Positions 1-64,000 of a stretch of 64,000 nt of DNA are shown here, piece by piece. Below the pieces are notes generated by a model. The model did no database searches. It saw only the letters and a list, made by a program, of their open reading frames with translations, and was not told the origin of the DNA. The DNA is taken from positions 2,666,001 through 2,730,000 of the forward strand of contig CP018627.1 of assembly GCA_002021875.1 (NCBI GenBank). The letters run 5' to 3'. Made by a program: the position numbers and the translations under genes. The DNA comes from Streptomyces hygroscopicus (GTDB taxonomy: Bacteria > Actinomycetota > Actinomycetes > Streptomycetales > Streptomycetaceae). Within the stretch, counting starts at the first letter, position 1; every line of letters begins with the position of its first letter.

Positions 1-1437
1 GCCGACGCCGCCGGTGTCGCCTGCACCAACTGGGCCTACCCCACGGTGTGCGACGGCACGTCCTGCGACGGCGCCGACCCCGCCACCGCGGCGGGCGACG
101 ACCGCCCGGTGCCGTCCACCACCCTCTTCGGGCGCACCATCAGCCTCCATGTCGACCAGCGGAACGGGATGGCGTGGGGCGTCATCGAAAGCGGCGGCGC
201 GGGCGACGAGATCTGGCTCGACCGCTCCTGGGACAGCGGCGCCACCTGGCCCGAGGGCTCCTCCCTCGGCCGTACGAGCGTGCCCTCGGGCAAGACCTCG
301 ACGCATACGGCCATGTTCGCCACCCGGGATCCGCGCGGGCTGATGTTCGGCGGCGCGGTCCGGGCGTGCGGCCGGGAGTCCGCCCACCAGGAGGGCGGTT
401 GCACGGCCTGGGTGCGGCCCGCGCCGAGCCGGGCGCGCGCCGCGGCGGACGCGCTGATGGCGTCGTACCAGACGTACGAGGGCTGGTGGCGCAGCAGTTG
501 GTGGAACTCGGCCGTCGCGGTCACCTCGCTCATCGACTTCGCCCAGCGCACCGGGCGGCACGACTACGACTGGGTCATCGCCCGCACCTTCGAGCAGAAC
601 CGCGGCGCCTTCCCGGCCGGGGTGCGCAGCTCCGACGCGGTGGAGGGCCATTTCATCAGCCGCGCCGTCGACGACGCGGCGTGGTGGGGGGTTGCCTGGC
701 TGACCGCGTACGACCACACCCATGAGCGGCGCTATCTGGACGAGGCGGTCACCATCGCCGCTTACGTCCACCAGTACTGGGACACCGGGAGCTGCGGCGG
801 CGGTGTGTGGTGGGACCGGGAGCGCACCTACAAGAACGCGGTGACCAACGGGCTGTACCTGTGGCTCACCACATCACTGCACCAGCGGATCTCCGGCGAC
901 ACCGTATGGGGCGACCGGGCGGCCACGGCCGCGACCTGGTACCAGGGCAGCGGGTTGATCAACGGCGCGGGCCTGGTCAACGACGGGCTGACCGGCGACT
1001 GCCGCAACAACTCCCAGACCGTGTGGAGTTACAACCAGGGCCTGGCCATCGGCGCCTTCACCGAGCTGTGGCGGTCCACCGGCAACGGCCAGTACCTGGA
1101 CACCGCCCGCCGCCTGGCCGATGCCGCGATCACCTCGACGGCGCTGACCCGCGACGGCGTGCTCACCGAGTCCTGCGACACCGGCACGGGCACGTGCGAC
1201 GACAACCAGAAGCAGTTCAAGGGCATCTTCATGCGCCACCTCGCCGACCTCGCGGACGCCACCGGATCGGCCACCTACCGGGCGTACATCACCAAGCAGG
1301 CCGACTCGATCTGGACCACCGATCGCGACCCCCTCAACCGGCTCGGCCAGCGCTGGGCGGGCACCGCCCCGAACCAGGTGGACTGGCGCACCCAGGCCAG
1401 CGCACTCGGCGCGCTGACGGCCGCGGACGGCCTGTGA
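1..1437 (+). CDS. Glycoside hydrolase family 76 protein (alpha-1,6-mannanase-like), 5' end cut by window
   Basis: The reading frame is open from the first base and ends with TGA at 1435-1437, so the start and any signal peptide lie outside the window. The protein has the GH76 pattern: repeated aromatic-rich helical hairpins, the acidic pair DD inside DDAAWWGVAWL (codons at 670-675), and the motif KNAVTNGLYL. In characterised GH76 enzymes the paired aspartates are the catalytic residues that cut alpha-1,6-mannan backbones of fungal or actinobacterial cell walls. The preceding part (RSWDSGATWPEG and following) is a typical linker into the GH76 barrel. The next gene is another secreted glycosidase on the same strand, 77 bases downstream, so the two may be co-transcribed. 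The family call is firm; the substrate is inferred. Confidence 0.88.
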   Translation, partial: ADAAGVACTNWAYPTVCDGTSCDGADPATAAGDDRPVPSTTLFGRTISLHVDQRNGMAWGVIESGGAGDEIWLDRSWDSGATWPEGSSLGRTSVPSGKTSTHTAMFATRDPRGLMFGGAVRACGRESAHQEGGCTAWVRPAPSRARAAADALMASYQTYEGWWRSSWWNSAVAVTSLIDFAQRTGRHDYDWVIARTFEQNRGAFPAGVRSSDAVEGHFISRAVDDAAWWGVAWLTAYDHTHERRYLDEAVTIAAYVHQYWDTGSCGGGVWWDRERTYKNAVTNGLYLWLTTSLHQRISGDTVWGDRAATAATWYQGSGLINGAGLVNDGLTGDCRNNSQTVWSYNQGLAIGAFTELWRSTGNGQYLDTARRLADAAITSTALTRDGVLTESCDTGTGTCDDNQKQFKGIFMRHLADLADATGSATYRAYITKQADSIWTTDRDPLNRLGQRWAGTAPNQVDWRTQASALGALTAADGL

Positions 1438-1514
1438 CCCGCCACGCCGACCGGGGGACGGCCACTCGGTCCGGACCCCACCCGTCGTACGCACATCGAC
1501 GCAAGGAGGCGCCC

Positions 1515-3002
1515 ATGAACCCCCGCACGACCCGCCGCCACGCGGCCCTGCTCACCGCGCTACTGGCCATCCTGTGGGGCCTGCTCGCCGCCCCACCCGC
1601 CGCCACCGCGGCCCCGTCTGCCGTCAAGGGGACACCGCCCACCGCCACCGCGACACCACACACCGCCGCCGCGGGCACCTTCCGCAACCCCCTCAACACG
1701 GGCCCAGACCCGTATATGACCGTCTGGAACGGGAACTACTACCTGACCACCACGCAGGGCGACAGCATCCGGATGTGGCGCTCCTCCTCCCTGGGCACCC
1801 TGCTCGAAGCCGACCCCATCACCGTGTGGACGGACCCCGATCCCTCCCGCAACCAGCACATCTGGGCACCGGAGTTCTACCGCTTCGGCGACCGCTGGTA
1901 CCTCTACTACACCGCCGACGACGGGGTCGACGACCACCACAGGCTCTATGTGCTGGAGTCGGACCGCGACGACCCGGCCGGCCCTTACCACTTCAAGTCC
2001 CGGCTGACGCCGCCCAACCACGCGTCCGACTTCGCCATCGACCCCGGCATCCTCCAGCACAACGGACGCCTCTACCTCGCCTACTCCGGCATCAACCAGT
2101 ACCAGCACAACGGCATCAACATCGCCCCGATGTCCAACCCCTACACCGTCTCCGGCAACGCCGTCGCCCTGAACGCGGCCGGGGGCTGCCCCGAGGTGCG
2201 CGAGGGCGCCGAGTTCCTCTACCGCAACGGCCGCACCTGGATGACGTACTCCACCTGTGACACGGGCAAGCCGGACTACCAGGTGTGGATGATGTCCCTG
2301 CCGTCCGGTGCCGACCCGCTCGTGCCCGGCAACTGGACCCAGCACACCGGTGCGCGGTTCTCCCGCGCCGACGACCACGGTGTCTACGGCCCCGGCCACC
2401 ACGCCTTCTTCCGCTCCCCCGACGGCACGGAGGACTGGATCGTCTACCACGCCAAGACCACGTCGGTGAACACCTACACCGACCGCACCACACGCGCCCA
2501 GAAGATCACCTGGAACGCCGACGGCAGCCCCGACCTGGGCCGTCCGCTCGCCACGGGCGCCACCCAGGACCTGCCGTCCGGCGACCCGGGCGCGGGCACG
2601 TACTGGATCAACGACGACGGCCGGTCCAGCGGCGACGGAAGCGCCACGTTCACCGGCAACTGGAACTCGGGGACCGGCTGCGCCACCCAGTGCTTCTGGG
2701 GCGATGACCACTGGAGTGACCAGGCGGGCAACACCGCCACCCTCTCCTTCACCGGCACCCGGATCGCCCTGCTCTCGGTCCGCGACACCGGCAACGGCAT
2801 CGCCGCCCTCAGCGTCGACGGCGGCCCCGAGCAACGCCGGGACTTCTACGGCGCGATCCGCACCGGCGAGACCCTCCAATACCTCAGCCCCCGGCTCCCC
2901 TACGGCCGGCACACCCTGCGCATCCGCGTGACCGGTGAGCACAACGCCCAGTCGGGGGCCTCGTTCGTGAGCGTGGACCGTGCGGAGGTGTACACCCGCT
3001 AG
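1515..3002 (+). CDS. Secreted glycoside hydrolase family 43 protein with C-terminal beta-sandwich
   Basis: The ATG at 1515 is preceded by AAGGAGG (1503-1509), an excellent ribosome site. The 495-residue product starts with a signal peptide (charged RTTRR, hydrophobic stretch, Ala-rich cleavage region near residue 32). Five-blade propeller GH43 motifs follow: GPDPY with Asp65 as candidate general base, HIWAPEF, FAIDPGI as candidate pKa-modulating Asp, and CPEVREGAEF with the candidate acid Glu. Residues from about 355 to the end form a separate beta-rich module (GTYWINDD to the end) that resembles a carbohydrate-binding fold. GH43 enzymes are mostly alpha-L-arabinofuranosidases, arabinanases or beta-xylosidases; I cannot choose between these. 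The stop overlaps the stop of the convergent TetR gene. Confidence 0.87.
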   Translation: MNPRTTRRHAALLTALLAILWGLLAAPPAATAAPSAVKGTPPTATATPHTAAAGTFRNPLNTGPDPYMTVWNGNYYLTTTQGDSIRMWRSSSLGTLLEADPITVWTDPDPSRNQHIWAPEFYRFGDRWYLYYTADDGVDDHHRLYVLESDRDDPAGPYHFKSRLTPPNHASDFAIDPGILQHNGRLYLAYSGINQYQHNGINIAPMSNPYTVSGNAVALNAAGGCPEVREGAEFLYRNGRTWMTYSTCDTGKPDYQVWMMSLPSGADPLVPGNWTQHTGARFSRADDHGVYGPGHHAFFRSPDGTEDWIVYHAKTTSVNTYTDRTTRAQKITWNADGSPDLGRPLATGATQDLPSGDPGAGTYWINDDGRSSGDGSATFTGNWNSGTGCATQCFWGDDHWSDQAGNTATLSFTGTRIALLSVRDTGNGIAALSVDGGPEQRRDFYGAIRTGETLQYLSPRLPYGRHTLRIRVTGEHNAQSGASFVSVDRAEVYTR

Positions 3003-3637
3003 CAACCGGCATGCGGCGTGTCCGCCGGGACGAGCAGACCGTGCAGGGCGTACTCCACCAGCTTGCGCACCTCCTCCGGGGCGAGCGATTCATGCCCGGC
3101 CATCAGGCGGAACGCCAGCGCGCCCAGCAGCACGTCCGTGGCCGTCGCGGCGTCCACGCCCCGCCTGGTCAGCCCCGCCTCGGCGGCCCGGTCCCAGTAC
3201 GGCTCCAGGGCCGCCCTGCGGGGCGCCAGGAAGAACTCATGGAAGTACGGCGCCGCCTGCGGCTCGGTCGCGCAGGCGGCCAGCAACTGCCCGAAGACGC
3301 CACCTTCCGGACTGGTGTAGTAGGTCAGCAGGTCGGTCGCGAAGGTGACCAGATCCTCGACGGGGCGGCCGGTGTCCGGGAACACCACCGCCTCGGCCGC
3401 ATCCCGGCCGAACGCCTCCGCCATGATCGCCGCCTTGCAGGGCCAGTGCTTGTAGATGGTCGCCGTGCTCACACCCGACCGGCCGGCGATGCGGTCGATG
3501 GTGACCCCGGCCGTGCCCACCTCGCGCATGAGCGCGCTGGTGGCGGTCAGCACCGCGTCATGCGCCCGGATGCTGCGCGGGCGCCGGGGACGGTCCTGTG
3601 TGCGGCGCGCACCGGGTACGTCGGCGGTGGTGTCCAC
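2999..3637 (-). CDS. TetR/AcrR family transcriptional regulator
   Basis: The chosen GTG start (3637) follows AGGAGGG at 3650-3644 with a 6-base spacer; the frame is open further upstream but without such a site. The 212-residue protein has an N-terminal helix-turn-helix of the TetR type (TIDRIAGRSGVSTATIYKHWPCKAAIMAEAF) and a C-terminal ligand domain with YYTSPEGGVFGQLLAACATEP, as in the TetR_C_11 type. It is divergent from the NIPSNAP gene, and a perfect 11-bp inverted repeat lies between them, so it probably represses itself and that gene. The 3' end overlaps the convergent GH43 gene by 4 bases. The inducing ligand is unknown. Confidence 0.9.
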   Translation of the reverse strand: MDTTADVPGARRTQDRPRRPRSIRAHDAVLTATSALMREVGTAGVTIDRIAGRSGVSTATIYKHWPCKAAIMAEAFGRDAAEAVVFPDTGRPVEDLVTFATDLLTYYTSPEGGVFGQLLAACATEPQAAPYFHEFFLAPRRAALEPYWDRAAEAGLTRRGVDAATATDVLLGALAFRLMAGHESLAPEEVRKLVEYALHGLLVPADTPHAGC

Positions 3638-3666
3638 GGGTGGCCCTCCTCTGCGCTTGCTTGCCC

Positions 3667-3696
3667 TTGAACTAAAGTGATGCTTCACTTTAGTTT
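3667..3696. promoter_or_regulatory. Probable TetR operator overlapping divergent promoters
   Basis: The arms AACTAAAGTGA (3670-3680) and TCACTTTAGTT (3685-3695) are a perfect 11-bp inverted repeat with a 4-base spacer, strikingly AT-rich for this genome. On the plus strand TTGAAC (3667-3672) and TAGTTT (3691-3696) could be -35 and -10 hexamers with an 18-base spacer, so a bound dimer would cover the core promoter. It lies 32 bases upstream of the TetR start. The palindrome is seen directly; its use by this TetR is inferred. Confidence 0.75.
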
Positions 3697-3772
3697 GTGG
3701 GGACCGGCGACGCAATCCCGACCGCCGGAAAACCCCGCGAACCGGGACAAAGAAACGGTCAGGACATCGACC

Positions 3773-4387
3773 ATGCTCTATGAACTCGCCACCCTTTCCC
3801 TCAAGCTGCGCACGGTCCCGAAGGCACTGTCCGCACTGGAGACCTACACCACGAGCGACGCCACCGGCGGCCGGCTGCTCGGCTGCTGGGAGCCCGAACA
3901 CGGCGTCATCGTCGGGCAGTTGCTCCTGCTGCGCGGCTTCGAGAACGCCGAGGAACTCACCGAGGAGCGCACCCGCGTGCTCACCAGCGCCGACCCGTTC
4001 GGCATCGGGGAACACCTCACCGGCTTCCAGGTGGAGAGCTACGCCCCGCTTCCCTTCCTGCCACCGGTCGAGCCGGGCCACTACGGCTCCGTGTACGAGT
4101 TCCGCACCTACCGCCTCAAGGTCGGCGGCCTGGTGCCCACGATGGCCGGCTGGGAGGCCGCGGTGCCGGAACGCACCCGGCTCCACCCGCTGACGACCGC
4201 CATGTACGGCCTGGACGGCGTCCCCCGTATCACCCACATCTGGCCCTTCCCCGACCTCAACGCCCGGCTGGAGATCCGCCGCGAGTCCTACGAACGCGGC
4301 ATCTGGCCCCCCGAGAACGGCCCGGAGAACATCGCCCACGCCACCTCCACGATCGCCCTGCCGACCCCCATCTCCCTGCTGGCCTGA
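3773..4387 (+). CDS. NIPSNAP family protein
   Basis: The 204-residue protein begins MLYELATLSL and has two ferredoxin-like repeats typical of NIPSNAP/dimeric alpha-beta barrel proteins; the second begins VYEFRTYRLKVGGL and ends in THIWPFPDLNARLEIRRE, with the conserved pattern of repeated aromatic residues around a W-x-F-P-D-L turn. The ATG at 3773 is chosen because the similarity begins there; an upstream in-frame ATG would run through the operator. The function of bacterial NIPSNAP proteins is not settled; many lie beside redox or catabolic genes. Position under the divergent TetR palindrome suggests it is the main target of that repressor. Confidence 0.8.
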   Translation: MLYELATLSLKLRTVPKALSALETYTTSDATGGRLLGCWEPEHGVIVGQLLLLRGFENAEELTEERTRVLTSADPFGIGEHLTGFQVESYAPLPFLPPVEPGHYGSVYEFRTYRLKVGGLVPTMAGWEAAVPERTRLHPLTTAMYGLDGVPRITHIWPFPDLNARLEIRRESYERGIWPPENGPENIAHATSTIALPTPISLLA

Positions 4388-4482
4388 CCCCGTGACCCGA
4401 CCCCGTGGGCGGTCGCCAGGGGTAGCCGCCGGGGCCGGACAGATATGACGCCCGGCGCAATCCATCCAGGGCATCCCTTACC

Positions 4483-5439
4483 GTGGCGCATGTGGATCTC
4501 AACTTGCTCGTGGCACTCGACGCGCTGCTGGAGGAGAACAGCGTGACCGCCGCGGCGGACCGGCTGCACCTCTCGCCACCGGCCATGAGCCGGACGCTGG
4601 CCCGGATCCGCCGCGCGACCGGCGACGACATCCTGGTGCGCGCCGGCCGCACCATGGTCCCGACCCCGCGCGCCCTCGAACTGCGCGAGGAGACCCGCGA
4701 GCTGGTCCGGCGGGCCACCGCCGTGCTCACTCCCGTACGCCGACTCGACCTGGCCCGCCTGAACCGGCACTTCACCGTGCGAGGTCATGACGCGCTGCTG
4801 GCGGCCCTCGCCGCCCCGCTGATCGCCAGGATCGGCGCCACGGCCCCGAACATCCACCTGAGCCTGCTCGCCGAGTCGTCAGCCGACCAGCCCGACCTCA
4901 ACCGGGGCCAGGTCGACCTGGAGATCGGCGCGAACGAGCCGGGGCGCCCGGAGATCTCCTCCGAGGTGGTGGGCAGCGACCGGATGGCGCTGGCCCTGCG
5001 GCGGGAGCATCCGCTCGCCAAGGGCAGGGTCGATGTCGACAAGCTCCTCCGCATGGCCTTCGTGACCGTCTCGCGCCGGGGCCGTCTGCACGACGCCGTC
5101 GACGACGCCCTCGCCGAACGCGGCCTGCGGAGACGGGTGATCGCGTCCCTGCCGACGAGCGCGGCGGCACTGGACGTGGTCTCCCGCTCGGACGCCGTCG
5201 CCGTCGTCGCCGAGCGGGTCTGCCGCCCCGCCTCGGCGCGGCTCGGCCTGGTCACCCGGCGGCTCCCGCTGGAGCTGCCGCCGGCCCAGGTGGTCGTCAC
5301 CTGGCATCACCGGCACGACAGCGATCCCGCCCACGCGTGGCTCCGCGACCAGGTGCGGGACGTGCTCCGCGAGGCGACCGGCGACACCGCGGAGGGCCGC
5401 CCCGCGACCGGGCCCGGTGGCCCACGCGAATCCGCGTAG
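4483..5439 (+). CDS. LysR family transcriptional regulator (NodD/SyrM-like N-terminus)
   Basis: The 318-residue product carries an N-terminal winged helix (DLNLLVALDALLEENSVTAAA, then LHLSPPAMSRTLARIR and ILVRAGRTMVPT), followed by a periplasmic-binding-protein-like effector domain. The pattern DLNLL...ALLEE...SAMSRTL-type is that of the LysR subgroup that includes NodD and SyrM. GTG at 4483 or GTG at 4492 could start translation; neither has a strong ribosome site. The 3' tail (about 20 residues after DVLREATGD) is low-complexity. It is convergent with the next LysR gene and lies 95 bases after the NIPSNAP gene. Target genes are not evident. Confidence 0.88.
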   Translation: MAHVDLNLLVALDALLEENSVTAAADRLHLSPPAMSRTLARIRRATGDDILVRAGRTMVPTPRALELREETRELVRRATAVLTPVRRLDLARLNRHFTVRGHDALLAALAAPLIARIGATAPNIHLSLLAESSADQPDLNRGQVDLEIGANEPGRPEISSEVVGSDRMALALRREHPLAKGRVDVDKLLRMAFVTVSRRGRLHDAVDDALAERGLRRRVIASLPTSAAALDVVSRSDAVAVVAERVCRPASARLGLVTRRLPLELPPAQVVVTWHHRHDSDPAHAWLRDQVRDVLREATGDTAEGRPATGPGGPRESA

Positions 5440-5447
5440 CCGCGCCT

Positions 5448-5462
5448 GGGCGCTCCGCGCCC
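5448..5462. terminator. Short GC hairpin between convergent LysR genes
   Basis: GGGCGC (5448-5453) and GCGCCC (5457-5462) form a 6-bp stem with a 3-base loop, sitting in the 25-base gap between two convergent genes. There is no T-run, so termination activity is only a guess. Confidence 0.3.
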
Positions 5463-5464
5463 GC

Positions 5465-6346
5465 TCACACCGCGGTGCCCGCCTCGCGATAGGTGAGCAG
5501 ACCGCGCACCGCCTCGATGGTGGCTCCGGCCAGGGAGGGGTCGCAGCCACTGCGGGCCAGGGCGCTGATGCGCACCGGGGGGACGGCCGGGAGGTCGTGG
5601 CGGGGAGTGAGACCGTCGGGGTACGGGCTGCCGGGGATGGCCAGCAGGGCGGCGCCGAGTCCGGCGCGGGCCGCGTCCAGTACTCCGGCGAGGTATCCGG
5701 CCTCGGCAACCACGGTGGCGGATGTGTGGTGAGAGGCCAGTGCGGTCAGGGCGCGGCGGCGGATCACACACGGGTCGCTGATGGCGACCAGGGGCAGCGG
5801 GGCGGGGGCGGCGGGTGGGTTCCAGCCCGGGGCGGCGTACCAGCGCAGGGGGAGTTCGCCCACTGGGGTGCCCGGGGCGGAGGCGGCCTCGGTGACGTAG
5901 ACGGCCAGGTCGAGTTCGCCGCGCTCGACGGCGTCCGTCAGCCGTGCCGAGCGGTCGATGCGCACGCGGACCTCGGCACCGGGCCGGGTGTCGCGTACGG
6001 CTCCGGTGAGGACGGGCAGGATCTGGTCGGCGCCATGCTCGGTGGCGCCGATGACGACGGGCGCCACGTCGGCCGTGTCCTCCCCAAGGAGTCGGCGGAC
6101 GGCGGCGTCGTGTGCGCCGGTGATCAGCCGGGCTTCTTCCAGCAGTCGGCTGCCGTGGGTGGTGAACCGGGTCTTCCTGCCGTCGCGTTCGACGATGGGG
6201 CGTCCGAGGGCCTTCTCCAGCCGCCGAATGTGCTGGCTGACGGCGGACTGGCTGAGTGCGAGCGCGCCGGCGGCGCGGTGGAAGCCTCCGTAGTCGGCGA
6301 CGGCGATGAGGCTGCGCAACGCCACGATGTCCAGTACCGGTCGCAT
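5465..6346 (-). CDS. LysR family regulator, probable controller of the sulfonate operon
   Basis: The 293-residue protein has a canonical LysR N-terminus (LDIVALRSLIAVADYGGF, then LALSQSAVSQHIRRLEKALG and RKTRFTTHGSRLLEEA) and a two-lobed effector domain. It is divergent from the sulfur-acquisition operon that begins near 6443, and a perfect 8-bp inverted repeat sits 18 bases upstream of its start. Control of that operon is inferred from this arrangement; CysB and Cbl are LysR-type sulfur regulators in enterobacteria. The ligand could be a sulfur metabolite, but the sequence does not show which. Confidence 0.88.
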   Translation of the reverse strand: MRPVLDIVALRSLIAVADYGGFHRAAGALALSQSAVSQHIRRLEKALGRPIVERDGRKTRFTTHGSRLLEEARLITGAHDAAVRRLLGEDTADVAPVVIGATEHGADQILPVLTGAVRDTRPGAEVRVRIDRSARLTDAVERGELDLAVYVTEAASAPGTPVGELPLRWYAAPGWNPPAAPAPLPLVAISDPCVIRRRALTALASHHTSATVVAEAGYLAGVLDAARAGLGAALLAIPGSPYPDGLTPRHDLPAVPPVRISALARSGCDPSLAGATIEAVRGLLTYREAGTAV

Positions 6347-6364
6347 GTGCGCAGGCTAGCAGCG

Positions 6365-6387
6365 ATCGATCAGAAAACGTGATCGAT
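6365..6387. promoter_or_regulatory. Candidate LysR binding site upstream of the sulfur operon
   Basis: ATCGATCA (6365-6372) and TGATCGAT (6380-6387) are exact reverse complements separated by 7 bases, in an AT-rich island between the LysR gene and the leader peptide. The 23-bp dyad fits the usual size of a LysR recognition site with its T-N11-A core. Binding is inferred. Confidence 0.6.
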
Positions 6388-6442
6388 TTTGATGGCAAAT
6401 CATCGTTGGACGGCCAACTCCGGTCTCCTGCATCCTGGGGAC

Positions 6443-6604
6443 ATGTCGCGTACAGCGCTCGTGGCGGCCCCCGCGCCGCGCACCCACCGCACCGGATCCG
6501 GGCCGTCGGCCGCCGGACCGGCGGGGTGCCGCGCCGCCGGAGCCCGGCTGACGCGGCGGCGCGTGGTCGACTTCGGCCGCACCGGCGCCATGCGCTGTCG
6601 CTGA
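6443..6604 (+). CDS. Putative cysteine-containing leader peptide of the sulfur operon
   Basis: A 53-codon frame from ATG 6443 ends in LTRRRVVDFGRTGAMRCR just before TGA at 6602-6604. The end matches the pattern of short leader peptides (RRHVD-hydrophobic-R...C-R) that sit upstream of sulfur genes in Streptomyces and related actinomycetes, and which I recall as annotated simply as putative leader peptide. The true start may be further in, since these peptides are often 20-40 residues, but no in-frame ATG or good ribosome site is closer. The single Cys is the penultimate residue. A GC hairpin begins 10 bases after the stop and the sulfur genes follow, which suits Cys-dependent attenuation. The peptide itself is probably not a functional protein. 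Confidence 0.6.
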   Translation: MSRTALVAAPAPRTHRTGSGPSAAGPAGCRAAGARLTRRRVVDFGRTGAMRCR

Positions 6605-6614
6605 CTCCCGGCTT

Positions 6615-6631
6615 CCCGGCCGTCCGCCGGG
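6615..6631 (+). terminator. Candidate attenuator hairpin after the leader peptide
   Basis: CCCGGC (6615-6620) pairs with GCCGGG (6626-6631) around CGTCC, followed by a pyrimidine-rich run (TCTTCGCCTCTTCTCC). It starts 10 bases after the leader stop codon, where a ribosome stalled at the terminal Cys codon would interfere with folding. The hairpin is seen; its role is inferred. Confidence 0.4.
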
Positions 6632-6772
6632 TCTTCGCCTCTTCTCCGTTCCCCGCGCATCGCCTTGCCAGGGCCCTTCGCGCCCTCGCCTTCTCCTGTT
6701 CCGTCCCGCCCCCGGCTCGGCCGCTCCGCCTCGCCTGTGCGGGCGGCGTCACTGTCGACGAATCGAGTTCTC

Positions 6773-7507
6773 ATGCCCTCTGCTCAGCCTGTCCACTCCT
6801 GGGACGAACCAGAAGGAATCGCCCCGCGCGGCACGCTCGTACTCCTCCCCGGACGGGGTGAACACGGTGGGGTGTACGAGCGGTTCGGCCGCCGGATCGC
6901 CGCCGACGGCTATCGCGTCCGTGCCCTGGGGGACGCCTCGGCCGGCCCCGAGGCCGTCATCGAGGCGGCCACCAAGCTGCTGCGCGACGAGACGCTTCCG
7001 GGCCCCCGCGTCCTGGTCGGCTCCGACACCGGGGCGTCCCACGCGGCTCGCCTCGCCGGGCTCGGCACCCCCGGTCTCGACGCGCTGATCCTCGCCGGGC
7101 TGCCGACCGGGGCGCGCCCCACGGCGACCGGGGCCGCGGACTGGGAGGACGAACTGGACCGGCGCACCGCCTGCCCCACCCACCGGGGCAGGCTGACCGC
7201 CGACTCCGCGTTCCGGCGCGGCGCCCTGGAGGACCCGTCGGCTCTGGAGTCGCCGGCGCTGGACGGGATCTCCGTTCCCGTGCTCGGGCTGCACGGTGCC
7301 GAGGACACCGTCAGCCCCCTCGATGAGGTCCGCCGCGTCTACCGCGGGCTGCCGGGCGCCGAGTTGGTGAGCCTGGCCGGCACCCGGCACGACGTCCTCA
7401 ACGACGTGACCCATCGCACCGCCGCCGCCACGGTAATCCTCTTCCTGGAGCGGCTGCGGACGGATCCCGGGCTGCCGCTCATCGCCGTCACGGAGGACCG
7501 CGCATGA
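6773..7507 (+). CDS. Alpha/beta hydrolase with aspartate at the nucleophile position
   Basis: The 244-residue protein shows an alpha/beta hydrolase fold: oxyanion strand TLVLLPGRGEHGGVYERFG (residues 21-39), nucleophile elbow GSDTG (83-87), acid strand HGAEDTVSP with Asp178, and catalytic His206 in GTRHDVLND. The elbow places Asp85 where serine hydrolases have Ser, as in dehalogenases and epoxide hydrolases. ATG 6773 is chosen at the start of similarity although its ribosome site is weak. It is the first structural gene of the sulfur operon and overlaps the rhodanese gene by ATGA. It may open a sulfonate or sulfate-ester substrate; that is inference. Confidence 0.78.
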   Translation: MPSAQPVHSWDEPEGIAPRGTLVLLPGRGEHGGVYERFGRRIAADGYRVRALGDASAGPEAVIEAATKLLRDETLPGPRVLVGSDTGASHAARLAGLGTPGLDALILAGLPTGARPTATGAADWEDELDRRTACPTHRGRLTADSAFRRGALEDPSALESPALDGISVPVLGLHGAEDTVSPLDEVRRVYRGLPGAELVSLAGTRHDVLNDVTHRTAAATVILFLERLRTDPGLPLIAVTEDRA

Positions 7508-8355
7508 CCGCGCCCGTCCTCATCACGCCGGCCGAGCTGTACTCCCGGCTGTTCCACGCTGATCCGGCACCCGTCGTCCTGGACGTACGGTGGCGGCTCG
7601 GCGATCCGCACGGCCATGAGCACTACCTCGCCGGGCACATCCCCGGGGCGGTCCATGTCGACCTGGACGCCGAACTCTCCGCTCCGCCCACCCCGGAGAG
7701 CGGCCGCCATCCGCTGCCGGATCCCGGTGCGCTGCAGCGGGCCGCACGCCGCTGGGGACTTGGCCAAGGCCGACCGGTGGTGGTGTACGACGACAACGGC
7801 AACACCGCGGCCGCTCGCGCCTGGTGGCTGCTGCGATGGGCCGGGGTCGAGCGGGTCTCGCTGCTGGACGGGGCGCTGGCCGCGTGGCGCGCGGCCGGAC
7901 TGCCGGTCGAGTCGGGCGAGCCCGCCCGGCCGGCGGCGGGGGACGTCGTGCTCACCGCCGGGCGGCTGCCCGTGCTGGACGCCGACGCGGCGGCCGAGGT
8001 GGCGCGTACCGGCGTACTGCTGGACGCGCGAGCGGCCGAGCGGTATCGGGGCGAGACCGAGCCGGTCGATCCGCGCGCCGGGCACATTCCCGGCGCCCGG
8101 TCCGCCCCGACCGGCGAGAACTTGGCGCCGGACGGCACATTCCGCTCCGTCGAGGAGCTCGCGCGCCGCTTCGCCGCGCTGGGTGCCGACGGCACGACGG
8201 AGGTCGGTGTCTACTGCGGCTCGGGGGTCACGGCCGCCCACACCGTGGCGGCCCTGGCCCGCGTCGGCATCACTGCCGCGCTCTACCCCGGCTCCTGGTC
8301 CGCCTGGTCCGCCGACGCCGCACGCCCCGCGGCCGCGGGTGCGCTGCCGGGCTGA
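7504..8355 (+). CDS. Two-domain sulfurtransferase (rhodanese)
   Basis: The 283-residue protein has tandem rhodanese domains. The N-terminal domain (about 5-135) has the DVRW and HIPGAVHVDLD motifs but no Cys; the C-terminal domain (about 150-275) has LLDARAAERYRGETEPVDPRAGHIPGA and the active loop CGSGVTA with Cys238, which would carry the persulfide. This is the SseA/thiosulfate sulfurtransferase form. The ATG overlaps the previous stop by ATGA, so translation is coupled. Within a sulfonate operon it probably handles the sulfite or thiosulfate sulfur released by desulfonation. Confidence 0.9.
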   Translation: MTAPVLITPAELYSRLFHADPAPVVLDVRWRLGDPHGHEHYLAGHIPGAVHVDLDAELSAPPTPESGRHPLPDPGALQRAARRWGLGQGRPVVVYDDNGNTAAARAWWLLRWAGVERVSLLDGALAAWRAAGLPVESGEPARPAAGDVVLTAGRLPVLDADAAAEVARTGVLLDARAAERYRGETEPVDPRAGHIPGARSAPTGENLAPDGTFRSVEELARRFAALGADGTTEVGVYCGSGVTAAHTVAALARVGITAALYPGSWSAWSADAARPAAAGALPG

Positions 8356-8407
8356 TCCGCCGCCCCGCACCCGTCCTTCGCACACTCCCCGACCGAGAGG
8401 CCGCATC

Positions 8408-9334
8408 ATGCCCTCCCCGCACTCCCCGGTGTCCGGCACCTCACCGCCGCCGCACACCTCCGCACCACCACCGTCCCCCGGTGCGGTGAAGACGCCGCCC
8501 GCCGAACCCGCGGCGACACCGGCATCCCGCCCCACCACCCCGCGCACCCGGCGGCGGTCCCCCCTCCGGGTGCCGCGCGGGGTGCGGCGGGCCTCCGGGC
8601 CCGTCGGGCTGCTGCTGCTCTGGTTCCTGGCCGCCGCCACAGGCGTGCTCCCCGAGTCCGTACTGGCTTCTCCCGTCGACGTCGTGCGGCGCGGGGCGGA
8701 CCTCATCGGCACCGGTGAGCTGCCGCGGGCCATCGCCGCCTCCGGTCGGCGCGCGGCCCTCGGTTTTCTCATCGGCGCGGCCGTGGCGCTCGCCCTGTCG
8801 CTCACCGCGGGGCTGTTCCGGCTGGGCGAGGACGTCATCGACGCGTCCATGGGGATGTTCCGGGCGATTCCCTGGGTGGGCCTGATCCCGCTGTTCATCG
8901 TCTGGTTCGGCATCGACGAGACACCGAAGATCGCACTGGTGGCGCTCGGCGTCACCTACCCGCTGTACTTCAACATCTACGGCGGCATCCGCTCCGCCGA
9001 CGCGCAGCTCATCGAGGCCGGGCGGATGGTGGGCCTGGGCCGTATCGGGCTGATCCGGTACGTGATCCTGCCGTCCGCCCTGCCCGGTGCGCTGGTGGGC
9101 CTGCGGTACGCGCTGTCCACCGCGTGGCTGGCCCTGGTCTTCGCCGAGCAGGTCAACGCGGACGCCGGAATCGGCTATCTGATGAGCAACGCCCAGCAGT
9201 ACTTCCAGACCGACGTCATCGTTCTGTGCCTCGCCGTGTACGCGGTGCTGGGGCTGCTGTGCGACTTCGCGGTACGGCTGCTGTCCCGGCGGCTGCTGGA
9301 CTGGCGGGCCTCGTTCGACGGGGAGGGAGCATGA
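8408..9334 (+). CDS. ssuC: ABC transporter permease, sulfonate/aliphatic sulfonate type
   Basis: The 308-residue membrane protein starts with a Pro/Ser/Thr-rich cytoplasmic tail (about residues 1-60), then five or six membrane spans. The EAA loop EAGRMVGLGRIGLIRYVILPSALPG is diagnostic of importer permeases of the SsuC/TauC/NitT family, as is the FRAIPWVGLIPLFIVWFGIDETPKI stretch. It lies 52 bases after the rhodanese gene and overlaps the ATPase gene by ATGA. Together with the ATPase and the two lipoproteins it would import organosulfur compounds. Confidence 0.9.
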   Translation: MPSPHSPVSGTSPPPHTSAPPPSPGAVKTPPAEPAATPASRPTTPRTRRRSPLRVPRGVRRASGPVGLLLLWFLAAATGVLPESVLASPVDVVRRGADLIGTGELPRAIAASGRRAALGFLIGAAVALALSLTAGLFRLGEDVIDASMGMFRAIPWVGLIPLFIVWFGIDETPKIALVALGVTYPLYFNIYGGIRSADAQLIEAGRMVGLGRIGLIRYVILPSALPGALVGLRYALSTAWLALVFAEQVNADAGIGYLMSNAQQYFQTDVIVLCLAVYAVLGLLCDFAVRLLSRRLLDWRASFDGEGA

Positions 9335-10107
9335 GCGCGGTGCACGACAACACCGGCGGTGTCGCGGTGAACGGCCCGAACAGTGTGGAGGTCCGCGGAC
9401 TCACCCGCGCCTTCGGCGACAGGACGGTGATCGGAGGGCTCGACCTCACCATCCGCGGGGGCGAGTTCGTGGCCCTGCTCGGCCAGAGCGGCTGCGGAAA
9501 GTCGACGCTGCTGAGGATCCTCGCCGGGCTGGACAGCGAGAGCGAAGGCGAGGTGAACGTACCGGAGCGGCGCTCGGTGGCCTTCCAGTCGCCGCGGCTG
9601 ATGCCATGGCTACGGGTGTGGCACAACGTCGTGCTCGGTGTACCGGGCGGGGACCGCGCGCTCGCCGAGCGCTATCTGGCCGAGGTCGGCATCGAGGAGT
9701 ACGCGGGCGTCTGGCCCCGCACGCTCTCCGGCGGTCAGGCCCAGCGTGTGTCCCTGGCCCGCGCGCTGGTGCACGAGCCCGAACTGCTCCTGCTGGACGA
9801 GCCGTTCGGCGCGCTCGACGCGCTCACCCGGGTCCGGGCACAGCGGCTGGTGGCCGATCTGTGGCAGCGGCACGGCTGCTCGGTGCTGCTGGTCACGCAT
9901 GACGTGGAGGAGGCGCTGCTGCTGGCCGACCGGGTGCTGGTGATGGACGGCGGGCGGATCGCCTACGAGGCGGAGGTGGGCCTCGCCCGCCCGCGTGACC
10001 TCGGCTCCCCCGACTTCGTGGCGCTGCGCGGCGAACTCCTGCGGCGGCTGGGCGTCGAGGACGCCTCGGCGCCTTCGCACCACCACCGGGAAGAGGTGAC
10101 GGCATGA
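9331..10107 (+). CDS. ssuB: ABC transporter ATP-binding protein, sulfonate type
   Basis: The 258-residue ATPase has Walker A GQSGCGKST (51-59), the Q-loop in FQSPRLMPWLRVWHNV typical of the SsuB/TauB group, signature LSGGQ (132-136), Walker B LLLLDE (152-157) and switch His190. The short length and the Q-loop sequence fit nitrate/sulfonate/taurine importers. Its ATG overlaps the permease stop, and its stop overlaps the next lipoprotein start, so the three are made together. Confidence 0.93.
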   Translation: MSAVHDNTGGVAVNGPNSVEVRGLTRAFGDRTVIGGLDLTIRGGEFVALLGQSGCGKSTLLRILAGLDSESEGEVNVPERRSVAFQSPRLMPWLRVWHNVVLGVPGGDRALAERYLAEVGIEEYAGVWPRTLSGGQAQRVSLARALVHEPELLLLDEPFGALDALTRVRAQRLVADLWQRHGCSVLLVTHDVEEALLLADRVLVMDGGRIAYEAEVGLARPRDLGSPDFVALRGELLRRLGVEDASAPSHHHREEVTA

Positions 10108-11141
10108 ACCACTGGAACCGCATGAACCGCATGAACCGCCCGAACACCGGACGCCACAGGGCCACGGCCGCGGTGCGCACGCTCGGCGCCGCGCTGTCGC
10201 TCACCGCCCTCCTCGCCACCAGCGCCTGCGCGGGCGACAGCGAGGCGGCCTCCGAGACCGATCCGTCGAAAGTGACACTGACCCTCGGCGACCAGGCCAA
10301 GAACCTGAAGACGCTCTTCGACGCCTCCGGCGCCCTGAAGGGAACGCCGTACAAGGTGAAATGGGCCGAGTTCGAGGGCGCCGCGCCGCTGTTCCAGGCC
10401 GTACAGGCCGGGGCCGCCGACACCTCGTACGCCGCCGATCTGCCCACGCTCCAGGCACTCTCCGGCGGGGTCCGGGTCAAGGCCGTCGGGGCGCTGCACA
10501 ACGACGGCACCCACACCGGGATCGTGGTCCGGAACAACTCACCGGTGAAGAGCGTCAAGGACCTCAAGGGGAAGAAGGTCGTGGTCTCCTCGGCCAAGGG
10601 GTCCATCGCCGAATATCTGCTGGCGCACGCGCTGGAGCAGGCGGGGCTGAGCTACTCGGACGTCCACGTGCAGTATCTGCTGCCCACCGATGCCCAGGCC
10701 GCCTTCACCTCCGGCAAGGTCGAGGTCTGGGCCACGTTCGGCGTCTACAAGACGGTGGCCGAGCAGCACGGGGGCCGCCTCCTGGTCAACGGGGCGAACG
10801 GGCGGGTGAGCGGCTACGGCTTCATCGGGGCCGCCGAGAAGGCCCTCCAGGTCCCGGCGAAGAAGAAGGCCATCACCGACTATCTGCGCCGTCTCGACAA
10901 GGCGCTGGCCTGGTCCCGTGCGCACCCCGCCGCATACGCCAAGGCCATCCAGCACAACAACGGAGCCTCGGCCACGGTTGCCAAGGCCCTGGTCAACCAG
11001 GCAAACAGCGAGCTGCTCCCGGTGCATGAGCCGGTGATCCGGTCCGTGCAGAAGGTCGGCGACACCATGCACGACATCGGTGTGCTCACCCCCAAGCCGG
11101 TCCTCGCCGACCACGTCGACACCAGCCTCGTCAAGGAGTGA
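10104..11141 (+). CDS. ssuA: Sulfonate ABC transporter substrate-binding lipoprotein 1
   Basis: The 345-residue protein has a lipoprotein signal with lipobox LATSAC (Cys42) and a SsuA/TauA-type NMT1 binding domain: KVTLTLGDQAKNLKTLFDASG, the loop AGAADTSYAADLPTLQALSGG, and SVKDLKGKKVVVSSAKGSIAEYLLAHAL. The first codons are a small tandem repeat (MNHWNRMNRMNR) with three in-frame ATGs at 10104, 10122 and 10131; the first overlaps the ATPase stop. A second paralogue follows two genes later, so the importer may use two binding proteins of different specificity. Confidence 0.9.
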   Translation: MNHWNRMNRMNRPNTGRHRATAAVRTLGAALSLTALLATSACAGDSEAASETDPSKVTLTLGDQAKNLKTLFDASGALKGTPYKVKWAEFEGAAPLFQAVQAGAADTSYAADLPTLQALSGGVRVKAVGALHNDGTHTGIVVRNNSPVKSVKDLKGKKVVVSSAKGSIAEYLLAHALEQAGLSYSDVHVQYLLPTDAQAAFTSGKVEVWATFGVYKTVAEQHGGRLLVNGANGRVSGYGFIGAAEKALQVPAKKKAITDYLRRLDKALAWSRAHPAAYAKAIQHNNGASATVAKALVNQANSELLPVHEPVIRSVQKVGDTMHDIGVLTPKPVLADHVDTSLVKE

Positions 11142-11149
11142 CCGCAGCC

Positions 11150-12250
11150 ATGCCCGTCGAGTTCATCAGCGCCGTCCACCCCAACCCCGCCACCGAGGGC
11201 GACCCCACCGCGGGGTCCGGAATCGATGTCGACCACGCCCGCCGCTACGCCCGCGCCCTGGACGACGGCGGCTTCGACTACACCCTGGTCACCTACCACT
11301 CGGCCGCCCCGGACGCGCTGCAGCTGGCCCAGTTCGTCGCCCATCACACCGAGCGCATCAAACCGGTCCTCGCCCACCGCCCCGGAGTGGTCTTCCCCAC
11401 CCACGCGGCCCGCGCACTGGCCACGTTGGACCAGATCAGCGCCGGACGGCTGGTGGTGCACATCATCTCCGGCGGCAACGACGAGGAGCAGCGCCGCGAG
11501 GGCGACTATCTGAGCAAGAGCGAGCGGTACGCCCGCTCGGACGAGTACATCCGGATCCTGCGCAGCGTGTGGGAGGCCGACGGTCCGATCTCCCATGAGG
11601 GCCCGTACTACCGCTTCGAGGGCTTCCGCTCCGATGTCACCCCGTACCACGACACCATCCCCATCTCGGTGGGCGGCTCGTCACAGGAGGCGTACCGGGT
11701 GGGCGGGCAGCAGGGCGACATCTTCGGGCTGTGGGGCGAACCGCTGAAGGAGACCGCCGAGCAGATCGCCTCGGTGAACGCGTACGCGGACGCCGCGGGC
11801 CGGCCCCGGCCGCGCATCTGGGTGTCCTTCCGGCCGATCATCGCCCCCACCGACGAGCTGGCCTGGGAGAAGGCCCACCGCACCCTGGGCGCGGTCAAGG
11901 CCAACCACGCCGAGCGGGCCAAGCGCAGGCACTACCCGGCGGTCGGCCAGGGCACCCCGTCCAATGTCGGATCGCAGCGGCTGCTGGCCGTCGCCGAGCG
12001 CGGCGAGGTGCACGACCGCTGCCTGTGGACCGCGCCCGCCGCGGCGACCAACGCCGCCGGTGCCTCCACGGCGCTGGTCGGCTCCCCGGAGACGGTCGCC
12101 AAGGCACTGCTCGACTACGTCGACATCGGCTGCGAGCTGCTGTCCATCCGCGGCTACGACCCGCTCAACGACGCCATCGACTACGGGCGTCATGTACTGC
12201 CGCTGGTCCGTCAGGAGCTGGCGCACCGCGCCGCCACCTCGGCCGCCTGA
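11150..12250 (+). CDS. ssuD: LLM-class flavin-dependent monooxygenase, alkanesulfonate monooxygenase type
   Basis: The 366-residue bacterial-luciferase-like protein carries typical SsuD segments: FISAVHPNP at the N-terminus, HRPGVVFPTHAARALATLDQ, GRLVVHIISGGND and ISVGGSSQEAYRVGGQQGDIFGLW. It would use FMNH2 from the SsuE reductase and O2 to split alkanesulfonates into aldehyde and sulfite. The ATG at 11150, with AAGGAG at 11133-11138, is preferred over a GTG at 11138 that would sit on the ribosome site itself. Substrate range is unknown; the length and motifs agree with the SsuD/MsuD family. Confidence 0.9.
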   Translation: MPVEFISAVHPNPATEGDPTAGSGIDVDHARRYARALDDGGFDYTLVTYHSAAPDALQLAQFVAHHTERIKPVLAHRPGVVFPTHAARALATLDQISAGRLVVHIISGGNDEEQRREGDYLSKSERYARSDEYIRILRSVWEADGPISHEGPYYRFEGFRSDVTPYHDTIPISVGGSSQEAYRVGGQQGDIFGLWGEPLKETAEQIASVNAYADAAGRPRPRIWVSFRPIIAPTDELAWEKAHRTLGAVKANHAERAKRRHYPAVGQGTPSNVGSQRLLAVAERGEVHDRCLWTAPAAATNAAGASTALVGSPETVAKALLDYVDIGCELLSIRGYDPLNDAIDYGRHVLPLVRQELAHRAATSAA

Positions 12251-12300
12251 CGCCCGGCCGCCGTCTCCTCCCCGTTCCCCTCATGAAAGGCATCACCCGC

Positions 12301-13338
12301 ATGTCCAGGCCACCGGCCCGCTCCCGTTTCCGGCGCGCCCGCGCCCGTACCGCTCTCGCCGTCGTCGTGGCGCTGGCCGCCGGTGCGCTGAGCGCCTGTG
12401 GCGGCGCCGCGGGAACGGACGGGGGCGGGAAGGGATCCGTCACCCTCCGGGTCGGTGCGACCGGCTGGAAGGAGGAGGAGGCGCTGCTGAAGTTCGCGCA
12501 TCTGGACGACACTCCGTACCAGGTGAAGTGGAGCCTGTTCCAGGGCGGGGACAGGCAGCTGGAGGCGGTGCGCGCCGGTGCGCTGGACGTGGCGAGCTCC
12601 AGCGAGATCCCGCCGGTGTTCGCCGCGGCCGACGGGAAGCCGAACTTCAAGGTCGTCGCCGTGCGACGGGGCAACACCCTCAATCAGGAGGTCGTCGCGC
12701 CCAAGGGATCGAAGATCACCTCGATCGCGCAGCTCAAGGGCAAGAAGGTCGGCTACGTCAAGAACACCACCGCCCACTACTTCCTCTACGAACTGCTGAA
12801 GCGGGCCGGGCTCGGCTGGGACGACGTCAAGGCCGCCCCGCTGGATCCCGACAAGGGGATCGCCGCGCTGAACGGCGGTTCCATCGACGCGTTCGCCGGG
12901 TACGGCAACGCGGTCATCACCGCCCATCAGCGGGGCGCCCGCACCATCGGTTCCGGCAAGGACATCCTCTCCGGCAACTTCCTGTGGACCGCCTCCGACG
13001 ACACCCTCGGCAGCGCGGCCGAGCGCGGGGCGCTGGCGGATCTGCTGGCCCGTATCGACAAGGCATACGCCTATGTGCGCGACGGACGCCAGAAGGAGTA
13101 CGCGAAGGTCATCGCCGCCGCCACCCACCAGCCGGTGGATCAGGCGCTGGCGGAGTTCACGGCGGGCGAGGCCCAGCGCAGGACCGGGATACGGCCGGTG
13201 AGCGCCCAGGCCACCGCCTCCGAGCAGAAGGTCGCCGACGCCTTCGGTGCGCTCGGTGCGGTGCAGCGGGAGCTGACGGTGAGCGGTTTCTGGACCGACC
13301 GGCTGAGCGCGCGGCTTCGGAAGGCACTCGCCTCATGA
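12301..13338 (+). CDS. Sulfonate ABC transporter substrate-binding lipoprotein 2
   Basis: A second SsuA-like lipoprotein of 345 residues, with lipobox LSAC (Cys33) after an Arg-rich N-terminus. Binding-domain segments include FQGGDRQLEAVRAGALDVASSSEIPP, SIAQLKGKKVGYVKNTTAHYFLYELLKRAG and GSIDAFAGYGNAVITAHQRG. It shares the fold but little local sequence with the first lipoprotein of the operon. ATG 12301 follows GAAAGG (12285-12290); an upstream in-frame ATG at 12283 is less likely. The stop overlaps the next start by ATGA. Confidence 0.88.
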   Translation: MSRPPARSRFRRARARTALAVVVALAAGALSACGGAAGTDGGGKGSVTLRVGATGWKEEEALLKFAHLDDTPYQVKWSLFQGGDRQLEAVRAGALDVASSSEIPPVFAAADGKPNFKVVAVRRGNTLNQEVVAPKGSKITSIAQLKGKKVGYVKNTTAHYFLYELLKRAGLGWDDVKAAPLDPDKGIAALNGGSIDAFAGYGNAVITAHQRGARTIGSGKDILSGNFLWTASDDTLGSAAERGALADLLARIDKAYAYVRDGRQKEYAKVIAAATHQPVDQALAEFTAGEAQRRTGIRPVSAQATASEQKVADAFGALGAVQRELTVSGFWTDRLSARLRKALAS

Positions 13339-14510
13339 CCACTGACCTATCGCTGCCAGTCCCGGATCTCTCCTCGCTGGCCTCCGTGACGCGGCAGCTC
13401 GCCACGACCGCCGCCGCCTACGACCGCGACGGCACGTTTCCGGCCGAGGGGATCCGCACCGCGCACGAAGCCGGGCTGCTCACCGCCACCGTCGGCGAGC
13501 GGTACGGGGGCCCCGCACTCGCGGTGGCAGCCACCGCGCGCATCCTGCACGCGCTCGGGGAAGGCGATCCGTCCGTGGCACTGATCACCGCGATGAGCCT
13601 TTCGATCCACCGTCGTCAGGCTGTGCGGGCGCACTGGCCGCAGGAGCTGTACGGGCAGGTGCTGGCCGAGGCCGCTGCGCGGCCGGTGCTGCTCAACCAC
13701 ATCCGGGTCGAGCCCGCACTCGGCTCGCCCGCGCGGGGCGGGCTGCCCGCGACGGTCGCCCGGCGCACGGCGGACGGCTGGTCGCTCAGCGGCCACAAGC
13801 GCTTCGCGACCGGTGTGGAGGGGCTGGACTGGCTGCTGGTGTGGGCCACCACGGACGAGCCCACGCCACGGGTCGGCACTTTCGTGGTACCCGGCACCGC
13901 GCCCGGGATCGAGATCACTCACCGCTGGGACCATCTGGGGCTGCGCGCCAGCGGAAGCCATGACATCGCGCTGCGCGACGTCGAGATCCCCGCGGGGAAC
14001 GTCATCGACCTGGCCGAGCACGGCGCCGCGGCGGAGCAGGACAACCGCGCGGGCGCCGCCCTTCATCTGCCGCTCGCCGCGCTCTACTTGGGCGTGGCCC
14101 GCGCCGCCCAGGGGTACTTCCACCGCTTCGCCCATGAGCGGGTCCCCGCCAATCTCGGCCATCCGGTGGCCCGTACCGAGCGCTTCCGGCGCGCGGCCGG
14201 TGAGATCGCGCTGCGGCTGGACGCGGCCGAGCAGTTGGTGTTCGGGGGCGCGGAGCGCGTGGACGCGGCCGACGCCTCGTACACCCCCGAACACGCCCTG
14301 GGCGCCCGCGTCCTGGCGGACCGGCACGCCACCGAGGCGGTCACCCTGGCGGTACGGCTGCTGGGCAATCCTGGGCTGTCCCACGACAACCCCCTGGAGC
14401 GCCACTTCAGGGACGTCCAGTGCGCCCCGGTCCACGCCCCGCAGGAGGACACGGCGCTGCTCGCCGTCGGCGCGGCGGCGCTCGGCACGCCAAGCGAGAG
14501 GAAGACATGA
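13335..14510 (+). CDS. Acyl-CoA-dehydrogenase-like flavoprotein (SfnB/DszC-type sulfur acquisition oxidoreductase)
   Basis: The 391-residue protein has the acyl-CoA dehydrogenase layout: N-terminal helical domain with AHEAGLLTATVGERYGGPALAVAATARILHALGEGDPSVALI, a middle beta domain with GWSLSGHKRFATGVEGLDWLLVWA and HLGLRASGSHDIALRDVEIP, and a C-terminal helical domain ending in RDVQCAPVHAPQEDTALLAVG. The residue usually serving as catalytic base in true dehydrogenases is not obvious, and the sulfur context fits the FMNH2-dependent branch (SfnB, DszC). It may oxygenate sulfones or C-S bonds using the same reductase as SsuD. Overlaps neighbours on both sides by ATGA. Confidence 0.82.
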   Translation: MTTDLSLPVPDLSSLASVTRQLATTAAAYDRDGTFPAEGIRTAHEAGLLTATVGERYGGPALAVAATARILHALGEGDPSVALITAMSLSIHRRQAVRAHWPQELYGQVLAEAAARPVLLNHIRVEPALGSPARGGLPATVARRTADGWSLSGHKRFATGVEGLDWLLVWATTDEPTPRVGTFVVPGTAPGIEITHRWDHLGLRASGSHDIALRDVEIPAGNVIDLAEHGAAAEQDNRAGAALHLPLAALYLGVARAAQGYFHRFAHERVPANLGHPVARTERFRRAAGEIALRLDAAEQLVFGGAERVDAADASYTPEHALGARVLADRHATEAVTLAVRLLGNPGLSHDNPLERHFRDVQCAPVHAPQEDTALLAVGAAALGTPSERKT

Positions 14511-15958
14511 CCATCCCGCTGTCCCGCCCCGGTACGGCCGAACACACGGGCACCGATGGCACGGGCGCCGGTGATACGGATGCCGGCAATACGGATGCCG
14601 CCGCGCTGTTGGCGGCGCTGCGCCGCGCGCTGCCCGACGGTGCGCTCAGCACCGGCTCCGGCGCCACCGGCCCGTATGCCACCGACCGTTCCGGCAGCCA
14701 TCCTGGCGGCGTCCCGCTCGCGGTCGTACACGCCACGCGCACCGAACACGTCCAGACGGCTCTGCGGCACGCAAACGCCCTGCGGGTGCCGGTCGTGCCA
14801 CGCGGGGCGGGGACCGGACTGTCCGGCGGGGCGAGCGCGGGCACCGGCAGTGTCGTCCTCGATCTGTCGCGAATGAACCGGATCCTGGAGCTGCGCCCCG
14901 AGGAGCAGATCGCCGTTGTCGAGCCGGGTGTCATCACCGCCGAACTGGACCGGGCGGCGGGCGAGTTCGGACTGCGTTACGCGCCCGACCCGGCGAGCGC
15001 CGCGATCTCGACCGTCGGCGGGAACATCGCGACCAACGCGGGCGGGCTGCGCTGCGCCAAGTACGGGGTGACCAGGGACGCGGTGCTGGGCCTCGATGCG
15101 GTGCTGGCGGACGGGACACTCATCCGGACCGGTCGGCGCACGGTCAAGGGCGTCACCGGCTACGACCTCACGGGCCTGCTCACCGGTTCCGAGGGCACCC
15201 TGGGTGTCATCACCGCCGCGACCGTGCGGCTGCGCCCGGTGCCGGAGGAGACGGTCACGGTCGCCGCGTACTTCGCCACGTTCGCCGAGGGCGCCGAGGC
15301 CGTCTCCGCACTCACCGCCGCCCGGGTGGAGCCGGCCATGGCCGAACTGCTCGACGGCCCCGTGCTGGGCGCGGTGGACGACGCCCAGGGTACGGATCTG
15401 CGCTCACGCGGCGGCGCGCTGCTGCTCCTGCAGTGCGACGGGCGGGGCGCGGCCGCCGAGGCCGACGCGGCCGTACGGCAGCTGGGCGGACGGGCCGCCT
15501 CGGTCGAGGTCACCGGAGATCCGGCCGAGGCGGACCGGCTGCTCGCGGCGCGCCGGCTGGCCCTGCCCTCGCTGGAGCGGCTGGGCCGCCCGCTGATCGA
15601 GGACATCGCCGTGCCCAGAAGTCAGTTGGCCGCCGCCGTAAGGGCGATCGACGCCGCTGCCGACCGCCACGGGGTGCGGATCTTCACCTTCGCCCATGCC
15701 GCGGACGGCAACCTCCACCCCATTCTGGTCCTCGACCCCTCCCTCCCCGCCGTCCCGGACGCCGCCTGGCAGGCCGCGGGCGACATCTTCACCGCCGCGC
15801 TCCGCCTCGGCGGCACGCTCACCGGCGAGCACGGCGTGGGCACCCTCAAGCGGCGCTGGCTCGGCGACGAGCTCGGCCCGGACCAGCACGCACTCCAGCG
15901 CCGGCTCAAGACGGCCTTCGATCCACACGGCATCCTCAACCCGGGGAAGGCGCTGTGA
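14507..15958 (+). CDS. FAD-linked oxidase, glycolate/D-lactate dehydrogenase (GlcD) type
   Basis: The 483-residue protein has the VAO-type FAD domain with PRGAGTGLSGG and STVGGNIATNAGGLRCAKYGVT, and a C-terminal cap with HAADGNLHP and GEHGVGTLKRRWL, all diagnostic for GlcD/D-2-hydroxyacid dehydrogenases. Such enzymes oxidise 2-hydroxy acids such as glycolate or D-lactate to 2-oxo acids. In a sulfonate operon it may dispose of the carbon skeleton after desulfonation, or act on a hydroxy-sulfonate; both are inferences. The first 35 residues are Gly/Thr/Asp-rich and probably disordered. Confidence 0.87.
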   Translation: MTIPLSRPGTAEHTGTDGTGAGDTDAGNTDAAALLAALRRALPDGALSTGSGATGPYATDRSGSHPGGVPLAVVHATRTEHVQTALRHANALRVPVVPRGAGTGLSGGASAGTGSVVLDLSRMNRILELRPEEQIAVVEPGVITAELDRAAGEFGLRYAPDPASAAISTVGGNIATNAGGLRCAKYGVTRDAVLGLDAVLADGTLIRTGRRTVKGVTGYDLTGLLTGSEGTLGVITAATVRLRPVPEETVTVAAYFATFAEGAEAVSALTAARVEPAMAELLDGPVLGAVDDAQGTDLRSRGGALLLLQCDGRGAAAEADAAVRQLGGRAASVEVTGDPAEADRLLAARRLALPSLERLGRPLIEDIAVPRSQLAAAVRAIDAAADRHGVRIFTFAHAADGNLHPILVLDPSLPAVPDAAWQAAGDIFTAALRLGGTLTGEHGVGTLKRRWLGDELGPDQHALQRRLKTAFDPHGILNPGKAL

Positions 15959-16056
15959 AGTCAGCCGGGACCGGAACCGGGGCCGCCGCGGCGGCCGGCC
16001 GTACGAACCCGTGTGTCCACTCCTTCCGCACGACGATCACGAGGTGAACCCCCGCC

Positions 16057-16614
16057 ATGTCCACCATCCTCTCCATCTCGGGCAGCCCCTCCCCCACCTC
16101 CCGCACCGCTCGGCTCCTGCGCGGCCTGGACTCCCGGCTCACCGCGCAGGGGCACCAGGTGGTCCCGCTGGACGTCCGCACGCTTCCGGCCGAGGCCCTG
16201 CTGCACGCGGACTTCGGGCATCCGGAGATCGTCCGCGCCACGGAGCTCGTCGCCCGCGCCGACGGCATCGTCATCGGCACCCCGGTCTACAAGGCCGCGT
16301 ACTCGGGGCTGCTGAAATCGCTGCTCGATCTGCTGCCGCAGTACGCCCTGGAGGGCAAGACCGTACTGCCGCTGGCGACCGGCGGCAGCACCGCGCATGT
16401 GCTGGCCATCGACTACGGGCTGCGGCCCGTGCTCGCCTCCATGGGCCCCTCGCACATCACCCCGGGGTGGTTCGTGCTGGACAAGCACATCGAGGTACGG
16501 GAGGACGGGCGGGTCGTGGTGGACCCCGCCACGCGGGAAGCGCTCGAACGGCTCGTCGACCAGTTCTCAGCGGCCCTGAGCGGCCCGGAATCCGCCGGCG
16601 CGGTCGCCGCCTGA
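16057..16614 (+). CDS. ssuE: NAD(P)H-dependent FMN reductase
   Basis: The 185-residue flavodoxin-fold protein begins with the FMN loop SGSPSPTSRTARLL (residues 8-21) and has GTPVYKAAYSGLLKSLLDLLPQYALEGKTVLPLATGGSTAHVLAIDYGLRPVL, characteristic of SsuE. It would supply FMNH2 to the SsuD-type monooxygenase and probably to the SfnB-like enzyme. It lies 98 bases after the previous gene and seems to be the last gene of the sulfur operon. It is convergent with the GH4 gene. Confidence 0.92.
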   Translation: MSTILSISGSPSPTSRTARLLRGLDSRLTAQGHQVVPLDVRTLPAEALLHADFGHPEIVRATELVARADGIVIGTPVYKAAYSGLLKSLLDLLPQYALEGKTVLPLATGGSTAHVLAIDYGLRPVLASMGPSHITPGWFVLDKHIEVREDGRVVVDPATREALERLVDQFSAALSGPESAGAVAA

Positions 16615-16649
16615 TCGCGGGCCGTCAGCCGCCGGTCGGTCCGGGCACC

Positions 16650-16665
16650 CGGTGCGTACGCACCG
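16650..16665. terminator. Perfect 16-bp palindrome between convergent ssuE and GH4 genes
   Basis: CGGTGCGTACGCACCG is a perfect palindrome that would fold as a 6-bp stem with a GTAC loop, in the 80-base gap between two convergent operons. It is followed on the plus strand by TCCTTTCC. A bidirectional terminator is plausible but unproven. Confidence 0.4.
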
Positions 16666-16694
16666 TCCTTTCCGCCGGTGGCGGCCAGGGGCCT

Positions 16695-18005
16695 TCAGTT
16701 GCCGAGAGTGGCGCGCAGCCCGGGCTGCAGCCGTTCGGCGTGTGCGCGCACCATGTCGTCGCACAGCTCCCAGATCTGCTCGACGCGCAGGGCGGCGGCG
16801 GTCGCCGGGTCGGTCATGGCCGCGTGCCGGATGTGGCGCGGCTCGTCCTCCAGGGCGGCCCGCACCACGAGGTCGTTCATGCTGAGGTAGGTGCGGTTGA
16901 GCGCGGCGAGCTGCGGGGGCAGCGCACCGGCACGGGTCGGCTGGACACCGGACCGGTCGACCAGACACGGCACTTCGACCACGCCGTGGGCCGGAAGGTT
17001 CTCGATGAGGCCGTGGTTGGGCACATTGCCGTACACGGTCCTGGGAGTGCCGGTCACCATCGAGTGAATGATCTGCGGGGCGTACTCCATGGTCCCCTCG
17101 ACGTCGATGCAGGCACCGGTCGCGAGGGCGTCGCGGGTCCGCTCGTAGTCTGCGACGTTCTCGTCCACGATGCCGAGATAGGCGCCGATGGGCAGCCGCA
17201 GCCGCTCGATCTCGCTGTCGTGGTGCAGATACCAGGGCACATACTCGGAGGAGTGCTCGCTGGTCTCGGTCGGGTAGTGGCCGAGCCGCCGGTACATGTC
17301 GACGCGGACCCGGCGCCGCAGTTGCTCGTCCTCGGCGATCAGCGCGTCCAGCCGGGGGTACAGGTCGGTGCCGTCGTGCTCGAAACGGAGCACCCACGCC
17401 TGGTGGTTGACCCCGGCGGCGCGGTAGGTGATCTCGTCGAAGGGGACCTTGAGCAGGGCGCACAGGTCGTGCATGGTCCAGTACACCGAGTGGCACAGGC
17501 CGACCACCCGGGTCAGGCCGGTGGCCGCGGTGAGGTACTGCACGTTCATGGCCATCGGGTTGGTGTAGTTGAGCAGCCACGCCCCGGGGCATACGGCGGC
17601 GATGTCCTCGCCGAGCGCCTTGAGGAACGGGAAGGTGCGCAGGGCGCGGAAGATGCCGCCGACGCCGAGGGTGTCGCCGATGGTCTGCCGCACTCCGTGG
17701 CGGGCGGGGATCTCGAAGTCGGTGCGGGTGGCCTCCCCCATGCCGATCTGGACGAGGTTGATGACGAAGTCGGCGCCGTCGAGTGCTTCGCGCCGGTCGG
17801 CGTGTGCGGTGATGTGCGCGTCGGCGCCCCGCCGCTCGGCGATGTACCGGGCGGCGGCCTCGGCGGTGGCCAGGCGTTCCGCGTCGATGTCGTGCAGGGC
17901 GATCCGCGCGGTCTTCAGCTCCGGGAAGGCGAAGAGGTCCGCCAGCAGGCCCTGGGTGAAGACGACGCTTCCGGCGCCGATCAGCACGATTTTGGGGTTG
18001 GTCAT
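16695..18005 (-). CDS. Glycoside hydrolase family 4 (NAD+- and metal-dependent alpha-glycosidase)
   Basis: The 436-residue protein has the GH4 signatures: N-terminal Rossmann motif IGAGSVVFTQGLL (residues 8-20), NYTNPMAMNV, the metal-binding Cys in GLCHSV, and the His in AAGVNHQAWVL. GH4 enzymes work by NAD-dependent oxidation, elimination and reduction and include alpha-galactosidases (MelA), alpha-glucosidases and alpha-galacturonidases. There is no PTS in the operon and an ABC importer is present, so an unphosphorylated substrate is more likely. It is the last gene of the GH114-ABC-PfkB-GH4 operon; its ATG overlaps the PfkB stop by 4 bases. Confidence 0.9.
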   Translation of the reverse strand: MTNPKIVLIGAGSVVFTQGLLADLFAFPELKTARIALHDIDAERLATAEAAARYIAERRGADAHITAHADRREALDGADFVINLVQIGMGEATRTDFEIPARHGVRQTIGDTLGVGGIFRALRTFPFLKALGEDIAAVCPGAWLLNYTNPMAMNVQYLTAATGLTRVVGLCHSVYWTMHDLCALLKVPFDEITYRAAGVNHQAWVLRFEHDGTDLYPRLDALIAEDEQLRRRVRVDMYRRLGHYPTETSEHSSEYVPWYLHHDSEIERLRLPIGAYLGIVDENVADYERTRDALATGACIDVEGTMEYAPQIIHSMVTGTPRTVYGNVPNHGLIENLPAHGVVEVPCLVDRSGVQPTRAGALPPQLAALNRTYLSMNDLVVRAALEDEPRHIRHAAMTDPATAAALRVEQIWELCDDMVRAHAERLQPGLRATLGN

Positions 18006-18958
18006 GACGGGCTGTCTCCGTTGACGGTGAGGTGGGTGAGGGCTTCTTCCCAGGTGGGCTGGGCGGTGGTGCCGCCTGCGGCGCGGGTCGACAGCGCACC
18101 GCAGGCGGCGGCGAGGTCGAGCGCCTCGGCGATGGGCCGGCCCGCGAGCCGTCCGGCGAGGAAGCCCGCGTTGAAACTGTCCCCCGCGCCGACGGCGTCC
18201 TGGGGTGTCACGCGGATTCCGGCGGTGGTGAGCAGGGTCCGGCCGTCGTGGCACAGGGCGCCGTCCGCCCCGTTCTTGACCGCCACCAGCGGCACCTGGT
18301 GTGCCAGGAGTTCGGCGGCGGCCGGGACGGATGTGCCGTCGGTGCCGGCCAGCCGGTGCGCCTCGGCGGCGTTGGGCAGCAGGATGTCGGTCCGGGCGAG
18401 GACGGGCGCCAGCGCCGCGCGGTCCCATCGGCCCGAGGGGTCGTCGTTGGTGTCGAGCGAGGTGGTGGCGCCCGCCGCGCGGGCGGTGTCGAAGAGGCCC
18501 GGCAGATCGGCGGCGAGCCCCGGCAGGAGGAAGTAGGACGCGGCGTGGACGTGCCGGGCCGAGGTCAGCAGGTGCTCGGGCACATCGCGCCCCGAGGTCG
18601 CGGCGAGGGTGCCCGGCGCGGTGAGGATGGCCCGGTCGTCGCCGCGGGTCACGATGACCGTGAGCGGTGTCGGCAGGCTCGGGTCCAGGTGCAGCCCGCT
18701 GACGTCGACGCCCCGCTCCGCGAGTTGGTCGCGCATGTAGTGTCCGGCGCCGTCGTCCCCGACGCGTCCGGCGAAGGCCACGCGCAGCCCCAGCCGGGCG
18801 GCGCCGCACGCGGTGATCACGGCGGATCCGCCGAGGGTGAGCGCGCCGCTGTCGATGAGCTGTTCGCGCTGGCCGAAGGCGAGTGGGGTGGCGAGCGGTC
18901 CGACGATGACGTCCGGGTTGGCGTCCCCGATGACGAGCAGGTCGAAGGTGGGCGGCAT
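18002..18958 (-). CDS. PfkB-family carbohydrate kinase
   Basis: The 318-residue protein has both PfkB signatures: the N-terminal GGSAVITACGAARLGLRVAFAGRVGDDGAG (residues about 43-72) and the C-terminal DAVGAGDSFNAGFLAGRLAG with the catalytic Asp in GAGD. The family phosphorylates ribose, fructose, tagatose-6-phosphate, 2-keto-3-deoxygluconate, aminosugars and others. Here it probably phosphorylates the sugar released by the GH4 enzyme; for galactosamine or tagatose routes a PfkB kinase would be expected. Overlaps the GH4 start, and follows the permease by 46 bases. Confidence 0.9.
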   Translation of the reverse strand: MPPTFDLLVIGDANPDVIVGPLATPLAFGQREQLIDSGALTLGGSAVITACGAARLGLRVAFAGRVGDDGAGHYMRDQLAERGVDVSGLHLDPSLPTPLTVIVTRGDDRAILTAPGTLAATSGRDVPEHLLTSARHVHAASYFLLPGLAADLPGLFDTARAAGATTSLDTNDDPSGRWDRAALAPVLARTDILLPNAAEAHRLAGTDGTSVPAAAELLAHQVPLVAVKNGADGALCHDGRTLLTTAGIRVTPQDAVGAGDSFNAGFLAGRLAGRPIAEALDLAAACGALSTRAAGGTTAQPTWEEALTHLTVNGDSPS

Positions 18959-19004
18959 ACGGCTTCCTGACGAGTGGTGAGGGAGGGGCGGTACGGGGCC
19001 GTGG

Positions 19005-19916
19005 TCAGCCCTTGAGACCGGTGGAGGTGATGGACCGGACGAAGGTCTTCTGGGCCGCGAGGAAGGCGAGCAGCACCGGCAGGACGGTGATGACGTTTCC
19101 CGCCATCACGGCCGACCACTGGGTGTGGTGCTGTCCCCGGAAGGTGGTCAGGCCCAGTTGGAGGGTGTAGTTGGCGTCGTGGTTCAGGGCGATGAGCGGC
19201 CACGACAGGTCGTTCCAGGTGGTGAGGAAGGTGAGGACGGCGACGGTGCTCAGCGCGGGGCGGGACAGCGGGACCACGATCTGGAACAGCACCCGCAGCC
19301 GCGAACACCCGTCGATCCAGGCGGCCTCCTCCAGCTCTCTTGGCAGGGAGAGGAAGAACTGCCGCAGCAGGAACACCGCGAACGGCGTCACCAGCGACGG
19401 CACGATCAGCGCCCCGAGGGTGTCGACGAGCCCCAGTTTCCGCATGACCAGAAAGGTCGGGATCATCGTGAGCTGGAACGGGATGGCCATGGTCGCCAGC
19501 ATCAGGACCAGCAGCACCCGGGACCCGCCGAACCGCATCCGGGCGAAGGCGTATCCGCCCAGCGTCCCCAGCAGCAGGTTCGAGAAGACCGCGACGGCCG
19601 AGACGATCAGGGAGTTCGCGAACCAGCGCGGGAACATCGCGTTGCCCAGGACGAATCGGTAGCCGCCCAGGTGGATCCCGGAGGGCCAGAGCGCCGGTGG
19701 GAACCGGTTGATCTCCGCGTCGCTCATCACGGAGCTGAGCCCCAGCCAGATCAGCGGTACGGCGAAGAGCAGCGCCAGTGGCGCGAGCAGCAGATGCCAC
19801 GGGCTGAACGGCAGCCGGAACCGGCGCCGTGGGCGGGCCACGGGCTCCCCGGTGCTCCGGCCGACCGGCCGGAGCCGGTCGGTGGCTCTCCCGGGGAGGT
19901 GGGACAGGTCCGTCAT
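19005..19916 (-). CDS. Carbohydrate ABC transporter permease (MalG type)
   Basis: The 303-residue protein has six predicted membrane spans after a 40-residue Arg/Pro-rich tail. The EAA loop EEAAWIDGCSRLRVLFQIVVPLSRPALSTVAV and the start of the channel domain (GNAMFPRWFANSLIVSAVAVF) match CUT1-family MalG permeases. It forms the pore with the MalF-type partner encoded just upstream, which it overlaps by 4 bases. No ATPase gene is present in the operon, so a shared MsiK-type ATPase is probable, as is usual for Streptomyces sugar importers. Confidence 0.92.
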   Translation of the reverse strand: MTDLSHLPGRATDRLRPVGRSTGEPVARPRRRFRLPFSPWHLLLAPLALLFAVPLIWLGLSSVMSDAEINRFPPALWPSGIHLGGYRFVLGNAMFPRWFANSLIVSAVAVFSNLLLGTLGGYAFARMRFGGSRVLLVLMLATMAIPFQLTMIPTFLVMRKLGLVDTLGALIVPSLVTPFAVFLLRQFFLSLPRELEEAAWIDGCSRLRVLFQIVVPLSRPALSTVAVLTFLTTWNDLSWPLIALNHDANYTLQLGLTTFRGQHHTQWSAVMAGNVITVLPVLLAFLAAQKTFVRSITSTGLKG

Positions 19917-20863
19917 GACGTGGCTCCCTTGAGGCGGCGGTCGTCGCGGCGCCGGACCAGCCGCAGCCCGGCGGCGACCACGAGCAGGGCGACGCCGAGG
20001 ACGTAGGCCGCCGCGGCCCCGTATCCGGCGGTGAAGTTCCGGAACGCCTGTTCCCAGACGAAGTAGACGATCACGGTGGTGGATCCGAGCGGACCGCCCT
20101 TCGTCGTCACATACACCAGGTCGAAGACCTGCAAGGCGCTGATCGTCTGCCAGAGCAGCAGGAACACGCTGACCGGTGCGATGGTGGGCAGGGTGACATG
20201 GCGCAGCACATGGCGGCGTTCCGCGCCGTCGAGGGTGGCGGCCTCGATGAGTTCCCGGGGGACGTCCTGGAGGGCGGCGAGGTAGATCACTACGCAGAAG
20301 CCGGTGCCGCTCCACAGGGAGATGGCCACCAGGACCAGCAGGGCCTGGGCCGGATCGGACAGAAACCCCTGTGGGGAGAGCCCGAGACGGTGCAGCAGCG
20401 CGTTGGCCGCGCCGAACTCCGGGTCGAGGATGAAGGAGAACAGGACGCCCTGGGCGGCGGCCGAGACCACGAACGGCACGAAGAGCAGGGTGCGGTACAG
20501 GCCGGAGAACCGGATGCGGCGGTTGAGGACCAGCGCGAGCGCCAGCCCCAGGCCGATGCTCAGCGGCACATACAGCGCGGTGTACACGAGTGTGTTGCGC
20601 ACGGCCTGGGCGAACTGCGGATCGTCGGCGAGCTGGCGGTAGTTGTCCCAGCCCACCCAGACGCTCGGGGTGAGGAGGTCGCTGTACTGGAACGACAGCA
20701 GCAGTGACCACAGGACGGGGACCACGCTCAGGCCCAGGATGACCAGGACGGAGGGGAGGACGAACACCCAGGCCGTCACGGCCTCCCGGCGGCCTCTGCG
20801 GCGTGCGGACCCGGCCGGTGTGCGCGGCGCCGGACGGGTGATGGGGGTGGGCAGACGGGACAT
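19913..20863 (-). CDS. Carbohydrate ABC transporter permease (MalF type)
   Basis: The 316-residue protein has six membrane spans, with VFVLPSVLVILGLSVVPVLWSLLLSF first, and the EAA loop ELIEAATLDGAERRHVLRHVTLPTIAPVSVFLLLW of CUT1 permeases. It pairs with the MalG-type subunit. The start lies 10 bases after the stop of the binding-protein gene, so the importer genes are co-transcribed. Confidence 0.92.
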   Translation of the reverse strand: MSRLPTPITRPAPRTPAGSARRRGRREAVTAWVFVLPSVLVILGLSVVPVLWSLLLSFQYSDLLTPSVWVGWDNYRQLADDPQFAQAVRNTLVYTALYVPLSIGLGLALALVLNRRIRFSGLYRTLLFVPFVVSAAAQGVLFSFILDPEFGAANALLHRLGLSPQGFLSDPAQALLVLVAISLWSGTGFCVVIYLAALQDVPRELIEAATLDGAERRHVLRHVTLPTIAPVSVFLLLWQTISALQVFDLVYVTTKGGPLGSTTVIVYFVWEQAFRNFTAGYGAAAAYVLGVALLVVAAGLRLVRRRDDRRLKGATS

Positions 20864-20873
20864 GTGGGGCTCC

Positions 20874-22202
20874 TCAACGCACCTTGGCCATGGCGGCGTT
20901 GGCTTCGTCCGCGCACCGCCGCAGCGCCTTCGCCGGTGTGCTCTTCCCGAGCAGGACGGCGGTGATGGCCTCGCCGAACGGCATGGAGATCTTGGGGTAG
21001 GCGCGGTCGACGGGCCGTACTCGCGCGGTCTCCAGCACCTCGGTGAACACCGGGAGACCGGGCACCTCGGCCGCGTGCTTCCGCCACTTCGGACGGCGCT
21101 CGGCGGGCCGGCTCTGCGGCAGGCTGCCCGCCTCGGAGTCCCACAGATACGCCTGTTCGGGCTCCATGAGCCAGCCGATGAACGTACGGGCGGCCGTCAG
21201 CCGCGCGGAGCCGTTGTCGAACACGCTCCAGGTGTCGGGGCCGGAGATCGTCACCGACCGGCCGTGGAAGCCGGGCAGGGGGACAACGTGATAGTCGATC
21301 TTCGCCTGGCGGATGTCGGGCAGTTGCCAGGGACCGGTCGCGACCATGCCCAGCCGACCGGTGGAGAACGCCTGGTACATCTGCTCGCCGCCGGGCTTGG
21401 GGTCGACGTAGACGCTTCGGTCCCTGGCGAGTTCGGCGAGCACATCCAGGGAGCGGACGCCGGGTTCGCCCGTGAATCCGATCTCCCGCTTGCCCTTGGC
21501 GATGACCTCGCCGCCCAGGTCCCAGATCATGGGCCACATCCGCCACACCGTGTCCTCGTCGCCCGCGCCGGGCCAGCCGGTGCCGAACGTGCCCTTGCCG
21601 CGGTCGGTCAGCTTCCGGGCCTTCTCGGTGAAGTCCTGCCAGGTCCAGCCCGGTGCGGGCAGCTCCAGCCGGGCCTCGCGGAAGAGCTTCTTGTTGCACA
21701 CCACGGCGAGCGAGTCCAGCACCGCGGGCACCGCACGGACCACACCGTCGACCATGACGCCCTCCCGGGCGGCCGGCCAGTACTGGTTCCAGGGCACCGG
21801 CTGGGACTCCACGACCGACGTCATGTCCGCGAGCTGGGGACTTCTGGCGACACTCGCCAGGTCGGAGCCGAAGATGTAGGCGACGTCGGGTGGCGACTGG
21901 GCGACGAGACCGGCCATCACCTTCTGCAGCATGTCGTCCGCCAGCACCCCGCCGCCGATGTCGACCCGGATGGCCGGGTGGCTTCGGTGGAAGTTGGCCA
22001 CGAGCCGTTTGAACGCCTTCAGCGAGGGGCCGTTCTGCCCGTGCCACACCTCGATGTGGACGGTTCCGTCGGAGTCCACGCCGAGGCCGGTCCCGCATCC
22101 CGCCACCGCCGTACCCGCTGCCGCGGTGAGGGCCAGCGCGCCACCGCCGCGCAGGATGCCGCGGCGCGAGGGCCCGCCGCGGCCACTGCGGACCGTGTCC
22201 AT
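20874..22202 (-). CDS. Sugar ABC transporter substrate-binding lipoprotein
   Basis: The 442-residue protein starts at ATG 22202 with GGAGG upstream (CTGGAGGCAGAC). Its signal combines a twin-arginine (SRRGILRGGG) with a lipobox AVAGC, so Tat export and lipidation are probable. The mature part is a family 1 extracellular solute-binding protein (IEVWHGQNGPSLKAFKRLVANFHRSHP, VVCNKKLFREARLE, TWSVFDNG). The ligand should be the oligosaccharide made by the secreted GH114 enzyme encoded 70 bases upstream; that is inferred from order alone. Confidence 0.9.
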   Translation of the reverse strand: MDTVRSGRGGPSRRGILRGGGALALTAAAGTAVAGCGTGLGVDSDGTVHIEVWHGQNGPSLKAFKRLVANFHRSHPAIRVDIGGGVLADDMLQKVMAGLVAQSPPDVAYIFGSDLASVARSPQLADMTSVVESQPVPWNQYWPAAREGVMVDGVVRAVPAVLDSLAVVCNKKLFREARLELPAPGWTWQDFTEKARKLTDRGKGTFGTGWPGAGDEDTVWRMWPMIWDLGGEVIAKGKREIGFTGEPGVRSLDVLAELARDRSVYVDPKPGGEQMYQAFSTGRLGMVATGPWQLPDIRQAKIDYHVVPLPGFHGRSVTISGPDTWSVFDNGSARLTAARTFIGWLMEPEQAYLWDSEAGSLPQSRPAERRPKWRKHAAEVPGLPVFTEVLETARVRPVDRAYPKISMPFGEAITAVLLGKSTPAKALRRCADEANAAMAKVR

Positions 22203-22272
22203 GTCTGCCTCCAGATGTTCGGTGGATGCGTGGCCGCCGCGGTCCGCGGCGGCCACACCGTCCCGGCCAGGA

Positions 22273-23103
22273 CTACGGACAGGTCTTGCGGACGTAACCG
22301 CCCTCGCCCTTGGGCAGGACATCGCGGTCGCGCTGGACGACGCTCACCCGGTCGCCGTACTCGCAGGCGTTCTTCATCCCGGCGTTCGTGTACTCGATGA
22401 AGATGGCGTTGTTCCCGAACTCCGCGAGGTAGTCGGCGCACTCGTTGTACTCGGGGTTGCCGCATTCCTCGGCGATGGCGAAGTCGAGGCCGTTGGCCGC
22501 GTGGTTCTTGGCCAGCTCCACGGTGTTCTTCTGACCGACCGCCAGGCCCTTGCCGTGGCCGTAGGCGGACAGCATCCGGATGTAGGTCTGGGCGTGCTCC
22601 TCGGTGATCCTGCCCTCGACGACATCACGGGTGAAGGTGTCGAAGTTGTCCAGCTCCAGCGCGTTGAAGCCCTTGGCGGCGCATTCGTCGATCTGGGCGT
22701 CGATCTTCTCCGCGATGTCCTCCCGCTTCTGCTCGGTGGTGATGTCGAGGATCGCCTCGTCCCAGTCCGTGTCGATGATGACGTCACCGTCGTCGTTCTT
22801 GAGCAGCAGATCGGCGGGCCAGTCCGCGGGGCCGCCGGGCTGGCCGATCTTCTGCGTCTGGAAGGCGTTGACGTAACAGATGTTGTACAGACCGGGTGCC
22901 GGGGAGGCGCTGTGGTCGCGGCTGACGACCCGCACCCCGGACGGCGGGGTGTACGCCCCGCCGATCTGGTAGTCGAAGTCCGCGTGGACCGGCGGAAGGG
23001 CGGCCGAGGCGGCCGAGGCGGGGGCCGGGGCGAGAACGCCGGCCGCGGCGCATGCCACGGCGGCGCCCACAGTGGTACGGATGCGCGAACGGTTCAGGCT
23101 CAT
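22273..23103 (-). CDS. Secreted GH114 protein (endo-alpha-1,4-polygalactosaminidase family)
   Basis: The 276-residue protein has a signal peptide (SLNRSRIRTTVGAAVACAAA, cleavage near ASA) and a GH114 TIM-barrel: DFDYQIGGAYTPP, LYNICYVNAFQTQ, DWDEAILDITTEQKRE, GFNALELDNFDTF and AIFIEYTNAGM. The acidic cluster ELDNFD is the conserved catalytic region of the family. Known GH114 enzymes cut polygalactosamine or galactosaminogalactan, a fungal wall polymer. ATG 23103 has GGAG nine bases upstream; an ATG at 23118 is also possible. It is first in an operon with an ABC importer, kinase and GH4 enzyme and is preceded by a strong promoter-like sequence. Confidence 0.88.
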   Translation of the reverse strand: MSLNRSRIRTTVGAAVACAAAGVLAPAPASAASAALPPVHADFDYQIGGAYTPPSGVRVVSRDHSASPAPGLYNICYVNAFQTQKIGQPGGPADWPADLLLKNDDGDVIIDTDWDEAILDITTEQKREDIAEKIDAQIDECAAKGFNALELDNFDTFTRDVVEGRITEEHAQTYIRMLSAYGHGKGLAVGQKNTVELAKNHAANGLDFAIAEECGNPEYNECADYLAEFGNNAIFIEYTNAGMKNACEYGDRVSVVQRDRDVLPKGEGGYVRKTCP

Positions 23104-23245
23104 CGCTGAGAGCTCCATGATCCGTGGGCACGGCCCCGCCTCGGTCGCAGACAGCGACCTGGCGACTCGGGCCGGACTCGCGGCGGGGCCGCATACCGGC
23201 TGGGCGTACCTCTGTCGCCGAGCATTCGACATCGGCGTGCCAGGG

Positions 23246-23274
23246 AGTAAACCGATCAGACCGAGCCACGTCAA
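23246..23274 (-). promoter_or_regulatory. Sigma70-like promoter of the GH114 operon
   Basis: On the minus strand TTGACG (23274-23269) and TTTACT (23251-23246) are separated by exactly 17 bases. Transcription would start near 23239, giving a 5' leader of about 136 bases before the GH114 start. The rest of the 305-base gap between the conservon and GH114 (23104-23408) has no gene that I can support. Confidence 0.55.
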
Positions 23275-23408
23275 GAGCGTGAAACTGCTCGGTGTCGGCC
23301 CGGAACACGCACAAGCGATCAGCGCGGAGGGACTCCACGGCGGACATTACGCACAGATGCGGGCATGTCGATGCGCGGGAACCCGTCGGTCCCCGCGCGC
23401 CGAACACA

Positions 23409-24023
23409 CTAGATCCGCCGAAGCCCCACCAGCACTCTCTCCATCAGGGCACGGTCCGGCGCGGCGCCCTCCTCGGAGGCCGTCCGGTGGACGACGATCA
23501 GCCCGCGCTCCGCCATGTCGCCGAGCAGCACCTTGGCCACCCCCAGCGGCACCAGGAGCATGGCCGCCACCTCGGCCACCGACCTCGGCTCCTGACACAG
23601 CGCGATCACCGGGCGGTGGTCCGCCTGCAGGACGTCGGCGGAGCGGTGACCCAGCTCGGTGGTGGTCACCAGGGTCTCGACCTCGAAGTGATGGTGGGAC
23701 CTGGTCCGGCCGCCCGTCCATGAGTAGGCGCGCACGAGCGCGGCCGGGCCCTGGCTCTCGTCGTGCTCGGACTCCCAGGCGGCCGGCCCCTCAGACTCCG
23801 GCGACGCCCTCGGGAAGGATTCCCCGGGCTCCTCGGGCCGGCCGTCCCCGCCCTCACGGCGGGAGGGGGTCTCCGGCGTCCCGTCGGACCGAGGTGCCTT
23901 CCGCCCACGTCGCCCCTTGCCGAAGCTGAAGGCGTTGAGCACGTCGGCGAAGGTCTGCTCGTCCTCCGCCCCCTGTTTTCTCCCAGGTCCCTGCCCGGAA
24001 GGGCCTTCACCGGTGCTCATCAT
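23409..24023 (-). CDS. cvnC: DUF742 protein, CvnC of a conservon
   Basis: The 204-residue protein has a long charged, Pro/Gly/Glu-rich N-terminal half (to about residue 85) and a C-terminal DUF742 winged-helix domain: ALVRAYSWTGGRTRSHHHFEVETLVTT, followed by ALCQEPRSVAEVAAMLLVPLGVAKVLLGDMAERGLIVVH. In conservons CvnC works with the roadblock protein CvnB and the small GTPase CvnD downstream of the membrane kinase CvnA. Here the expected CvnD gene is not found after it. Two adjacent ATGs (24023, 24020) follow GGGGAG. Confidence 0.9.
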   Translation of the reverse strand: MMSTGEGPSGQGPGRKQGAEDEQTFADVLNAFSFGKGRRGRKAPRSDGTPETPSRREGGDGRPEEPGESFPRASPESEGPAAWESEHDESQGPAALVRAYSWTGGRTRSHHHFEVETLVTTTELGHRSADVLQADHRPVIALCQEPRSVAEVAAMLLVPLGVAKVLLGDMAERGLIVVHRTASEEGAAPDRALMERVLVGLRRI

Positions 24024-24036
24024 CTCCCCGTCCGGC

Positions 24037-24486
24037 CTATTGGGCTGATGTCCGCTTCACGCCCTGCAGGTTCAGCTCCTGCAGCTCAGCGCGGAGCTCC
24101 GGGGTCAGCATCTCGCCGACCTGGTCGACCAGTACGGTCATCTCGTAGGCCACCTGACCGATCTCGCAGTCCGGCGCCGCCAGCACCACGAGACACGAGC
24201 CGTCCTCGATCGACATCAGGAGCATGTTCCCGAGCTCCATCTGGATGACCGAGGACCGCACATCACCGGTCATCAGGCACTGGGCGGCGCCCTGGATCAG
24301 GCTGATGGCCCCCGCGGCAATGGTGGCGACCTGCTCGGCCCGATCGGCCGCCAGCCCGTCCGACGCGGTGAGCAACAGTCCGTCGGCCGAGACCACCACG
24401 GCGTGCGCCACATTGGGCACACGCTCGGTGAAATTGGTGACCAGCCATCCGAACTGGCTCACCTCCCGCAGCTGGGGTGAGGTCAT
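24037..24486 (-). CDS. cvnB: Roadblock/LC7 protein, CvnB of a conservon
   Basis: The 149-residue protein is a single roadblock/LC7 domain (VTNFTERVPNVAHAVVVSADGLLLTASDGL, then AQCLMTGDVRSSVIQMELGNMLLMSIEDGSCLVVLAAP) with a short C-terminal tail. In other conservons this class acts as partner or GTPase-activating protein for CvnD. It sits between the CvnA and CvnC genes with 13- and 30-base gaps, as usual for a conservon operon. Confidence 0.92.
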   Translation of the reverse strand: MTSPQLREVSQFGWLVTNFTERVPNVAHAVVVSADGLLLTASDGLAADRAEQVATIAAGAISLIQGAAQCLMTGDVRSSVIQMELGNMLLMSIEDGSCLVVLAAPDCEIGQVAYEMTVLVDQVGEMLTPELRAELQELNLQGVKRTSAQ

Positions 24487-24516
24487 TGGTTCTTCCTGTC
24501 CATCTTCGCTGAGACC

Positions 24517-27366
24517 TTATGTCTCGTCGCGTCCGTCGGGCTGACCCCGGCGGATGCCCGACTGGTAATTGCTGAGGAATGAATGGGTGCGGCCGGCGTT
24601 CCGCCGCACGGTTTCCTCGTCCGCGGCTCCACGCGGCTTGGGTCGCTCCTCGGTGGCGCGCGGCTTGGCCCGGTCCGTACCCGGGTCCTGGCGCGGCACC
24701 CGCCGGGGCAGTCCGGCCTGCGTGACTCCGCCCGCGTCCGCGGCGCCCGGCCGCTCGTGGACGATCTGGCCGGGGTCATCGGCGGCATCCGGCCGGCTCT
24801 CGCCGGGGGACGCGGGCGCGGCGGGGACGGGCCGCCGGGGGAGTTCGGACGCCGGGAGGTCCGCCGGCTTACGGCTCTCGGCCGGCTCCTCGGCCGGGGA
24901 GCCCGCCGGGGCCGTCTCGGCCTCGGTGGAGGCGAACCACGGCGAGGGGGCGTCGTCCCGGGCGGCCGGACGTGAACGCCGCGGTGGCAGCGGGGGCTGT
25001 CCCGGCCGCTGTACGGCACGGCGGTCCGCGGGGGCGTTGCCGTTCCCCTCGCCGTCGCCGTTCCCGAGGGCGGCGGCCTTCCCCGGTGCGTCCTCGCCGA
25101 CCGGGGCGGGCCGGCCGGCCTTGGCGGGAGGTATCCGGCGCGGCAGTCCGCCGGGCTGCGGGGCATCCACGAACGCCCGCGAGCCGCTGGAGCGGGTCGG
25201 CAGGGAGCGGCCCGTGTCCCCGGAGTCGGCCGGGGAATCCCCGGCGCGCAGCGAGCGGGCGCCATCGGTCGCGCGGCGCGGCAGCGGCGCCGCCGGGGCC
25301 GCGCCGGTCTCCCGGCGTGTGCCCACCGGCTCGGCCGTCCTGGCGGAGGTCTGCCGGACGGGCAGGGAGCTCTCCCGGCCCGCGAGGGCGGGCTTGTCCG
25401 CGAGCATCAGCCTGGCCGGGACCAGCACGCCCGCGCGCAGTCCACCGCCGGTGTCGCGCTCCGAGATCAGCTCCACGGTGACGCCGTGGCGACGGGCCAG
25501 ACGGCCGACGACGGTCAAGCCCATCTGCCGGGACGTAGGTACCTCCACGGATACGTCCCCCGCTACGCGCCGATGAGCCTTGGCCAATTCGGCGCCGCTC
25601 ATCCCGAATCCCTCGTCGCGGACCTCGATCAGTGCGGAACCGTCCAGGCGCAGTGTATTGCTGACGACCACTTGGGTCTCCGGCGGGGAGAACGCGGTGG
25701 CGTTGTCCAGCAGCTCAGCGATCATTCGCGCCAGGTCACCGGCAGCGTACCCGATCACTTCGGCGGCGGGAACGGGCTCCACCACCACCCGCCGGTAGTG
25801 CTCGATCTCGGAGACCGAGGCCCGTAGCACATTGTCGAGCGGCACGCGCTGCTCGGAGGGGCGGACCGGGGTGCTGCCGCACAGGACCATCAGGTTCTCG
25901 TTGTTGCGCCGCATCCGGGTCGCCAGGTGGTCCAGCTTGAAGAAGCTGGCCAGCTGGTCCGGGTCCTCTTCGTGCAGTTCGAGCTGTTCCATCAGGCGCA
26001 GCAGCCGGTCCACCAGGCTCTGGCTGCGCCGGGAGAGGTTGACCAGGGTGTCCCGCAGGTCGCCGCGGAGCGCGGCCTGCTCGGCGGCCAGGCGGACGGC
26101 CTGGCCGTGCACCGCGTCGAACGCCCTGGCGAGCTGCCCGAACTCCTCGGTGGTGTGGACCGGTACGGCGCTGATCGACGTGGTCGCCATCTCCCCCTCG
26201 CGGATGCTCGACACCGCCTCGGGGAGCCGGCGCTCGGCCACGTCGAGCGCGGTGGAGCGCAGTACGGTCAGCGACCGCAGCAGATGCCGGGCGATGGCGA
26301 TACCGATGGCGAAGGCGAGCAGGAGCACGGCGAAGAGCAGCACGGACTCCGCACCGGCCCGGTCGCTCGTCTCGTCCTGCAGCTTGGCGGAGGTCACGCG
26401 GAGCCGGTCGGCAAGCCGCTTCTCCACCGTGTTGATGAGGGTTCCGGTCGCCTCCGAACTGCGGTTCCAGTCGCGGACGGAGAACGGCACGGTATCGGCG
26501 GCGTTCTGTCCGGAGCTCTGCGAACCCGCCTGGGACAGCACGGTGTCCAGCAGCCGGGTGCGCCGCTCGACCTCCGGGCCGGTGACGGTCCGCCGGTAGG
26601 CGCGCTGGTCCCCCGCGGTGGCCACGGCCTGGAAGTCGCCCAGCTTGTCCCGCAGACGGATGTCGGACTCCTGGAGCGCCCTGATGAGCTTGGGGTCCTT
26701 CAGCGTGCCGGGGTCGGGCGCGTCCATGACGATCACGTGCTGGAGGTGGACCTGTTCCTGGACCAGCTCCAGGTCGTACAGCGCGGTGGCCGGTCCGGAG
26801 AGCTGAGGTTCACCGAACCGGCTGCCCAGCGCCTGGTCCAGGTCGAGCAGACCGTTGATGATCTTGCTGTACTCGGTCACCGCGGTCCACGAGCCGATGT
26901 CCGTGGACGTCACCTTCTGGCGCAGCGCGGGCAGCCCGTCCAGCATCTTGAACGCGTCGCGATAGCGGTTCGCCAAAACCCCTTCGAGACCCTGTGCCCG
27001 CTTGGTGGTGCGCGTGACGGCGGCCTGCGCGCGGTCGACGCGCTGGTTCTGCTGCCGGAGCATGGCCGGATCGGCGGACGCGCGGTCTCTCAGCCGCTCG
27101 GCCGACATCGTCCGTTCCATCTGCAGATCGCTGATCAACGGCATCAGCCCACCGCGCAGTCTGACCAGCCGCTGCACGTCCGCGTAGGTGTTCGCGCGCT
27201 CGACGTCGCGTTGGATCTGCACGACGCCCAAGGCGACGGCGAGCAGGGCGGGCACCACCAGAACGGCACCCAGCTTCACGGGCAGCCGCCAGTTGCGCCA
27301 TTCCACGACGCCGGCCCACCACGACGGTGAGCGATCGCGCGCGGCCGCATGCCTGCCCGGGGTCAT
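24517..27366 (-). CDS. cvnA: Conservon sensor kinase CvnA (nitrate/nitrite-sensing domain histidine kinase)
   Basis: The 949-residue membrane protein has TM1 (about 29-50), an extracellular nitrate/nitrite-sensing-type helical domain (55-335; VRLRGGLMPLISDLQMERTMSAERL), TM2 (341-359), a HAMP segment, a dimerisation helix with candidate phosphate-accepting His480 (FFKLDHLATRMRRNNENL), and an ATPase domain with N-box ELLDNATAFSPP (551-562) and DEGFGMS (584-590). The last 290 residues are Pro/Arg/Gly-rich and disordered, as in other CvnA proteins. ATG 27366 with GGAG upstream is preferred over a longer frame. Conservon kinases are linked to development and antibiotic control in Streptomyces. Confidence 0.92.
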   Translation of the reverse strand: MTPGRHAAARDRSPSWWAGVVEWRNWRLPVKLGAVLVVPALLAVALGVVQIQRDVERANTYADVQRLVRLRGGLMPLISDLQMERTMSAERLRDRASADPAMLRQQNQRVDRAQAAVTRTTKRAQGLEGVLANRYRDAFKMLDGLPALRQKVTSTDIGSWTAVTEYSKIINGLLDLDQALGSRFGEPQLSGPATALYDLELVQEQVHLQHVIVMDAPDPGTLKDPKLIRALQESDIRLRDKLGDFQAVATAGDQRAYRRTVTGPEVERRTRLLDTVLSQAGSQSSGQNAADTVPFSVRDWNRSSEATGTLINTVEKRLADRLRVTSAKLQDETSDRAGAESVLLFAVLLLAFAIGIAIARHLLRSLTVLRSTALDVAERRLPEAVSSIREGEMATTSISAVPVHTTEEFGQLARAFDAVHGQAVRLAAEQAALRGDLRDTLVNLSRRSQSLVDRLLRLMEQLELHEEDPDQLASFFKLDHLATRMRRNNENLMVLCGSTPVRPSEQRVPLDNVLRASVSEIEHYRRVVVEPVPAAEVIGYAAGDLARMIAELLDNATAFSPPETQVVVSNTLRLDGSALIEVRDEGFGMSGAELAKAHRRVAGDVSVEVPTSRQMGLTVVGRLARRHGVTVELISERDTGGGLRAGVLVPARLMLADKPALAGRESSLPVRQTSARTAEPVGTRRETGAAPAAPLPRRATDGARSLRAGDSPADSGDTGRSLPTRSSGSRAFVDAPQPGGLPRRIPPAKAGRPAPVGEDAPGKAAALGNGDGEGNGNAPADRRAVQRPGQPPLPPRRSRPAARDDAPSPWFASTEAETAPAGSPAEEPAESRKPADLPASELPRRPVPAAPASPGESRPDAADDPGQIVHERPGAADAGGVTQAGLPRRVPRQDPGTDRAKPRATEERPKPRGAADEETVRRNAGRTHSFLSNYQSGIRRGQPDGRDET

Positions 27367-27432
27367 GAGGCGCGCTCCGCGCTCGGACCGGCTTGCCCAC
27401 AGGGATGTATCACGATGCCGTTTCTCCTGGAA

Positions 27433-27450
27433 TTTCCCCGGATGGGGAAA
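27433..27450 (-). other. Small inverted repeat in the conservon leader
   Basis: TTTCCCC (27433-27439) and GGGGAAA (27444-27450) form a 7-bp dyad with a 4-base spacer, 67-84 bases upstream of the CvnA start. It may be an operator or an RNA hairpin; no role can be assigned. Confidence 0.35.
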
Positions 27451-27465
27451 GTCGAACGCCCGGCA

Positions 27466-27504
27466 GCGCGCCGGCACATCGCTTTCGGCGATGCGTCGGC
27501 GCGC
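27466..27504 (-). terminator. Strong hairpin after the MFS small-subunit gene
   Basis: Two 17-base arms (27466-27482 and 27488-27504) pair with two imperfect positions around a 5-base loop, starting 7 bases after the stop of the 47-residue membrane protein gene. There is no U-run, but such stable hairpins often end transcription in Streptomyces. It separates the MFS operon from the conservon, which run in the same direction. Confidence 0.6.
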
Positions 27505-27510
27505 CTGCCT

Positions 27511-27654
27511 TTACTCGAACAACTTGCTGCTCTTCTCGGCCAGTTGGTATAGACCGTACAGAAACGGCACAGCCACCCACAGCCATGCCACGACCATGGC
27601 CACGGGAGAACCCGTCTTGGCCACGTCCGGCGAAGGGCTGTCTGCGTCAGTCAC
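27511..27654 (-). CDS. MFS transporter small partner protein, 47 residues
   Basis: The GTG at 27654, with GAGGCGGTAAG upstream, gives a 47-residue protein: a short polar N-terminus (TDADSPSPDVAKTGSP), one membrane span (VAMVVAWLWVAVPFLYGLYQLAEK) and a short end. The span pattern AWLWVAVPFLYGLYQ is that of small proteins found beside OFA-family MFS carriers in actinomycetes, which I recall as MFS transporter small subunit. It starts 4 bases after the MFS stop, so it is translationally linked. A role as accessory subunit is inferred from this constant linkage. Confidence 0.75.
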   Translation of the reverse strand: MTDADSPSPDVAKTGSPVAMVVAWLWVAVPFLYGLYQLAEKSSKLFE

Positions 27655-27658
27655 CGGC

Positions 27659-29044
27659 TTACCGCCTCTCTGCCGGAAGGGGGTCGGGGGTTTCCTCCGG
27701 GGACGCCGACTCCGCCTGGGCCGGCTCCGGTTCATGGAACTTCGGATTCACCGGACGCACCAGCTCGTTCGCGATGAAGCCGATGACAAGGAGCCCCATC
27801 ATGAGAGTGAACGAAAAGGTGTAGAGGGCCGGGCCGGTGTCCCCGGACTCATGCGCGGAATCCGCGATGGAGTCCACGATGAGCGGTCCGGCGACTCCGG
27901 CGACCGACCACGCGGTCAGCAGCCGGCCGTGGATCGCGCCGACCTGGTAGGTGCCGAACAGATCCTTGAGGTAGGCCGGAACGGTGGCGAATCCACCGCC
28001 GTAGAACGACAGGATCACCATGGTCGAGGCGACGAACAACGCGGTGCTGCTGTCCTTTTCGAGCATGATCGTGAGGTAGAGCAGGGCACCGGCGCCCAGG
28101 TACAGGCGGTAGATGTTCTTCCGGCCGACCACGTCGGAGACCGAGGACCATACGAAGCGGCCGGCCATGTTGGCCAGGGACAGCAGCGCGACGAAGCCGG
28201 TGGCGGCGCTCGCGCTCACCGGACTGGCCGTGTCCTGGAAGAAGTCCTGGATCATCGGGGCGGCCTTCTCCAGGATCCCGATACCAGCAGTAACGTTCAT
28301 GCACAGCACGATCCAGAGCAGCCAGAACTGGGGCGTCCGCACCGCGTTCTTCGCCGATACGTTCGCGGTGGTGACGAGCCGCTTGCCCGAGTCGTCGCGG
28401 GGCGTCCAGCCGGCCGGCCGCCAGCCCTCGGGCGGCACCCGCACCAGCACCACGCCCAGCGACATGAAGGCGGCGTAGGCCAGGCCGTGCACCAGGAAGG
28501 TCTTCGCGATGCCGCTGGTGTCGCTGCCGAACGCCTTGAGCATCTCCGTCGACCAGGGCGAGGCGATCAGCGCGCCGCCACCGAACCCCATGATCGCCGT
28601 ACCGGTGGCCATACCCGGCCGGTCCGGGAACCACTTCATCAAGGTGGACACCGGTGCGATGTACCCGATGCCGAGGCCGACCCCGCCGATGCCGCCGTAT
28701 CCGAGAACGACCAGCCAGTAATTGCGCGTGGCGACGCCGAGGGCGGCGACCAGGAAGCCGGTGGAGAAGGCCACGAGCGAGACGAACATGGCCCAGCGCG
28801 GGCCTTTTCTCTCGACCAGCGTTCCCCCGAACGCGGCAGAGAGCCCAAGCACCAGAATGCCGATCTGGAAGGGGAGGGCGCTAGCCGTCCCCGAAATGTC
28901 TAGGGAATCTTCCAGAGGTATCTTAAAGACGCTCCAGGCGTACGCCTGGCCGATGGAGAAGTGGATCGCAAGCGCCGCCGGTGGAATCAGCCAACGATTC
29001 CATCCCGCCCCTGCGATGATGCGAGAGCGATCGAGGAAACCCAC
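27659..29044 (-). CDS. OFA-family MFS transporter (oxalate/formate antiporter type)
   Basis: The 461-residue protein has 12 predicted spans and OFA motifs: WNRWLIPPAALAIHFSIGQAYAWSVF at the N-terminus, the loop GGIGGVGLGIGYIAPVSTLMKWFPDRPGMATG, and GGGFATVPAYLKDLFGTYQVGAIHGRLLTAWSVAG in the second half. The GTG start (29044) is preceded by GGAGG at 29060-29056. OFA members exchange monocarboxylates or oxalate/formate; in actinomycetes the substrate is usually unknown. It is divergent from the DUF485-ActP pair, which suggests a shared interest in acetate or other small carboxylates. Confidence 0.9.
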   Translation of the reverse strand: MGFLDRSRIIAGAGWNRWLIPPAALAIHFSIGQAYAWSVFKIPLEDSLDISGTASALPFQIGILVLGLSAAFGGTLVERKGPRWAMFVSLVAFSTGFLVAALGVATRNYWLVVLGYGGIGGVGLGIGYIAPVSTLMKWFPDRPGMATGTAIMGFGGGALIASPWSTEMLKAFGSDTSGIAKTFLVHGLAYAAFMSLGVVLVRVPPEGWRPAGWTPRDDSGKRLVTTANVSAKNAVRTPQFWLLWIVLCMNVTAGIGILEKAAPMIQDFFQDTASPVSASAATGFVALLSLANMAGRFVWSSVSDVVGRKNIYRLYLGAGALLYLTIMLEKDSSTALFVASTMVILSFYGGGFATVPAYLKDLFGTYQVGAIHGRLLTAWSVAGVAGPLIVDSIADSAHESGDTGPALYTFSFTLMMGLLVIGFIANELVRPVNPKFHEPEPAQAESASPEETPDPLPAERR

Positions 29045-29581
29045 AGATCAACCTACCTCCGGCTTCTTGAGAGCACCCCCGCAGACTGCATTCCTGTACC
29101 TATCCAAACACCTCGGGGGAGGCAGTGGCGAGCACAGGGCTGCCGTCATATGCCAGTGGCAGACTCACTGCACAGCGGCACGCTCACAGCACTCATGCTC
29201 ACGCACGATGGGACGTTCTACCCGAGGTGAGGTTCTACCAGTGGCGACACTTGGGACACAACGCCGGGTCCCGAAATGTCCTCAAGGCGCAACCCTCGGC
29301 GGCCATCGCCAACCTGACACCAAGTCAAAATGGACAACACGGGAAGGAGAGACAAAGTATTGGTTCAGCGACGACTCCCACCATATTCGAGAGGGCGCCG
29401 ACGTCCGATGCTTACCATGACACCCGCCCACCTGCACCGGTGAGAGCCGGGGGCGGCGTTGACTGTGTCCGGCGCCTCACTACACTTGCGGCGTCAAGGG
29501 CCCGCCGGTCGCCCCTTCCTCCACCGCTCGAGCGCGGGCGCTCCGAACCGACGCCTCGTCAGAAATACCCCGGAGAAGACC
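29045..29581. other. Divergent intergenic region between MFS and DUF485-ActP operons
   Basis: These 537 bases hold no reading frame with a ribosome site or recognisable product. The middle (about 29240-29420) is less GC-rich than the surroundings. It must hold promoters for both directions; one clear candidate on the plus strand is listed separately. No long palindrome is apparent. Confidence 0.6.
29459..29486 (+). promoter_or_regulatory. Sigma70-like promoter of the DUF485-ActP operon
   Basis: TTGACT (29459-29464) and TACACT (29481-29486) are spaced by 16 bases and lie about 96 bases upstream of the DUF485 start. Both hexamers agree well with the Streptomyces vegetative consensus. Confidence 0.55.
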
Positions 29582-29977
29582 ATGAATAAATCGGTGCGAC
29601 CGCCCGCTTCCTTGCCATCCGAGCGGGCCACCGGAACGGGGTTCACCGACCGCGGTGACGACACCGGGGAGCCCGATTTCGAGGCGATTCAGCAGAGCCC
29701 GGAGTTCAAACTACTCCGCAAGAGACTGCTCTGGTTCATCTTCCCGATGAGCGCCTTCTTCTTGTGCTGGTACATGACCTTCGTGCTCTTCTCGGCCTAT
29801 GACCACGACTTCATGAGCCGCAAGCTGTTCGGCGCGGTCAACACCGGCACCGTCTTCGGCCTGCTGCAGTTCGTATCGACGATGGCGATCGTCCTGACGT
29901 ACCGGCGCTTCGCGCGCAAGAAACTTGACCCGCAGGTGGACACGATCCACGAGCTGGCGGGAGTCGGCAAGGAATGA
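29582..29977 (+). CDS. DUF485 membrane protein
   Basis: The 131-residue protein has a polar N-terminal third, the DUF485 segment FEAIQQSPEFKLLRKRLLWFIFPMSAFFLCWYM and a second span (VNTGTVFGLLQFVSTMAIVLTYRRFARKKLDP). DUF485 (YjcH-like) proteins are encoded with ActP-type symporters and probably help their assembly or function. The stop overlaps the symporter start by ATGA. The ATG at 29582 follows GGAGAAG. Confidence 0.9.
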   Translation: MNKSVRPPASLPSERATGTGFTDRGDDTGEPDFEAIQQSPEFKLLRKRLLWFIFPMSAFFLCWYMTFVLFSAYDHDFMSRKLFGAVNTGTVFGLLQFVSTMAIVLTYRRFARKKLDPQVDTIHELAGVGKE

Positions 29978-31569
29978 CATTGCAGATCGCAGCCCGCACG
30001 ACCGGCAGCCCGATAATCAACCTGAGCGTCTTCTTCGCTTTCGTCCTCATCACGCTGTTCGTCGTCTACAAGGCCACCAACAGAAATTCGACGACCTCCG
30101 ACTACTACGCCGCGGGCAGCGCCTTCACCGGCGTCCAGAACGGCATCGCCCTGTCCGGCGACTTCCTCTCCGCGGCCTCGTTCCTCGGCATCTCGGGGGC
30201 GATCGCCGTCCACGGCTACGACGGGTTCCTCTACTCCGTGGGGTGGCTCGTGGCGTGGCTGGTCGCCCTCCTGCTCGTCGGGGAGCGGCTGCGCAACACC
30301 GGGCGGTTCACGGTCGGCGATGTGATGGCCTACCGCATGAAGCAGCGCCCGGTGCGCGCGGCGGCGGCCAACTCCACCCTGGTCATCACGTTCTTCTACA
30401 TGCTCGCCCAGATGGCCGGCGCGGGTGGTCTGATCGCCCTGCTGCTCAATGTGCACAGCAAGGGCGGGCAGGCCCTCATCATCACCGGTGTCGGCCTCGT
30501 CATGGTCTTCTACGTCCTGGTGGGCGGCATGAAGGGCACGACCTGGGTGCAGATCATCAAGGCGGGCCTGCTGCTGATCTGCGTGACCTTCATGAGCGTG
30601 TTCCTGCTCGGCAAGTTCGGGTTCAGCTTCTCGGCGATCCTCGACCAGGCGGCGCAGAACAGCTCGCTGGGCGCCGATCTGCTCAACCCCGGTGGCTGGT
30701 ACGGCGAGAACGCGATGACCAAGCTCGACTTCGTCTCGCTGTCCCTGTCACTGGTCCTCGGCATCTCCAGCCTGCCGCATGTGCTGATGCGCTTCTACAC
30801 CGTGCCCGACGCCAAGGAGGCCCGGCGTTCGGTGGTCTGGTGCTCCTGGTCGATGTTCATCTTCTACCTGTCGATCCTGATCGTCGGATACGGCGCCACC
30901 GCGCTCGTCGGCTCGGACCGGATCGTCAACGCCCCGGGCGGCGAGAACTCCGCCGCTCCCCTGCTCGCCTTCGAGATCGGCGGCGCGATGCTGCTGGGCG
31001 TCGTCTCCGCGGTGGCCTTCGCGACGATCCTCGCGGTGGTGGCCGGGCTGACCCTGGCCGCCTCGGCCTCGTTCGCCCATGACGTGTACGCCAACGTGAT
31101 CCGCAACGGCAAGGCCGACCCGCGCTCGGAGATCCGCGTCGCGCGGCTGACGGCGCTGGTGATCGGTTTCATGGCCATCCTCGGCGGCATCGTCACCAAC
31201 GGCCAGAACGTGGCCTTCCTGGTGTCGTTGGCCCTGGCGCTCGCCGCGTCCGCCAATCTGCCGACGATCCTCTACACGCTGTTCTGGAAGCGGTTCAACA
31301 CGACCGGGACGCTGTGGAGCATCTACGGCGGTCTGGGGTCCGGCCTGGTGCTCATCATCTTCTCGCCGGCGATCTCGGGCGGCTCCACGTCGATCATCAA
31401 GGGCATGGACTTCCACTGGTTCCCCCTCACCAACCCCGGCCTGGTGTCGATTCCGCTCTCCTTCCTCTGCGGATTCCTCGGCACGATCTTCAGCAAGGAT
31501 TCCTCGGACTCCAAGAAGCAGGCGGAGATGGAGGTCCGGTCGCTGACCGGCATCGGTTCGAAGGTGTAA
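29974..31569 (+). CDS. actP: Sodium/solute symporter, acetate permease ActP type
   Basis: The 531-residue protein of the SSS family has about 13 spans. Diagnostic segments are TTSDYYAAGSAFTGVQNGIALSGDFLSAASFLGISGAI at the sodium/substrate site, FTVGDVMAYRMKQRP, GISSLPHVLMRFYTVPDAKEARRSV, and SFAHDVYANVIRNGKAD. ActP-type carriers take up acetate and other short monocarboxylates with Na+. It is made together with the DUF485 partner. Confidence 0.93.
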   Translation: MTLQIAARTTGSPIINLSVFFAFVLITLFVVYKATNRNSTTSDYYAAGSAFTGVQNGIALSGDFLSAASFLGISGAIAVHGYDGFLYSVGWLVAWLVALLLVGERLRNTGRFTVGDVMAYRMKQRPVRAAAANSTLVITFFYMLAQMAGAGGLIALLLNVHSKGGQALIITGVGLVMVFYVLVGGMKGTTWVQIIKAGLLLICVTFMSVFLLGKFGFSFSAILDQAAQNSSLGADLLNPGGWYGENAMTKLDFVSLSLSLVLGISSLPHVLMRFYTVPDAKEARRSVVWCSWSMFIFYLSILIVGYGATALVGSDRIVNAPGGENSAAPLLAFEIGGAMLLGVVSAVAFATILAVVAGLTLAASASFAHDVYANVIRNGKADPRSEIRVARLTALVIGFMAILGGIVTNGQNVAFLVSLALALAASANLPTILYTLFWKRFNTTGTLWSIYGGLGSGLVLIIFSPAISGGSTSIIKGMDFHWFPLTNPGLVSIPLSFLCGFLGTIFSKDSSDSKKQAEMEVRSLTGIGSKV

Positions 31570-31599
31570 GCCGCCCCGGGCGGCCCCGCCCGGGGCCGC
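31570..31599. terminator. Bidirectional GC hairpin after actP
   Basis: Arms 31570-31582 and 31587-31599 are 13 bases each with one mismatch and a GCCC loop, filling the 30-base gap between the convergent symporter and the anti-sigma-like gene. No U-run follows. Confidence 0.55.
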
Positions 31600-32118
31600 C
31601 TACGGCCGGCGGATGGCGCCGGGGGTGGGGAGGGCGCCCGTCCGGCGCTCCGACGGTTCGGCCCGCTCCGAGGAGCTCGGTGCCACAGGCCGCCCGCGGA
31701 GGGGGACGTCCCCGCTGTCCCGGGGGCCGGCGCTCTCGCCTCGGGGCCCGCGGGTGGCGCGCTGGCTGGGGGTCTTGGACGGCGCCGACGGGGTGGGCGA
31801 CACCGAGGGACGACCGGCGGGCGCCGACGGGAGCGGGGGCGCCGTACGGCCCGTCGCGGGCGGCGGGGCGAGCGGCACCGTCGGGCGCGCGGGTGTCTCG
31901 GGCGCCGTCAGACGGAGCGGCAGCGCGATGAGGGCGGCGACGGCGCAGGACACGCCGACCCCGGCCGCGGTGCGCAGCAGCCGGCGCCGGGCCGCGGCGC
32001 GGCGGATCGCCTCGTAATGGCCGGGGGGCGGGCCGAGGTAGTCGGAGGTCGGCCGCAGGATCACCGCGAGGGGGTCGTCGGGTTCCAGCTCCGGGCCGTC
32101 GTCAAAGTGTGGGGTCAA
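31600..32118 (-). CDS. Single-span membrane protein coupled to an ECF sigma factor
   Basis: The 172-residue protein has a cytoplasmic N-terminus (about 45 residues with DDPLAVILRPTSDYLGPPPGHYEAIRRAAARRR), one membrane span (LLRTAAGVGVSCAVAALIALPL) and a Pro/Ser/Thr/Arg-rich outer part. It overlaps the sigma factor gene by 17 bases, as anti-sigma factors often do, but it lacks the His-x3-Cys-x2-Cys zinc motif of ZAS anti-sigma factors and no fold is recognised. An anti-sigma role is therefore inferred from position only. Confidence 0.65.
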   Translation of the reverse strand: MTPHFDDGPELEPDDPLAVILRPTSDYLGPPPGHYEAIRRAAARRRLLRTAAGVGVSCAVAALIALPLRLTAPETPARPTVPLAPPPATGRTAPPLPSAPAGRPSVSPTPSAPSKTPSQRATRGPRGESAGPRDSGDVPLRGRPVAPSSSERAEPSERRTGALPTPGAIRRP

Positions 32119-32593
32119 GGCTTCTCCTCAGGTGGACGCGGAGCAGTTCTCTGGCCGCGTGGAGGTCGGCCTTGACGGTTCCTTCCTTGCGCCCGGTCAG
32201 TACGGACACCTCCCGGATCGGCATATCAGCGTAGTAGTGCAGCAGGATCGGAACGCGGAGTCGTTCCGGCAGCGACTGTACGAGCAGGCGTACCGACGGG
32301 TCGGCCTGTTCGGCGTGGGGGCGGAGGGCGGCTTCGGAGGTGGCCCGGCGCATGGCCTTGCGCTCGCGCTCCATCTTGCGCCAGTGGTCCCGGACGAGAT
32401 TGGCCGCGGTGACGTAGAGGAAGCCACGGGGCTCCTCCACGGACGTCCAGCGGGCCCAGAGCCGGGTGAATGCCTCGGAGGCGATCTCATGGGCCGTCTC
32501 GTCGTCGTCGACGAGCCGGCGGCACCAGCCGGCGAGGCGTGGGTAGAGGGCGGCGAACAGCTCGGACGCCGCCCTGTCACGGGACCGTTTCAA
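32102..32593 (-). CDS. ECF-type RNA polymerase sigma factor
   Basis: The 163-residue protein has region 2 (LFAALYPRLAGWCRRLVDDDETAHEIASEAFTRLWARWTSVEEPRGFLYVTAANLVRDHWRK) and region 4 (SLPERLRVPILLHYYADMPIREVSVLTGRKEGTVKADLHAARELLRVHL), so it is a minimal extracytoplasmic-function sigma factor. The start appears to be TTG 32593, with GGAG five bases upstream; no ATG or GTG is in frame nearby. The target genes may include the sortase pair encoded just downstream in the same direction, but no promoter pair was confirmed. Confidence 0.87.
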   Translation of the reverse strand: MKRSRDRAASELFAALYPRLAGWCRRLVDDDETAHEIASEAFTRLWARWTSVEEPRGFLYVTAANLVRDHWRKMERERKAMRRATSEAALRPHAEQADPSVRLLVQSLPERLRVPILLHYYADMPIREVSVLTGRKEGTVKADLHAARELLRVHLRRSLDPTL

Positions 32594-32678
32594 CGCACTC
32601 CATGGTCGTGATGGCGCTCGGAGGGGAAGACCCCGGGCCGCCGGCGGAGGTTCCGTCGGCCCGGGATCCAGGGGTGGG

Positions 32679-33293
32679 TCAGGAGCCGGCGGAGGTCAGC
32701 GCGGCGAAGACGATCACGTTGTCGAGGTAGCCGTCGCCGGAGCGCGGGCCGCCACAGGTGATCAGCCGCAACTCCGGACGGTCCACGTCCCCGTAGACGT
32801 CGTCCGCCGGGAAGTCCGCCTTGGCCACCGTCCGTACGGCGGTGATGGCGAACACCGCCGCCGTGCCGTTCTCCAGGCGCGCCACGGCCCGGTCGCCCCG
32901 GCGCAGCCGCGCGAGGTGACGGAAGACCCCGTCACCGTAGTCGCCGACCGTCACATGGCCGAGGATGACCGACGGGCCGACCTGTCCCGGTGTCGGTGAG
33001 TGCCGGTACCAGCCCGCCTGGTCGTGCGCCGTGACCGGCGGCACCCGCATACTTCCGTCCGGCGCCAGCCCCAGCCGCATGACCGGGGTGTCGACGTCGA
33101 TGGCCGGGATCAGCAGCCGGACCGGGACCGACCGCCCCAGGGGACGCGCCGCCTTCACGGGGGTCGGGGAAGGCGGTGAGGTCCGCCCGGATCCTGGTGC
33201 GGCCGTGGTCTGCCGGGCCGGGTGGCCGCCGCAGCCCACGAGCAGCGAGGCCATCGCCGCCGTGGTGAACGCGCGCCTGGAGAACGGGGTCAT
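32679..33293 (-). CDS. Class F sortase
   Basis: The 204-residue protein has a lipoprotein-like N-terminus with a twin Arg (SRRAFTTAAMASLLVGC, Cys21) and a sortase domain from about residue 55: VRLLIPAIDVDTPVMRLGL, His113 in LGHVTVGDYGDGVF, Cys180 in RLITCGGPRSGDGYLDNVIV, and the partner Arg184. The short domain and the ITCGG...GYxDNV pattern mark class F. A combined lipobox and sortase domain is common in actinomycete class F members. Its ATG overlaps the stop of the upstream gene by ATGA, and that gene is a probable substrate. Confidence 0.88.
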   Translation of the reverse strand: MTPFSRRAFTTAAMASLLVGCGGHPARQTTAAPGSGRTSPPSPTPVKAARPLGRSVPVRLLIPAIDVDTPVMRLGLAPDGSMRVPPVTAHDQAGWYRHSPTPGQVGPSVILGHVTVGDYGDGVFRHLARLRRGDRAVARLENGTAAVFAITAVRTVAKADFPADDVYGDVDRPELRLITCGGPRSGDGYLDNVIVFAALTSAGS

Positions 33294-33700
33294 GCCCCGG
33301 TCGCCCGCCGGCGACGGACGACGAAGACCGCCGCGCCGCCCGCGACGAGCGCCGCGGCGGCGCCCCCGCCGATCAGTTGGCCCTCGGCGTCGGAGCCGGC
33401 GGACTTGGCCGTCACGCCGGTGTTCGGCGCGCCCCTCGGGATGACGCCGACCTGGCCGCGGTCCCGCGTCTTGGTCGGCTCCTCCTTCGGGGCCGGGGTG
33501 GCGGCGCCCGGCCGGGTCCGCTGCTGGCTCGGGACCGGGCTGGCGGCCGGGCCGCGGGTGGGTTCCGCGCTCTGGGCCGGGGCCGCGGCGGCCGAGGGGT
33601 CGCGGGGGGCCGGAGTCTTCTCGTCGGCGAACGCGGGCGCGGTGCTCACCAGGACGGCGGTACACGCGAGTGTCATCGCGCTGAGGACAGTGCGGCGCAT
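33290..33700 (-). CDS. Probable sortase substrate with APNTG-like sorting signal
   Basis: The 136-residue secreted protein has a signal peptide (cleavage near AFA/DE), a Pro/Ala/Thr-rich stalk (27-85), the motif APNTG at 91-95, a membrane span (109-128) and a terminal RRRR (129-132). This order of motif, hydrophobic stretch and basic tail is that of a cell-wall sorting signal, although the gap between motif and span (13 residues) is unusually long. Coupling to the class F sortase gene supports a dedicated pair. The stalk has no recognised domain. Confidence 0.75.
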   Translation of the reverse strand: MRRTVLSAMTLACTAVLVSTAPAFADEKTPAPRDPSAAAAPAQSAEPTRGPAASPVPSQQRTRPGAATPAPKEEPTKTRDRGQVGVIPRGAPNTGVTAKSAGSDAEGQLIGGGAAAALVAGGAAVFVVRRRRATGA

Positions 33701-33881
33701 GGAATCGCTCTCTTTCGTCGGTCCGCCCGCTCTGCGGCGGGCGGGTTACGGATCGAGCGGAGAGACGAGGCAGCGGCGCGGCGGGTTGTAAAGAGCTGGC
33801 AAAGTGTGTCGGTCGGCCCTGTTCGGGCCGGAGTCCGGACCGGAGTCCGGGCTGACCGCCGGAGTGCACGCCGGACGAAAA
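33701..33881. other. Gap upstream of the sortase pair
   Basis: The gap carries a short near-repeat GGAGTCCGG/ GGAGTCCGGG around 33830-33850 and presumably the promoter of the sortase pair. No gene is visible. Confidence 0.4.
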
Positions 33882-33917
33882 ACGTCCAGGCCGGCCCGTG
33901 CGGGCCGGCCTGGACGT
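33882..33917 (-). terminator. Rho-independent terminator of katG
   Basis: Arms 33882-33898 and 33901-33917 are a perfect 17-base inverted repeat with a TG centre. On the minus strand the stem is followed directly by five T residues (plus-strand AAAAA at 33878-33882), so this is a textbook intrinsic terminator 15 bases after the katG stop. Confidence 0.9.
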
Positions 33918-33931
33918 CGTGCTCAGGTGCG

Positions 33932-36184
<2,253 letters not shown>

Positions 36185-36193
36185 TCATGGTGC

Positions 36194-36631
36194 TCAGGAA
36201 CTCGTGGCGGTGGAACAGTCGGAGCACAGGCCCCAGTAGATGACCTCGGCCTCGTCGATCGAGAAGCCGTGGTCGTCGGACGCGGTCAGGCAGGGCGCCT
36301 CACCGGCGGCACAGTCGACATCGGCGACGGCACCGCACGACCGGCACACGACGTGGTGGTGGTTGTCGCCGACGCGTCCTTCGAACCGGACGGGGTTGCC
36401 GGCCGGTTCGATGCGGCGTACGAGGCCCGCCGCGGTCATCGCGTGGAGGGCCTCGTACACGGCCTGAAGGGAGATGTGGCCGACGCGATCGCGTACCCCG
36501 GAGGCGATCGCCTCGACACCGAGGTGGTCACCGTCCCGGATGGTTTCGAGCAGCGCGACACGGGCGGCCGTCACCCGCAGGCCGGCACCGCGCAGCTCCT
36601 CGGCAGGGGTCGGAGTCTGGGATGCGGTCAT
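36194..36631 (-). CDS. furA: Fur-family regulator FurA/CatR, peroxide and redox sensor
   Basis: The 145-residue protein has a Fur winged helix (LRVTAARVALLETIRDGDHLGVEAIASGVRDRVGHISLQAVYEALHAMTAAGLVRRIEPAG), the His-rich metal strand RVGDNHHHVVCRSCGAVADVDCA and a C-terminal Cys pair (LCSDC) for structural zinc. Streptomyces FurA represses its own gene and the adjacent catalase-peroxidase gene until oxidised. ATG 36631 has no ribosome site in front and sits next to a -10 element, which suggests a leaderless message; a longer in-frame start is less probable. Confidence 0.92.
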   Translation of the reverse strand: MTASQTPTPAEELRGAGLRVTAARVALLETIRDGDHLGVEAIASGVRDRVGHISLQAVYEALHAMTAAGLVRRIEPAGNPVRFEGRVGDNHHHVVCRSCGAVADVDCAAGEAPCLTASDDHGFSIDEAEVIYWGLCSDCSTATSS

Positions 36632-36639
36632 GCCGCTAG

Positions 36640-36669
36640 AACCTACCCGCATAAACGCGAACGCTACAA
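36640..36669 (-). promoter_or_regulatory. furA promoter, predicted leaderless start
   Basis: On the minus strand TTGTAG (36669-36664) and TAGGTT (36645-36640) are 18 bases apart. Transcription would begin at about 36633-36631, on or next to the ATG of furA at 36631. The AT-rich stretch with imperfect TAAACGC/GCGTTAA arms around 36652-36685 may be the FurA site, but the arms do not match exactly. Confidence 0.5.
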
Positions 36670-36712
36670 GGAAACGAGGCGTTAAAGTCTGCCGCAACAC
36701 GGAAAAGCTTTG

Positions 36713-36725
36713 CCCGATTTTCGGG
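36713..36725 (-). terminator. Weak hairpin after the NlpC/P60 gene
   Basis: CCCGA and TCGGG (5 bp, TTT loop) lie 20 bases after the stop of the last PGA-operon gene; on the minus strand CAAAGCTTTTCC follows. A weak terminator separating this operon from furA is possible. Confidence 0.35.
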
Positions 36726-36745
36726 TGTTTTCCCCTCGCAAGCCC

Positions 36746-37807
36746 TCAGAGACGCTTGGCGCTGCGGAAGAGCCCGGCGTAGAAGCCGTTGCCGTCGATG
36801 CGGGAGACACCGCCGTTGTCGCCGATGGTGGGGCCGTTCTGCTCCTTGCGGCTGGAGACGAAGACCCGGTGGCCGTCGGTGTCCAGCCCCAGGTAGAGCG
36901 CGACATGGTCCATATGGTTGCCGGTGCGGTGATCCATCTTGAAGAACAGCAGGTCACCGGGTTGCAGAACATCGATGTTGGTGGGCCGGGTGTACCAGGG
37001 GGCGGGGCCCCGCATCTTGATGATGTCGACGCCGGTCTTGGAGCGGGCCATGCCGTCGGCGGTGCGCGGCAGGCCGTCGCCGAGGGCGTTGGTCGCCATC
37101 AGGGGGTAGCGGGCGCGGTAACCCATCACCATGCGGATGAAGCCGGAGCAGTCCAGCGCCCGGTAGCGGTCCTGGCGCGGGGCCAGCGTGGTGCCGCTGC
37201 GGAAGGTGTAGGAGATGCCGAGGTAGTCGTAGAAGTCGTTCTGCTCCAGACGGTCCACGCCGTCCGGCTTGAACGGTCCGAAGACCGCGTCGCCCGCGTA
37301 CGGGATGCCCTGGGCGTCCTTCTTGACCGGCGCGCCCTGCACATACTGGAAGGCGATCGCGAAGAGGTCCTCCTTCTCGCTGCCGTAGTTCTCCTTGAAC
37401 CAGCTCTTGAACCACTGCTCCTTCTCGGCGCCCGCGGTCCATGCCTCCGGCATCAGCCGCACCCAGTCCTCGGTGATCACCTTGGATTTGGTGTTCGCGG
37501 GCTCGCTGAAGGTGCGGGAGGGGCCACGCAGGGTGGCGGTGCGGGCGCGGTCGGTGAAGGTGGCGATGATCTGGCCGTTCTCGCCGCGCAGGATGGTGCG
37601 CTCGGGGTTCTTCAGCCGCTCCCAGGTCTGCTTGCCGCCCGGCCGGCCGGTGCCGCCTTCCAGGTTCGGCTCGTCGATGACCGCCTGGGTGGCGGGCGTC
37701 TTGGCCTGCTCGTCCTTTCTGAGCTCCACGGTCAGATAGCCGCTGGCGCCGAGCAGCGCGAGCACGGTGGCGGCGTGCAGGACGTGGCGTTTCTTCTTGG
37801 GTGGCAT
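36746..37807 (-). CDS. NlpC/P60 (C40) peptidase-like exported protein of the PGA operon
   Basis: The 353-residue protein has a Lys-rich N-terminus and one membrane/signal segment (HAATVLALLGASGYLTVEL), a variable domain to about residue 205, and an NlpC/P60 domain with Cys220 in ALDCSGFIRMVMGY and His301 in MDHVALYLGL. C40 enzymes commonly cut gamma-D-glutamyl bonds. Being the last gene after CapB and CapC, it may trim or release poly-gamma-glutamate or act on peptidoglycan; this is inference. It follows CapC by 21 bases. Confidence 0.82.
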   Translation of the reverse strand: MPPKKKRHVLHAATVLALLGASGYLTVELRKDEQAKTPATQAVIDEPNLEGGTGRPGGKQTWERLKNPERTILRGENGQIIATFTDRARTATLRGPSRTFSEPANTKSKVITEDWVRLMPEAWTAGAEKEQWFKSWFKENYGSEKEDLFAIAFQYVQGAPVKKDAQGIPYAGDAVFGPFKPDGVDRLEQNDFYDYLGISYTFRSGTTLAPRQDRYRALDCSGFIRMVMGYRARYPLMATNALGDGLPRTADGMARSKTGVDIIKMRGPAPWYTRPTNIDVLQPGDLLFFKMDHRTGNHMDHVALYLGLDTDGHRVFVSSRKEQNGPTIGDNGGVSRIDGNGFYAGLFRSAKRL

Positions 37808-37828
37808 GGGATCGGCTCCGGTCGTGGG

Positions 37829-38311
37829 TCAGGCGGACGGCATGACGCCGAGGAGGATTCCGGCGGTGAGGACGACATAGGCCATCAGCGTCACCGACCC
37901 GGTGGACAGCAGGGTGGCCCCCCGGGGCTGGCGGACCAACTGGTAGGCGATCAGTCCGGGGACGATGAAGCCGAGAGTCTGGTTCGCGTACATCAGCGGG
38001 AACTCCAGCGACAGGATGATCATCACGGTCGCCTGGAGCGTCACGCCGAGCAGCACGACCGCGGCGAACAGCCGCTTGCCGTAGAGGATCACGAACTTCT
38101 GCATCAGCAGCGTGCCCACGTAGGTGAGCACGGTCACGCCGACCACCATCGCGGCCCGCTGCAGATCCTCGACGAGGGTCAGCGCCAGCCAGCCCGGGGT
38201 GATCATGCCGCCGGGCGAGAGGTTGGTGGTCAGATAGCAGACCAGCGAGAAGAGCAGCCCGATCGCGATGCCGATGGCGGCGATCTCAGGGGTGAGGACG
38301 GCGGGGATCAA
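37829..38311 (-). CDS. capC: Poly-gamma-glutamate synthase membrane subunit PgsC/CapC
   Basis: The 160-residue membrane protein has the CapC pattern: IPAVLTPEIAAIGIAIGLLFSLVCYLTTNLSPGGMITPGWLALTL and ANQTLGFIVPGLIAYQLVRQP, with four or five spans. The start must be TTG at 38311, overlapping the CapB stop as TTGA, because the conserved (M)IPAVLTPE begins there. With CapB it forms the membrane synthase of poly-gamma-glutamate in Bacillus. Length agrees with known CapC. Confidence 0.9.
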   Translation of the reverse strand: MIPAVLTPEIAAIGIAIGLLFSLVCYLTTNLSPGGMITPGWLALTLVEDLQRAAMVVGVTVLTYVGTLLMQKFVILYGKRLFAAVVLLGVTLQATVMIILSLEFPLMYANQTLGFIVPGLIAYQLVRQPRGATLLSTGSVTLMAYVVLTAGILLGVMPSA

Positions 38312-39837
38312 CGGTGCTGCTCTCCTGGGTTCTGCCCCTGCTGGGAGTCGTCGGCGGGCGGGGCGGGCGGGACGCGCGGCTCGAACAGGCCGCGAGGCTG
38401 CGGGGACTCGGGGGTGGATACCACCGCGGGCCAGGGCTCCCGGGAGTCCTGGCCGTCGGACTGCCGCGGGGACGGCTGCTCGGAGGTGCGCTGATGCGGT
38501 ACGTGCGCCTGGGGCGCGTACCGGCTCTCGTACGCCTCCGGGTACCGCTGGTAAGGGTCCAGGCGGGGCGCGTAGAGCTGGATCGTGTCCACGTGCTCGA
38601 CATGGCGCTCGTCGGCCGCCGGTGCCGCCGGGGCTGCCGGTACCTCGTCGGCGCTGTCGTCGGCCGGCAGCTCGGCGAGGTGTTCCAGGAGGAGCTCGCC
38701 CTGGCCGTGGATGTTGCCGATGGCGACCAGGGAGCAGTCGGGGCCGAGATGGCCGAGCAGCTCGGCCATGAACTCCTCGGGGTCCCGGCGGTCGCCGCCG
38801 AGGTCCACCGCGCGGTCCCGGTACTCGGCCGGGATGGCGTCGATGGCGGACTTGGCCGGATGCCCGATGACGAAGACCTGCTCGGGGTCGAGGTCGGGGA
38901 TGATCTCGCCCATCTGGCCATTGCGCTCGACGCGGTCGGGGCGGCAGTTGATGACGACGTTGAGCGGGCGGTGGATGGCGCCGAGGTCGAGGAGCTGGTT
39001 GATGTTCATCAGCGTCGACTCGGGGTCGTTGGCCGCGAAGACGTTGGCGAACCGCAGCTTCTTGCCGTCCTCGGTGGCGTACCGCTCGACGGACAGGACA
39101 CCGGGGTCCGGCGGGGCGTCGTACATGCCCTTGAGGGCGGTTTCGCGGTCGACGCCCACCAGCTCGGCGACGGTGAGCGCGATGGCCACGTTCTCCTTGA
39201 AGGTGAACCAGCTGAAGCCGCGCAGCTCCTCGTCGCTGACCGTCTTGGGGTCGGCGTAGATCAACTGGCAGTTCCGGGCGTCCGCCTCCTCCTGGAGGAT
39301 GTCGAAACGGTCCTGCTCGGCGGTGACGCAGATGCCGTTCTCGGGCATGGACCGGCACAGGGAGCGCGCCACGTCATCCAGCGTCGGGCCCATTTCGGCC
39401 AGGTGGTCCTCGCGGACGTTGCACAGCACGCCGATCGTGGAGCGGATCAGCTTGGACTGGTTGATCTCCTGGAGCGCCGGCATGACCGCCATGCACTCGA
39501 TGACGAGCGCCTCCGGGTTGTAGGCGGCCGCGCGGCGCACGATGCCGATCTGCTCGACGACGTTGGCGATGCCGAACTTCCGGTAGACGGGTTCCTCGGT
39601 GGCGTCCGGGTGGATGAAGCGGGCCGCCGTACCGGTGGTCTTGGCGACGGTGGTCAGCCCGCCGCCGCGCAGGGCGCCCGCGCACAGCCGGGTGATGGAG
39701 GACTTGCCGCGGATGCCGTTGACCAGGACCCGGGTGGGGATCATGTCGAGGTTGGTCTGGTGCCGCCGCTGTTCGACGATGCCGGCGATCAGCAGGACGG
39801 CCTCGCACACCACGAGCACGGTGTAGAGGAAGAGCAC
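38308..39837 (-). CDS. capB: Poly-gamma-glutamate synthase ligase PgsB/CapB
   Basis: The 509-residue protein has an N-terminal membrane span (LFLYTVLVVCEAVLLIAGIV), the P-loop GIRGKSS (41-47) and Mur-ligase-type ATP-dependent amide ligase motifs (GTAARFIHPDATEEPVYRKFG, ALVIECMAVMPALQEINQSK, VREDHLAEMG). The core matches CapB to about residue 395. A further 115-residue tail rich in Pro, Gln, Tyr and Ser is not part of Bacillus CapB and is probably disordered. It is encoded 10 bases after the sensor-like gene and overlaps capC. Confidence 0.92.
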   Translation of the reverse strand: MLFLYTVLVVCEAVLLIAGIVEQRRHQTNLDMIPTRVLVNGIRGKSSITRLCAGALRGGGLTTVAKTTGTAARFIHPDATEEPVYRKFGIANVVEQIGIVRRAAAYNPEALVIECMAVMPALQEINQSKLIRSTIGVLCNVREDHLAEMGPTLDDVARSLCRSMPENGICVTAEQDRFDILQEEADARNCQLIYADPKTVSDEELRGFSWFTFKENVAIALTVAELVGVDRETALKGMYDAPPDPGVLSVERYATEDGKKLRFANVFAANDPESTLMNINQLLDLGAIHRPLNVVINCRPDRVERNGQMGEIIPDLDPEQVFVIGHPAKSAIDAIPAEYRDRAVDLGGDRRDPEEFMAELLGHLGPDCSLVAIGNIHGQGELLLEHLAELPADDSADEVPAAPAAPAADERHVEHVDTIQLYAPRLDPYQRYPEAYESRYAPQAHVPHQRTSEQPSPRQSDGQDSREPWPAVVSTPESPQPRGLFEPRVPPAPPADDSQQGQNPGEQHR

Positions 39838-39847
39838 GGTGAGAGCC

Positions 39848-42070
39848 TCAGTTCCTTCCGACTCCGGCGGGGGTCCGGCTGCCGCCGTCCCGTTTGCGGG
39901 GCTGCTCCTGGAGCTGCTGCCGGATCAGCTCCAGGCTGCGGACGACGGCGCCGACCTCGTCGTGGTGGCGCGGGAACAGCACGGTCTTGCGGTCGCCGGC
40001 GGCGAGCGCCTCGGCCAGCCCGGCCAGGGCGCGCAGCGGCCGTACGACGACGATGTGCAGCCAGCCCAGGCAGGCGGCCGCGGCGGTCAGCCCCAGCAGT
40101 CCGGCCAGTACGGTCCGGTTCTGCAGGCTGTACTCCGGGATCGCCAGGCTGGAGGCGGGCTGCCAGCTCGCCAGGGACCACTGGAGCGACTTGGCCGCGC
40201 CGCCGCCGCTGAACGGCGCGACGGCCGCGACCCGCACCGTGCCGCCGCGCTGGACGGTGGCGTGGGCCCGCTTGGTGGCGAGCAGCGAGGTCAGATACGA
40301 GGGCGCCTTCTCGAAGGCGATGTAACCGGAGTCGCCGCCGATGACCCGGCCCTTGGTGTCCACGACGCGGACCTCGCCCATGCCCTGGCGGCCCAGCAGC
40401 GCGTTGACGAACTCGATGCGGAACTCGCCGACGACGGCGGCGCCGCCCCGGCCGGGTGCCTGGGCGGTGGCGGTGACGACGGGCTTCTTGCCGCCCTCGC
40501 CCGTCACCTCGAGGGCCTGCTTCGAGGGGCCCTTGCCGTCCGCGTGGTGCGGGGAGCGGCCGGCCCGCGCGAGGATCTCGCCGTCGGCGCCGAGGACGTA
40601 CACCGACTCGTAGCGGTCGTGGTCCTGCATGGTGCGCTCCAGCACCTGCTTCATGTCCTCGGGCGTGGTGCGGTCCCCGATCAGGGCGGCGACCGCGGAC
40701 AGATCCGCGTGGCCCTCGTTGAGCGCGCGGCGGACCCGGTCGCTGAGGGTGATGGTGCGGGAGTTCTGGTCGTGGACGATCTGGGCCGGGACCTTGACGG
40801 CGGAGTCGGCGCGGTTGAGCAGCAGCATCAGCGGAACCGACCAGACGAGCAGCAGGACGGCGCAGACGGCGAGCAGGGCGCGGGCGCCCAGACCCTTGCG
40901 CACGGCCGGGCCCTCGACGTCCGCGGGCTCGCCCTGGAGTTGCCCGCGCAGCCGCTCCAGGGCGGCGCCCACCCGGGCGGCCTCCCCGGCCCTCGGCACG
41001 CTCACCGGGCGGGCCAGGTCACCGCGGGTGAGGCGGCGGCTCTCCAGGAACAGCCGGATCAGCGGGCGCTGCACGGTGCCCAGCAGCACGATCACCGCGA
41101 GCCCGCCGATGACCAGCAGGGCAGCGGCGGCGGCCACACCGAAGGCGGGGCGGGTGATCTGGGAGACCTTGGCGGAGACGTCGACCTCGGTGACGACGGT
41201 CAGGCCGAGGCTGCTGGCGGTGGTGGCGCCACCGGCCTGGGGGGCCGCGAGCGTGGCGTAGCCGCCGACGGTGCGGACCTCCTTGGCGGCGCCCCCGGTG
41301 AGGTGGCCGCTGACGCCGGTGTAGCCGCCCGCGCCGGGCTCCTTGGCCTTGACGGGGTGCTGCCGGCCCTTGCGCGCGGCGGTCTTGGCGAACGAGGTGA
41401 GCTGCTTCCGCGCCCGCTCGCTGTCCAGGGCGCCGTGGCTGGAGAGCAGATGGCCGGTGGAGTCGACGACGCCGATGGCGCGGCCGGGGCCGAGGTCGAC
41501 GCCGGGGAAGCTGAGGGTGCTGGAGGCGACGAGCAGTTGCTGCGGCTGGCCCTTCCAGGACAGCAGGGCGACGATGATCAGCCGGGTCTGGCCGTTCTCC
41601 AGCCGCACCATGCGCGGGTCCAGCCCGTCGCTGCGGGAGAGCTTGGTGAGATCGATAGCGGTCAGCGGGACGTTCTCGCCGCGGGCGGCGAGCATCTTGC
41701 CCGATTTGATCTCGATGACGGCGGTCCCGCGCCACTTCTGGTAGACGTTGCCGACCTTGTCCAGGACGGTGTCGGCGGAGACCGGCCGGCCCTCGTTGAA
41801 GAGGGTCGCGGTGCTGGTGAGATCGGTGACCGACTCGTCCAGTGACGCCCGCAGCGCGATGGCGCCGTCTTCGGCGACGTACTGCTGTGAGGTCAGGACC
41901 GCCTTGGGGACCAGGGCGTTGTCCGGTTTGCCCAGGGTGAGGGCGGTGATTCCCGCGAGGGAGAGGAGCAGAACCGACAGCACCGCTATGGGGGGCCGAA
42001 TACCCCCCAGAAGCGACATGTCGGCCCTTCGGCGGACCTTGTGCCGCCGCTTCGAGCGCGAAGCGGCCAC
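39848..42070 (-). CDS. Tandem sensor-HAMP membrane protein without output domain, PGA operon
   Basis: The 740-residue protein has four spans arranged as two TM-extracellular-TM-HAMP modules: TM1 (about 24-46), a Cache-like region, TM2 (FGVAAAAALLVIGGLAVIVLLG), HAMP-like RPLIRLFLESRRLTRGDLARPVSV, TM3 (ALLAVCAVLLLVWSVPLMLLL), a second Cache-like region (ESVYVLGADGEILARAG), TM4, and HAMP-like RPLRALAGLAEALAAGD...DEVGAVVRSLELIRQQL. It stops after the second HAMP with no kinase, cyclase or chemotaxis domain. GTG 42070 with AGGAG seven bases upstream is chosen over GTG 42112. It is the first gene of the capB-capC operon and may control or anchor the synthase. Confidence 0.75.
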   Translation of the reverse strand: MAASRSKRRHKVRRRADMSLLGGIRPPIAVLSVLLLSLAGITALTLGKPDNALVPKAVLTSQQYVAEDGAIALRASLDESVTDLTSTATLFNEGRPVSADTVLDKVGNVYQKWRGTAVIEIKSGKMLAARGENVPLTAIDLTKLSRSDGLDPRMVRLENGQTRLIIVALLSWKGQPQQLLVASSTLSFPGVDLGPGRAIGVVDSTGHLLSSHGALDSERARKQLTSFAKTAARKGRQHPVKAKEPGAGGYTGVSGHLTGGAAKEVRTVGGYATLAAPQAGGATTASSLGLTVVTEVDVSAKVSQITRPAFGVAAAAALLVIGGLAVIVLLGTVQRPLIRLFLESRRLTRGDLARPVSVPRAGEAARVGAALERLRGQLQGEPADVEGPAVRKGLGARALLAVCAVLLLVWSVPLMLLLNRADSAVKVPAQIVHDQNSRTITLSDRVRRALNEGHADLSAVAALIGDRTTPEDMKQVLERTMQDHDRYESVYVLGADGEILARAGRSPHHADGKGPSKQALEVTGEGGKKPVVTATAQAPGRGGAAVVGEFRIEFVNALLGRQGMGEVRVVDTKGRVIGGDSGYIAFEKAPSYLTSLLATKRAHATVQRGGTVRVAAVAPFSGGGAAKSLQWSLASWQPASSLAIPEYSLQNRTVLAGLLGLTAAAACLGWLHIVVVRPLRALAGLAEALAAGDRKTVLFPRHHDEVGAVVRSLELIRQQLQEQPRKRDGGSRTPAGVGRN

Positions 42071-42162
42071 GGATGGGCTCCTCTCATGCAACTCACACCA
42101 CACAGAGCGCACTCGAGTGCGATCCGGACCGTCAGACAGCCAGACGGATCAAAGGGTTGCAC

Positions 42163-42168
42163 ATCATA
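42163..42168 (-). promoter_or_regulatory. Candidate -10 box of the PGA operon
   Basis: TATGAT on the minus strand lies in an AT-rich stretch (42150-42200) unusual for this genome, about 86 bases before the first start. I find no convincing -35 at 16-18 bases. Confidence 0.3.
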
Positions 42169-42317
42169 AAGAAAAAACGAGAAAACACGTTTGTCATTGA
42201 CCAAGGCCGGGCAAACGGCGGTCTTCCATCCTTTGCCGGGTGTTCATCTGGACGTCATTCTTCGCCAGTATCCTCCCGATATGCCCCCGCAAAAGGGGTC
42301 GTTACGATGAGACGGTC

Positions 42318-43274
42318 ATGGCGGAGATACGAGCGAAGTCGATCATCGCGGCGGCTGTTACGGTCGCGTTCGGTCTGCTCCTGGCGGGACTGAGCGCGTA
42401 TACGATCGGCCGGTCGGGCGGGGGCACCGCCTCGGACGGTGCGGATGCCCCCGAGGTCGCGCTGGAGCGCAGGATCACCGACTTCACGGCCGGGCTCGGC
42501 CCCGACTCCGGCTACCGGGAGCCACGCCGCGCCGAACGCCGGGCCGTCGCCGACGCGGTGGGCCTGGTCCTCGACGGACACCCGGACCGCGCCCGCCCAC
42601 CGCTCGCCGACGCCGGCTTCCGGCTCCGTACCCTCACCGACACCGGCACCGGCCGCCGCTACGCCGAACTGTCCGACCGCACCGAGGACGGACCCGCCCC
42701 GCGCGGCTGGGGTCGGGTCTACGTGGACCTGTCCGCACCCGCCCGCTGGTCGGTCCAGGTGCCGCACCCGGTCTCCGACGCGGACACCGAACGGCTCGGC
42801 GCGCGCGTACTCCTGGACTCCCCCGGCGGCGTCCTGGTGCTCGCGGGCGCCCACCGCAGAGCCGGGGACGGCGACGCGGCCGACGCCGCCCACCGTACGG
42901 ACTCCGTCTTCGACGCGGTCTGCGACGAGCTCGCCCGGCGCGGTCTGCCCGGCGTCCAGGTACACGGTTTCGCCGACGACTCGGCGCCGGGCCGGGACGC
43001 CGTCGCCTCCACCGGCAAGGGCTCGGCGGGCCGCGCGGACGCCCGCCGCCTCGCGGACGCCCTGACCGCACGGCACTTCACCGTCTGCCGCGCCTGGGTC
43101 CGTAGCTGCCCCCTGGAGGGCCGCGACAATGTCCAGGGCCGCAGGGCCGCCGCCGACCATGTGCCATTCCTGCATGTCGAGTTCGCACGGTCGGTGCGCG
43201 CGAGCGACACGGGGATCCGGCATGCGGCGGCGGCCATCGGCACGGTGACCGCGCGGTGGGCGAAGGACGGCTGA
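42318..43274 (+). CDS. Exported protein of unknown function divergent from the PGA operon
   Basis: The 318-residue protein has a basic N-terminus and one membrane or signal segment (SIIAAAVTVAFGLLLAGLSAYTIG), then a single compact domain. It contains VQVPHPVSDADTERLGARVL, VLVLAGAHRRAG, AAHRTDSVFDAVCDEL, VQVHGFADDSAPG and HVPFLHVEFARSVR. The spaced HP, AHR, AH, HGF and H-E positions look like the conserved residues of a metal-dependent hydrolase, but I do not recognise the family. ATG 42318 is chosen; the frame is open further upstream without a ribosome site. Its neighbour operon suggests a link to polyglutamate or cell-surface work, unproven. Confidence 0.6.
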   Translation: MAEIRAKSIIAAAVTVAFGLLLAGLSAYTIGRSGGGTASDGADAPEVALERRITDFTAGLGPDSGYREPRRAERRAVADAVGLVLDGHPDRARPPLADAGFRLRTLTDTGTGRRYAELSDRTEDGPAPRGWGRVYVDLSAPARWSVQVPHPVSDADTERLGARVLLDSPGGVLVLAGAHRRAGDGDAADAAHRTDSVFDAVCDELARRGLPGVQVHGFADDSAPGRDAVASTGKGSAGRADARRLADALTARHFTVCRAWVRSCPLEGRDNVQGRRAAADHVPFLHVEFARSVRASDTGIRHAAAAIGTVTARWAKDG

Positions 43275-43293
43275 GCGCGGCCTGGTTCTCGCT

Positions 43294-43403
43294 CGCGGCC
43301 CGGCTCCGGCTCGCGGCCCCGGCTCCGACCCGCGGCCCAGTTCTGGCCCGCGGCCCGGCTCCGGCTCGCGGCCCCGGCTCCGACCCGCGGCCTAGTTCTG
43401 GCC
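43294..43403. repeat. 55-bp tandem repeat, two copies
   Basis: Copies 43294-43348 and 43349-43403 differ at one base; a third copy begins at 43404 and diverges after about 10 bases. The single change (C43338 to T43393) creates the CTA that is the TAG stop of the minus-strand gene ending at 43392. The repeat lies in the 3' end of and just beyond that gene. Confidence 0.9.
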
Positions 43404-45638
43404 CGCGGCCCGGCCCTCGCCCGCGGCCACGGTGAACGCGCTCTTCACCGTCTGCGTCACCGTGTTGCCGTCCGAGTCGGTCCCGGTGACGCGCAGGGAC
43501 GCGTCCCGGCCCGCCGCCGAGTCCGGAGTGGTCCAGTCCGCGCGGAACCGGCCCTTGCCGAGCGCGGTGGTGGACGCCGCGGTCCAGCGCTCACCGTCGT
43601 CGAAGGACACCTCGACCCTCGCCTTGGTGACCGCGGGCGGGGCAACCACCCCCGGCACATGTCCGAAGCCGACGACGAGATGGCCGTCACCGGCCGGGCT
43701 CGTGCCGTCCAGCCCGGTGTCGAGCCGGTAGTGCGGGACGACGACCGGCAGCGCCGAGCACTCGCCGGGCCCGTCGTACTCGCCCGCCTCCGACACACAC
43801 GTCCAGTTGTCCGGCACGGTCTGGCCGCCCGAGTGCCCCGAGGCGAAAGTCCACTCGGTGTGCGTGGTCAGCGACTGGCGGAAGTCGCCGTTCGTCCTGG
43901 TCTGGTCGTACACCACCGTGTACGGGGCCTTCTTGGGCGGCACGGTCAGGACGCCGCCGGGGACGCCGTCCCCCTCGTACAGGGTCGTGTCACCGGAGAC
44001 CACCGCGAAGTGCGAGGAGGTGATGTCGGACGGGACCGCGAGGACGTGGTGTCCGGCGGAGTCCATGACCGTGGCCGTGGCCAGGGAGAAGGTGAGGGCG
44101 TCGCCCTTGCGGCAGGCCGCGCAGTACCACGTCTCGTCCGCGGCGGCGCCCGGCGCGGGCTCGGTGAAGCCCGGGACCAGCGGGCCGCGCAGCCAGTCGA
44201 CGGTGGTGGTCCGGCCGGGCACGAGGGGCTGCTCCTGGGACACGAAGCGCCGCTCCCCGGCCTTGAGCCAGTCCGCGTAGGAGGTACCGGCGGAGCCGCC
44301 GACGTACTCGGTCCGCCGCGCCGGTGTCTTGAACGGCTCGGACAGCGCCTCGCCGCTCGTCTCGTACGGCAGGTACATCAGGCGCGCGACCTCTTCGGCG
44401 CGGCCCGGTGTATCGCTGTGGTAATTGGTGCGCACCGTGGCCAGTTGGCGTCCGGCGACCTTGTAGTGCTGGTTCTTCGCGATCGTTCCGGCGGGGTTGG
44501 CCAGCTTGAGGTCGTAGGAGTAGGGCGTGGCCGCGTCCGCGGGCGCCTTGCGGTGGGTGTACACGTTGAAGCGCAGGTCGCCGGTGGTGACGGGACGGCT
44601 GGAGGGCTGCACCTGGACGGGCGGGCCGCCGGAGACGCCGACGCCGCCGTTGACCGCCACCGCGCCCTTCGTGTCCTGGCGCAGGTAGTGGAGGATGAGC
44701 TGGTGTTCCTCCGCGGGCCTCGGGGTCGAGAAGGTGACCCGCTCGGTCGCCTTGCGCAGGTCGAGTACGGCCTCGGTGCCGGTGCCGCCGTCGGGGACGG
44801 TGAACTCGGCGGTGGCCATGCGCACACCGGCCGGCTCACCGGCGCTGTCGAAGGCCGGGGCGGAGACCATGGCGGTGTAGTGGCCCGCCGGGACCTCGAC
44901 CCGCGTTTCGCCCTCTACGGCATCGAGGAACGGCTCCTGGTAGAGGGCGGCGTCGTCGGCGTTGGCCAGGGCGAATGACGTGGTGCCCGGGAGGGGCTTG
45001 CCGTCCGTACCGAGCACGGTGATCTTCACCGGGTGGTCCGCCCGCGCCGACGGGCGCGGGGCGGCCCGCACACCGTCCGTGGCGACCGCCGGTGCGACGG
45101 AGGTGACGCCGCCGAACAGCGGGCCCTCGCCCACGGATCCCTTCGCCGCCTCGGCGCCGATCTGCCGCGCCAGCGCCGCGCCGAAGGCGGGGCCCGAGGG
45201 CGGGGCCGTGGCGCCCGCGGTGGCCTCGACCCGCACCGGGGTGGTGGTGACACCGGCCTCGGCGAGGGCGGAGACATTGAACAGCGCGGGGTCCAGGGTG
45301 CGGCCGAGGTACGGCAGCGCGGTCAGCGGAATGACGAAGACATCGTTGTCCAACCGCCGGGTGACATAGTCCGCTTCGGCACCCGGCCGCGGCGCCACCA
45401 CGACGCTCCCGTCCGCGCGGAGCGTGACGCGCTCGCCGGTGACCAGGGTGACGGTGTGGGCCGTCGTCTCGGATGCGACCGGCACGGCGGACGCGGCCGT
45501 GGCGGCGCCTGACATCGGGGCGGGGGCGGCCAGGGCGCCGGGCGCGGGGCCCGCCGCCAGCCCGAGGGCGGCCAGGACACAGCCGGACGCGAGGGCGCGG
45601 GCGCCGCTCGCTCCGGCTCTGATCCGTCGGTACCACAT
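43392..45638 (-). CDS. Secreted S8-peptidase-like protein lacking the protease domain
   Basis: The 748-residue protein has a signal peptide (Arg-rich, cleavage near ALAAPAP) and a region like the N-terminal propeptide of Streptomyces subtilisin-like peptidases (HTVTLVTGERVTLRADGSVVV, DVFVIPLTALPYLGR, LDPALFNVSALAEAG). In S8 peptidases the catalytic core follows; here the chain goes through a short Ala/Gly linker straight into the C-terminal beta domains (VKITVLGTDGKPLPGTTSFALANADD to the end). No Asp-Thr-Gly, His-Gly-Thr or Gly-Thr-Ser-Met motifs are present. ATG 45638 follows GGAAGG. It may be an inhibitor, decoy or structural protein. Confidence 0.7.
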   Translation of the reverse strand: MWYRRIRAGASGARALASGCVLAALGLAAGPAPGALAAPAPMSGAATAASAVPVASETTAHTVTLVTGERVTLRADGSVVVAPRPGAEADYVTRRLDNDVFVIPLTALPYLGRTLDPALFNVSALAEAGVTTTPVRVEATAGATAPPSGPAFGAALARQIGAEAAKGSVGEGPLFGGVTSVAPAVATDGVRAAPRPSARADHPVKITVLGTDGKPLPGTTSFALANADDAALYQEPFLDAVEGETRVEVPAGHYTAMVSAPAFDSAGEPAGVRMATAEFTVPDGGTGTEAVLDLRKATERVTFSTPRPAEEHQLILHYLRQDTKGAVAVNGGVGVSGGPPVQVQPSSRPVTTGDLRFNVYTHRKAPADAATPYSYDLKLANPAGTIAKNQHYKVAGRQLATVRTNYHSDTPGRAEEVARLMYLPYETSGEALSEPFKTPARRTEYVGGSAGTSYADWLKAGERRFVSQEQPLVPGRTTTVDWLRGPLVPGFTEPAPGAAADETWYCAACRKGDALTFSLATATVMDSAGHHVLAVPSDITSSHFAVVSGDTTLYEGDGVPGGVLTVPPKKAPYTVVYDQTRTNGDFRQSLTTHTEWTFASGHSGGQTVPDNWTCVSEAGEYDGPGECSALPVVVPHYRLDTGLDGTSPAGDGHLVVGFGHVPGVVAPPAVTKARVEVSFDDGERWTAASTTALGKGRFRADWTTPDSAAGRDASLRVTGTDSDGNTVTQTVKSAFTVAAGEGRAAGQN

Positions 45639-45837
45639 GAGGGGGATCCTTCCTTGACGGTGGATCAACGTGACGGGGGCAATATGAAGGGGACGGCGGG
45701 GCCAACGTGACGGGGGATCAGTGGGCACTTTTACGCCCCACAGGTTCGCCACCGAAAGAGATCACTGCCAGGTACGGGCCAAAGGTGGCCGAAAAGCGCC
45801 GCTTTGAGGCGTTAACCGAGCATGCGGCCACCCCGGA
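45639..45837. other. Gap between the S8-like gene and the VWA remnant
   Basis: The segment should contain the promoter of the S8-like gene (minus). No gene is visible; it includes a fairly AT-rich stretch near 45755-45815. Confidence 0.4.
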
Positions 45838-46049
45838 CAGCCCATTTCCATCGTCCTCATGACCGATGGCGAGCACACCTCCGGCATCGGTCTCAAGGAG
45901 TTCCAGCGCCGGTACGCGGCACAGCCGGAGGCGGTCCGCGACGTCCCACCTTCCCGCTCCGGTTCGGCGAGGCGGACACCGCGGAGCTGACCCGGGCGGC
46001 GCGTACGACCGGCGGGCGCATGGTGGACGCCATCGCGATCTTCAGCTGA
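45838..46049 (+). pseudogene. Remnant of a VWA-domain protein, frameshifted
   Basis: One frame reads QPISIVLMTDGEHTSGIGLK then EFQRRYAAQPEAVRDVP, typical of the end of a von Willebrand A domain. It then runs off into nonsense, and the adjacent frame continues TFPLRFGEADTAELTRAARTTGGRMVDA to a TGA at 46047-46049, the usual next segment. A single-base deletion near 45945-45955 explains this. No start codon and no upstream part of the domain are present, so the gene is both truncated and frameshifted. Confidence 0.8.
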
Positions 46050-46071
46050 AGTGCCCCGCGCTAGGGGGCGT

Positions 46072-47007
46072 TCAGCCGAGCAGCAGGCTCCGGCGCCATA
46101 GCGGGCGCTGGAGCGCGGTGATCATTCCGGCGTCGGTGAGGAAGGCGACGAGGCGCTCGCCCGCCCAGCGCATGGTCCGCCGGAAGTGCGGATTGGCGCG
46201 GGCCTCGCGGGCGGCGCGGCGCGGGTCGAGGCCCACGGCGCGGTAGATCGGGGCGTTGGTGTACGTGGTCATGGCCAGCATCGCGCACCAGGCGGTCAGC
46301 TGCCGGTGGAACTCCAGGACGGCTCCCGACCTGCCGCGCCGGGCGTCCAGGAGTTCGGAGTGGGCGAAGCGGATATGCCGTGACTCCTCCATCACATGCA
46401 GGCGCGACACCTGCCGTACGAGGGGCTGCACCCGCTCGTCGCCCATGGCCTCGCGCTGGAACCGGTCGTAGACCTCCTCGATCAGCAGGGCGGCCGCGAA
46501 CAGGCTCGCGCCGCGCAACCGCGGGAGCACCGCCCGGCCCAGGTGCCGGACGAGGGCCGGCGGCCGGTAGACCGGGCAGCCGAGGGTGCCCAGGGCCCGG
46601 CCGAACATGGCGACGTGGCGCGTCTCGTCGGCCACCTCGCTCAGTGCGTAGTGGGTGCGTGGCGACGCCGGGTCGCGGGCGGTCAGATAGCCGGTGAGCA
46701 TCTGCATCAAGGTCAGCTCGAACCAGGTGGCCATGCTGATCATGTTGGCCCACTCGCTGCGGGAGAGCGCGAGGCGCCGCTCCTCGCTCAGCCGGTGCCA
46801 CGTGGGGGTGGCGTACAGCGACATCCGCTCCGGCTGGAGATACCAGCGACCGGGCTCGGGCGGGGCGTCCCAGTCGATGGCGAGGGCCGGGTCGTAGGTG
46901 TGCTTGGCCGCGGTGCGCAGCAGGCGTCCGGCCGCCTCGGCCGGTGTCTGGCGTGGCGTACCCGTCGGGGCGGGCGCGGACCGCCCGCGCGGATGTGGTT
47001 CGCTCAC
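46072..47007 (-). CDS. AurF-like diiron oxygenase coupled to the PKS
   Basis: The 311-residue protein is an all-helical ferritin-like diiron enzyme. Ligand candidates are Glu97 (MATWFELTLMQML), Glu124/Glu128-x-x-His131 (ALSEVADETRHVAMF), Glu177/178 (LLIEEVYDRF), and Glu208-x-x-His211 (HVMEESRHIRFAHSEL), matching the AurF/CmlI family. Known members oxidise aryl amines to nitro groups, but other members act on other substrates. The GTG start overlaps the PKS stop as GTGA, so the two proteins are made in step and the oxygenase should act on the PKS product or intermediate. Confidence 0.85.
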   Translation of the reverse strand: MSEPHPRGRSAPAPTGTPRQTPAEAAGRLLRTAAKHTYDPALAIDWDAPPEPGRWYLQPERMSLYATPTWHRLSEERRLALSRSEWANMISMATWFELTLMQMLTGYLTARDPASPRTHYALSEVADETRHVAMFGRALGTLGCPVYRPPALVRHLGRAVLPRLRGASLFAAALLIEEVYDRFQREAMGDERVQPLVRQVSRLHVMEESRHIRFAHSELLDARRGRSGAVLEFHRQLTAWCAMLAMTTYTNAPIYRAVGLDPRRAAREARANPHFRRTMRWAGERLVAFLTDAGMITALQRPLWRRSLLLG

Positions 47008-50000
47008 CGCGCACCGCCTGCCGTAACCGAGCGGTCGGGTCCGGCCTGGGCCGGGACGGGACGGGGTCCTGCCGGTGTTTGGACTTCCGTGGCGGCGGGG
47101 GCTTCCGTCGCGGGGCCGGGGCCCGGTGGGACGCCGGGCGGAGCCGTGACCTGCAGTCCCAGCCGGAGCTGCACGATTCTGGCGAACTCGGCGATGGTGC
47201 CGTTGCTGCGCAGCAGTTCCATGGGCGGGATGTCGAGTTCGTAGCGCTGGTTGAGCGAGAGGAGCACCTGAGCGGCCATCAGGGAGTCCATGCCGTAGGA
47301 GTCCAGGCGCCGGTGCGGGTCGAGTGCCTCGTCGTCCATCTGCAGGACCTCCGCGAGCAGCCGGGTGAGCTGATCGACGAGGTGGGCGAGGGCGGTCTCC
47401 TCGTCCATGAGGGAGAGCCGGCGCAGGAGTTGCTCGCGGGTGGCCTCCCCGTCCCCCGCCTGGGGCGGTACGAGGTCACCGAGGCGCGGGGCGCGCAGCA
47501 GGGGCAGCAGAACGGCGGCGCGCGACCAGTCCGCCCGGGAGACGCCCACCACCGCGGGGGCGTCCGGCCGGTCGTCGCCGAGCAGCCGCCGGCCGTGGTC
47601 GAGGGCGGTGTGCGGGGCGAGGGGCTCGATGCCCAGGCCGTGGAGGGAGTCGAGCAGGTCGTTGCGGGCCGCGTAACCGATCTCGTCGATGGCGCCCCAG
47701 GCGAGGGTGAGCGCCGGTTCGCCGTCCCGGCGGCGCAGCCGGGCCAGGCCCTCCAGGTAGAGGTTGCCCGCCGTATAGGCCGACTGCTTGAAGTTGCCCA
47801 CCATGGCGGTCGTGGAGGAGTAGCACAGGAAGAAGTCCAGCGGACGCCCGCGGGTGAGGGTGTCCAGGACATGGGCTCCGGCGATCTTGGGCCGCAGGAC
47901 TGCGCTCATCCGCTCGGCGGTCAGCTCGGCGAGGGGCGCGTCGTCCAGGGCCATGGCCGCGTGGACCACACCGCGCAGCGGATGGCCGTTCTCCTCGACG
48001 TCCTTCAGCACCCGGCGCATCGCCTCCGCGTCGGCGGTGTCCGCGGCGTACGCGGTGACCCGCACCCCGTCCGGGGCGAGCGCGTCGCGCACGGCGGCGG
48101 CCTCCGGACCGCGGTCCCCGCTGCGGCTCACCAGGGCGAGATGCCGGGCGCCGAGCCCGGCGAGCCACTGTGCGGTGGCCGCGCCGAAGCCGCTGGTGCC
48201 GCCCGTGACCAGATAGGAGGCGTCGGGGTCGAGGCGGGGTGCGCGGGGCGCGGTGGGCGTCGCACGCGCGGGCGGAGAGGCGTACAAGGGGGCTGGTTCG
48301 ACGGCGCAGGGCTCGTCCAGCGGGTCGAACGTGACGACGACCTTGCCGATGTGGCGTGAGTGGCGCATCAGCACGAAGGCGTCCGCCACGCGGGCGGCGG
48401 GGAAGACGGTGTGCGGCAGCGGCTGGAACTCCGCCCTTTTCTCCGGCGCCTGGCCGTCCCCCAGTTCCTCTGGTGCCTGGCCGCCCCCCAGTTCCTCTGG
48501 CGCCTGGCCGCCCCCCAGTTCCTCTGGCGCCTGGCCGCCCCCCAGGGTCCGCCCCACGTCCTCCAGGAGGTCTCCCAGCAACCGGGGGTCGCGCAGCACG
48601 GTGGTCAGATCCACGCCGTGGAAGGAGATGTGGGAGCCGAAGGGGCGCAGCGGCAGGGTCCGGTCCTCGTAGAAGTCGCGCTTGCCGAGTTCGATGAAGC
48701 GGCCGCCGGGGCGGAGCACCTCCAGGCCCCGCGCCAGGGCCTGTCCGGAGAGGGAGTTGAGGACGATGTCCACTCCCCTGCCGTCGGTGAGGTCCATGAC
48801 CTGGACGGTGAAGTCCAGCGAGCGTGAGTCGAGGACGTGTGCCACGCCGAGTGCGCGCAGCAGGTCGCGTTTGGGCTCGCTGCCCGCCGTGGCGATGACC
48901 GTGGCGCCGTGTGCCCGTGCGTAGTGGAGGGCCGCGAGGCCGACGCCACCGGCCGCGCCGTGCACGAGCACGGTCTCCCCCGCCCGCATCCGGGCGGTGT
49001 ACAGCAGGCTGTAGTGGACCGTGCAGAGGGCGACCGGCACGCTGGCGGCCTCCGCGAAGGTGACTCCCACGGGGATCGGCCACAGATTGCGGGCCGGGCT
49101 GACCACTTGGGAGGAGAGCGCCCCGGTGAGCAGCCCGACGACCCGGTCCCCGGGCGCGAAGCGGTCCACACCGGGCCCGCAGGCGGTGACCACGCCCGCA
49201 CATTCGAGCCCGAGGTTTTCCTCGCGCGGGCTGCCGGCCAGTGCCTCCGTGGGCAGCAGCCCGACCGTCTGCATGATGTCCCGGTAGTTCAGGGAAGCGG
49301 CGCGCACCTCGACGACCACCTCTCCGGGACCCGCGACCGGCGGGGGGATCTCCTGCCAGGCGAGGCGGTAGGAGAGGCCGGGCCGGCGCACCCGCAGGGC
49401 GAACGGCGGCGGGGCCGCGCCGTCGGCGAGGGGGACGGCGGGCGGCAGGGCGCGCTCGCGCGGGACGAAGCGGTCGTGCGCGGTGAGCACGATCTCGTCC
49501 TCGTCGGCGGCATCGGCGGTGTCGGGGGCGTCCGGGGCCTCGGTGTCGAGGAGTTCGCGGACCAGCCGGGCGGCGTCCGCGGCCGGGTCGCCGCCCCGGC
49601 ACAGGCTCAGGCGGCGCCCGCGCAGGTCGGGTTCCTCGTTGGCCAGGCAGCGTGCCACGCCCCAGGCGGCGGCGTCGGTGGGGTGGGTGATCGGTCCGGG
49701 GGTGGCCTCGGCGCCGTGCGGCCTGGTGACGAGCCACAGCCGGACCCCGGCGGGCGAGCCGAGGGACCGGTGCGCCTCCGCCACGGCCCGCAGCGTCTGA
49801 CCGGCGTGGGTGGCGCGGGCGACGGCTTCCTCGGCGTCGTCGGGTTCGGCGCCGCCCAGGATCAGGACGACGGTCGTCTCGCCGGTGCCGGCCTCGGTCA
49901 GCGCCCGGCTCCACGCGGCGGCGTCGGTGTGGGCGTCGGTGACGACGCTGTGCCCGGCGCCGTGTGCGGTCAGCGCCTCGGTGACGGCGTGGGGCAGCGG

Positions 50001-53000
50001 GTCGTCGGCCGTGTCGCCGCGGACGATGTACGCGGCGGACGGGGCAGGGGGTGGCGGTGCGGCGGCGGGGGCGGGGGCACCACCGGCCGCGGCGAGGAAG
50101 ACGGAGGCGTGGTCGCGTCCGGGCGGCTCGGTGTCGCCGGTGCGGACACAGGAGGTGAAGCCGCACCGGCGCAGGAGCGCGGGCCACTGCTCGCGGGTCA
50201 GCAGCGGGGAGCCGGGCCGCAGACCGGTGTCGGTGCGGTGGTGGAAGCTGTCGAGGGCGCCGAAGACGGGGAGCAGGACCTCCGGCTCATGGCATTCGAA
50301 GGCCAGCAGGTGTCCGCCGGGCGCGAGGAGCGAGGCCACGCGGCCGAGGGCGGGCTCCAGGTCCTTGGCCGTGTGCAGCGCGTTGGCGGCGATGACGAGG
50401 TCGAAGCCCTGTGGGTGGTAGCCCTGTTCGGCGAGGTCCCGGTCCAGGTCGAAGGTGCCGTATTCGATGAAGTCGTAGTCGCCGAAGCGGTTGCGGGCGC
50501 GGGTCGGGTAGGCCGGTGAGACATCGGTGTAGCGGTAGCGGGTGCGGTCGGCGGGCAGCAGGGGCAGCAGCGCCGCGGTCATGCCGCCGGTGCCGGCGCC
50601 GATCTCCAGGACGCGCAGCGCGCGGTCGGCGGGCCAGTGGGCCAGCAGGGCGCGGAGCAGGGCCTGGGCGAGGCGGTTGTGGAAGCGGGAGATCGGCGCG
50701 GTGTCGTAGTACTGCTCCAGGAGGTGCCAGGCCGATTCGGCGCTGAGCAGTGCCAGGGCGCTCGCGCGGCCGGTGAGGACGTCCGCCAGATGCCGGGTCA
50801 GGTGTGTCGTCAGGGCGATCCGGTGCACATCCCCGGGGGCCCGGACGAGGGCCTCGCGCACCGGCGGCGGGGTGTGGCGGGCGTCGGGCGTCAGACACCG
50901 GCCGCCGGAGGTCTCGGTGAGCAGGCCGCGGCGCAGCAGCAGGGGTTCGAGCAGGGCGATCAGGGGGCGGTGCCGCTCCTCCATACCGGCCGCCACGAGG
51001 TCGTCGGCGGTGAACGGCGCGGCGGGGTCGGGCAGCAGGCGGGCCAGCGCGGCGGCGGCCGAGCGCGCGGTCAGCTCCTCGTCGTGACGCGAGGTCAGGT
51101 CGTAGCGGGTCGTGCGCCACCGCTCCCGTACGGCGTCCAGACGCGGTGCGGCGTCCCGGAGGATGGCCTCGGGGGGCGGCAGGGGTGAGGGCGCGGCCGG
51201 GAGGTGGGCGCGGGGAGCGGCTCGCGGAACGGTGTGGTGGAGGGTGACGGGGGTGGTGCGGGCGATCGGGAAGAGGCGCAGCCGGCACTCCTCCAGGCGG
51301 GCGGTGACGGTGCCGTCGGCGTCCGCGACCGTGATGTCCCAGCAGACCTCGCTGTCGGTGGCGTCGCGTTCGGTGACCCACATGATCCCGGTGGGCGACG
51401 GCGCCGACCACACCCGCACCGCGCCGATGGACGCGGGCAGATAGGCGCCCCGCTCCCGCAGCCGGTCGTAGAGGAGGGCGACACCGGTCTGGAGGGCTCC
51501 GTCGAGCAGCGCCGGATGTGCGGTGTATGGGGCGCCCGGGGCCTCGTGGCGGTAGGTGGCGACCGAGGTCCGCGCCCCCAGGCGCACCTCGTCCAGCATG
51601 CGGAAGGCGGGCCCGTAGACGAGCCCCACCTCGGCGCAGGCGGCGTAGTGTTCCTCGCCGCTGACGCGCGTCGCGCACCGGGCGCGCAGCCGCTCCGGGT
51701 CGACCGGCTCGGGCCGGGGGCTCAGCAGCGGGCGCACCCGGGCCCGCGCGTGCGCCCGTGGCTCCGGGCCGCGCTCGTCGGTGCTGGTGACCGTGGCGAG
51801 CGTGGTGTCGGGGTCGAGGCCGACCCGCAGCCGTACGGCGGAGGCGTCGGCCCAGGGCACCACGAGGCTGGCGCTGACGTCGAGGTGTGCCACCTCCACC
51901 GGCCGTCCGTGCACGGCGCGCCCCGCGGCGAGGAGCGCTTCGGCGTATCCGGTGGCCGGCATGACGACGGATCCGCCGAGCCGGTGGTCGGCGAGCCAGG
52001 GCACGAGGACGGGCTCGATCGCGCCCTCCCAACTGGGGACGGCGGTGGGCATGCGCTCGCCGAGCAGGGGGTGGACGATGACGCCGTCCCCGCTGGAGTT
52101 GGCCCAGGAGCGGGGGGTGCCGGACCAGTGGGGCTCGTACTGCCACGGGTAGGCGGGGAGCCGGGTGACCCGGCCCGGCACCGGGAAGTGCCGGGTGAGA
52201 TCGGCCGAGGCCCCGGCCGCGAGCGCTCCGGCCGCCGCCGCGCCGAGGGCGGCGGGACCGTCCGCCCCGCGGCGCAGGGTGGGCAGGACGACAGTGCCGC
52301 CGGTGCGAGTGCCGACGCCGGTTTCCATGCCGGTCCCGATGCCGGTCCCGATGCCGGTCCTTCCGCGCCGGGACGCCACGCGCCGGAGGTAGGCGCGCAG
52401 GACGGGATGGGGGCCGATCTCCAGGAGGATGCCGGCCCCGTCCGCGAGGACGCGCCGCACCGCGTCCGCGAAGAGCACCGGGCGGCGCACGTTCTGCCAC
52501 CAGTACGCCGCGTCCAGATCGGTGCCACGGGCGCGGAAACCGGTGACGGTCGAGTAGAACGGCACCCGGACCGGCGACGGCGTCACGTCGGCCAGGCGGG
52601 TGCGGAGCTCGTCCTCGGTGGGGTCCATGTGGCGGCTGTGGAAGGCGTAGTCGAGGCCCAGATCGCGGAAGAAGACGCCCTCGGAAGCGAGTTCGGCGCC
52701 GAGCAGGTTCAGGGCCTCGGCGTCACCGGCCACCGTGACGTCCTCGGCGCTGTTGACACCGGCGATCTCCAGCTTCTCCCCGTATCCCGCGAGGGCCTTC
52801 GCGGCCCGGTCGGCGGACAGCCCGACGGCGGCCATCCGGCCACTGCCGACGGTGGTCCCTTGCACCCGGCCACGTTCGGCGATCACCCGCGCCGCGTCCG
52901 GCAGGGACAGCGCTCCGCAGATGTGGGCGGCGGCCACCTCCCCGACGCTGTGGCCGACGACCATGGCGGGCTCGATCCCCCGGGCGCGCAGCACCGCGGT

Positions 53001-55175
53001 GATGCCCAACTGCACGGCGAACAGGAGGGGCTGGGCCACCTCCGTCGCGGCCAGGTCCGCCTCCCCGGCGTGCGCGGTGAGGCGATCGGCCACCGACCAG
53101 CCCAGACGGGGCGCGAGCTCGGCGTCGGCCTCGCACACCGCGCGACGAAAGACGGCGTCGGCGGAGAAGAGGTCCGCGCCCATGCCCGCCCACTGTGAGC
53201 CATTGCCGCAGAACACGAAGGCGACGCGCCCGCTATCGGCGGCGGCACTCAACGCACCGGGGGCGGCTGGCGCGTGGGTGGGGGCGGTCGGCTCTCCGCC
53301 GGACGCGGCCGATTCTCCGGTGGGGGCGGTCGGCTCGCCGGTGGGAGCGGTCGGCCCCGCGGTCAGCGCGACCAACTCCCTGCCGGACGCGATCGGTTCA
53401 CCGGTCGGCGCGGCCGAGACCCTCCCGGGCGCGACCGGCTCCGCGATGGAGACGACCGTCCCAACGATCGGCGCGCCCGACTCACCGCTAGGCGCAGCCG
53501 ATTCTCCGGTGGGCGCGGTCGGCTCCGCGGCGAGCGCGGTCGACTCCCCGGGCGCGGCCGACGCCCCACCGGGCGCGGTCGGCTCCCCGCCAGACCCGTC
53601 GACACCCGGCCGCCCCGGCTCGGGCTCCGGCGCCGTCAAGGCGCGCAGTGCGCGTGCCGCCTCACCAGGCGTGGTGGCCCAGACGACGGCGCGGTGTTCG
53701 TGGCGGCCGCGGCGGAGGCAGGAGGTGTGGGCCAGGTCGTAGAAGTCGGCGGGGGTCGTTTCGTCCAGGTGCGCGGCCGTGGTCTCGGCCGCCTCCGACA
53801 GTGCCTTGGCGGTGCGGGCGGAGACGAGCAGGGGCACCGGTGAGCGCGGGGGTCGCGGGCGGTCCGGCGCGGGCGGCGGTTCGGCCACGATGGCATGGGC
53901 GTTGGCGCCGCCGAAGCCGAAGGAGTTGACCCCGGCGACGGCGCGCCCGCCGCTCGTGGCGGGGGCGAGGGCCGTGGACCGGGTGGTGAGCCGCAGCCCG
54001 AGGCCCTCGAAGTCGATGTCGGGGTGCGGCGGTTCGGCGTGGAGCGAGGCCGGTGCGGTGCGGTGCCGCAGCACCAGGAGTGCCTTGAGCAGACCGGCCA
54101 TGCCGGACGCCGGCTCCAGATGGCCGAGGTTGGTCTTCACCGAGCCGAGCGGGAGGGCGCCGGAGATCCGGCGTACGCCGAGGGCCCGGCCGATGGCGAG
54201 GGCCTCCAGGGGGTCGCCGACCGGGGTGCCGGTGCCGTGCGCCTCGAAGTACACCAGCTCGTCGGGGTGCACCCGGGCGCGGTCGTAGACCTCGCGCAGC
54301 AGCCGCTCCTGCGCGTCGGAGCTGGGCAGTGCCAACCCCATGGTCCTGCCGTCGCTGTTGCTGCCGGTGCCCAGGACGAGCCCGTGGATCCGGTCGCCGT
54401 CGGCCAGGGCGTCCGACAGCCGTTTCAGCAGCACCACGCCGCCGCCCTCGGCCCGTACGAACCCGTCCGCCTGTGCCGAGAAGGAGGCGCACCGGCCCCG
54501 CTGGGAGAGCATCGACGCCTGGGAGAACCCCACGTAATGGAACGGGCTGAGCAGCACATTGACCCCGCCGCAGACGGCGGCCCGGCCGCCGCCCTCCCAC
54601 AGGGTGCGGCAGGCGCGGTCGAGGGCCACCAGGGAGGAGGAGCACGCGGTGTCGATCGCCATGCTGGGGCCGCGCAGATCGAAGGCGTGCGAGACCCGGT
54701 TGGCGGCGATCGACGAGGCGGCGCCCGACATGGTGTAGGCGCCCACCGTGCGCAGCGCGGACATCTGGAGCGCGCCGTAGGAGGCGTCGGAGATGCCGAC
54801 GAAGACCGCGGTGTCCGAACCGGCCAGCGTGGCGGGGTCCACGGCGGCGTCGTCCAGCGCCTCGGCGGTCATCTCCAGCAGCAGCCGGTGCTGGGGGTCC
54901 ATGTGGGCCGCTTCCTTGGGGGAGATCCCGAAGTAGGCGGCGTCGAACCCGGCCACGTCGTCGAGGAAACCACCGGCCGCGGTGTACGACTTGCCCCGGC
55001 GCGGCACGGCGGGGTCGGTGAACAGGCGGGCGTCGAACCGGTCCGCTGGCACCTCCCCCACCAGGTCCCTGCCCTGCTCCAGGGCGTCCCAGAGCCCGTC
55101 CAGGTCCCGGATGCCACCGGGAAGCCGGCAGGCCGCCCCCACCACCGCGATCGGTTCGGCCTCGTCCTGACGCAT
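47004..55175 (-). CDS. Iterative type I polyketide synthase, KS-AT-DH-cMT-ER-KR-ACP
   Basis: The 2723-residue single-module enzyme has KS (about 5-430; Cys178 in DTACSSS, His313, His352), AT (650-935; Ser743 in GHSVGE and YAFHS at 843-847, malonyl type), DH (1030-1305; His1064 in HRLGGSVVMP, Asp1225 in LLDGALQ), C-methyltransferase (1340-1695; VLEIGAGTGG), a structural pseudo-KR (1712-1900), ER (1925-2285; HGAAGGVGLAAL), KR (2318-2550; GGTSGFG, Tyr2467, Asn2471) and ACP (2595-2672; Ser2631 in YGMDSL). All active residues seem intact. The order is that of fungal highly reducing synthases and mycocerosate-type enzymes plus a methyltransferase. There is no thioesterase or loading module. Start ATG 55175 follows AGAAAGG. 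Confidence 0.95.
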   Translation of the reverse strand: MRQDEAEPIAVVGAACRLPGGIRDLDGLWDALEQGRDLVGEVPADRFDARLFTDPAVPRRGKSYTAAGGFLDDVAGFDAAYFGISPKEAAHMDPQHRLLLEMTAEALDDAAVDPATLAGSDTAVFVGISDASYGALQMSALRTVGAYTMSGAASSIAANRVSHAFDLRGPSMAIDTACSSSLVALDRACRTLWEGGGRAAVCGGVNVLLSPFHYVGFSQASMLSQRGRCASFSAQADGFVRAEGGGVVLLKRLSDALADGDRIHGLVLGTGSNSDGRTMGLALPSSDAQERLLREVYDRARVHPDELVYFEAHGTGTPVGDPLEALAIGRALGVRRISGALPLGSVKTNLGHLEPASGMAGLLKALLVLRHRTAPASLHAEPPHPDIDFEGLGLRLTTRSTALAPATSGGRAVAGVNSFGFGGANAHAIVAEPPPAPDRPRPPRSPVPLLVSARTAKALSEAAETTAAHLDETTPADFYDLAHTSCLRRGRHEHRAVVWATTPGEAARALRALTAPEPEPGRPGVDGSGGEPTAPGGASAAPGESTALAAEPTAPTGESAAPSGESGAPIVGTVVSIAEPVAPGRVSAAPTGEPIASGRELVALTAGPTAPTGEPTAPTGESAASGGEPTAPTHAPAAPGALSAAADSGRVAFVFCGNGSQWAGMGADLFSADAVFRRAVCEADAELAPRLGWSVADRLTAHAGEADLAATEVAQPLLFAVQLGITAVLRARGIEPAMVVGHSVGEVAAAHICGALSLPDAARVIAERGRVQGTTVGSGRMAAVGLSADRAAKALAGYGEKLEIAGVNSAEDVTVAGDAEALNLLGAELASEGVFFRDLGLDYAFHSRHMDPTEDELRTRLADVTPSPVRVPFYSTVTGFRARGTDLDAAYWWQNVRRPVLFADAVRRVLADGAGILLEIGPHPVLRAYLRRVASRRGRTGIGTGIGTGMETGVGTRTGGTVVLPTLRRGADGPAALGAAAAGALAAGASADLTRHFPVPGRVTRLPAYPWQYEPHWSGTPRSWANSSGDGVIVHPLLGERMPTAVPSWEGAIEPVLVPWLADHRLGGSVVMPATGYAEALLAAGRAVHGRPVEVAHLDVSASLVVPWADASAVRLRVGLDPDTTLATVTSTDERGPEPRAHARARVRPLLSPRPEPVDPERLRARCATRVSGEEHYAACAEVGLVYGPAFRMLDEVRLGARTSVATYRHEAPGAPYTAHPALLDGALQTGVALLYDRLRERGAYLPASIGAVRVWSAPSPTGIMWVTERDATDSEVCWDITVADADGTVTARLEECRLRLFPIARTTPVTLHHTVPRAAPRAHLPAAPSPLPPPEAILRDAAPRLDAVRERWRTTRYDLTSRHDEELTARSAAAALARLLPDPAAPFTADDLVAAGMEERHRPLIALLEPLLLRRGLLTETSGGRCLTPDARHTPPPVREALVRAPGDVHRIALTTHLTRHLADVLTGRASALALLSAESAWHLLEQYYDTAPISRFHNRLAQALLRALLAHWPADRALRVLEIGAGTGGMTAALLPLLPADRTRYRYTDVSPAYPTRARNRFGDYDFIEYGTFDLDRDLAEQGYHPQGFDLVIAANALHTAKDLEPALGRVASLLAPGGHLLAFECHEPEVLLPVFGALDSFHHRTDTGLRPGSPLLTREQWPALLRRCGFTSCVRTGDTEPPGRDHASVFLAAAGGAPAPAAAPPPPAPSAAYIVRGDTADDPLPHAVTEALTAHGAGHSVVTDAHTDAAAWSRALTEAGTGETTVVLILGGAEPDDAEEAVARATHAGQTLRAVAEAHRSLGSPAGVRLWLVTRPHGAEATPGPITHPTDAAAWGVARCLANEEPDLRGRRLSLCRGGDPAADAARLVRELLDTEAPDAPDTADAADEDEIVLTAHDRFVPRERALPPAVPLADGAAPPPFALRVRRPGLSYRLAWQEIPPPVAGPGEVVVEVRAASLNYRDIMQTVGLLPTEALAGSPREENLGLECAGVVTACGPGVDRFAPGDRVVGLLTGALSSQVVSPARNLWPIPVGVTFAEAASVPVALCTVHYSLLYTARMRAGETVLVHGAAGGVGLAALHYARAHGATVIATAGSEPKRDLLRALGVAHVLDSRSLDFTVQVMDLTDGRGVDIVLNSLSGQALARGLEVLRPGGRFIELGKRDFYEDRTLPLRPFGSHISFHGVDLTTVLRDPRLLGDLLEDVGRTLGGGQAPEELGGGQAPEELGGGQAPEELGDGQAPEKRAEFQPLPHTVFPAARVADAFVLMRHSRHIGKVVVTFDPLDEPCAVEPAPLYASPPARATPTAPRAPRLDPDASYLVTGGTSGFGAATAQWLAGLGARHLALVSRSGDRGPEAAAVRDALAPDGVRVTAYAADTADAEAMRRVLKDVEENGHPLRGVVHAAMALDDAPLAELTAERMSAVLRPKIAGAHVLDTLTRGRPLDFFLCYSSTTAMVGNFKQSAYTAGNLYLEGLARLRRRDGEPALTLAWGAIDEIGYAARNDLLDSLHGLGIEPLAPHTALDHGRRLLGDDRPDAPAVVGVSRADWSRAAVLLPLLRAPRLGDLVPPQAGDGEATREQLLRRLSLMDEETALAHLVDQLTRLLAEVLQMDDEALDPHRRLDSYGMDSLMAAQVLLSLNQRYELDIPPMELLRSNGTIAEFARIVQLRLGLQVTAPPGVPPGPGPATEAPAATEVQTPAGPRPVPAQAGPDRSVTAGGAR
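48441..48545 (-). repeat. 27-bp tandem repeat in the ER-KR linker of the PKS
   Basis: Residues 2211-2245 repeat GGGQAPEEL about four times (27-bp period, last copies degenerate: LGDGQAPEK). The repeat sits between the ER catalytic core and its C-terminal strand region and is in frame. Confidence 0.9.
53234..53639 (-). repeat. Degenerate Pro/Thr/Ala/Gly repeat in the KS-AT linker of the PKS
   Basis: Residues 513-648 are a low-complexity series of units such as GEPTAPTGES, GESAAPSGES and GEPTAPTHAP. Such a long flexible linker replaces the compact KS-AT linker seen in other PKSs. Confidence 0.8.
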
Positions 55176-55622
55176 ACCGGGGCCTTTCTCAAGTCACTTC
55201 GCGACACCGGCGGGAAGCCCGCGTCACGCTCTCGGCAGCGACGCACACTAGGCCAGACGGGCCACCGCCGAGGCCGTCTGTACACCCGTTGGAGGGAACG
55301 GCGGCGAAGTGCACTCGGTGAGGTGAACGGCCCCGGCCCGGGCCGCTTAGCCCATTCGGGTGATGTGTGTCGACGGGGCCCGTACGGAACGCGCGTACAG
55401 AGCGTGCGTACGGCGGGCCGGGCGGCGCGGCGGGGTGCGGTCGGTGTGGTGTCCTCGGCACGCGCCCCGGCGGCGGTCCCGGCACGCGCCCCGGCGCGGT
55501 CCCGGTGCGGTTCCGGCGCGTTGGGATCCGCCGCCGGATCGCAAGGACCCTCGGATCCGCCGCCGGATCCCGCCGCCGGATCCCCATGCCCCTCACCCGC
55601 CCTTCGACGTCTGGAGCCCGCC
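55176..55622. other. Divergent promoter region of the PKS and SDR genes
   Basis: These 447 bases contain no supported gene. They must hold promoters for the PKS (minus) and the SDR (plus). A 17-mer (GGATCCGCCGCCGGATC) occurs at 55524-55540 and 55553-55569 and a related unit follows, next to the SDR ribosome site. Runs of CGGTCCCGGTGCGG-like sequence near 55480-55515 are also repetitive. I see no convincing -35/-10 pair. Confidence 0.5.
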
Positions 55623-56780
55623 ATGGCCGTACTCTTCACCGGCGCGACCGGTTTCCTCGGCAGCCGCATCCTGCGCCACCTGCTCGCCGAGGACGGCGAC
55701 GACCGGCCGGTCACCGTCCTCGGCCGGGGCGGGGGAGAGAGTCTGCGGGCGCGGGTCGAGACGGCCCTCGACGGCCTCGACGGCCTGGCGGGCGCCGCGA
55801 CGCCGCGCGGGCGCCTGCGGTACGTGTCCGCCGACCTCACCCTGCCCGGCCTCGGCCTGACCGACGGCGAACGCCGCGCCCTCACCGACAGGTGCTCGGT
55901 GGTCTGGCACTGTGCCGCGCACCTCGCGCTGCACGACGACCCGGTGCCGCTGTTCAAGGCGAACGTCCTCGGCACCCGGCGCGTCCTCGACCTGGCCACG
56001 GAAGCGGCGGGGGCGCGGGTCGTCCACCTGAGCACCGCGTACGTCGCCGGGGGACGCGCCGAGGGGCACATCCGCGAGGACGACCTGGACGGCGGCCACG
56101 GCTTCCTGACGCCGTACGAGGAGAGCAAGTACACCGCCGAACGCGCGGTGCACGCCTGGAGCGCCCGCACCGGCCGGGGCGCCACGGTCCTGCGGCCGTC
56201 GCTGCTCGTCTCGGACCGGCCCGTCCATGGCAGCGGGCAGCGCCAGCCGCTGGCGGTGCTGGCGTTCCTCATCCACGAGGCGCTGCGCCGCAGGGCCGAG
56301 GACGACCCGGCGCTCGCCTCCCTCCTCGACGGTGGCGACGCCCACGGCAGCGGTCTTCGGGTGCGGGTCCGCGCGGGGGTCGGCGGGGCGCTCAACCTGG
56401 TCCCGGTGGAGTACGCGGCCCGCGCGGCGGTGTGCGCCGCGCGGGCGGCGGCGGCCCGTCCGGGCGCCACGGCGGGGGTGCGCACGGTGCACCTGACCCA
56501 TCCGCACAACACGCCCTTCGCGACGGCGGTGAAGGTCCTGGAGCGGCTGTACCCGGGGCTGTCCCTGGGCCTCGTGGACGACCTGGACGACCCGGATCCG
56601 TACGAGTCGCTGTTCGCTCACCACCTGGCCTCGCTCCTGGTCTTCACCGCGCAACGCAGGACGTACGACCGGAGCAACTTGCTCCAGGACACGGCGGGCC
56701 TGCCCGACCCCAAGCCCTTGGACGCCGCCTACCTCGCCGACGCCGCCGGAGAGACGGTCGCACCCGCCCCGGCCGCCTGA
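55623..56780 (+). CDS. SDR-family thioester reductase-like protein (standalone R domain)
   Basis: The 385-residue protein is an extended SDR: GATGFLGSRIL (7-17) for NADPH, VVWHCAAHLALHD, STAYVAGG, and YxxxK at Tyr165-Lys169 (YEESKYTAE). The pattern is that of the reductase domains that release acyl chains from carrier proteins as aldehydes or alcohols. ATG 55623 has CTGGAG upstream. Encoded divergently from a PKS that lacks a thioesterase, it is a good candidate for chain release. Its last 114 bases are duplicated downstream. Confidence 0.83.
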   Translation: MAVLFTGATGFLGSRILRHLLAEDGDDRPVTVLGRGGGESLRARVETALDGLDGLAGAATPRGRLRYVSADLTLPGLGLTDGERRALTDRCSVVWHCAAHLALHDDPVPLFKANVLGTRRVLDLATEAAGARVVHLSTAYVAGGRAEGHIREDDLDGGHGFLTPYEESKYTAERAVHAWSARTGRGATVLRPSLLVSDRPVHGSGQRQPLAVLAFLIHEALRRRAEDDPALASLLDGGDAHGSGLRVRVRAGVGGALNLVPVEYAARAAVCAARAAAARPGATAGVRTVHLTHPHNTPFATAVKVLERLYPGLSLGLVDDLDDPDPYESLFAHHLASLLVFTAQRRTYDRSNLLQDTAGLPDPKPLDAAYLADAAGETVAPAPAA

Positions 56781-57080
56781 CCAGTCCCCCACGACTCGGC
56801 GGCCCGGCGGGGCGCGGAGGTGGTGAAGCCGACGCTGCTCAACTCCACCGCCCCAGCCCGGGACGACCGGAGCAACCTGCTCCAGGACACCGACTGGCCA
56901 CCCGACCCCAAGCCCCCGGACGCCACCTACCTCGCCGACGCCGCCGGAGACGCGGTCGCCCCCGCCTCGGCCGCCTCACCCCTCCCCCGCGGCCCCGCCG
57001 TGGCCAGCACCCGCAGCTCCCCCAGCCAGGCAGCGGCGAACGACTCGGCGGCCCGGCGGGGTTCGGTGGTGGTGAAGCCG
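56667..57080. repeat. Tandem duplication of the convergent gene ends (SDR and acyltransferase)
   Basis: Segment A (56667-56831) and segment B (56865-57080) are related copies with a 198-bp offset over the first 114 bases and a 249-bp offset over the last 41 bases, so A lacks 51 bases present in B. On the plus strand A is the true C-terminus of the SDR; in B the same sequence has lost the stop (TGA to TCA). On the minus strand B is the true C-terminus of the acyltransferase; in A a copy ending ASPAASAR-like with a conserved TAG at 56729 remains. Confidence 0.88.
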
Positions 57081-58258
57081 GCCACGGCCTGGTCCTGGGC
57101 GGTGGCCAGGACGGCGGACAGGTGGTGTCCGGCCGGGAGGAAGTTCAGCGGCAGCACGCGCCGGACCCGCCGCCCGGCCACCACCAGCGGGGACGAGGGG
57201 CCCCGCACATTGCTGGCGAGCAGGGTGGCGCGGGCCGGGTCGAAGTACCGCTCGAAACACCATCCCCCGGCCGCGGCGGGGACGGACCGGAACACCGCGC
57301 GCACCAGCGGATGGCGCAGCGCGCGGGCCCGGCCCGCCGTGCGGGCGGCGACCAGGGCGAGGCGGCGTCCGGCGTCGGGCTCCGCCACGGGGAGCGGGAT
57401 ACGGAGCGGGATGTGGCGGTTGCGCAGCACGGCCGCGTCTCCCGGGCCCCGGACGTTCACCGGGACCAGGGCGCGTATCTGCCCGTCGGGGCCGTGGAGT
57501 TCGGGCCGGGTGCGCAGCGCCCCGCTCAGCGCTGCCAGGTATACGTCGTTGACGGTCGTGCCGTGGCGACGGGCGATGCCACGCAGCAGGCCGAGGTCCG
57601 TCTCCGCGCAGGCGTAGGAGAGGGTGGCGGGCGGGCCACCGTCGGCTTCCGCCGCGCTGCCCCGGCGCCGCTCCAGCAGGGGCGTCCCGCACAGCCAGGC
57701 CGCGCGCAGCGGATCGGTGACGGCACGGTGCGGGGCGCCGCGCGCCCGCCATGGTTCGGCCCGCGCGGGGGACGCCGTGGCGGCGTCCGGTCCATGGGCG
57801 CCCGGTCCATGGGCGCCCGTCCAGGCGGCCAGTACGCCGACCACTCCCGCCCCGTCGAGCAGCCGGTGGTCGGCCCGCCAGACCAGGGCGGACGTATCGC
57901 CGGGCAGTCCCGCCACCGTGGAGCAGGACCAGCGGTGCGGCTCCAGCGGCCTGGCCAGCGCCTCGTGCGCCACGTCGGACAGGCCCCGCTCCGGACCCGC
58001 CTCGGCGTACCCGTCCGCGCCACTCCACGGGCCGTCGTCCGAGGGCCCGGTGCCCAGCGACTCCGCCACCGGCCGCAGCGAGGCGGCGAGTTGGCGCCGC
58101 TCGGGAGGAGGACCCTCCAGCTCCAGCACCACGCCGATGGTCAGTCCGGTGCCGGGATGCGCTTTCCCGTACGCCACGAGCGCCGCGTCCGGAAACGGCA
58201 GTTTCCCCGTCGGCTTCCCGGTCGGCTTCTCCGTCGGCTTCTCAGGCTTCCCCGTCAT
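56927..58258 (-). CDS. WS/DGAT-type acyltransferase (wax ester synthase/diacylglycerol acyltransferase-like)
   Basis: The 443-residue protein shows WS/DGAT landmarks: the active motif DHRLLDG (130-136; canonical HHxxxDG with the first His replaced by Asp, the second His131 kept), GTTVNDVYLAALSGALR, LVPVNVRGPGD, and SNVRGPSSPLVVAGRRV. It begins with a small repeat (KPTEKPTGKPTGK). ATG 58258 is chosen after GGAGG. The family moves acyl groups from CoA onto alcohols. In this cluster it could esterify an alcohol made by reductive release from the PKS. The C-terminus lies within duplicated DNA. Confidence 0.8.
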   Translation of the reverse strand: MTGKPEKPTEKPTGKPTGKLPFPDAALVAYGKAHPGTGLTIGVVLELEGPPPERRQLAASLRPVAESLGTGPSDDGPWSGADGYAEAGPERGLSDVAHEALARPLEPHRWSCSTVAGLPGDTSALVWRADHRLLDGAGVVGVLAAWTGAHGPGAHGPDAATASPARAEPWRARGAPHRAVTDPLRAAWLCGTPLLERRRGSAAEADGGPPATLSYACAETDLGLLRGIARRHGTTVNDVYLAALSGALRTRPELHGPDGQIRALVPVNVRGPGDAAVLRNRHIPLRIPLPVAEPDAGRRLALVAARTAGRARALRHPLVRAVFRSVPAAAGGWCFERYFDPARATLLASNVRGPSSPLVVAGRRVRRVLPLNFLPAGHHLSAVLATAQDQAVAGFTTTEPRRAAESFAAAWLGELRVLATAGPRGRGEAAEAGATASPAASAR

Positions 58259-58507
58259 CTTCCACCACCCCTCCGCCGGTGACACCGACCGGCAGCCGGA
58301 ACAACGCCCGGACGGCGCCCAAGTCACCGCCAGGGGCTGCCGCGTCAGCGGCCGACGAGCGCCTTCACGACAACGGGTACACCTTGGTGACCGTGCGGGT
58401 GAATCACCCGCACGGACCAACGGCCACCGCTCCCCGGGCCGCCATCATCGGACGGATCAATCATCGGAAGTGGCCACTCTTCGGGTGGCCCGACCTGGGA
58501 GAAGTGC

Positions 58508-59104
58508 GTGACTTCAGCGAACGGGCGCAGGCGCGCCCTCGTCCATACGGCAGCCCTGGGGCTGCTGGCGGCCTCGGCGACCGCCGTGGCCTTACTGGGG
58601 CAGCAGCCCCCGGCCCGCGCGGCCGCCGAAGCACCGGCCGTTCCCCTGCCGTTGACCTGCAAGGGCACGGCCACGGTGGAGCCCACCAACCCCGACCTGG
58701 TGCTCGTACGCGACGAAAGCGGCGTCGCGGGCTACCGGGCCACCATCACCGGAAACTGCCTCGGCTCCGCCGTGGTCTCCAAGGTGCGGGTCACTCTGGA
58801 GGGCATGGCCGAGGGAACCTGCGGCGCGGCCATCGGCACCGGCACGGGAACGGCGGAGTGGATCGGGCCGGGCGGTGCGCGGGTCGGCACCAGCACCGGC
58901 GGCGGCAAGCTCCGCTTCACCAACGACGCCGACGGCAACGTCACGTTCAGGGCCGAGAACGTGCAGATCGCCAGGGGCCTCTTCGCGGGCTCCGTGGGCG
59001 TCGACATCACGGTGGACGACCGCGGTGTGGGCCGGGACTGCTGGACGCAGGGCAGGCTGGCCGGCGGCTCGGGCAGCGGCTCAGCGCGGCTGACGTTCGG
59101 CTGA
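58508..59104 (+). CDS. Secreted protein of unknown function with four cysteines
   Basis: The 198-residue protein starts at GTG 58508 after GGGAGAAG. A signal peptide (RRRALVHTAALGLLAASATAVALL, cleavage near ARA/AAE) is followed by a beta-rich domain with Cys in LTCKG, GNCLGS, GTCGAA and RDCWTQ, probably two disulfides. I do not recognise a family. The last 24 bases overlap the convergent MMPL gene. It lies beside the polyketide cluster but may be unrelated. Confidence 0.72.
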   Translation: MTSANGRRRALVHTAALGLLAASATAVALLGQQPPARAAAEAPAVPLPLTCKGTATVEPTNPDLVLVRDESGVAGYRATITGNCLGSAVVSKVRVTLEGMAEGTCGAAIGTGTGTAEWIGPGGARVGTSTGGGKLRFTNDADGNVTFRAENVQIARGLFAGSVGVDITVDDRGVGRDCWTQGRLAGGSGSGSARLTFG

Positions 59105-61321
59105 CGCCTCGGCGGGGGCCGGAAGCCGTGCCGCGTGTTCCGGGGCGGCCTCCGGTCGCCCGCCCTTGCCGGTACGCGATTTCCGCCCGCCCCTGCCCGA
59201 GCGGGACTTCCCGGACTCGCCGGAGTTCCGGGAGAAGCCGGGCCACCACCAGTTCGCCGCGCCGAGCAGCCGCATGACGGCGGGTACCAGGACCGCCCGT
59301 ACGAGCACCGCGTCGATCAGCACCGCCAGGAAGACACCGACGCAGATCTCCTTCACCATGACCACGCTGCTGGTCGCGAAGCAGGCCGTCACCACCAGAA
59401 CGGCCGCCGCCGCGGCGCTGATCACCCGTCCCGAGCGCTCGATCCCCACCGCCACCGACTCCCGGTCGTCCCCGAGCAGGCGGTACTGCTCACGGATGCG
59501 CAGCAGCAGGAACAGCTCGTAGTCCATGGACACCGCGATGAGGAGGAACAGCATGACGATGGGTGCCAGCGCGTCCACGTAACCCGTCGGTTCGGCTCCG
59601 AGCAGCCTGCTGGCGTGTCCGTCCTGGAAGATCCAGGTGAGGGCGCCGAAAGAGGCGCCGATGGACAGGCCGTTCATCACCAGCGCCTTGAGGGGAAGCA
59701 CGAGCGAGCGCAGCGCGACGGTGAGCAGCACGAAGCTCGTGACCACCATGAACGCGAGCACCCGGGGCAGCAGTCGGTAGAAGGTGTCCATGGTGTCCAC
59801 GGCGAGGGCCGACGCGCCGCCCACCAGCACACCGCTGCCGCCGGGTACGGGCAGCGCGCGCACCGCCCGTACCAGTGACTTGGCCGAGTCGCTCTCCACC
59901 CGGTGGTCCTGGCCGACGTAGATGACGGCCTTGTTCCCGGTGGTCCCGGCCACCAGCACCCCCCGGGCGCCGGGCAGTTCGGAGACGTTCCGCGTCCAGG
60001 CCAGCAGGTCGGCATGGCCCCGGCCGCGGTCCACGGGGTGGCCGAAGGTGGCGATGGCCTGCAGGGTGCCGAGGCCCGAGACGGCGAAGTCGTGTTCCAT
60101 GCGTTCGGCCGCCACCCGGGCCGGCGCCCCGGCGGGCAGCATCCGCTGGTCGGGGAAGCCGATGACGGTGTGCAGGAACGGCACCGCGAGGGCGAGCAGC
60201 AGCGCGGAGACGGCACAGGTGTAGGCGATGGGCTTCTGCATCACCGCACGGGCCACGCGGCCCCACAACGCGCCGTCCCGGCCACCGCCCTGGCGCCGCA
60301 GCCAGGCCGGTGAGAGCGCGTCCACGCGCTCGCCCAGGCAGAACAGCAGCGCGGGCAGCACCGTCACCGTCACCAGGGCTCCCACCAGCAGCCCGGCCGC
60401 CGCGCCGATGCCCAGCGCGCGGACGAAACCGAGCGGGAAGAAGGCGAGGCCCACGGCGATGAAGGTCATGACGACGCCGGACAGTGCCACCGTCCGCCCG
60501 GCGGTGTCGACGGTGATGGCGACGGCCTCCGCCGGGGTGCGTCCCGCCCGCAGCTCCTCCCGGAATCTGCTGACGATGAGCAGACCGGCGTCGACGCCTG
60601 CCGCCAATCCGATGGCCACCACGAGGTTGACCGTCACATACGGGACCTCGATGACATCGGCCACGGCGCGCAGCGCGGCGAGGGCCGCGGCCGTCGCCAG
60701 GACTCCGGTGACCACCGGCAGCAGTGCGGCGACCACCCCCCGGAAGACGAACACCATCAGCAGCATCATCAACGGCAGCACCATCAACTCGGTGCGGACC
60801 AAGTCGCGTTGGGACCGTTGGACGATCTCCGAGATGATCGCGCTCGGCCCGGTCCAGGTGACCTCGAACCCCGGTGCGCGCAGGGTGTCCCGCAGCGCCA
60901 GATAGCTCTGGGTGCGGCCGGTCTCCCCGTCGCCCTTCAGCAGGATGGGCACCACGGTCGCGTGCTGGTCGAGGGAGACCAGCAGCGGATTGGCCGAGGA
61001 CCAGGCCGTCGTGGCCCGGTCCACCGTGCCCTTGGGCGCCCGGCGCAGCGCGTCCTCCACCGCTGCCCGGAAGGCGGGCCGGGCGGCGGTCAACTCCTTG
61101 CTGCGGAAGGTGACCAGGACATCCGCGCCACCCTCCCCCACCTCGGTCCGGATCGCGTCCGCCGCCCGGGTCGCCTCGGCGGCCGGTGCCATGAAGCCGC
61201 CGTAGCTGAGCCGCCCGGACAGCCCGGAACACGCCCAGCAGGAGACCACCAGCACCAGCACCGCCCCCGCGAGCACCCAGACCCTGCGCGCGACGTCGAA
61301 ACGCCCCAGCCGGACGAACAT
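59081..61321 (-). CDS. MMPL-family transporter (RND superfamily lipid exporter type)
   Basis: The 746-residue protein has two repeats of one plus five spans with large external loops. Typical parts are YVTVNLVVAIGLAAGVDAGLLIVSRFREELRAGRTPAEAV in the first half and YVDALAPIVMLFLLIAVSMDYELFLLLRIREQY in the second, with the D-Y/D-A proton relay positions. The C-terminal 60 residues are Arg/Gly/Ser-rich. Mycobacterial MmpL proteins and related actinomycete proteins export polyketide lipids. It lies 0.8 kb from the WS/DGAT gene in the same direction, so it may export the product of the PKS cluster; that is inference. Confidence 0.9.
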   Translation of the reverse strand: MFVRLGRFDVARRVWVLAGAVLVLVVSCWACSGLSGRLSYGGFMAPAAEATRAADAIRTEVGEGGADVLVTFRSKELTAARPAFRAAVEDALRRAPKGTVDRATTAWSSANPLLVSLDQHATVVPILLKGDGETGRTQSYLALRDTLRAPGFEVTWTGPSAIISEIVQRSQRDLVRTELMVLPLMMLLMVFVFRGVVAALLPVVTGVLATAAALAALRAVADVIEVPYVTVNLVVAIGLAAGVDAGLLIVSRFREELRAGRTPAEAVAITVDTAGRTVALSGVVMTFIAVGLAFFPLGFVRALGIGAAAGLLVGALVTVTVLPALLFCLGERVDALSPAWLRRQGGGRDGALWGRVARAVMQKPIAYTCAVSALLLALAVPFLHTVIGFPDQRMLPAGAPARVAAERMEHDFAVSGLGTLQAIATFGHPVDRGRGHADLLAWTRNVSELPGARGVLVAGTTGNKAVIYVGQDHRVESDSAKSLVRAVRALPVPGGSGVLVGGASALAVDTMDTFYRLLPRVLAFMVVTSFVLLTVALRSLVLPLKALVMNGLSIGASFGALTWIFQDGHASRLLGAEPTGYVDALAPIVMLFLLIAVSMDYELFLLLRIREQYRLLGDDRESVAVGIERSGRVISAAAAAVLVVTACFATSSVVMVKEICVGVFLAVLIDAVLVRAVLVPAVMRLLGAANWWWPGFSRNSGESGKSRSGRGGRKSRTGKGGRPEAAPEHAARLPAPAEASAERQPR

Positions 61322-61740
61322 GCCACCCTCCCTGGCTCACCGCGCCGGCGCCCACGGTGGGACGGCCCGCGCAGGACGCCCAACGAACGACACTCCTCCA
61401 GGTCACCCAGGTGTACGGAGAAGCCCCGCAATGACCCGATATCAGGGGTAGCGGCCGGATTTTCCGGTGCACCCGTACACAACGGAAACTGTCGTTTACC
61501 GGATCGTGTTCGCAAAGGTCTTTTCTCAGGGCCTCTCACCACAATGGCCTTTGACGCCCCAAAACACCGGAGAGAGCTACGGAATACCGCTCCGAGCAGC
61601 CACTTGACCGATACCGGCCCCTTGAAACAACCTTCTGCCGAGATTTTGGCGACATTTGATGTCCCGGCACTGTCCTCTTACGACATGGCTGCTTTACGTT
61701 TCTCTTTTCTCGCACCACCAGAAACGCTTACAGGGGAACC
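61322..61740. other. Intergenic region upstream of MMPL and VC0807-type genes
   Basis: These 419 bases hold no supported gene. A weak promoter-like pair on the plus strand is TTGATG (61656-61661) and TACGAC (61679-61684) with a 17-base spacer. AGGGGAA just before 61741 is the ribosome site of the next gene. The stretch 61480-61730 is less GC-rich than its surroundings. Confidence 0.45.
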
Positions 61741-62634
61741 GTGCTCACTCAGGACACCACCACGCAAGGCGCTTCGAGCGCATCGGATCCACAAGCACCA
61801 CCGATCAGCGACCGGCCGGCCGCGCCCGCCCGGTCCAGGGGCGCCGCCATTCTCGGCTGGGTCGTCACTCTCACCCTCAACGTCGCCGCACCGATCCTCA
61901 CCTACAACGTGCTGCGCGACCACGGCTGGAGCGAATTCGCCGCGCTGCTGCTCAGCAGCGCCTGGCCGGTGGTCGACGGCGCCGTCCACATCGTCTGGCG
62001 CCGCCGCCTCGACGAACTCGCCATCGTCACCCTGGTGTTCATCGTGATCACCGCCGTGGTGTCGACCGTCGGCGCGCACTCGGCCCGCGCCCTGCTGATC
62101 AAGGACTCGGCCGTCACCGGGCTGTTCGGGCTGCTGTGCCTGGCGACGCTGCTGACGCCGCGCCCGCTGATGTTCTACTTGGGGCGCAAGTTCGCCACCG
62201 ACGGCACCGAGGCGAGCACCGCCTGGTGGAACGGCCTGTGGAAGGTCGATGGCTTCCGCAAGGCCATGCTGACGATGACGGCCGTCTGGGGCGTGGCCTA
62301 CTGCATGGAGTCCGCGGTCCGGATCGTGCTGTCCTACACGCTGAGAACCGACACCATGGTGGTCCTGAGCCCGGTCCTGATCTACGCCGTGCTCGCCTCC
62401 CTCGGCGTATGGACGGGCGTGTACGGCAAGCGGTCGCGCCGCAAGGGCCAGGCGCGCGCCGCCGCGGCAGCGGCAGCAGCGGCCGAGGCTGAGGCTGAGA
62501 CAGTGGCCGAGGCGGAGGCTGAGGCTGAGACTGCGGCGGTGGCCGAGGCTGAGGCGGAGACCGAGGCAGCGGCGGCTGAGGGAACGCCCGCCGACGCAAA
62601 AGCCGCTGAGGCAAAGGCCGCTGAGCCCGCCTGA
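61741..62634 (+). CDS. VC0807-family membrane protein
   Basis: The 297-residue protein starts at GTG 61741 after AGGGGAACC. It has about six spans (GWVVTLTLNVAAPILTYNVLRDHGWSEFAALLLSSAWPVVDGAVHIVWRRRLDELAIVTLVFI and following), matching the VC0807-like family seen widely in actinomycetes; its function is unknown. The C-terminal 65 residues are an Ala/Glu repeat tail that is probably disordered or helical and differs between relatives. Confidence 0.72.
   Translation: MLTQDTTTQGASSASDPQAPPISDRPAAPARSRGAAILGWVVTLTLNVAAPILTYNVLRDHGWSEFAALLLSSAWPVVDGAVHIVWRRRLDELAIVTLVFIVITAVVSTVGAHSARALLIKDSAVTGLFGLLCLATLLTPRPLMFYLGRKFATDGTEASTAWWNGLWKVDGFRKAMLTMTAVWGVAYCMESAVRIVLSYTLRTDTMVVLSPVLIYAVLASLGVWTGVYGKRSRRKGQARAAAAAAAAAEAEAETVAEAEAEAETAAVAEAEAETEAAAAEGTPADAKAAEAKAAEPA
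62458..62585 (+). repeat. Ala/Glu-coding simple repeat
   Basis: The 3' part of the VC0807-type gene is built of GCCGAGGCTGAG-type hexamer repeats, coding for EAEAEAETAAVAEAEAE-like sequence. It is in frame and probably varies by slippage. Confidence 0.8.
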
Positions 62635-62750
62635 CACCGCGTAGCCGGCCGCGGGGTGAACTCCGGCGGCCGGGCGCGGCGATATGGGAAGCTGTTCGAC
62701 AGCCGGACACGCATGCGGGGGCCGTGACGGCCGTCGAGAGGAGCAACAGC

Positions 62751-63548
62751 GTGACGGAGAACGGCTTCCGCGCCGAGGAGATCGATACCAGCAGGCCGCA
62801 CCCTGCCCGGATCTACGACTACCTGCTGGGCGGCAAGAACAACTACGAGGTGGACCGCGAGGCGGGTGACCGGCTCGCCGCCGCGGCGCCCGAGGTGTGG
62901 AGTGGCGTACGGGCCAACCGCGCCTTCCTGCGGCGCGCCGTGCGCTACGTGGTCGGCAGCGGCATCCGGCAGATCCTCGACATCGGCACGGGGCTGCCCA
63001 GCTCCCCCAACGTGCATGAGATCGCCCGGGAGTTGGCGCCGGACGTGCGCGTCGCGTACGTCGACAACGACCCGATCGTCAACACCTACGCCAATGTGCT
63101 CCTCCGCGGCTCCGCCGCGACCAGCATCGCACTGGCCGATCTGCGCGACCCGCGGGCCATCCTGGACCACCCCGAGGTCCGCCAGGTCATCGACTTCGAC
63201 GAGCCGGTGGCGTTACTCCTGGTCGCCATCGTCCACTTCCTCACGGAGGCGGAGGAGCCCGAGCGGGTCCTCGCCACCCTGCGCGACGGGCTGCCGTCCG
63301 GGAGCTTCCTGGTGCTCTCCCACGCCACGGGCGACTTCGCCGACCGCAGCGCGGCCCAGGCCGTGTACGACAACGCCACCGCCACCCTGAACCTGCGGTC
63401 CCACGCCGAGGTCGAGCGGCTCTTCGACGGCTTCACCCTGGTAGAGCCCGGTCTGGCCGAGGTGCCGTTCTGGCGCCCGGACGCCCCGCCGCAGACCGGG
63501 CCCGGCGAGATCGGCTACTACGGGGGCGTGGCGCGCAAGACGGGCTGA
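62751..63548 (+). CDS. SAM-dependent methyltransferase, DUF574 type
   Basis: The 265-residue protein has the DUF574/Methyltransf_19 layout: DTSRPHPARIYDYLLGGKNNYEVDREAGDRL, RANRAFLRRAVRYVVGSGIRQILDIGTGLPSSPNVHEIA (SAM-binding loop), VAYVDNDPIVNTYANVLL and LLLVAIVHFLTEAEEP. GTG 62751 after AGAGGAG (7-base spacer) is preferred over GTG 62724. The family is large in Streptomyces, and its substrate is unknown. It is 116 bases after the previous gene and convergent with the TetR gene. Confidence 0.9.
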   Translation: MTENGFRAEEIDTSRPHPARIYDYLLGGKNNYEVDREAGDRLAAAAPEVWSGVRANRAFLRRAVRYVVGSGIRQILDIGTGLPSSPNVHEIARELAPDVRVAYVDNDPIVNTYANVLLRGSAATSIALADLRDPRAILDHPEVRQVIDFDEPVALLLVAIVHFLTEAEEPERVLATLRDGLPSGSFLVLSHATGDFADRSAAQAVYDNATATLNLRSHAEVERLFDGFTLVEPGLAEVPFWRPDAPPQTGPGEIGYYGGVARKTG

Positions 63549-63587
63549 GCCGCCCGCGGGTGGCGCGCGGCTCGGCATCGGCCGGTG

Positions 63588-64000
63588 TCAGCCGCGCTCC
63601 GCACAGCGGTGCGCGTCGTCCGTTCCCACCCCGCGGAGCACGGCGCGCGCGACGTCCTCGGGGAACTCCGGTCCGAGTCCGGAGTGGCCGAAGAGCGACC
63701 GGAAGACGATGGGGGCGGCGAACAGGTCCAGCACGAGGTCGACGTCGAGGCCGGGGCGGAGATCGCCGCGTGCGACTCCCTTCCGCAGGGACACCTCGCA
63801 CGCTTCCCGGCGAGGCGCCCAGACCGCGGTGAGGAAGGTGTCCCGCAGCTCCGGATCGTCCGCGAGGTCGGCCACGAGCGCCGGGAGCACATGGCCGAGG
63901 ACCGGGTCGTCCATGGCGACCCGGAGCGCTTCCAGATGGCCGACGATGTCGCAGTGCGTGCATCCGGTGTCCATGTCCACGACTCCGGCCCGGTCCCGCG
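63588..64000 (-). CDS. TetR-family regulator, N-terminal part beyond window
   Basis: The frame is open to the window end and codes for the ligand-binding part of a TetR regulator (DPVLGHVLPALVADLADDPELRDTFLTAVWAPRREACEVSLRKGVARGDLRPGLDVDLVLDLFAAPIVFRSLF), typical of the TetR_C_16 type. The helix-turn-helix would lie beyond base 64000. The RDRAGVVDMDTG sequence joins it to that missing part, so the ATG at 63980 is internal. Regulatory targets are not visible. Confidence 0.82.
   Translation of the reverse strand, partial: RDRAGVVDMDTGCTHCDIVGHLEALRVAMDDPVLGHVLPALVADLADDPELRDTFLTAVWAPRREACEVSLRKGVARGDLRPGLDVDLVLDLFAAPIVFRSLFGHSGLGPEFPEDVARAVLRGVGTDDAHRCAERG

Follow-up and report, generated by a model that had tools for sequence, protein, structure and literature searches.

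We describe a locus of Streptomyces hygroscopicus in which a single-module, highly reducing type I polyketide synthase (PKS) with an in-line C-methyltransferase lies beside a free-standing, thioester-reductase-like short-chain dehydrogenase/reductase (SDR), and comparison with related genomes shows that these two genes belong together as an evolutionary pair. Taken with the gene content, the catalytic motifs and the predicted fold of the reductase, this pairing points to an iterative-PKS lipid pathway in which a C-methylated chain would be released reductively, esterified by a WS/DGAT-family acyltransferase and exported by an MMPL protein, an interpretation that we regard as, on balance, probable. 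The window, by which we mean the whole 64,000-nucleotide stretch analysed, covers positions 2,666,001-2,730,000 of one 12.01-Mb contig.

Gene content of the locus

All four genes named in the original prediction (PKS, diiron oxygenase, SDR and WS/DGAT acyltransferase) are present with open frames (Table 1), and its inventory left out the gene for an MMPL-family transporter at 59081-61321. The gene overlap behind the proposed translational coupling and the divergent arrangement are also borne out: the diiron gene begins with a GTG, and a 4-nt overlap joins it to the PKS stop, and the SDR gene lies on the strand opposite to the PKS. A minus-strand gene at 55596-56792 was rejected, as it has no Pfam match and reads as a mirror frame of the reductase. 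No acyl-activating gene was found by Pfam among the 14 window genes scanned between 33935 and 63980. Beside the diiron gene lies a 786-aa open frame (43392-45752) that has no Pfam or NCBIfam match, and no counterpart of it occurs beside the diiron gene within the short flank of L117 and L118, two related loci discussed below.

Table 1. Features of the PKS-reductase locus, in positions of the window
Feature	Position	Strand	Basis
AurF-like diiron oxygenase (PF11583), 311 aa	46072..47007	-	Pfam AurF 8.4e-83; GTG start
Single-module type I PKS, 2,723 aa	47004..55175	-	Pfam domains, motifs, homologues
ACP domain, residues 2601-2666	47178..47375	-	PF00550 2.4e-15
KR domain, residues 2319-2497	47685..48221	-	PF08659 3.9e-58
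ER domain, residues 1949-2196	48588..49331	-	PF08240, PF00107, PF13602
Inferred structural pseudo-KR, approximate residues 1701-1930	49386..50075	-	5bp4 alignment
C-methyltransferase core, residues 1522-1624, SAM motif EIGAGTG	50304..50612	-	PF08242 4.7e-17
DH domain, residues 1035-1303	51267..52073	-	PF21089, PF14765
AT domain, residues 653-933, GHSVG and YAFH	52377..53219	-	PF00698 2.6e-73
KS domain, residues 7-380	54036..55157	-	PF00109 4.5e-85, PF02801 1.5e-32
PKS-reductase divergent intergenic region, 447 bp	55176..55622		Sequence inspection
Stand-alone thioester-reductase-like extended SDR, 385 aa	55623..56780	+	Pfam NAD_binding_4 3.3e-37
WS/DGAT-family O-acyltransferase, DHRLLDG motif	56927..~58258 (start codon inferred)	-	TIGR02946, WS_DGAT_C
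MMPL-family transporter, putative product exporter	59081..61321	-	PF03176 1e-74

A widespread synthase with an in-line methyltransferase

Pfam domains and motifs confirm the predicted KS-AT-DH-cMT-ER-KR-ACP order, and a Pfam scan of all 2,723 residues found no thioesterase domain. All domains and active-site motifs of a highly reducing type I PKS with a C-methyltransferase (cMT) thus reside in one protein: DTACSSS and EAHGTGT in the KS, GHSVG and YAFH in the AT, HxxxGxxxxP, EIGAGTG, GAAGGVG in the ER, S-Y-N in the KR and GMDSL in the ACP. The pseudo-KR, likewise predicted, we infer from the alignment of residues 1701-2217 with 5bp4, which covers part of mycocerosic acid synthase. A search pattern for the glycine-rich motif of the KR was unmatched here and also in 108 of the 110 long homologues among the matches listed, and was therefore judged too narrow. 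The absence of other PKS modules beside the gene only suggests that the module is used iteratively. AT motif rules link a YAFH-type motif to malonyl units; this motif, which is shared by 89 of the 108 scored long relatives among the matches listed, suggests that malonyl units are the extender.

The synthase had been thought uncommon in actinomycetes, a view that we reject. Of 8,000 candidates scored in a search with its methyltransferase region, 1,435 proteins matched at 0.001; 110 of the 120 listed are at least 2,400 aa long, and the SAM motif is present in 106 of these. Matches at 1e-25 occurred in 92 of 295 Streptomyces genomes, and matches at 4.2e-52 or better, mostly open frames near 2,500 aa, in 38 of the 295 (a hand count that includes the genome studied here). 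The closest relatives among the matches listed are assigned to species such as Streptomyces violaceusniger, S. yatensis and S. malaysiensis.

The PKS gene carries two minisatellites, one at 48441-48545 with about four copies of a 27-bp unit in an ER loop and another at 53277-53589 with 21-bp units in the KS-AT linker. Close relatives have one to four units of the ER-loop insert and, where measurable, a linker of 60-192 aa. In Peterkaempfera (L179, apparently the genome of P0020) the PKS is 2,322 aa long and the KS is encoded by an open frame of its own, which may reflect a split gene or a sequencing error.

Evolutionary pairing of the synthase and the reductase

The window reductase is an extended SDR with an NAD(P) glycine motif and YxxxK; GATGFxG, Y165 and K169 are invariant across 26 reductase sequences. 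The closest folds to its predicted structure are the R domains of PKSs and nonribosomal peptide synthetases (NRPSs), such as those of MxaA and of the S. coelicolor PKS thioreductase 8v1x, which share its fold, NAD(P) motif and YxxxK; unlike them it is free-standing, with 385 aa and about 25% identity. This fold and these motifs suggest that it is thioester-reductase-like and would act on acyl-ACP with NADPH. The last 115 bp of its gene are repeated at 89% just downstream (56863-56976). This repeat overlaps the WS/DGAT gene at its 3' end, and the antisense of a reductase fragment therefore encodes the last residues of the acyltransferase; L118 contains a similar 27-aa reductase fragment.

Reductase matches were found in 55 of 392 genomes of the genus and 44 of 394 of the family, two overlapping sets that both include the genome studied here. 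We examined 60 of the 93 distinct other matches, mostly the stronger ones, as stretches of up to 20 kb. At least 80 further loci (L007-L086), matched through one weak pattern of an SDR profile, enter none of the counts. A full PKS lies beside the reductase in 26 of these loci and is missing from 34, a number that includes two cut contigs with a partial PKS (L123, L133) and one broken locus (L186). KS and SDR distances correlated at r 0.91 over 25 loci, with none of 5000 permutations as high (Mantel test on 25 of 27 loci, L126 and L129 being dropped for split matches), and at 0.89 over 22 loci without near-copies. Mapped onto a 47-PKS tree, presence of the reductase, with labels drawn from two differently sampled sets, needs 5 changes compared with 15.5 in shuffles, and the clade of 16 that contains the window's PKS is entirely reductase-linked (support 100/98). 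The link between the PKS and reductase genes is more than a frozen gene order, since some loci carry the pair divergently and others on one strand. The core pair is common to a number of Streptomyces.

Some relatives of the reductase have a KS and an MMPL gene as neighbors but lack the type I PKS (L132, L134, L135, L139, L149-L152, L154, L189, L193 and L197), and the first three of these loci also contain a WS/DGAT gene; by their gene content they may be further lipid loci.

The acyltransferase tends to accompany the reductase

Comparison of the acyltransferase with the WS/DGAT family models gave mixed scores. The protein scored above the cut-off for WS_DGAT_C (34.6, 2.4e-8; cut-off 20.7), just below it for WS_DGAT_cat (22.9; cut-off 23.6) and well under it for TIGR02946 (122.5, 2.2e-35; cut-off 309.95). 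Its HHxxxDG motif reads DHRLLDG, in which the first His is replaced by Asp and the second His and DG are kept; several of its relatives have HH.

As a check on the original prediction, we asked how far the four genes are conserved in other Streptomyces, and they do not form a fixed unit. The diiron gene occurs in two of the 26 PKS-SDR loci (L117 and L118, 96-97% identical), WS/DGAT in nine and MMPL in eight, the latter two being absent from 17 and 18 loci, respectively, within the stretch examined. One of the nine WS/DGAT matches (L188, 26%) was unconfirmed by PF06974, and the MMPL matches of L126, L128 and L203 run off the end of the locus. Related genomes in which the PKS occurs without the other genes had been named in advance as grounds for refutation, and in 20 loci of the PKS family without a close reductase we found neither WS/DGAT nor AurF, and MMPL in six. 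These loci were chosen from the Streptomyces set of the cMT search for having no SDR match nearby, two of them (L218, L219) having weak matches at a distance of about 5 kb (31-33% over 142 aa).

The same comparison separates the two recurrent neighbors. WS/DGAT differs between loci with and without the reductase (9/26 against 0/20; Fisher p 0.003, or 0.011 for 7/24 against 0/20 without two near-copies, kinship ignored in both), and it also accompanies the reductase in 9 of the 34 loci lacking a full PKS. MMPL does not differ (8/26 against 6/20; Fisher p 1.0, kinship ignored). It therefore seems that MMPL accompanies the PKS family, and WS/DGAT the reductase.

Neither association is random. The window's acyltransferase is the sole WS_DGAT_C match in its genome, and of 37 such matches across the 25 genomes containing the 26 PKS-SDR loci, eight fall inside the loci (two of them in near-copies), compared with about 0.09 expected when genomes and loci are taken at rounded sizes of about 212 Mb and 0.5 Mb, respectively. 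For MMPL, the 12-Mb genome studied here has 30 domain matches, corresponding to 14 two-domain genes and two weak singles; the resulting density of about 0.02 per 20 kb, taken from this genome alone, is well exceeded in both sets of loci. The order MMPL-WS/DGAT-SDR-PKS is common to the window, L117, L118 and the more distant L183, which keeps both order and orientation at 28-78% protein identity and has no diiron gene. In L127, L136 and L184, WS/DGAT is found next to the ACP-encoding end of the PKS gene.

The diiron enzyme

The diiron enzyme has the AurF Pfam domain and candidate ligands E97, E128, H131, E177, E178, H204, E208 and H211, which are present in all 47 aligned rows (the query and 46 of the 48 proteins found, P0290 and P0291 being left out) and which we take to match AurF's own ligands. 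A single-sequence search of the PDB gave no match at 0.01, and a 20-row profile matched only a putative VlmB homologue (0.036). Members of the family occur in 366 of 382 Streptomyces genomes, which makes the cluster gene a probable recruit from a widespread family.

AurF and CmlI oxidize amines. Among the 14 window genes scanned we found neither an aminotransferase nor an NRPS that would fit an amine route, and from sequence we would not transfer the name N-oxygenase to this enzyme. No PKS is annotated close to the plasmid-borne AurF relatives in L002 and L003; in L002 a ketosynthase gene lies about 20 kb away. In L236-L238, the first base of a relative with 48-49% identity coincides with the final base of an MMPL gene, and a KS match lies nearby (for L236 and L237 with confirmed KASIII and KASII domains), an arrangement that may point to a lipid substrate. 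Around the relatives in L239-L241, no match to any other query gene was found; the resulting rate of three in six is biased, as the six loci were picked from many matches, three of them prompted by MMPL or the same match length in L226. Two AurF-like paralogues, with about 42-45% and 22-23% identity to the query, adjoin in 8 of 16 loci examined (L227, L228 and L230-L235).

A proposed pathway and its alternatives

In the pathway that we propose, the PKS would load malonyl units and elongate repeatedly on its single ACP, its own methyltransferase would C-methylate chosen units, and the beta carbons would be reduced, giving a methyl-branched, largely saturated acyl-ACP, with chain length and methyl count, like iteration itself, as predictions. 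Because the PKS has no thioesterase, we infer that the separate SDR cuts off the chain with NADPH, presumably passing through the aldehyde to the alcohol. WS/DGAT would then join the alcohol with an acyl-CoA as an ester, or make a related ester, the MMPL protein would export the lipid, and the diiron enzyme, translated right behind the PKS, may add one oxidation in the window's species group. The interpretation offered originally is partly supported; the rarity of the synthase and a conserved four-gene unit are the parts that we reject. Against the pathway stand the many PKS-SDR loci without WS/DGAT or MMPL in the stretch examined, the failure of MMPL to separate loci with and without the SDR, the lack of an acyl-activating gene among the 14 genes scanned and the divergence of the acyltransferase, with its altered motif and its TIGR02946 score below the cut-off.

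A bolder form of this proposal, which we consider possible though doubtful, is that this locus is one example of a class of exported polyketide wax esters that is distributed across Streptomyces and has not been described, with a C-methylating iterative PKS, a reductase-released alcohol, a dedicated WS/DGAT and MMPL, and new lipid chemistry of the AurF family. The diiron step might then be a hydroxylation, or a loss of the aldehyde carbon that yields a hydrocarbon.

R domains can act as two- or four-electron enzymes, and the SDR may stop at the aldehyde, so that the aldehyde or a form derived from it by the diiron enzyme would be the product and WS/DGAT would act elsewhere or on a minor branch. 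The overlap of the diiron and PKS genes and the 17 loci without WS/DGAT would fit this, but WS/DGAT requires an alcohol acceptor, is enriched beside the reductase even outside PKS loci and is absent from the 20 PKS loci without a close reductase, and we judge an aldehyde product unlikely. Somewhat less probable still is direct transfer, in which WS/DGAT would take the chain from the PKS ACP onto another hydroxyl compound and the SDR would act elsewhere. PapA5-type acyltransferases take chains straight from a PKS ACP, and WS/DGAT and Pap enzymes form one wide acyltransferase superfamily; the missing thioesterase and the three loci with WS/DGAT on the ACP side of the PKS are consistent with such a transfer, yet in the loci compared WS/DGAT occurs only beside a close reductase and in none of the 20 PKS loci that lack one, and reductase distances track PKS distances closely. 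That only the PKS and reductase form a functional unit, with WS/DGAT, MMPL and the diiron gene as chance neighbors, would agree with their absence from most PKS-SDR loci and with the near-ubiquity of the diiron family in Streptomyces, but is improbable in view of WS/DGAT and MMPL enrichment far over genome density, the four-gene order kept in L183 despite low protein identity, the 4-nt overlap and the diiron relatives that immediately follow MMPL, close to a KS, in three of six other loci (three picked for that).

Relation to known systems and significance

The literature searched, as titles and the opening parts of abstracts, yielded no paper with the window's gene set or product, in keeping with the original statement that no described cluster has exactly this set. 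The nearest architectural parallels are partial. Fungal highly reducing PKSs such as LovB, which matches the window PKS at 5.5e-184, have the same domain order with an in-line C-methyltransferase; LovB relies on a partner ER, whereas the window PKS is bacterial, has the ER motif in cis and is accompanied by a separate release gene. The closest solved PKS is mycocerosic acid synthase (MAS; 3.6e-249). Mycobacterial MAS/Pks2 systems make methyl-branched lipids with Pap acyltransferases and MmpL exporters, and thus resemble the window in their acyltransferase and MMPL partners. MAS itself has no C-methyltransferase, takes its branches from methylmalonyl units and is not known to use reductive release; the window PKS, with a methyltransferase core at residues 1522-1624 and a reductase beside it, is not of the MAS type (KS-AT-DH-psiKR-ER-KR-ACP without cMT).

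Two further bacterial systems share part of the logic. The swf clusters of sponge symbionts, known from sponge metagenomes and described without an assigned product, encode a PKS (swfA), a thioester reductase-sulphotransferase (swfB) and a radical SAM enzyme (swfC) (PMC3908369). They likewise combine a one-module reducing PKS with a thioester reductase, but SwfA is KS-AT-DH-ER-KR-ACP without a methyltransferase (PMC3908369), and in place of the sulphotransferase and radical SAM enzyme the window has WS/DGAT, MMPL and the diiron enzyme; a Pfam scan found no sulphotransferase domain in the window reductase. In Pseudomonas fluorescens, PfSgaAB makes sphingolipids with an alpha-oxoamine synthase and a type I PKS that is monomodular and iterative (PMC12134224), a two-gene logic with a lipid product like that proposed here, except that the partner is a PLP enzyme and not a reductase.

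Our results turn an odd cluster into a recurrent, testable two-gene unit of PKS and free reductase, with WS/DGAT as a recurrent third partner, across Streptomyces, and the occurrence of WS/DGAT where the reductase is sharply predicts release as an alcohol. If the proposed pathway is true, it would add polyketide-derived wax esters to the lipids of actinomycetes and provide a small system for iterative C-methylation outside fungi. The wax-ester class, if real, would correspond in Streptomyces to the envelope lipids that mycobacteria make with PKS, Pap and MmpL proteins.
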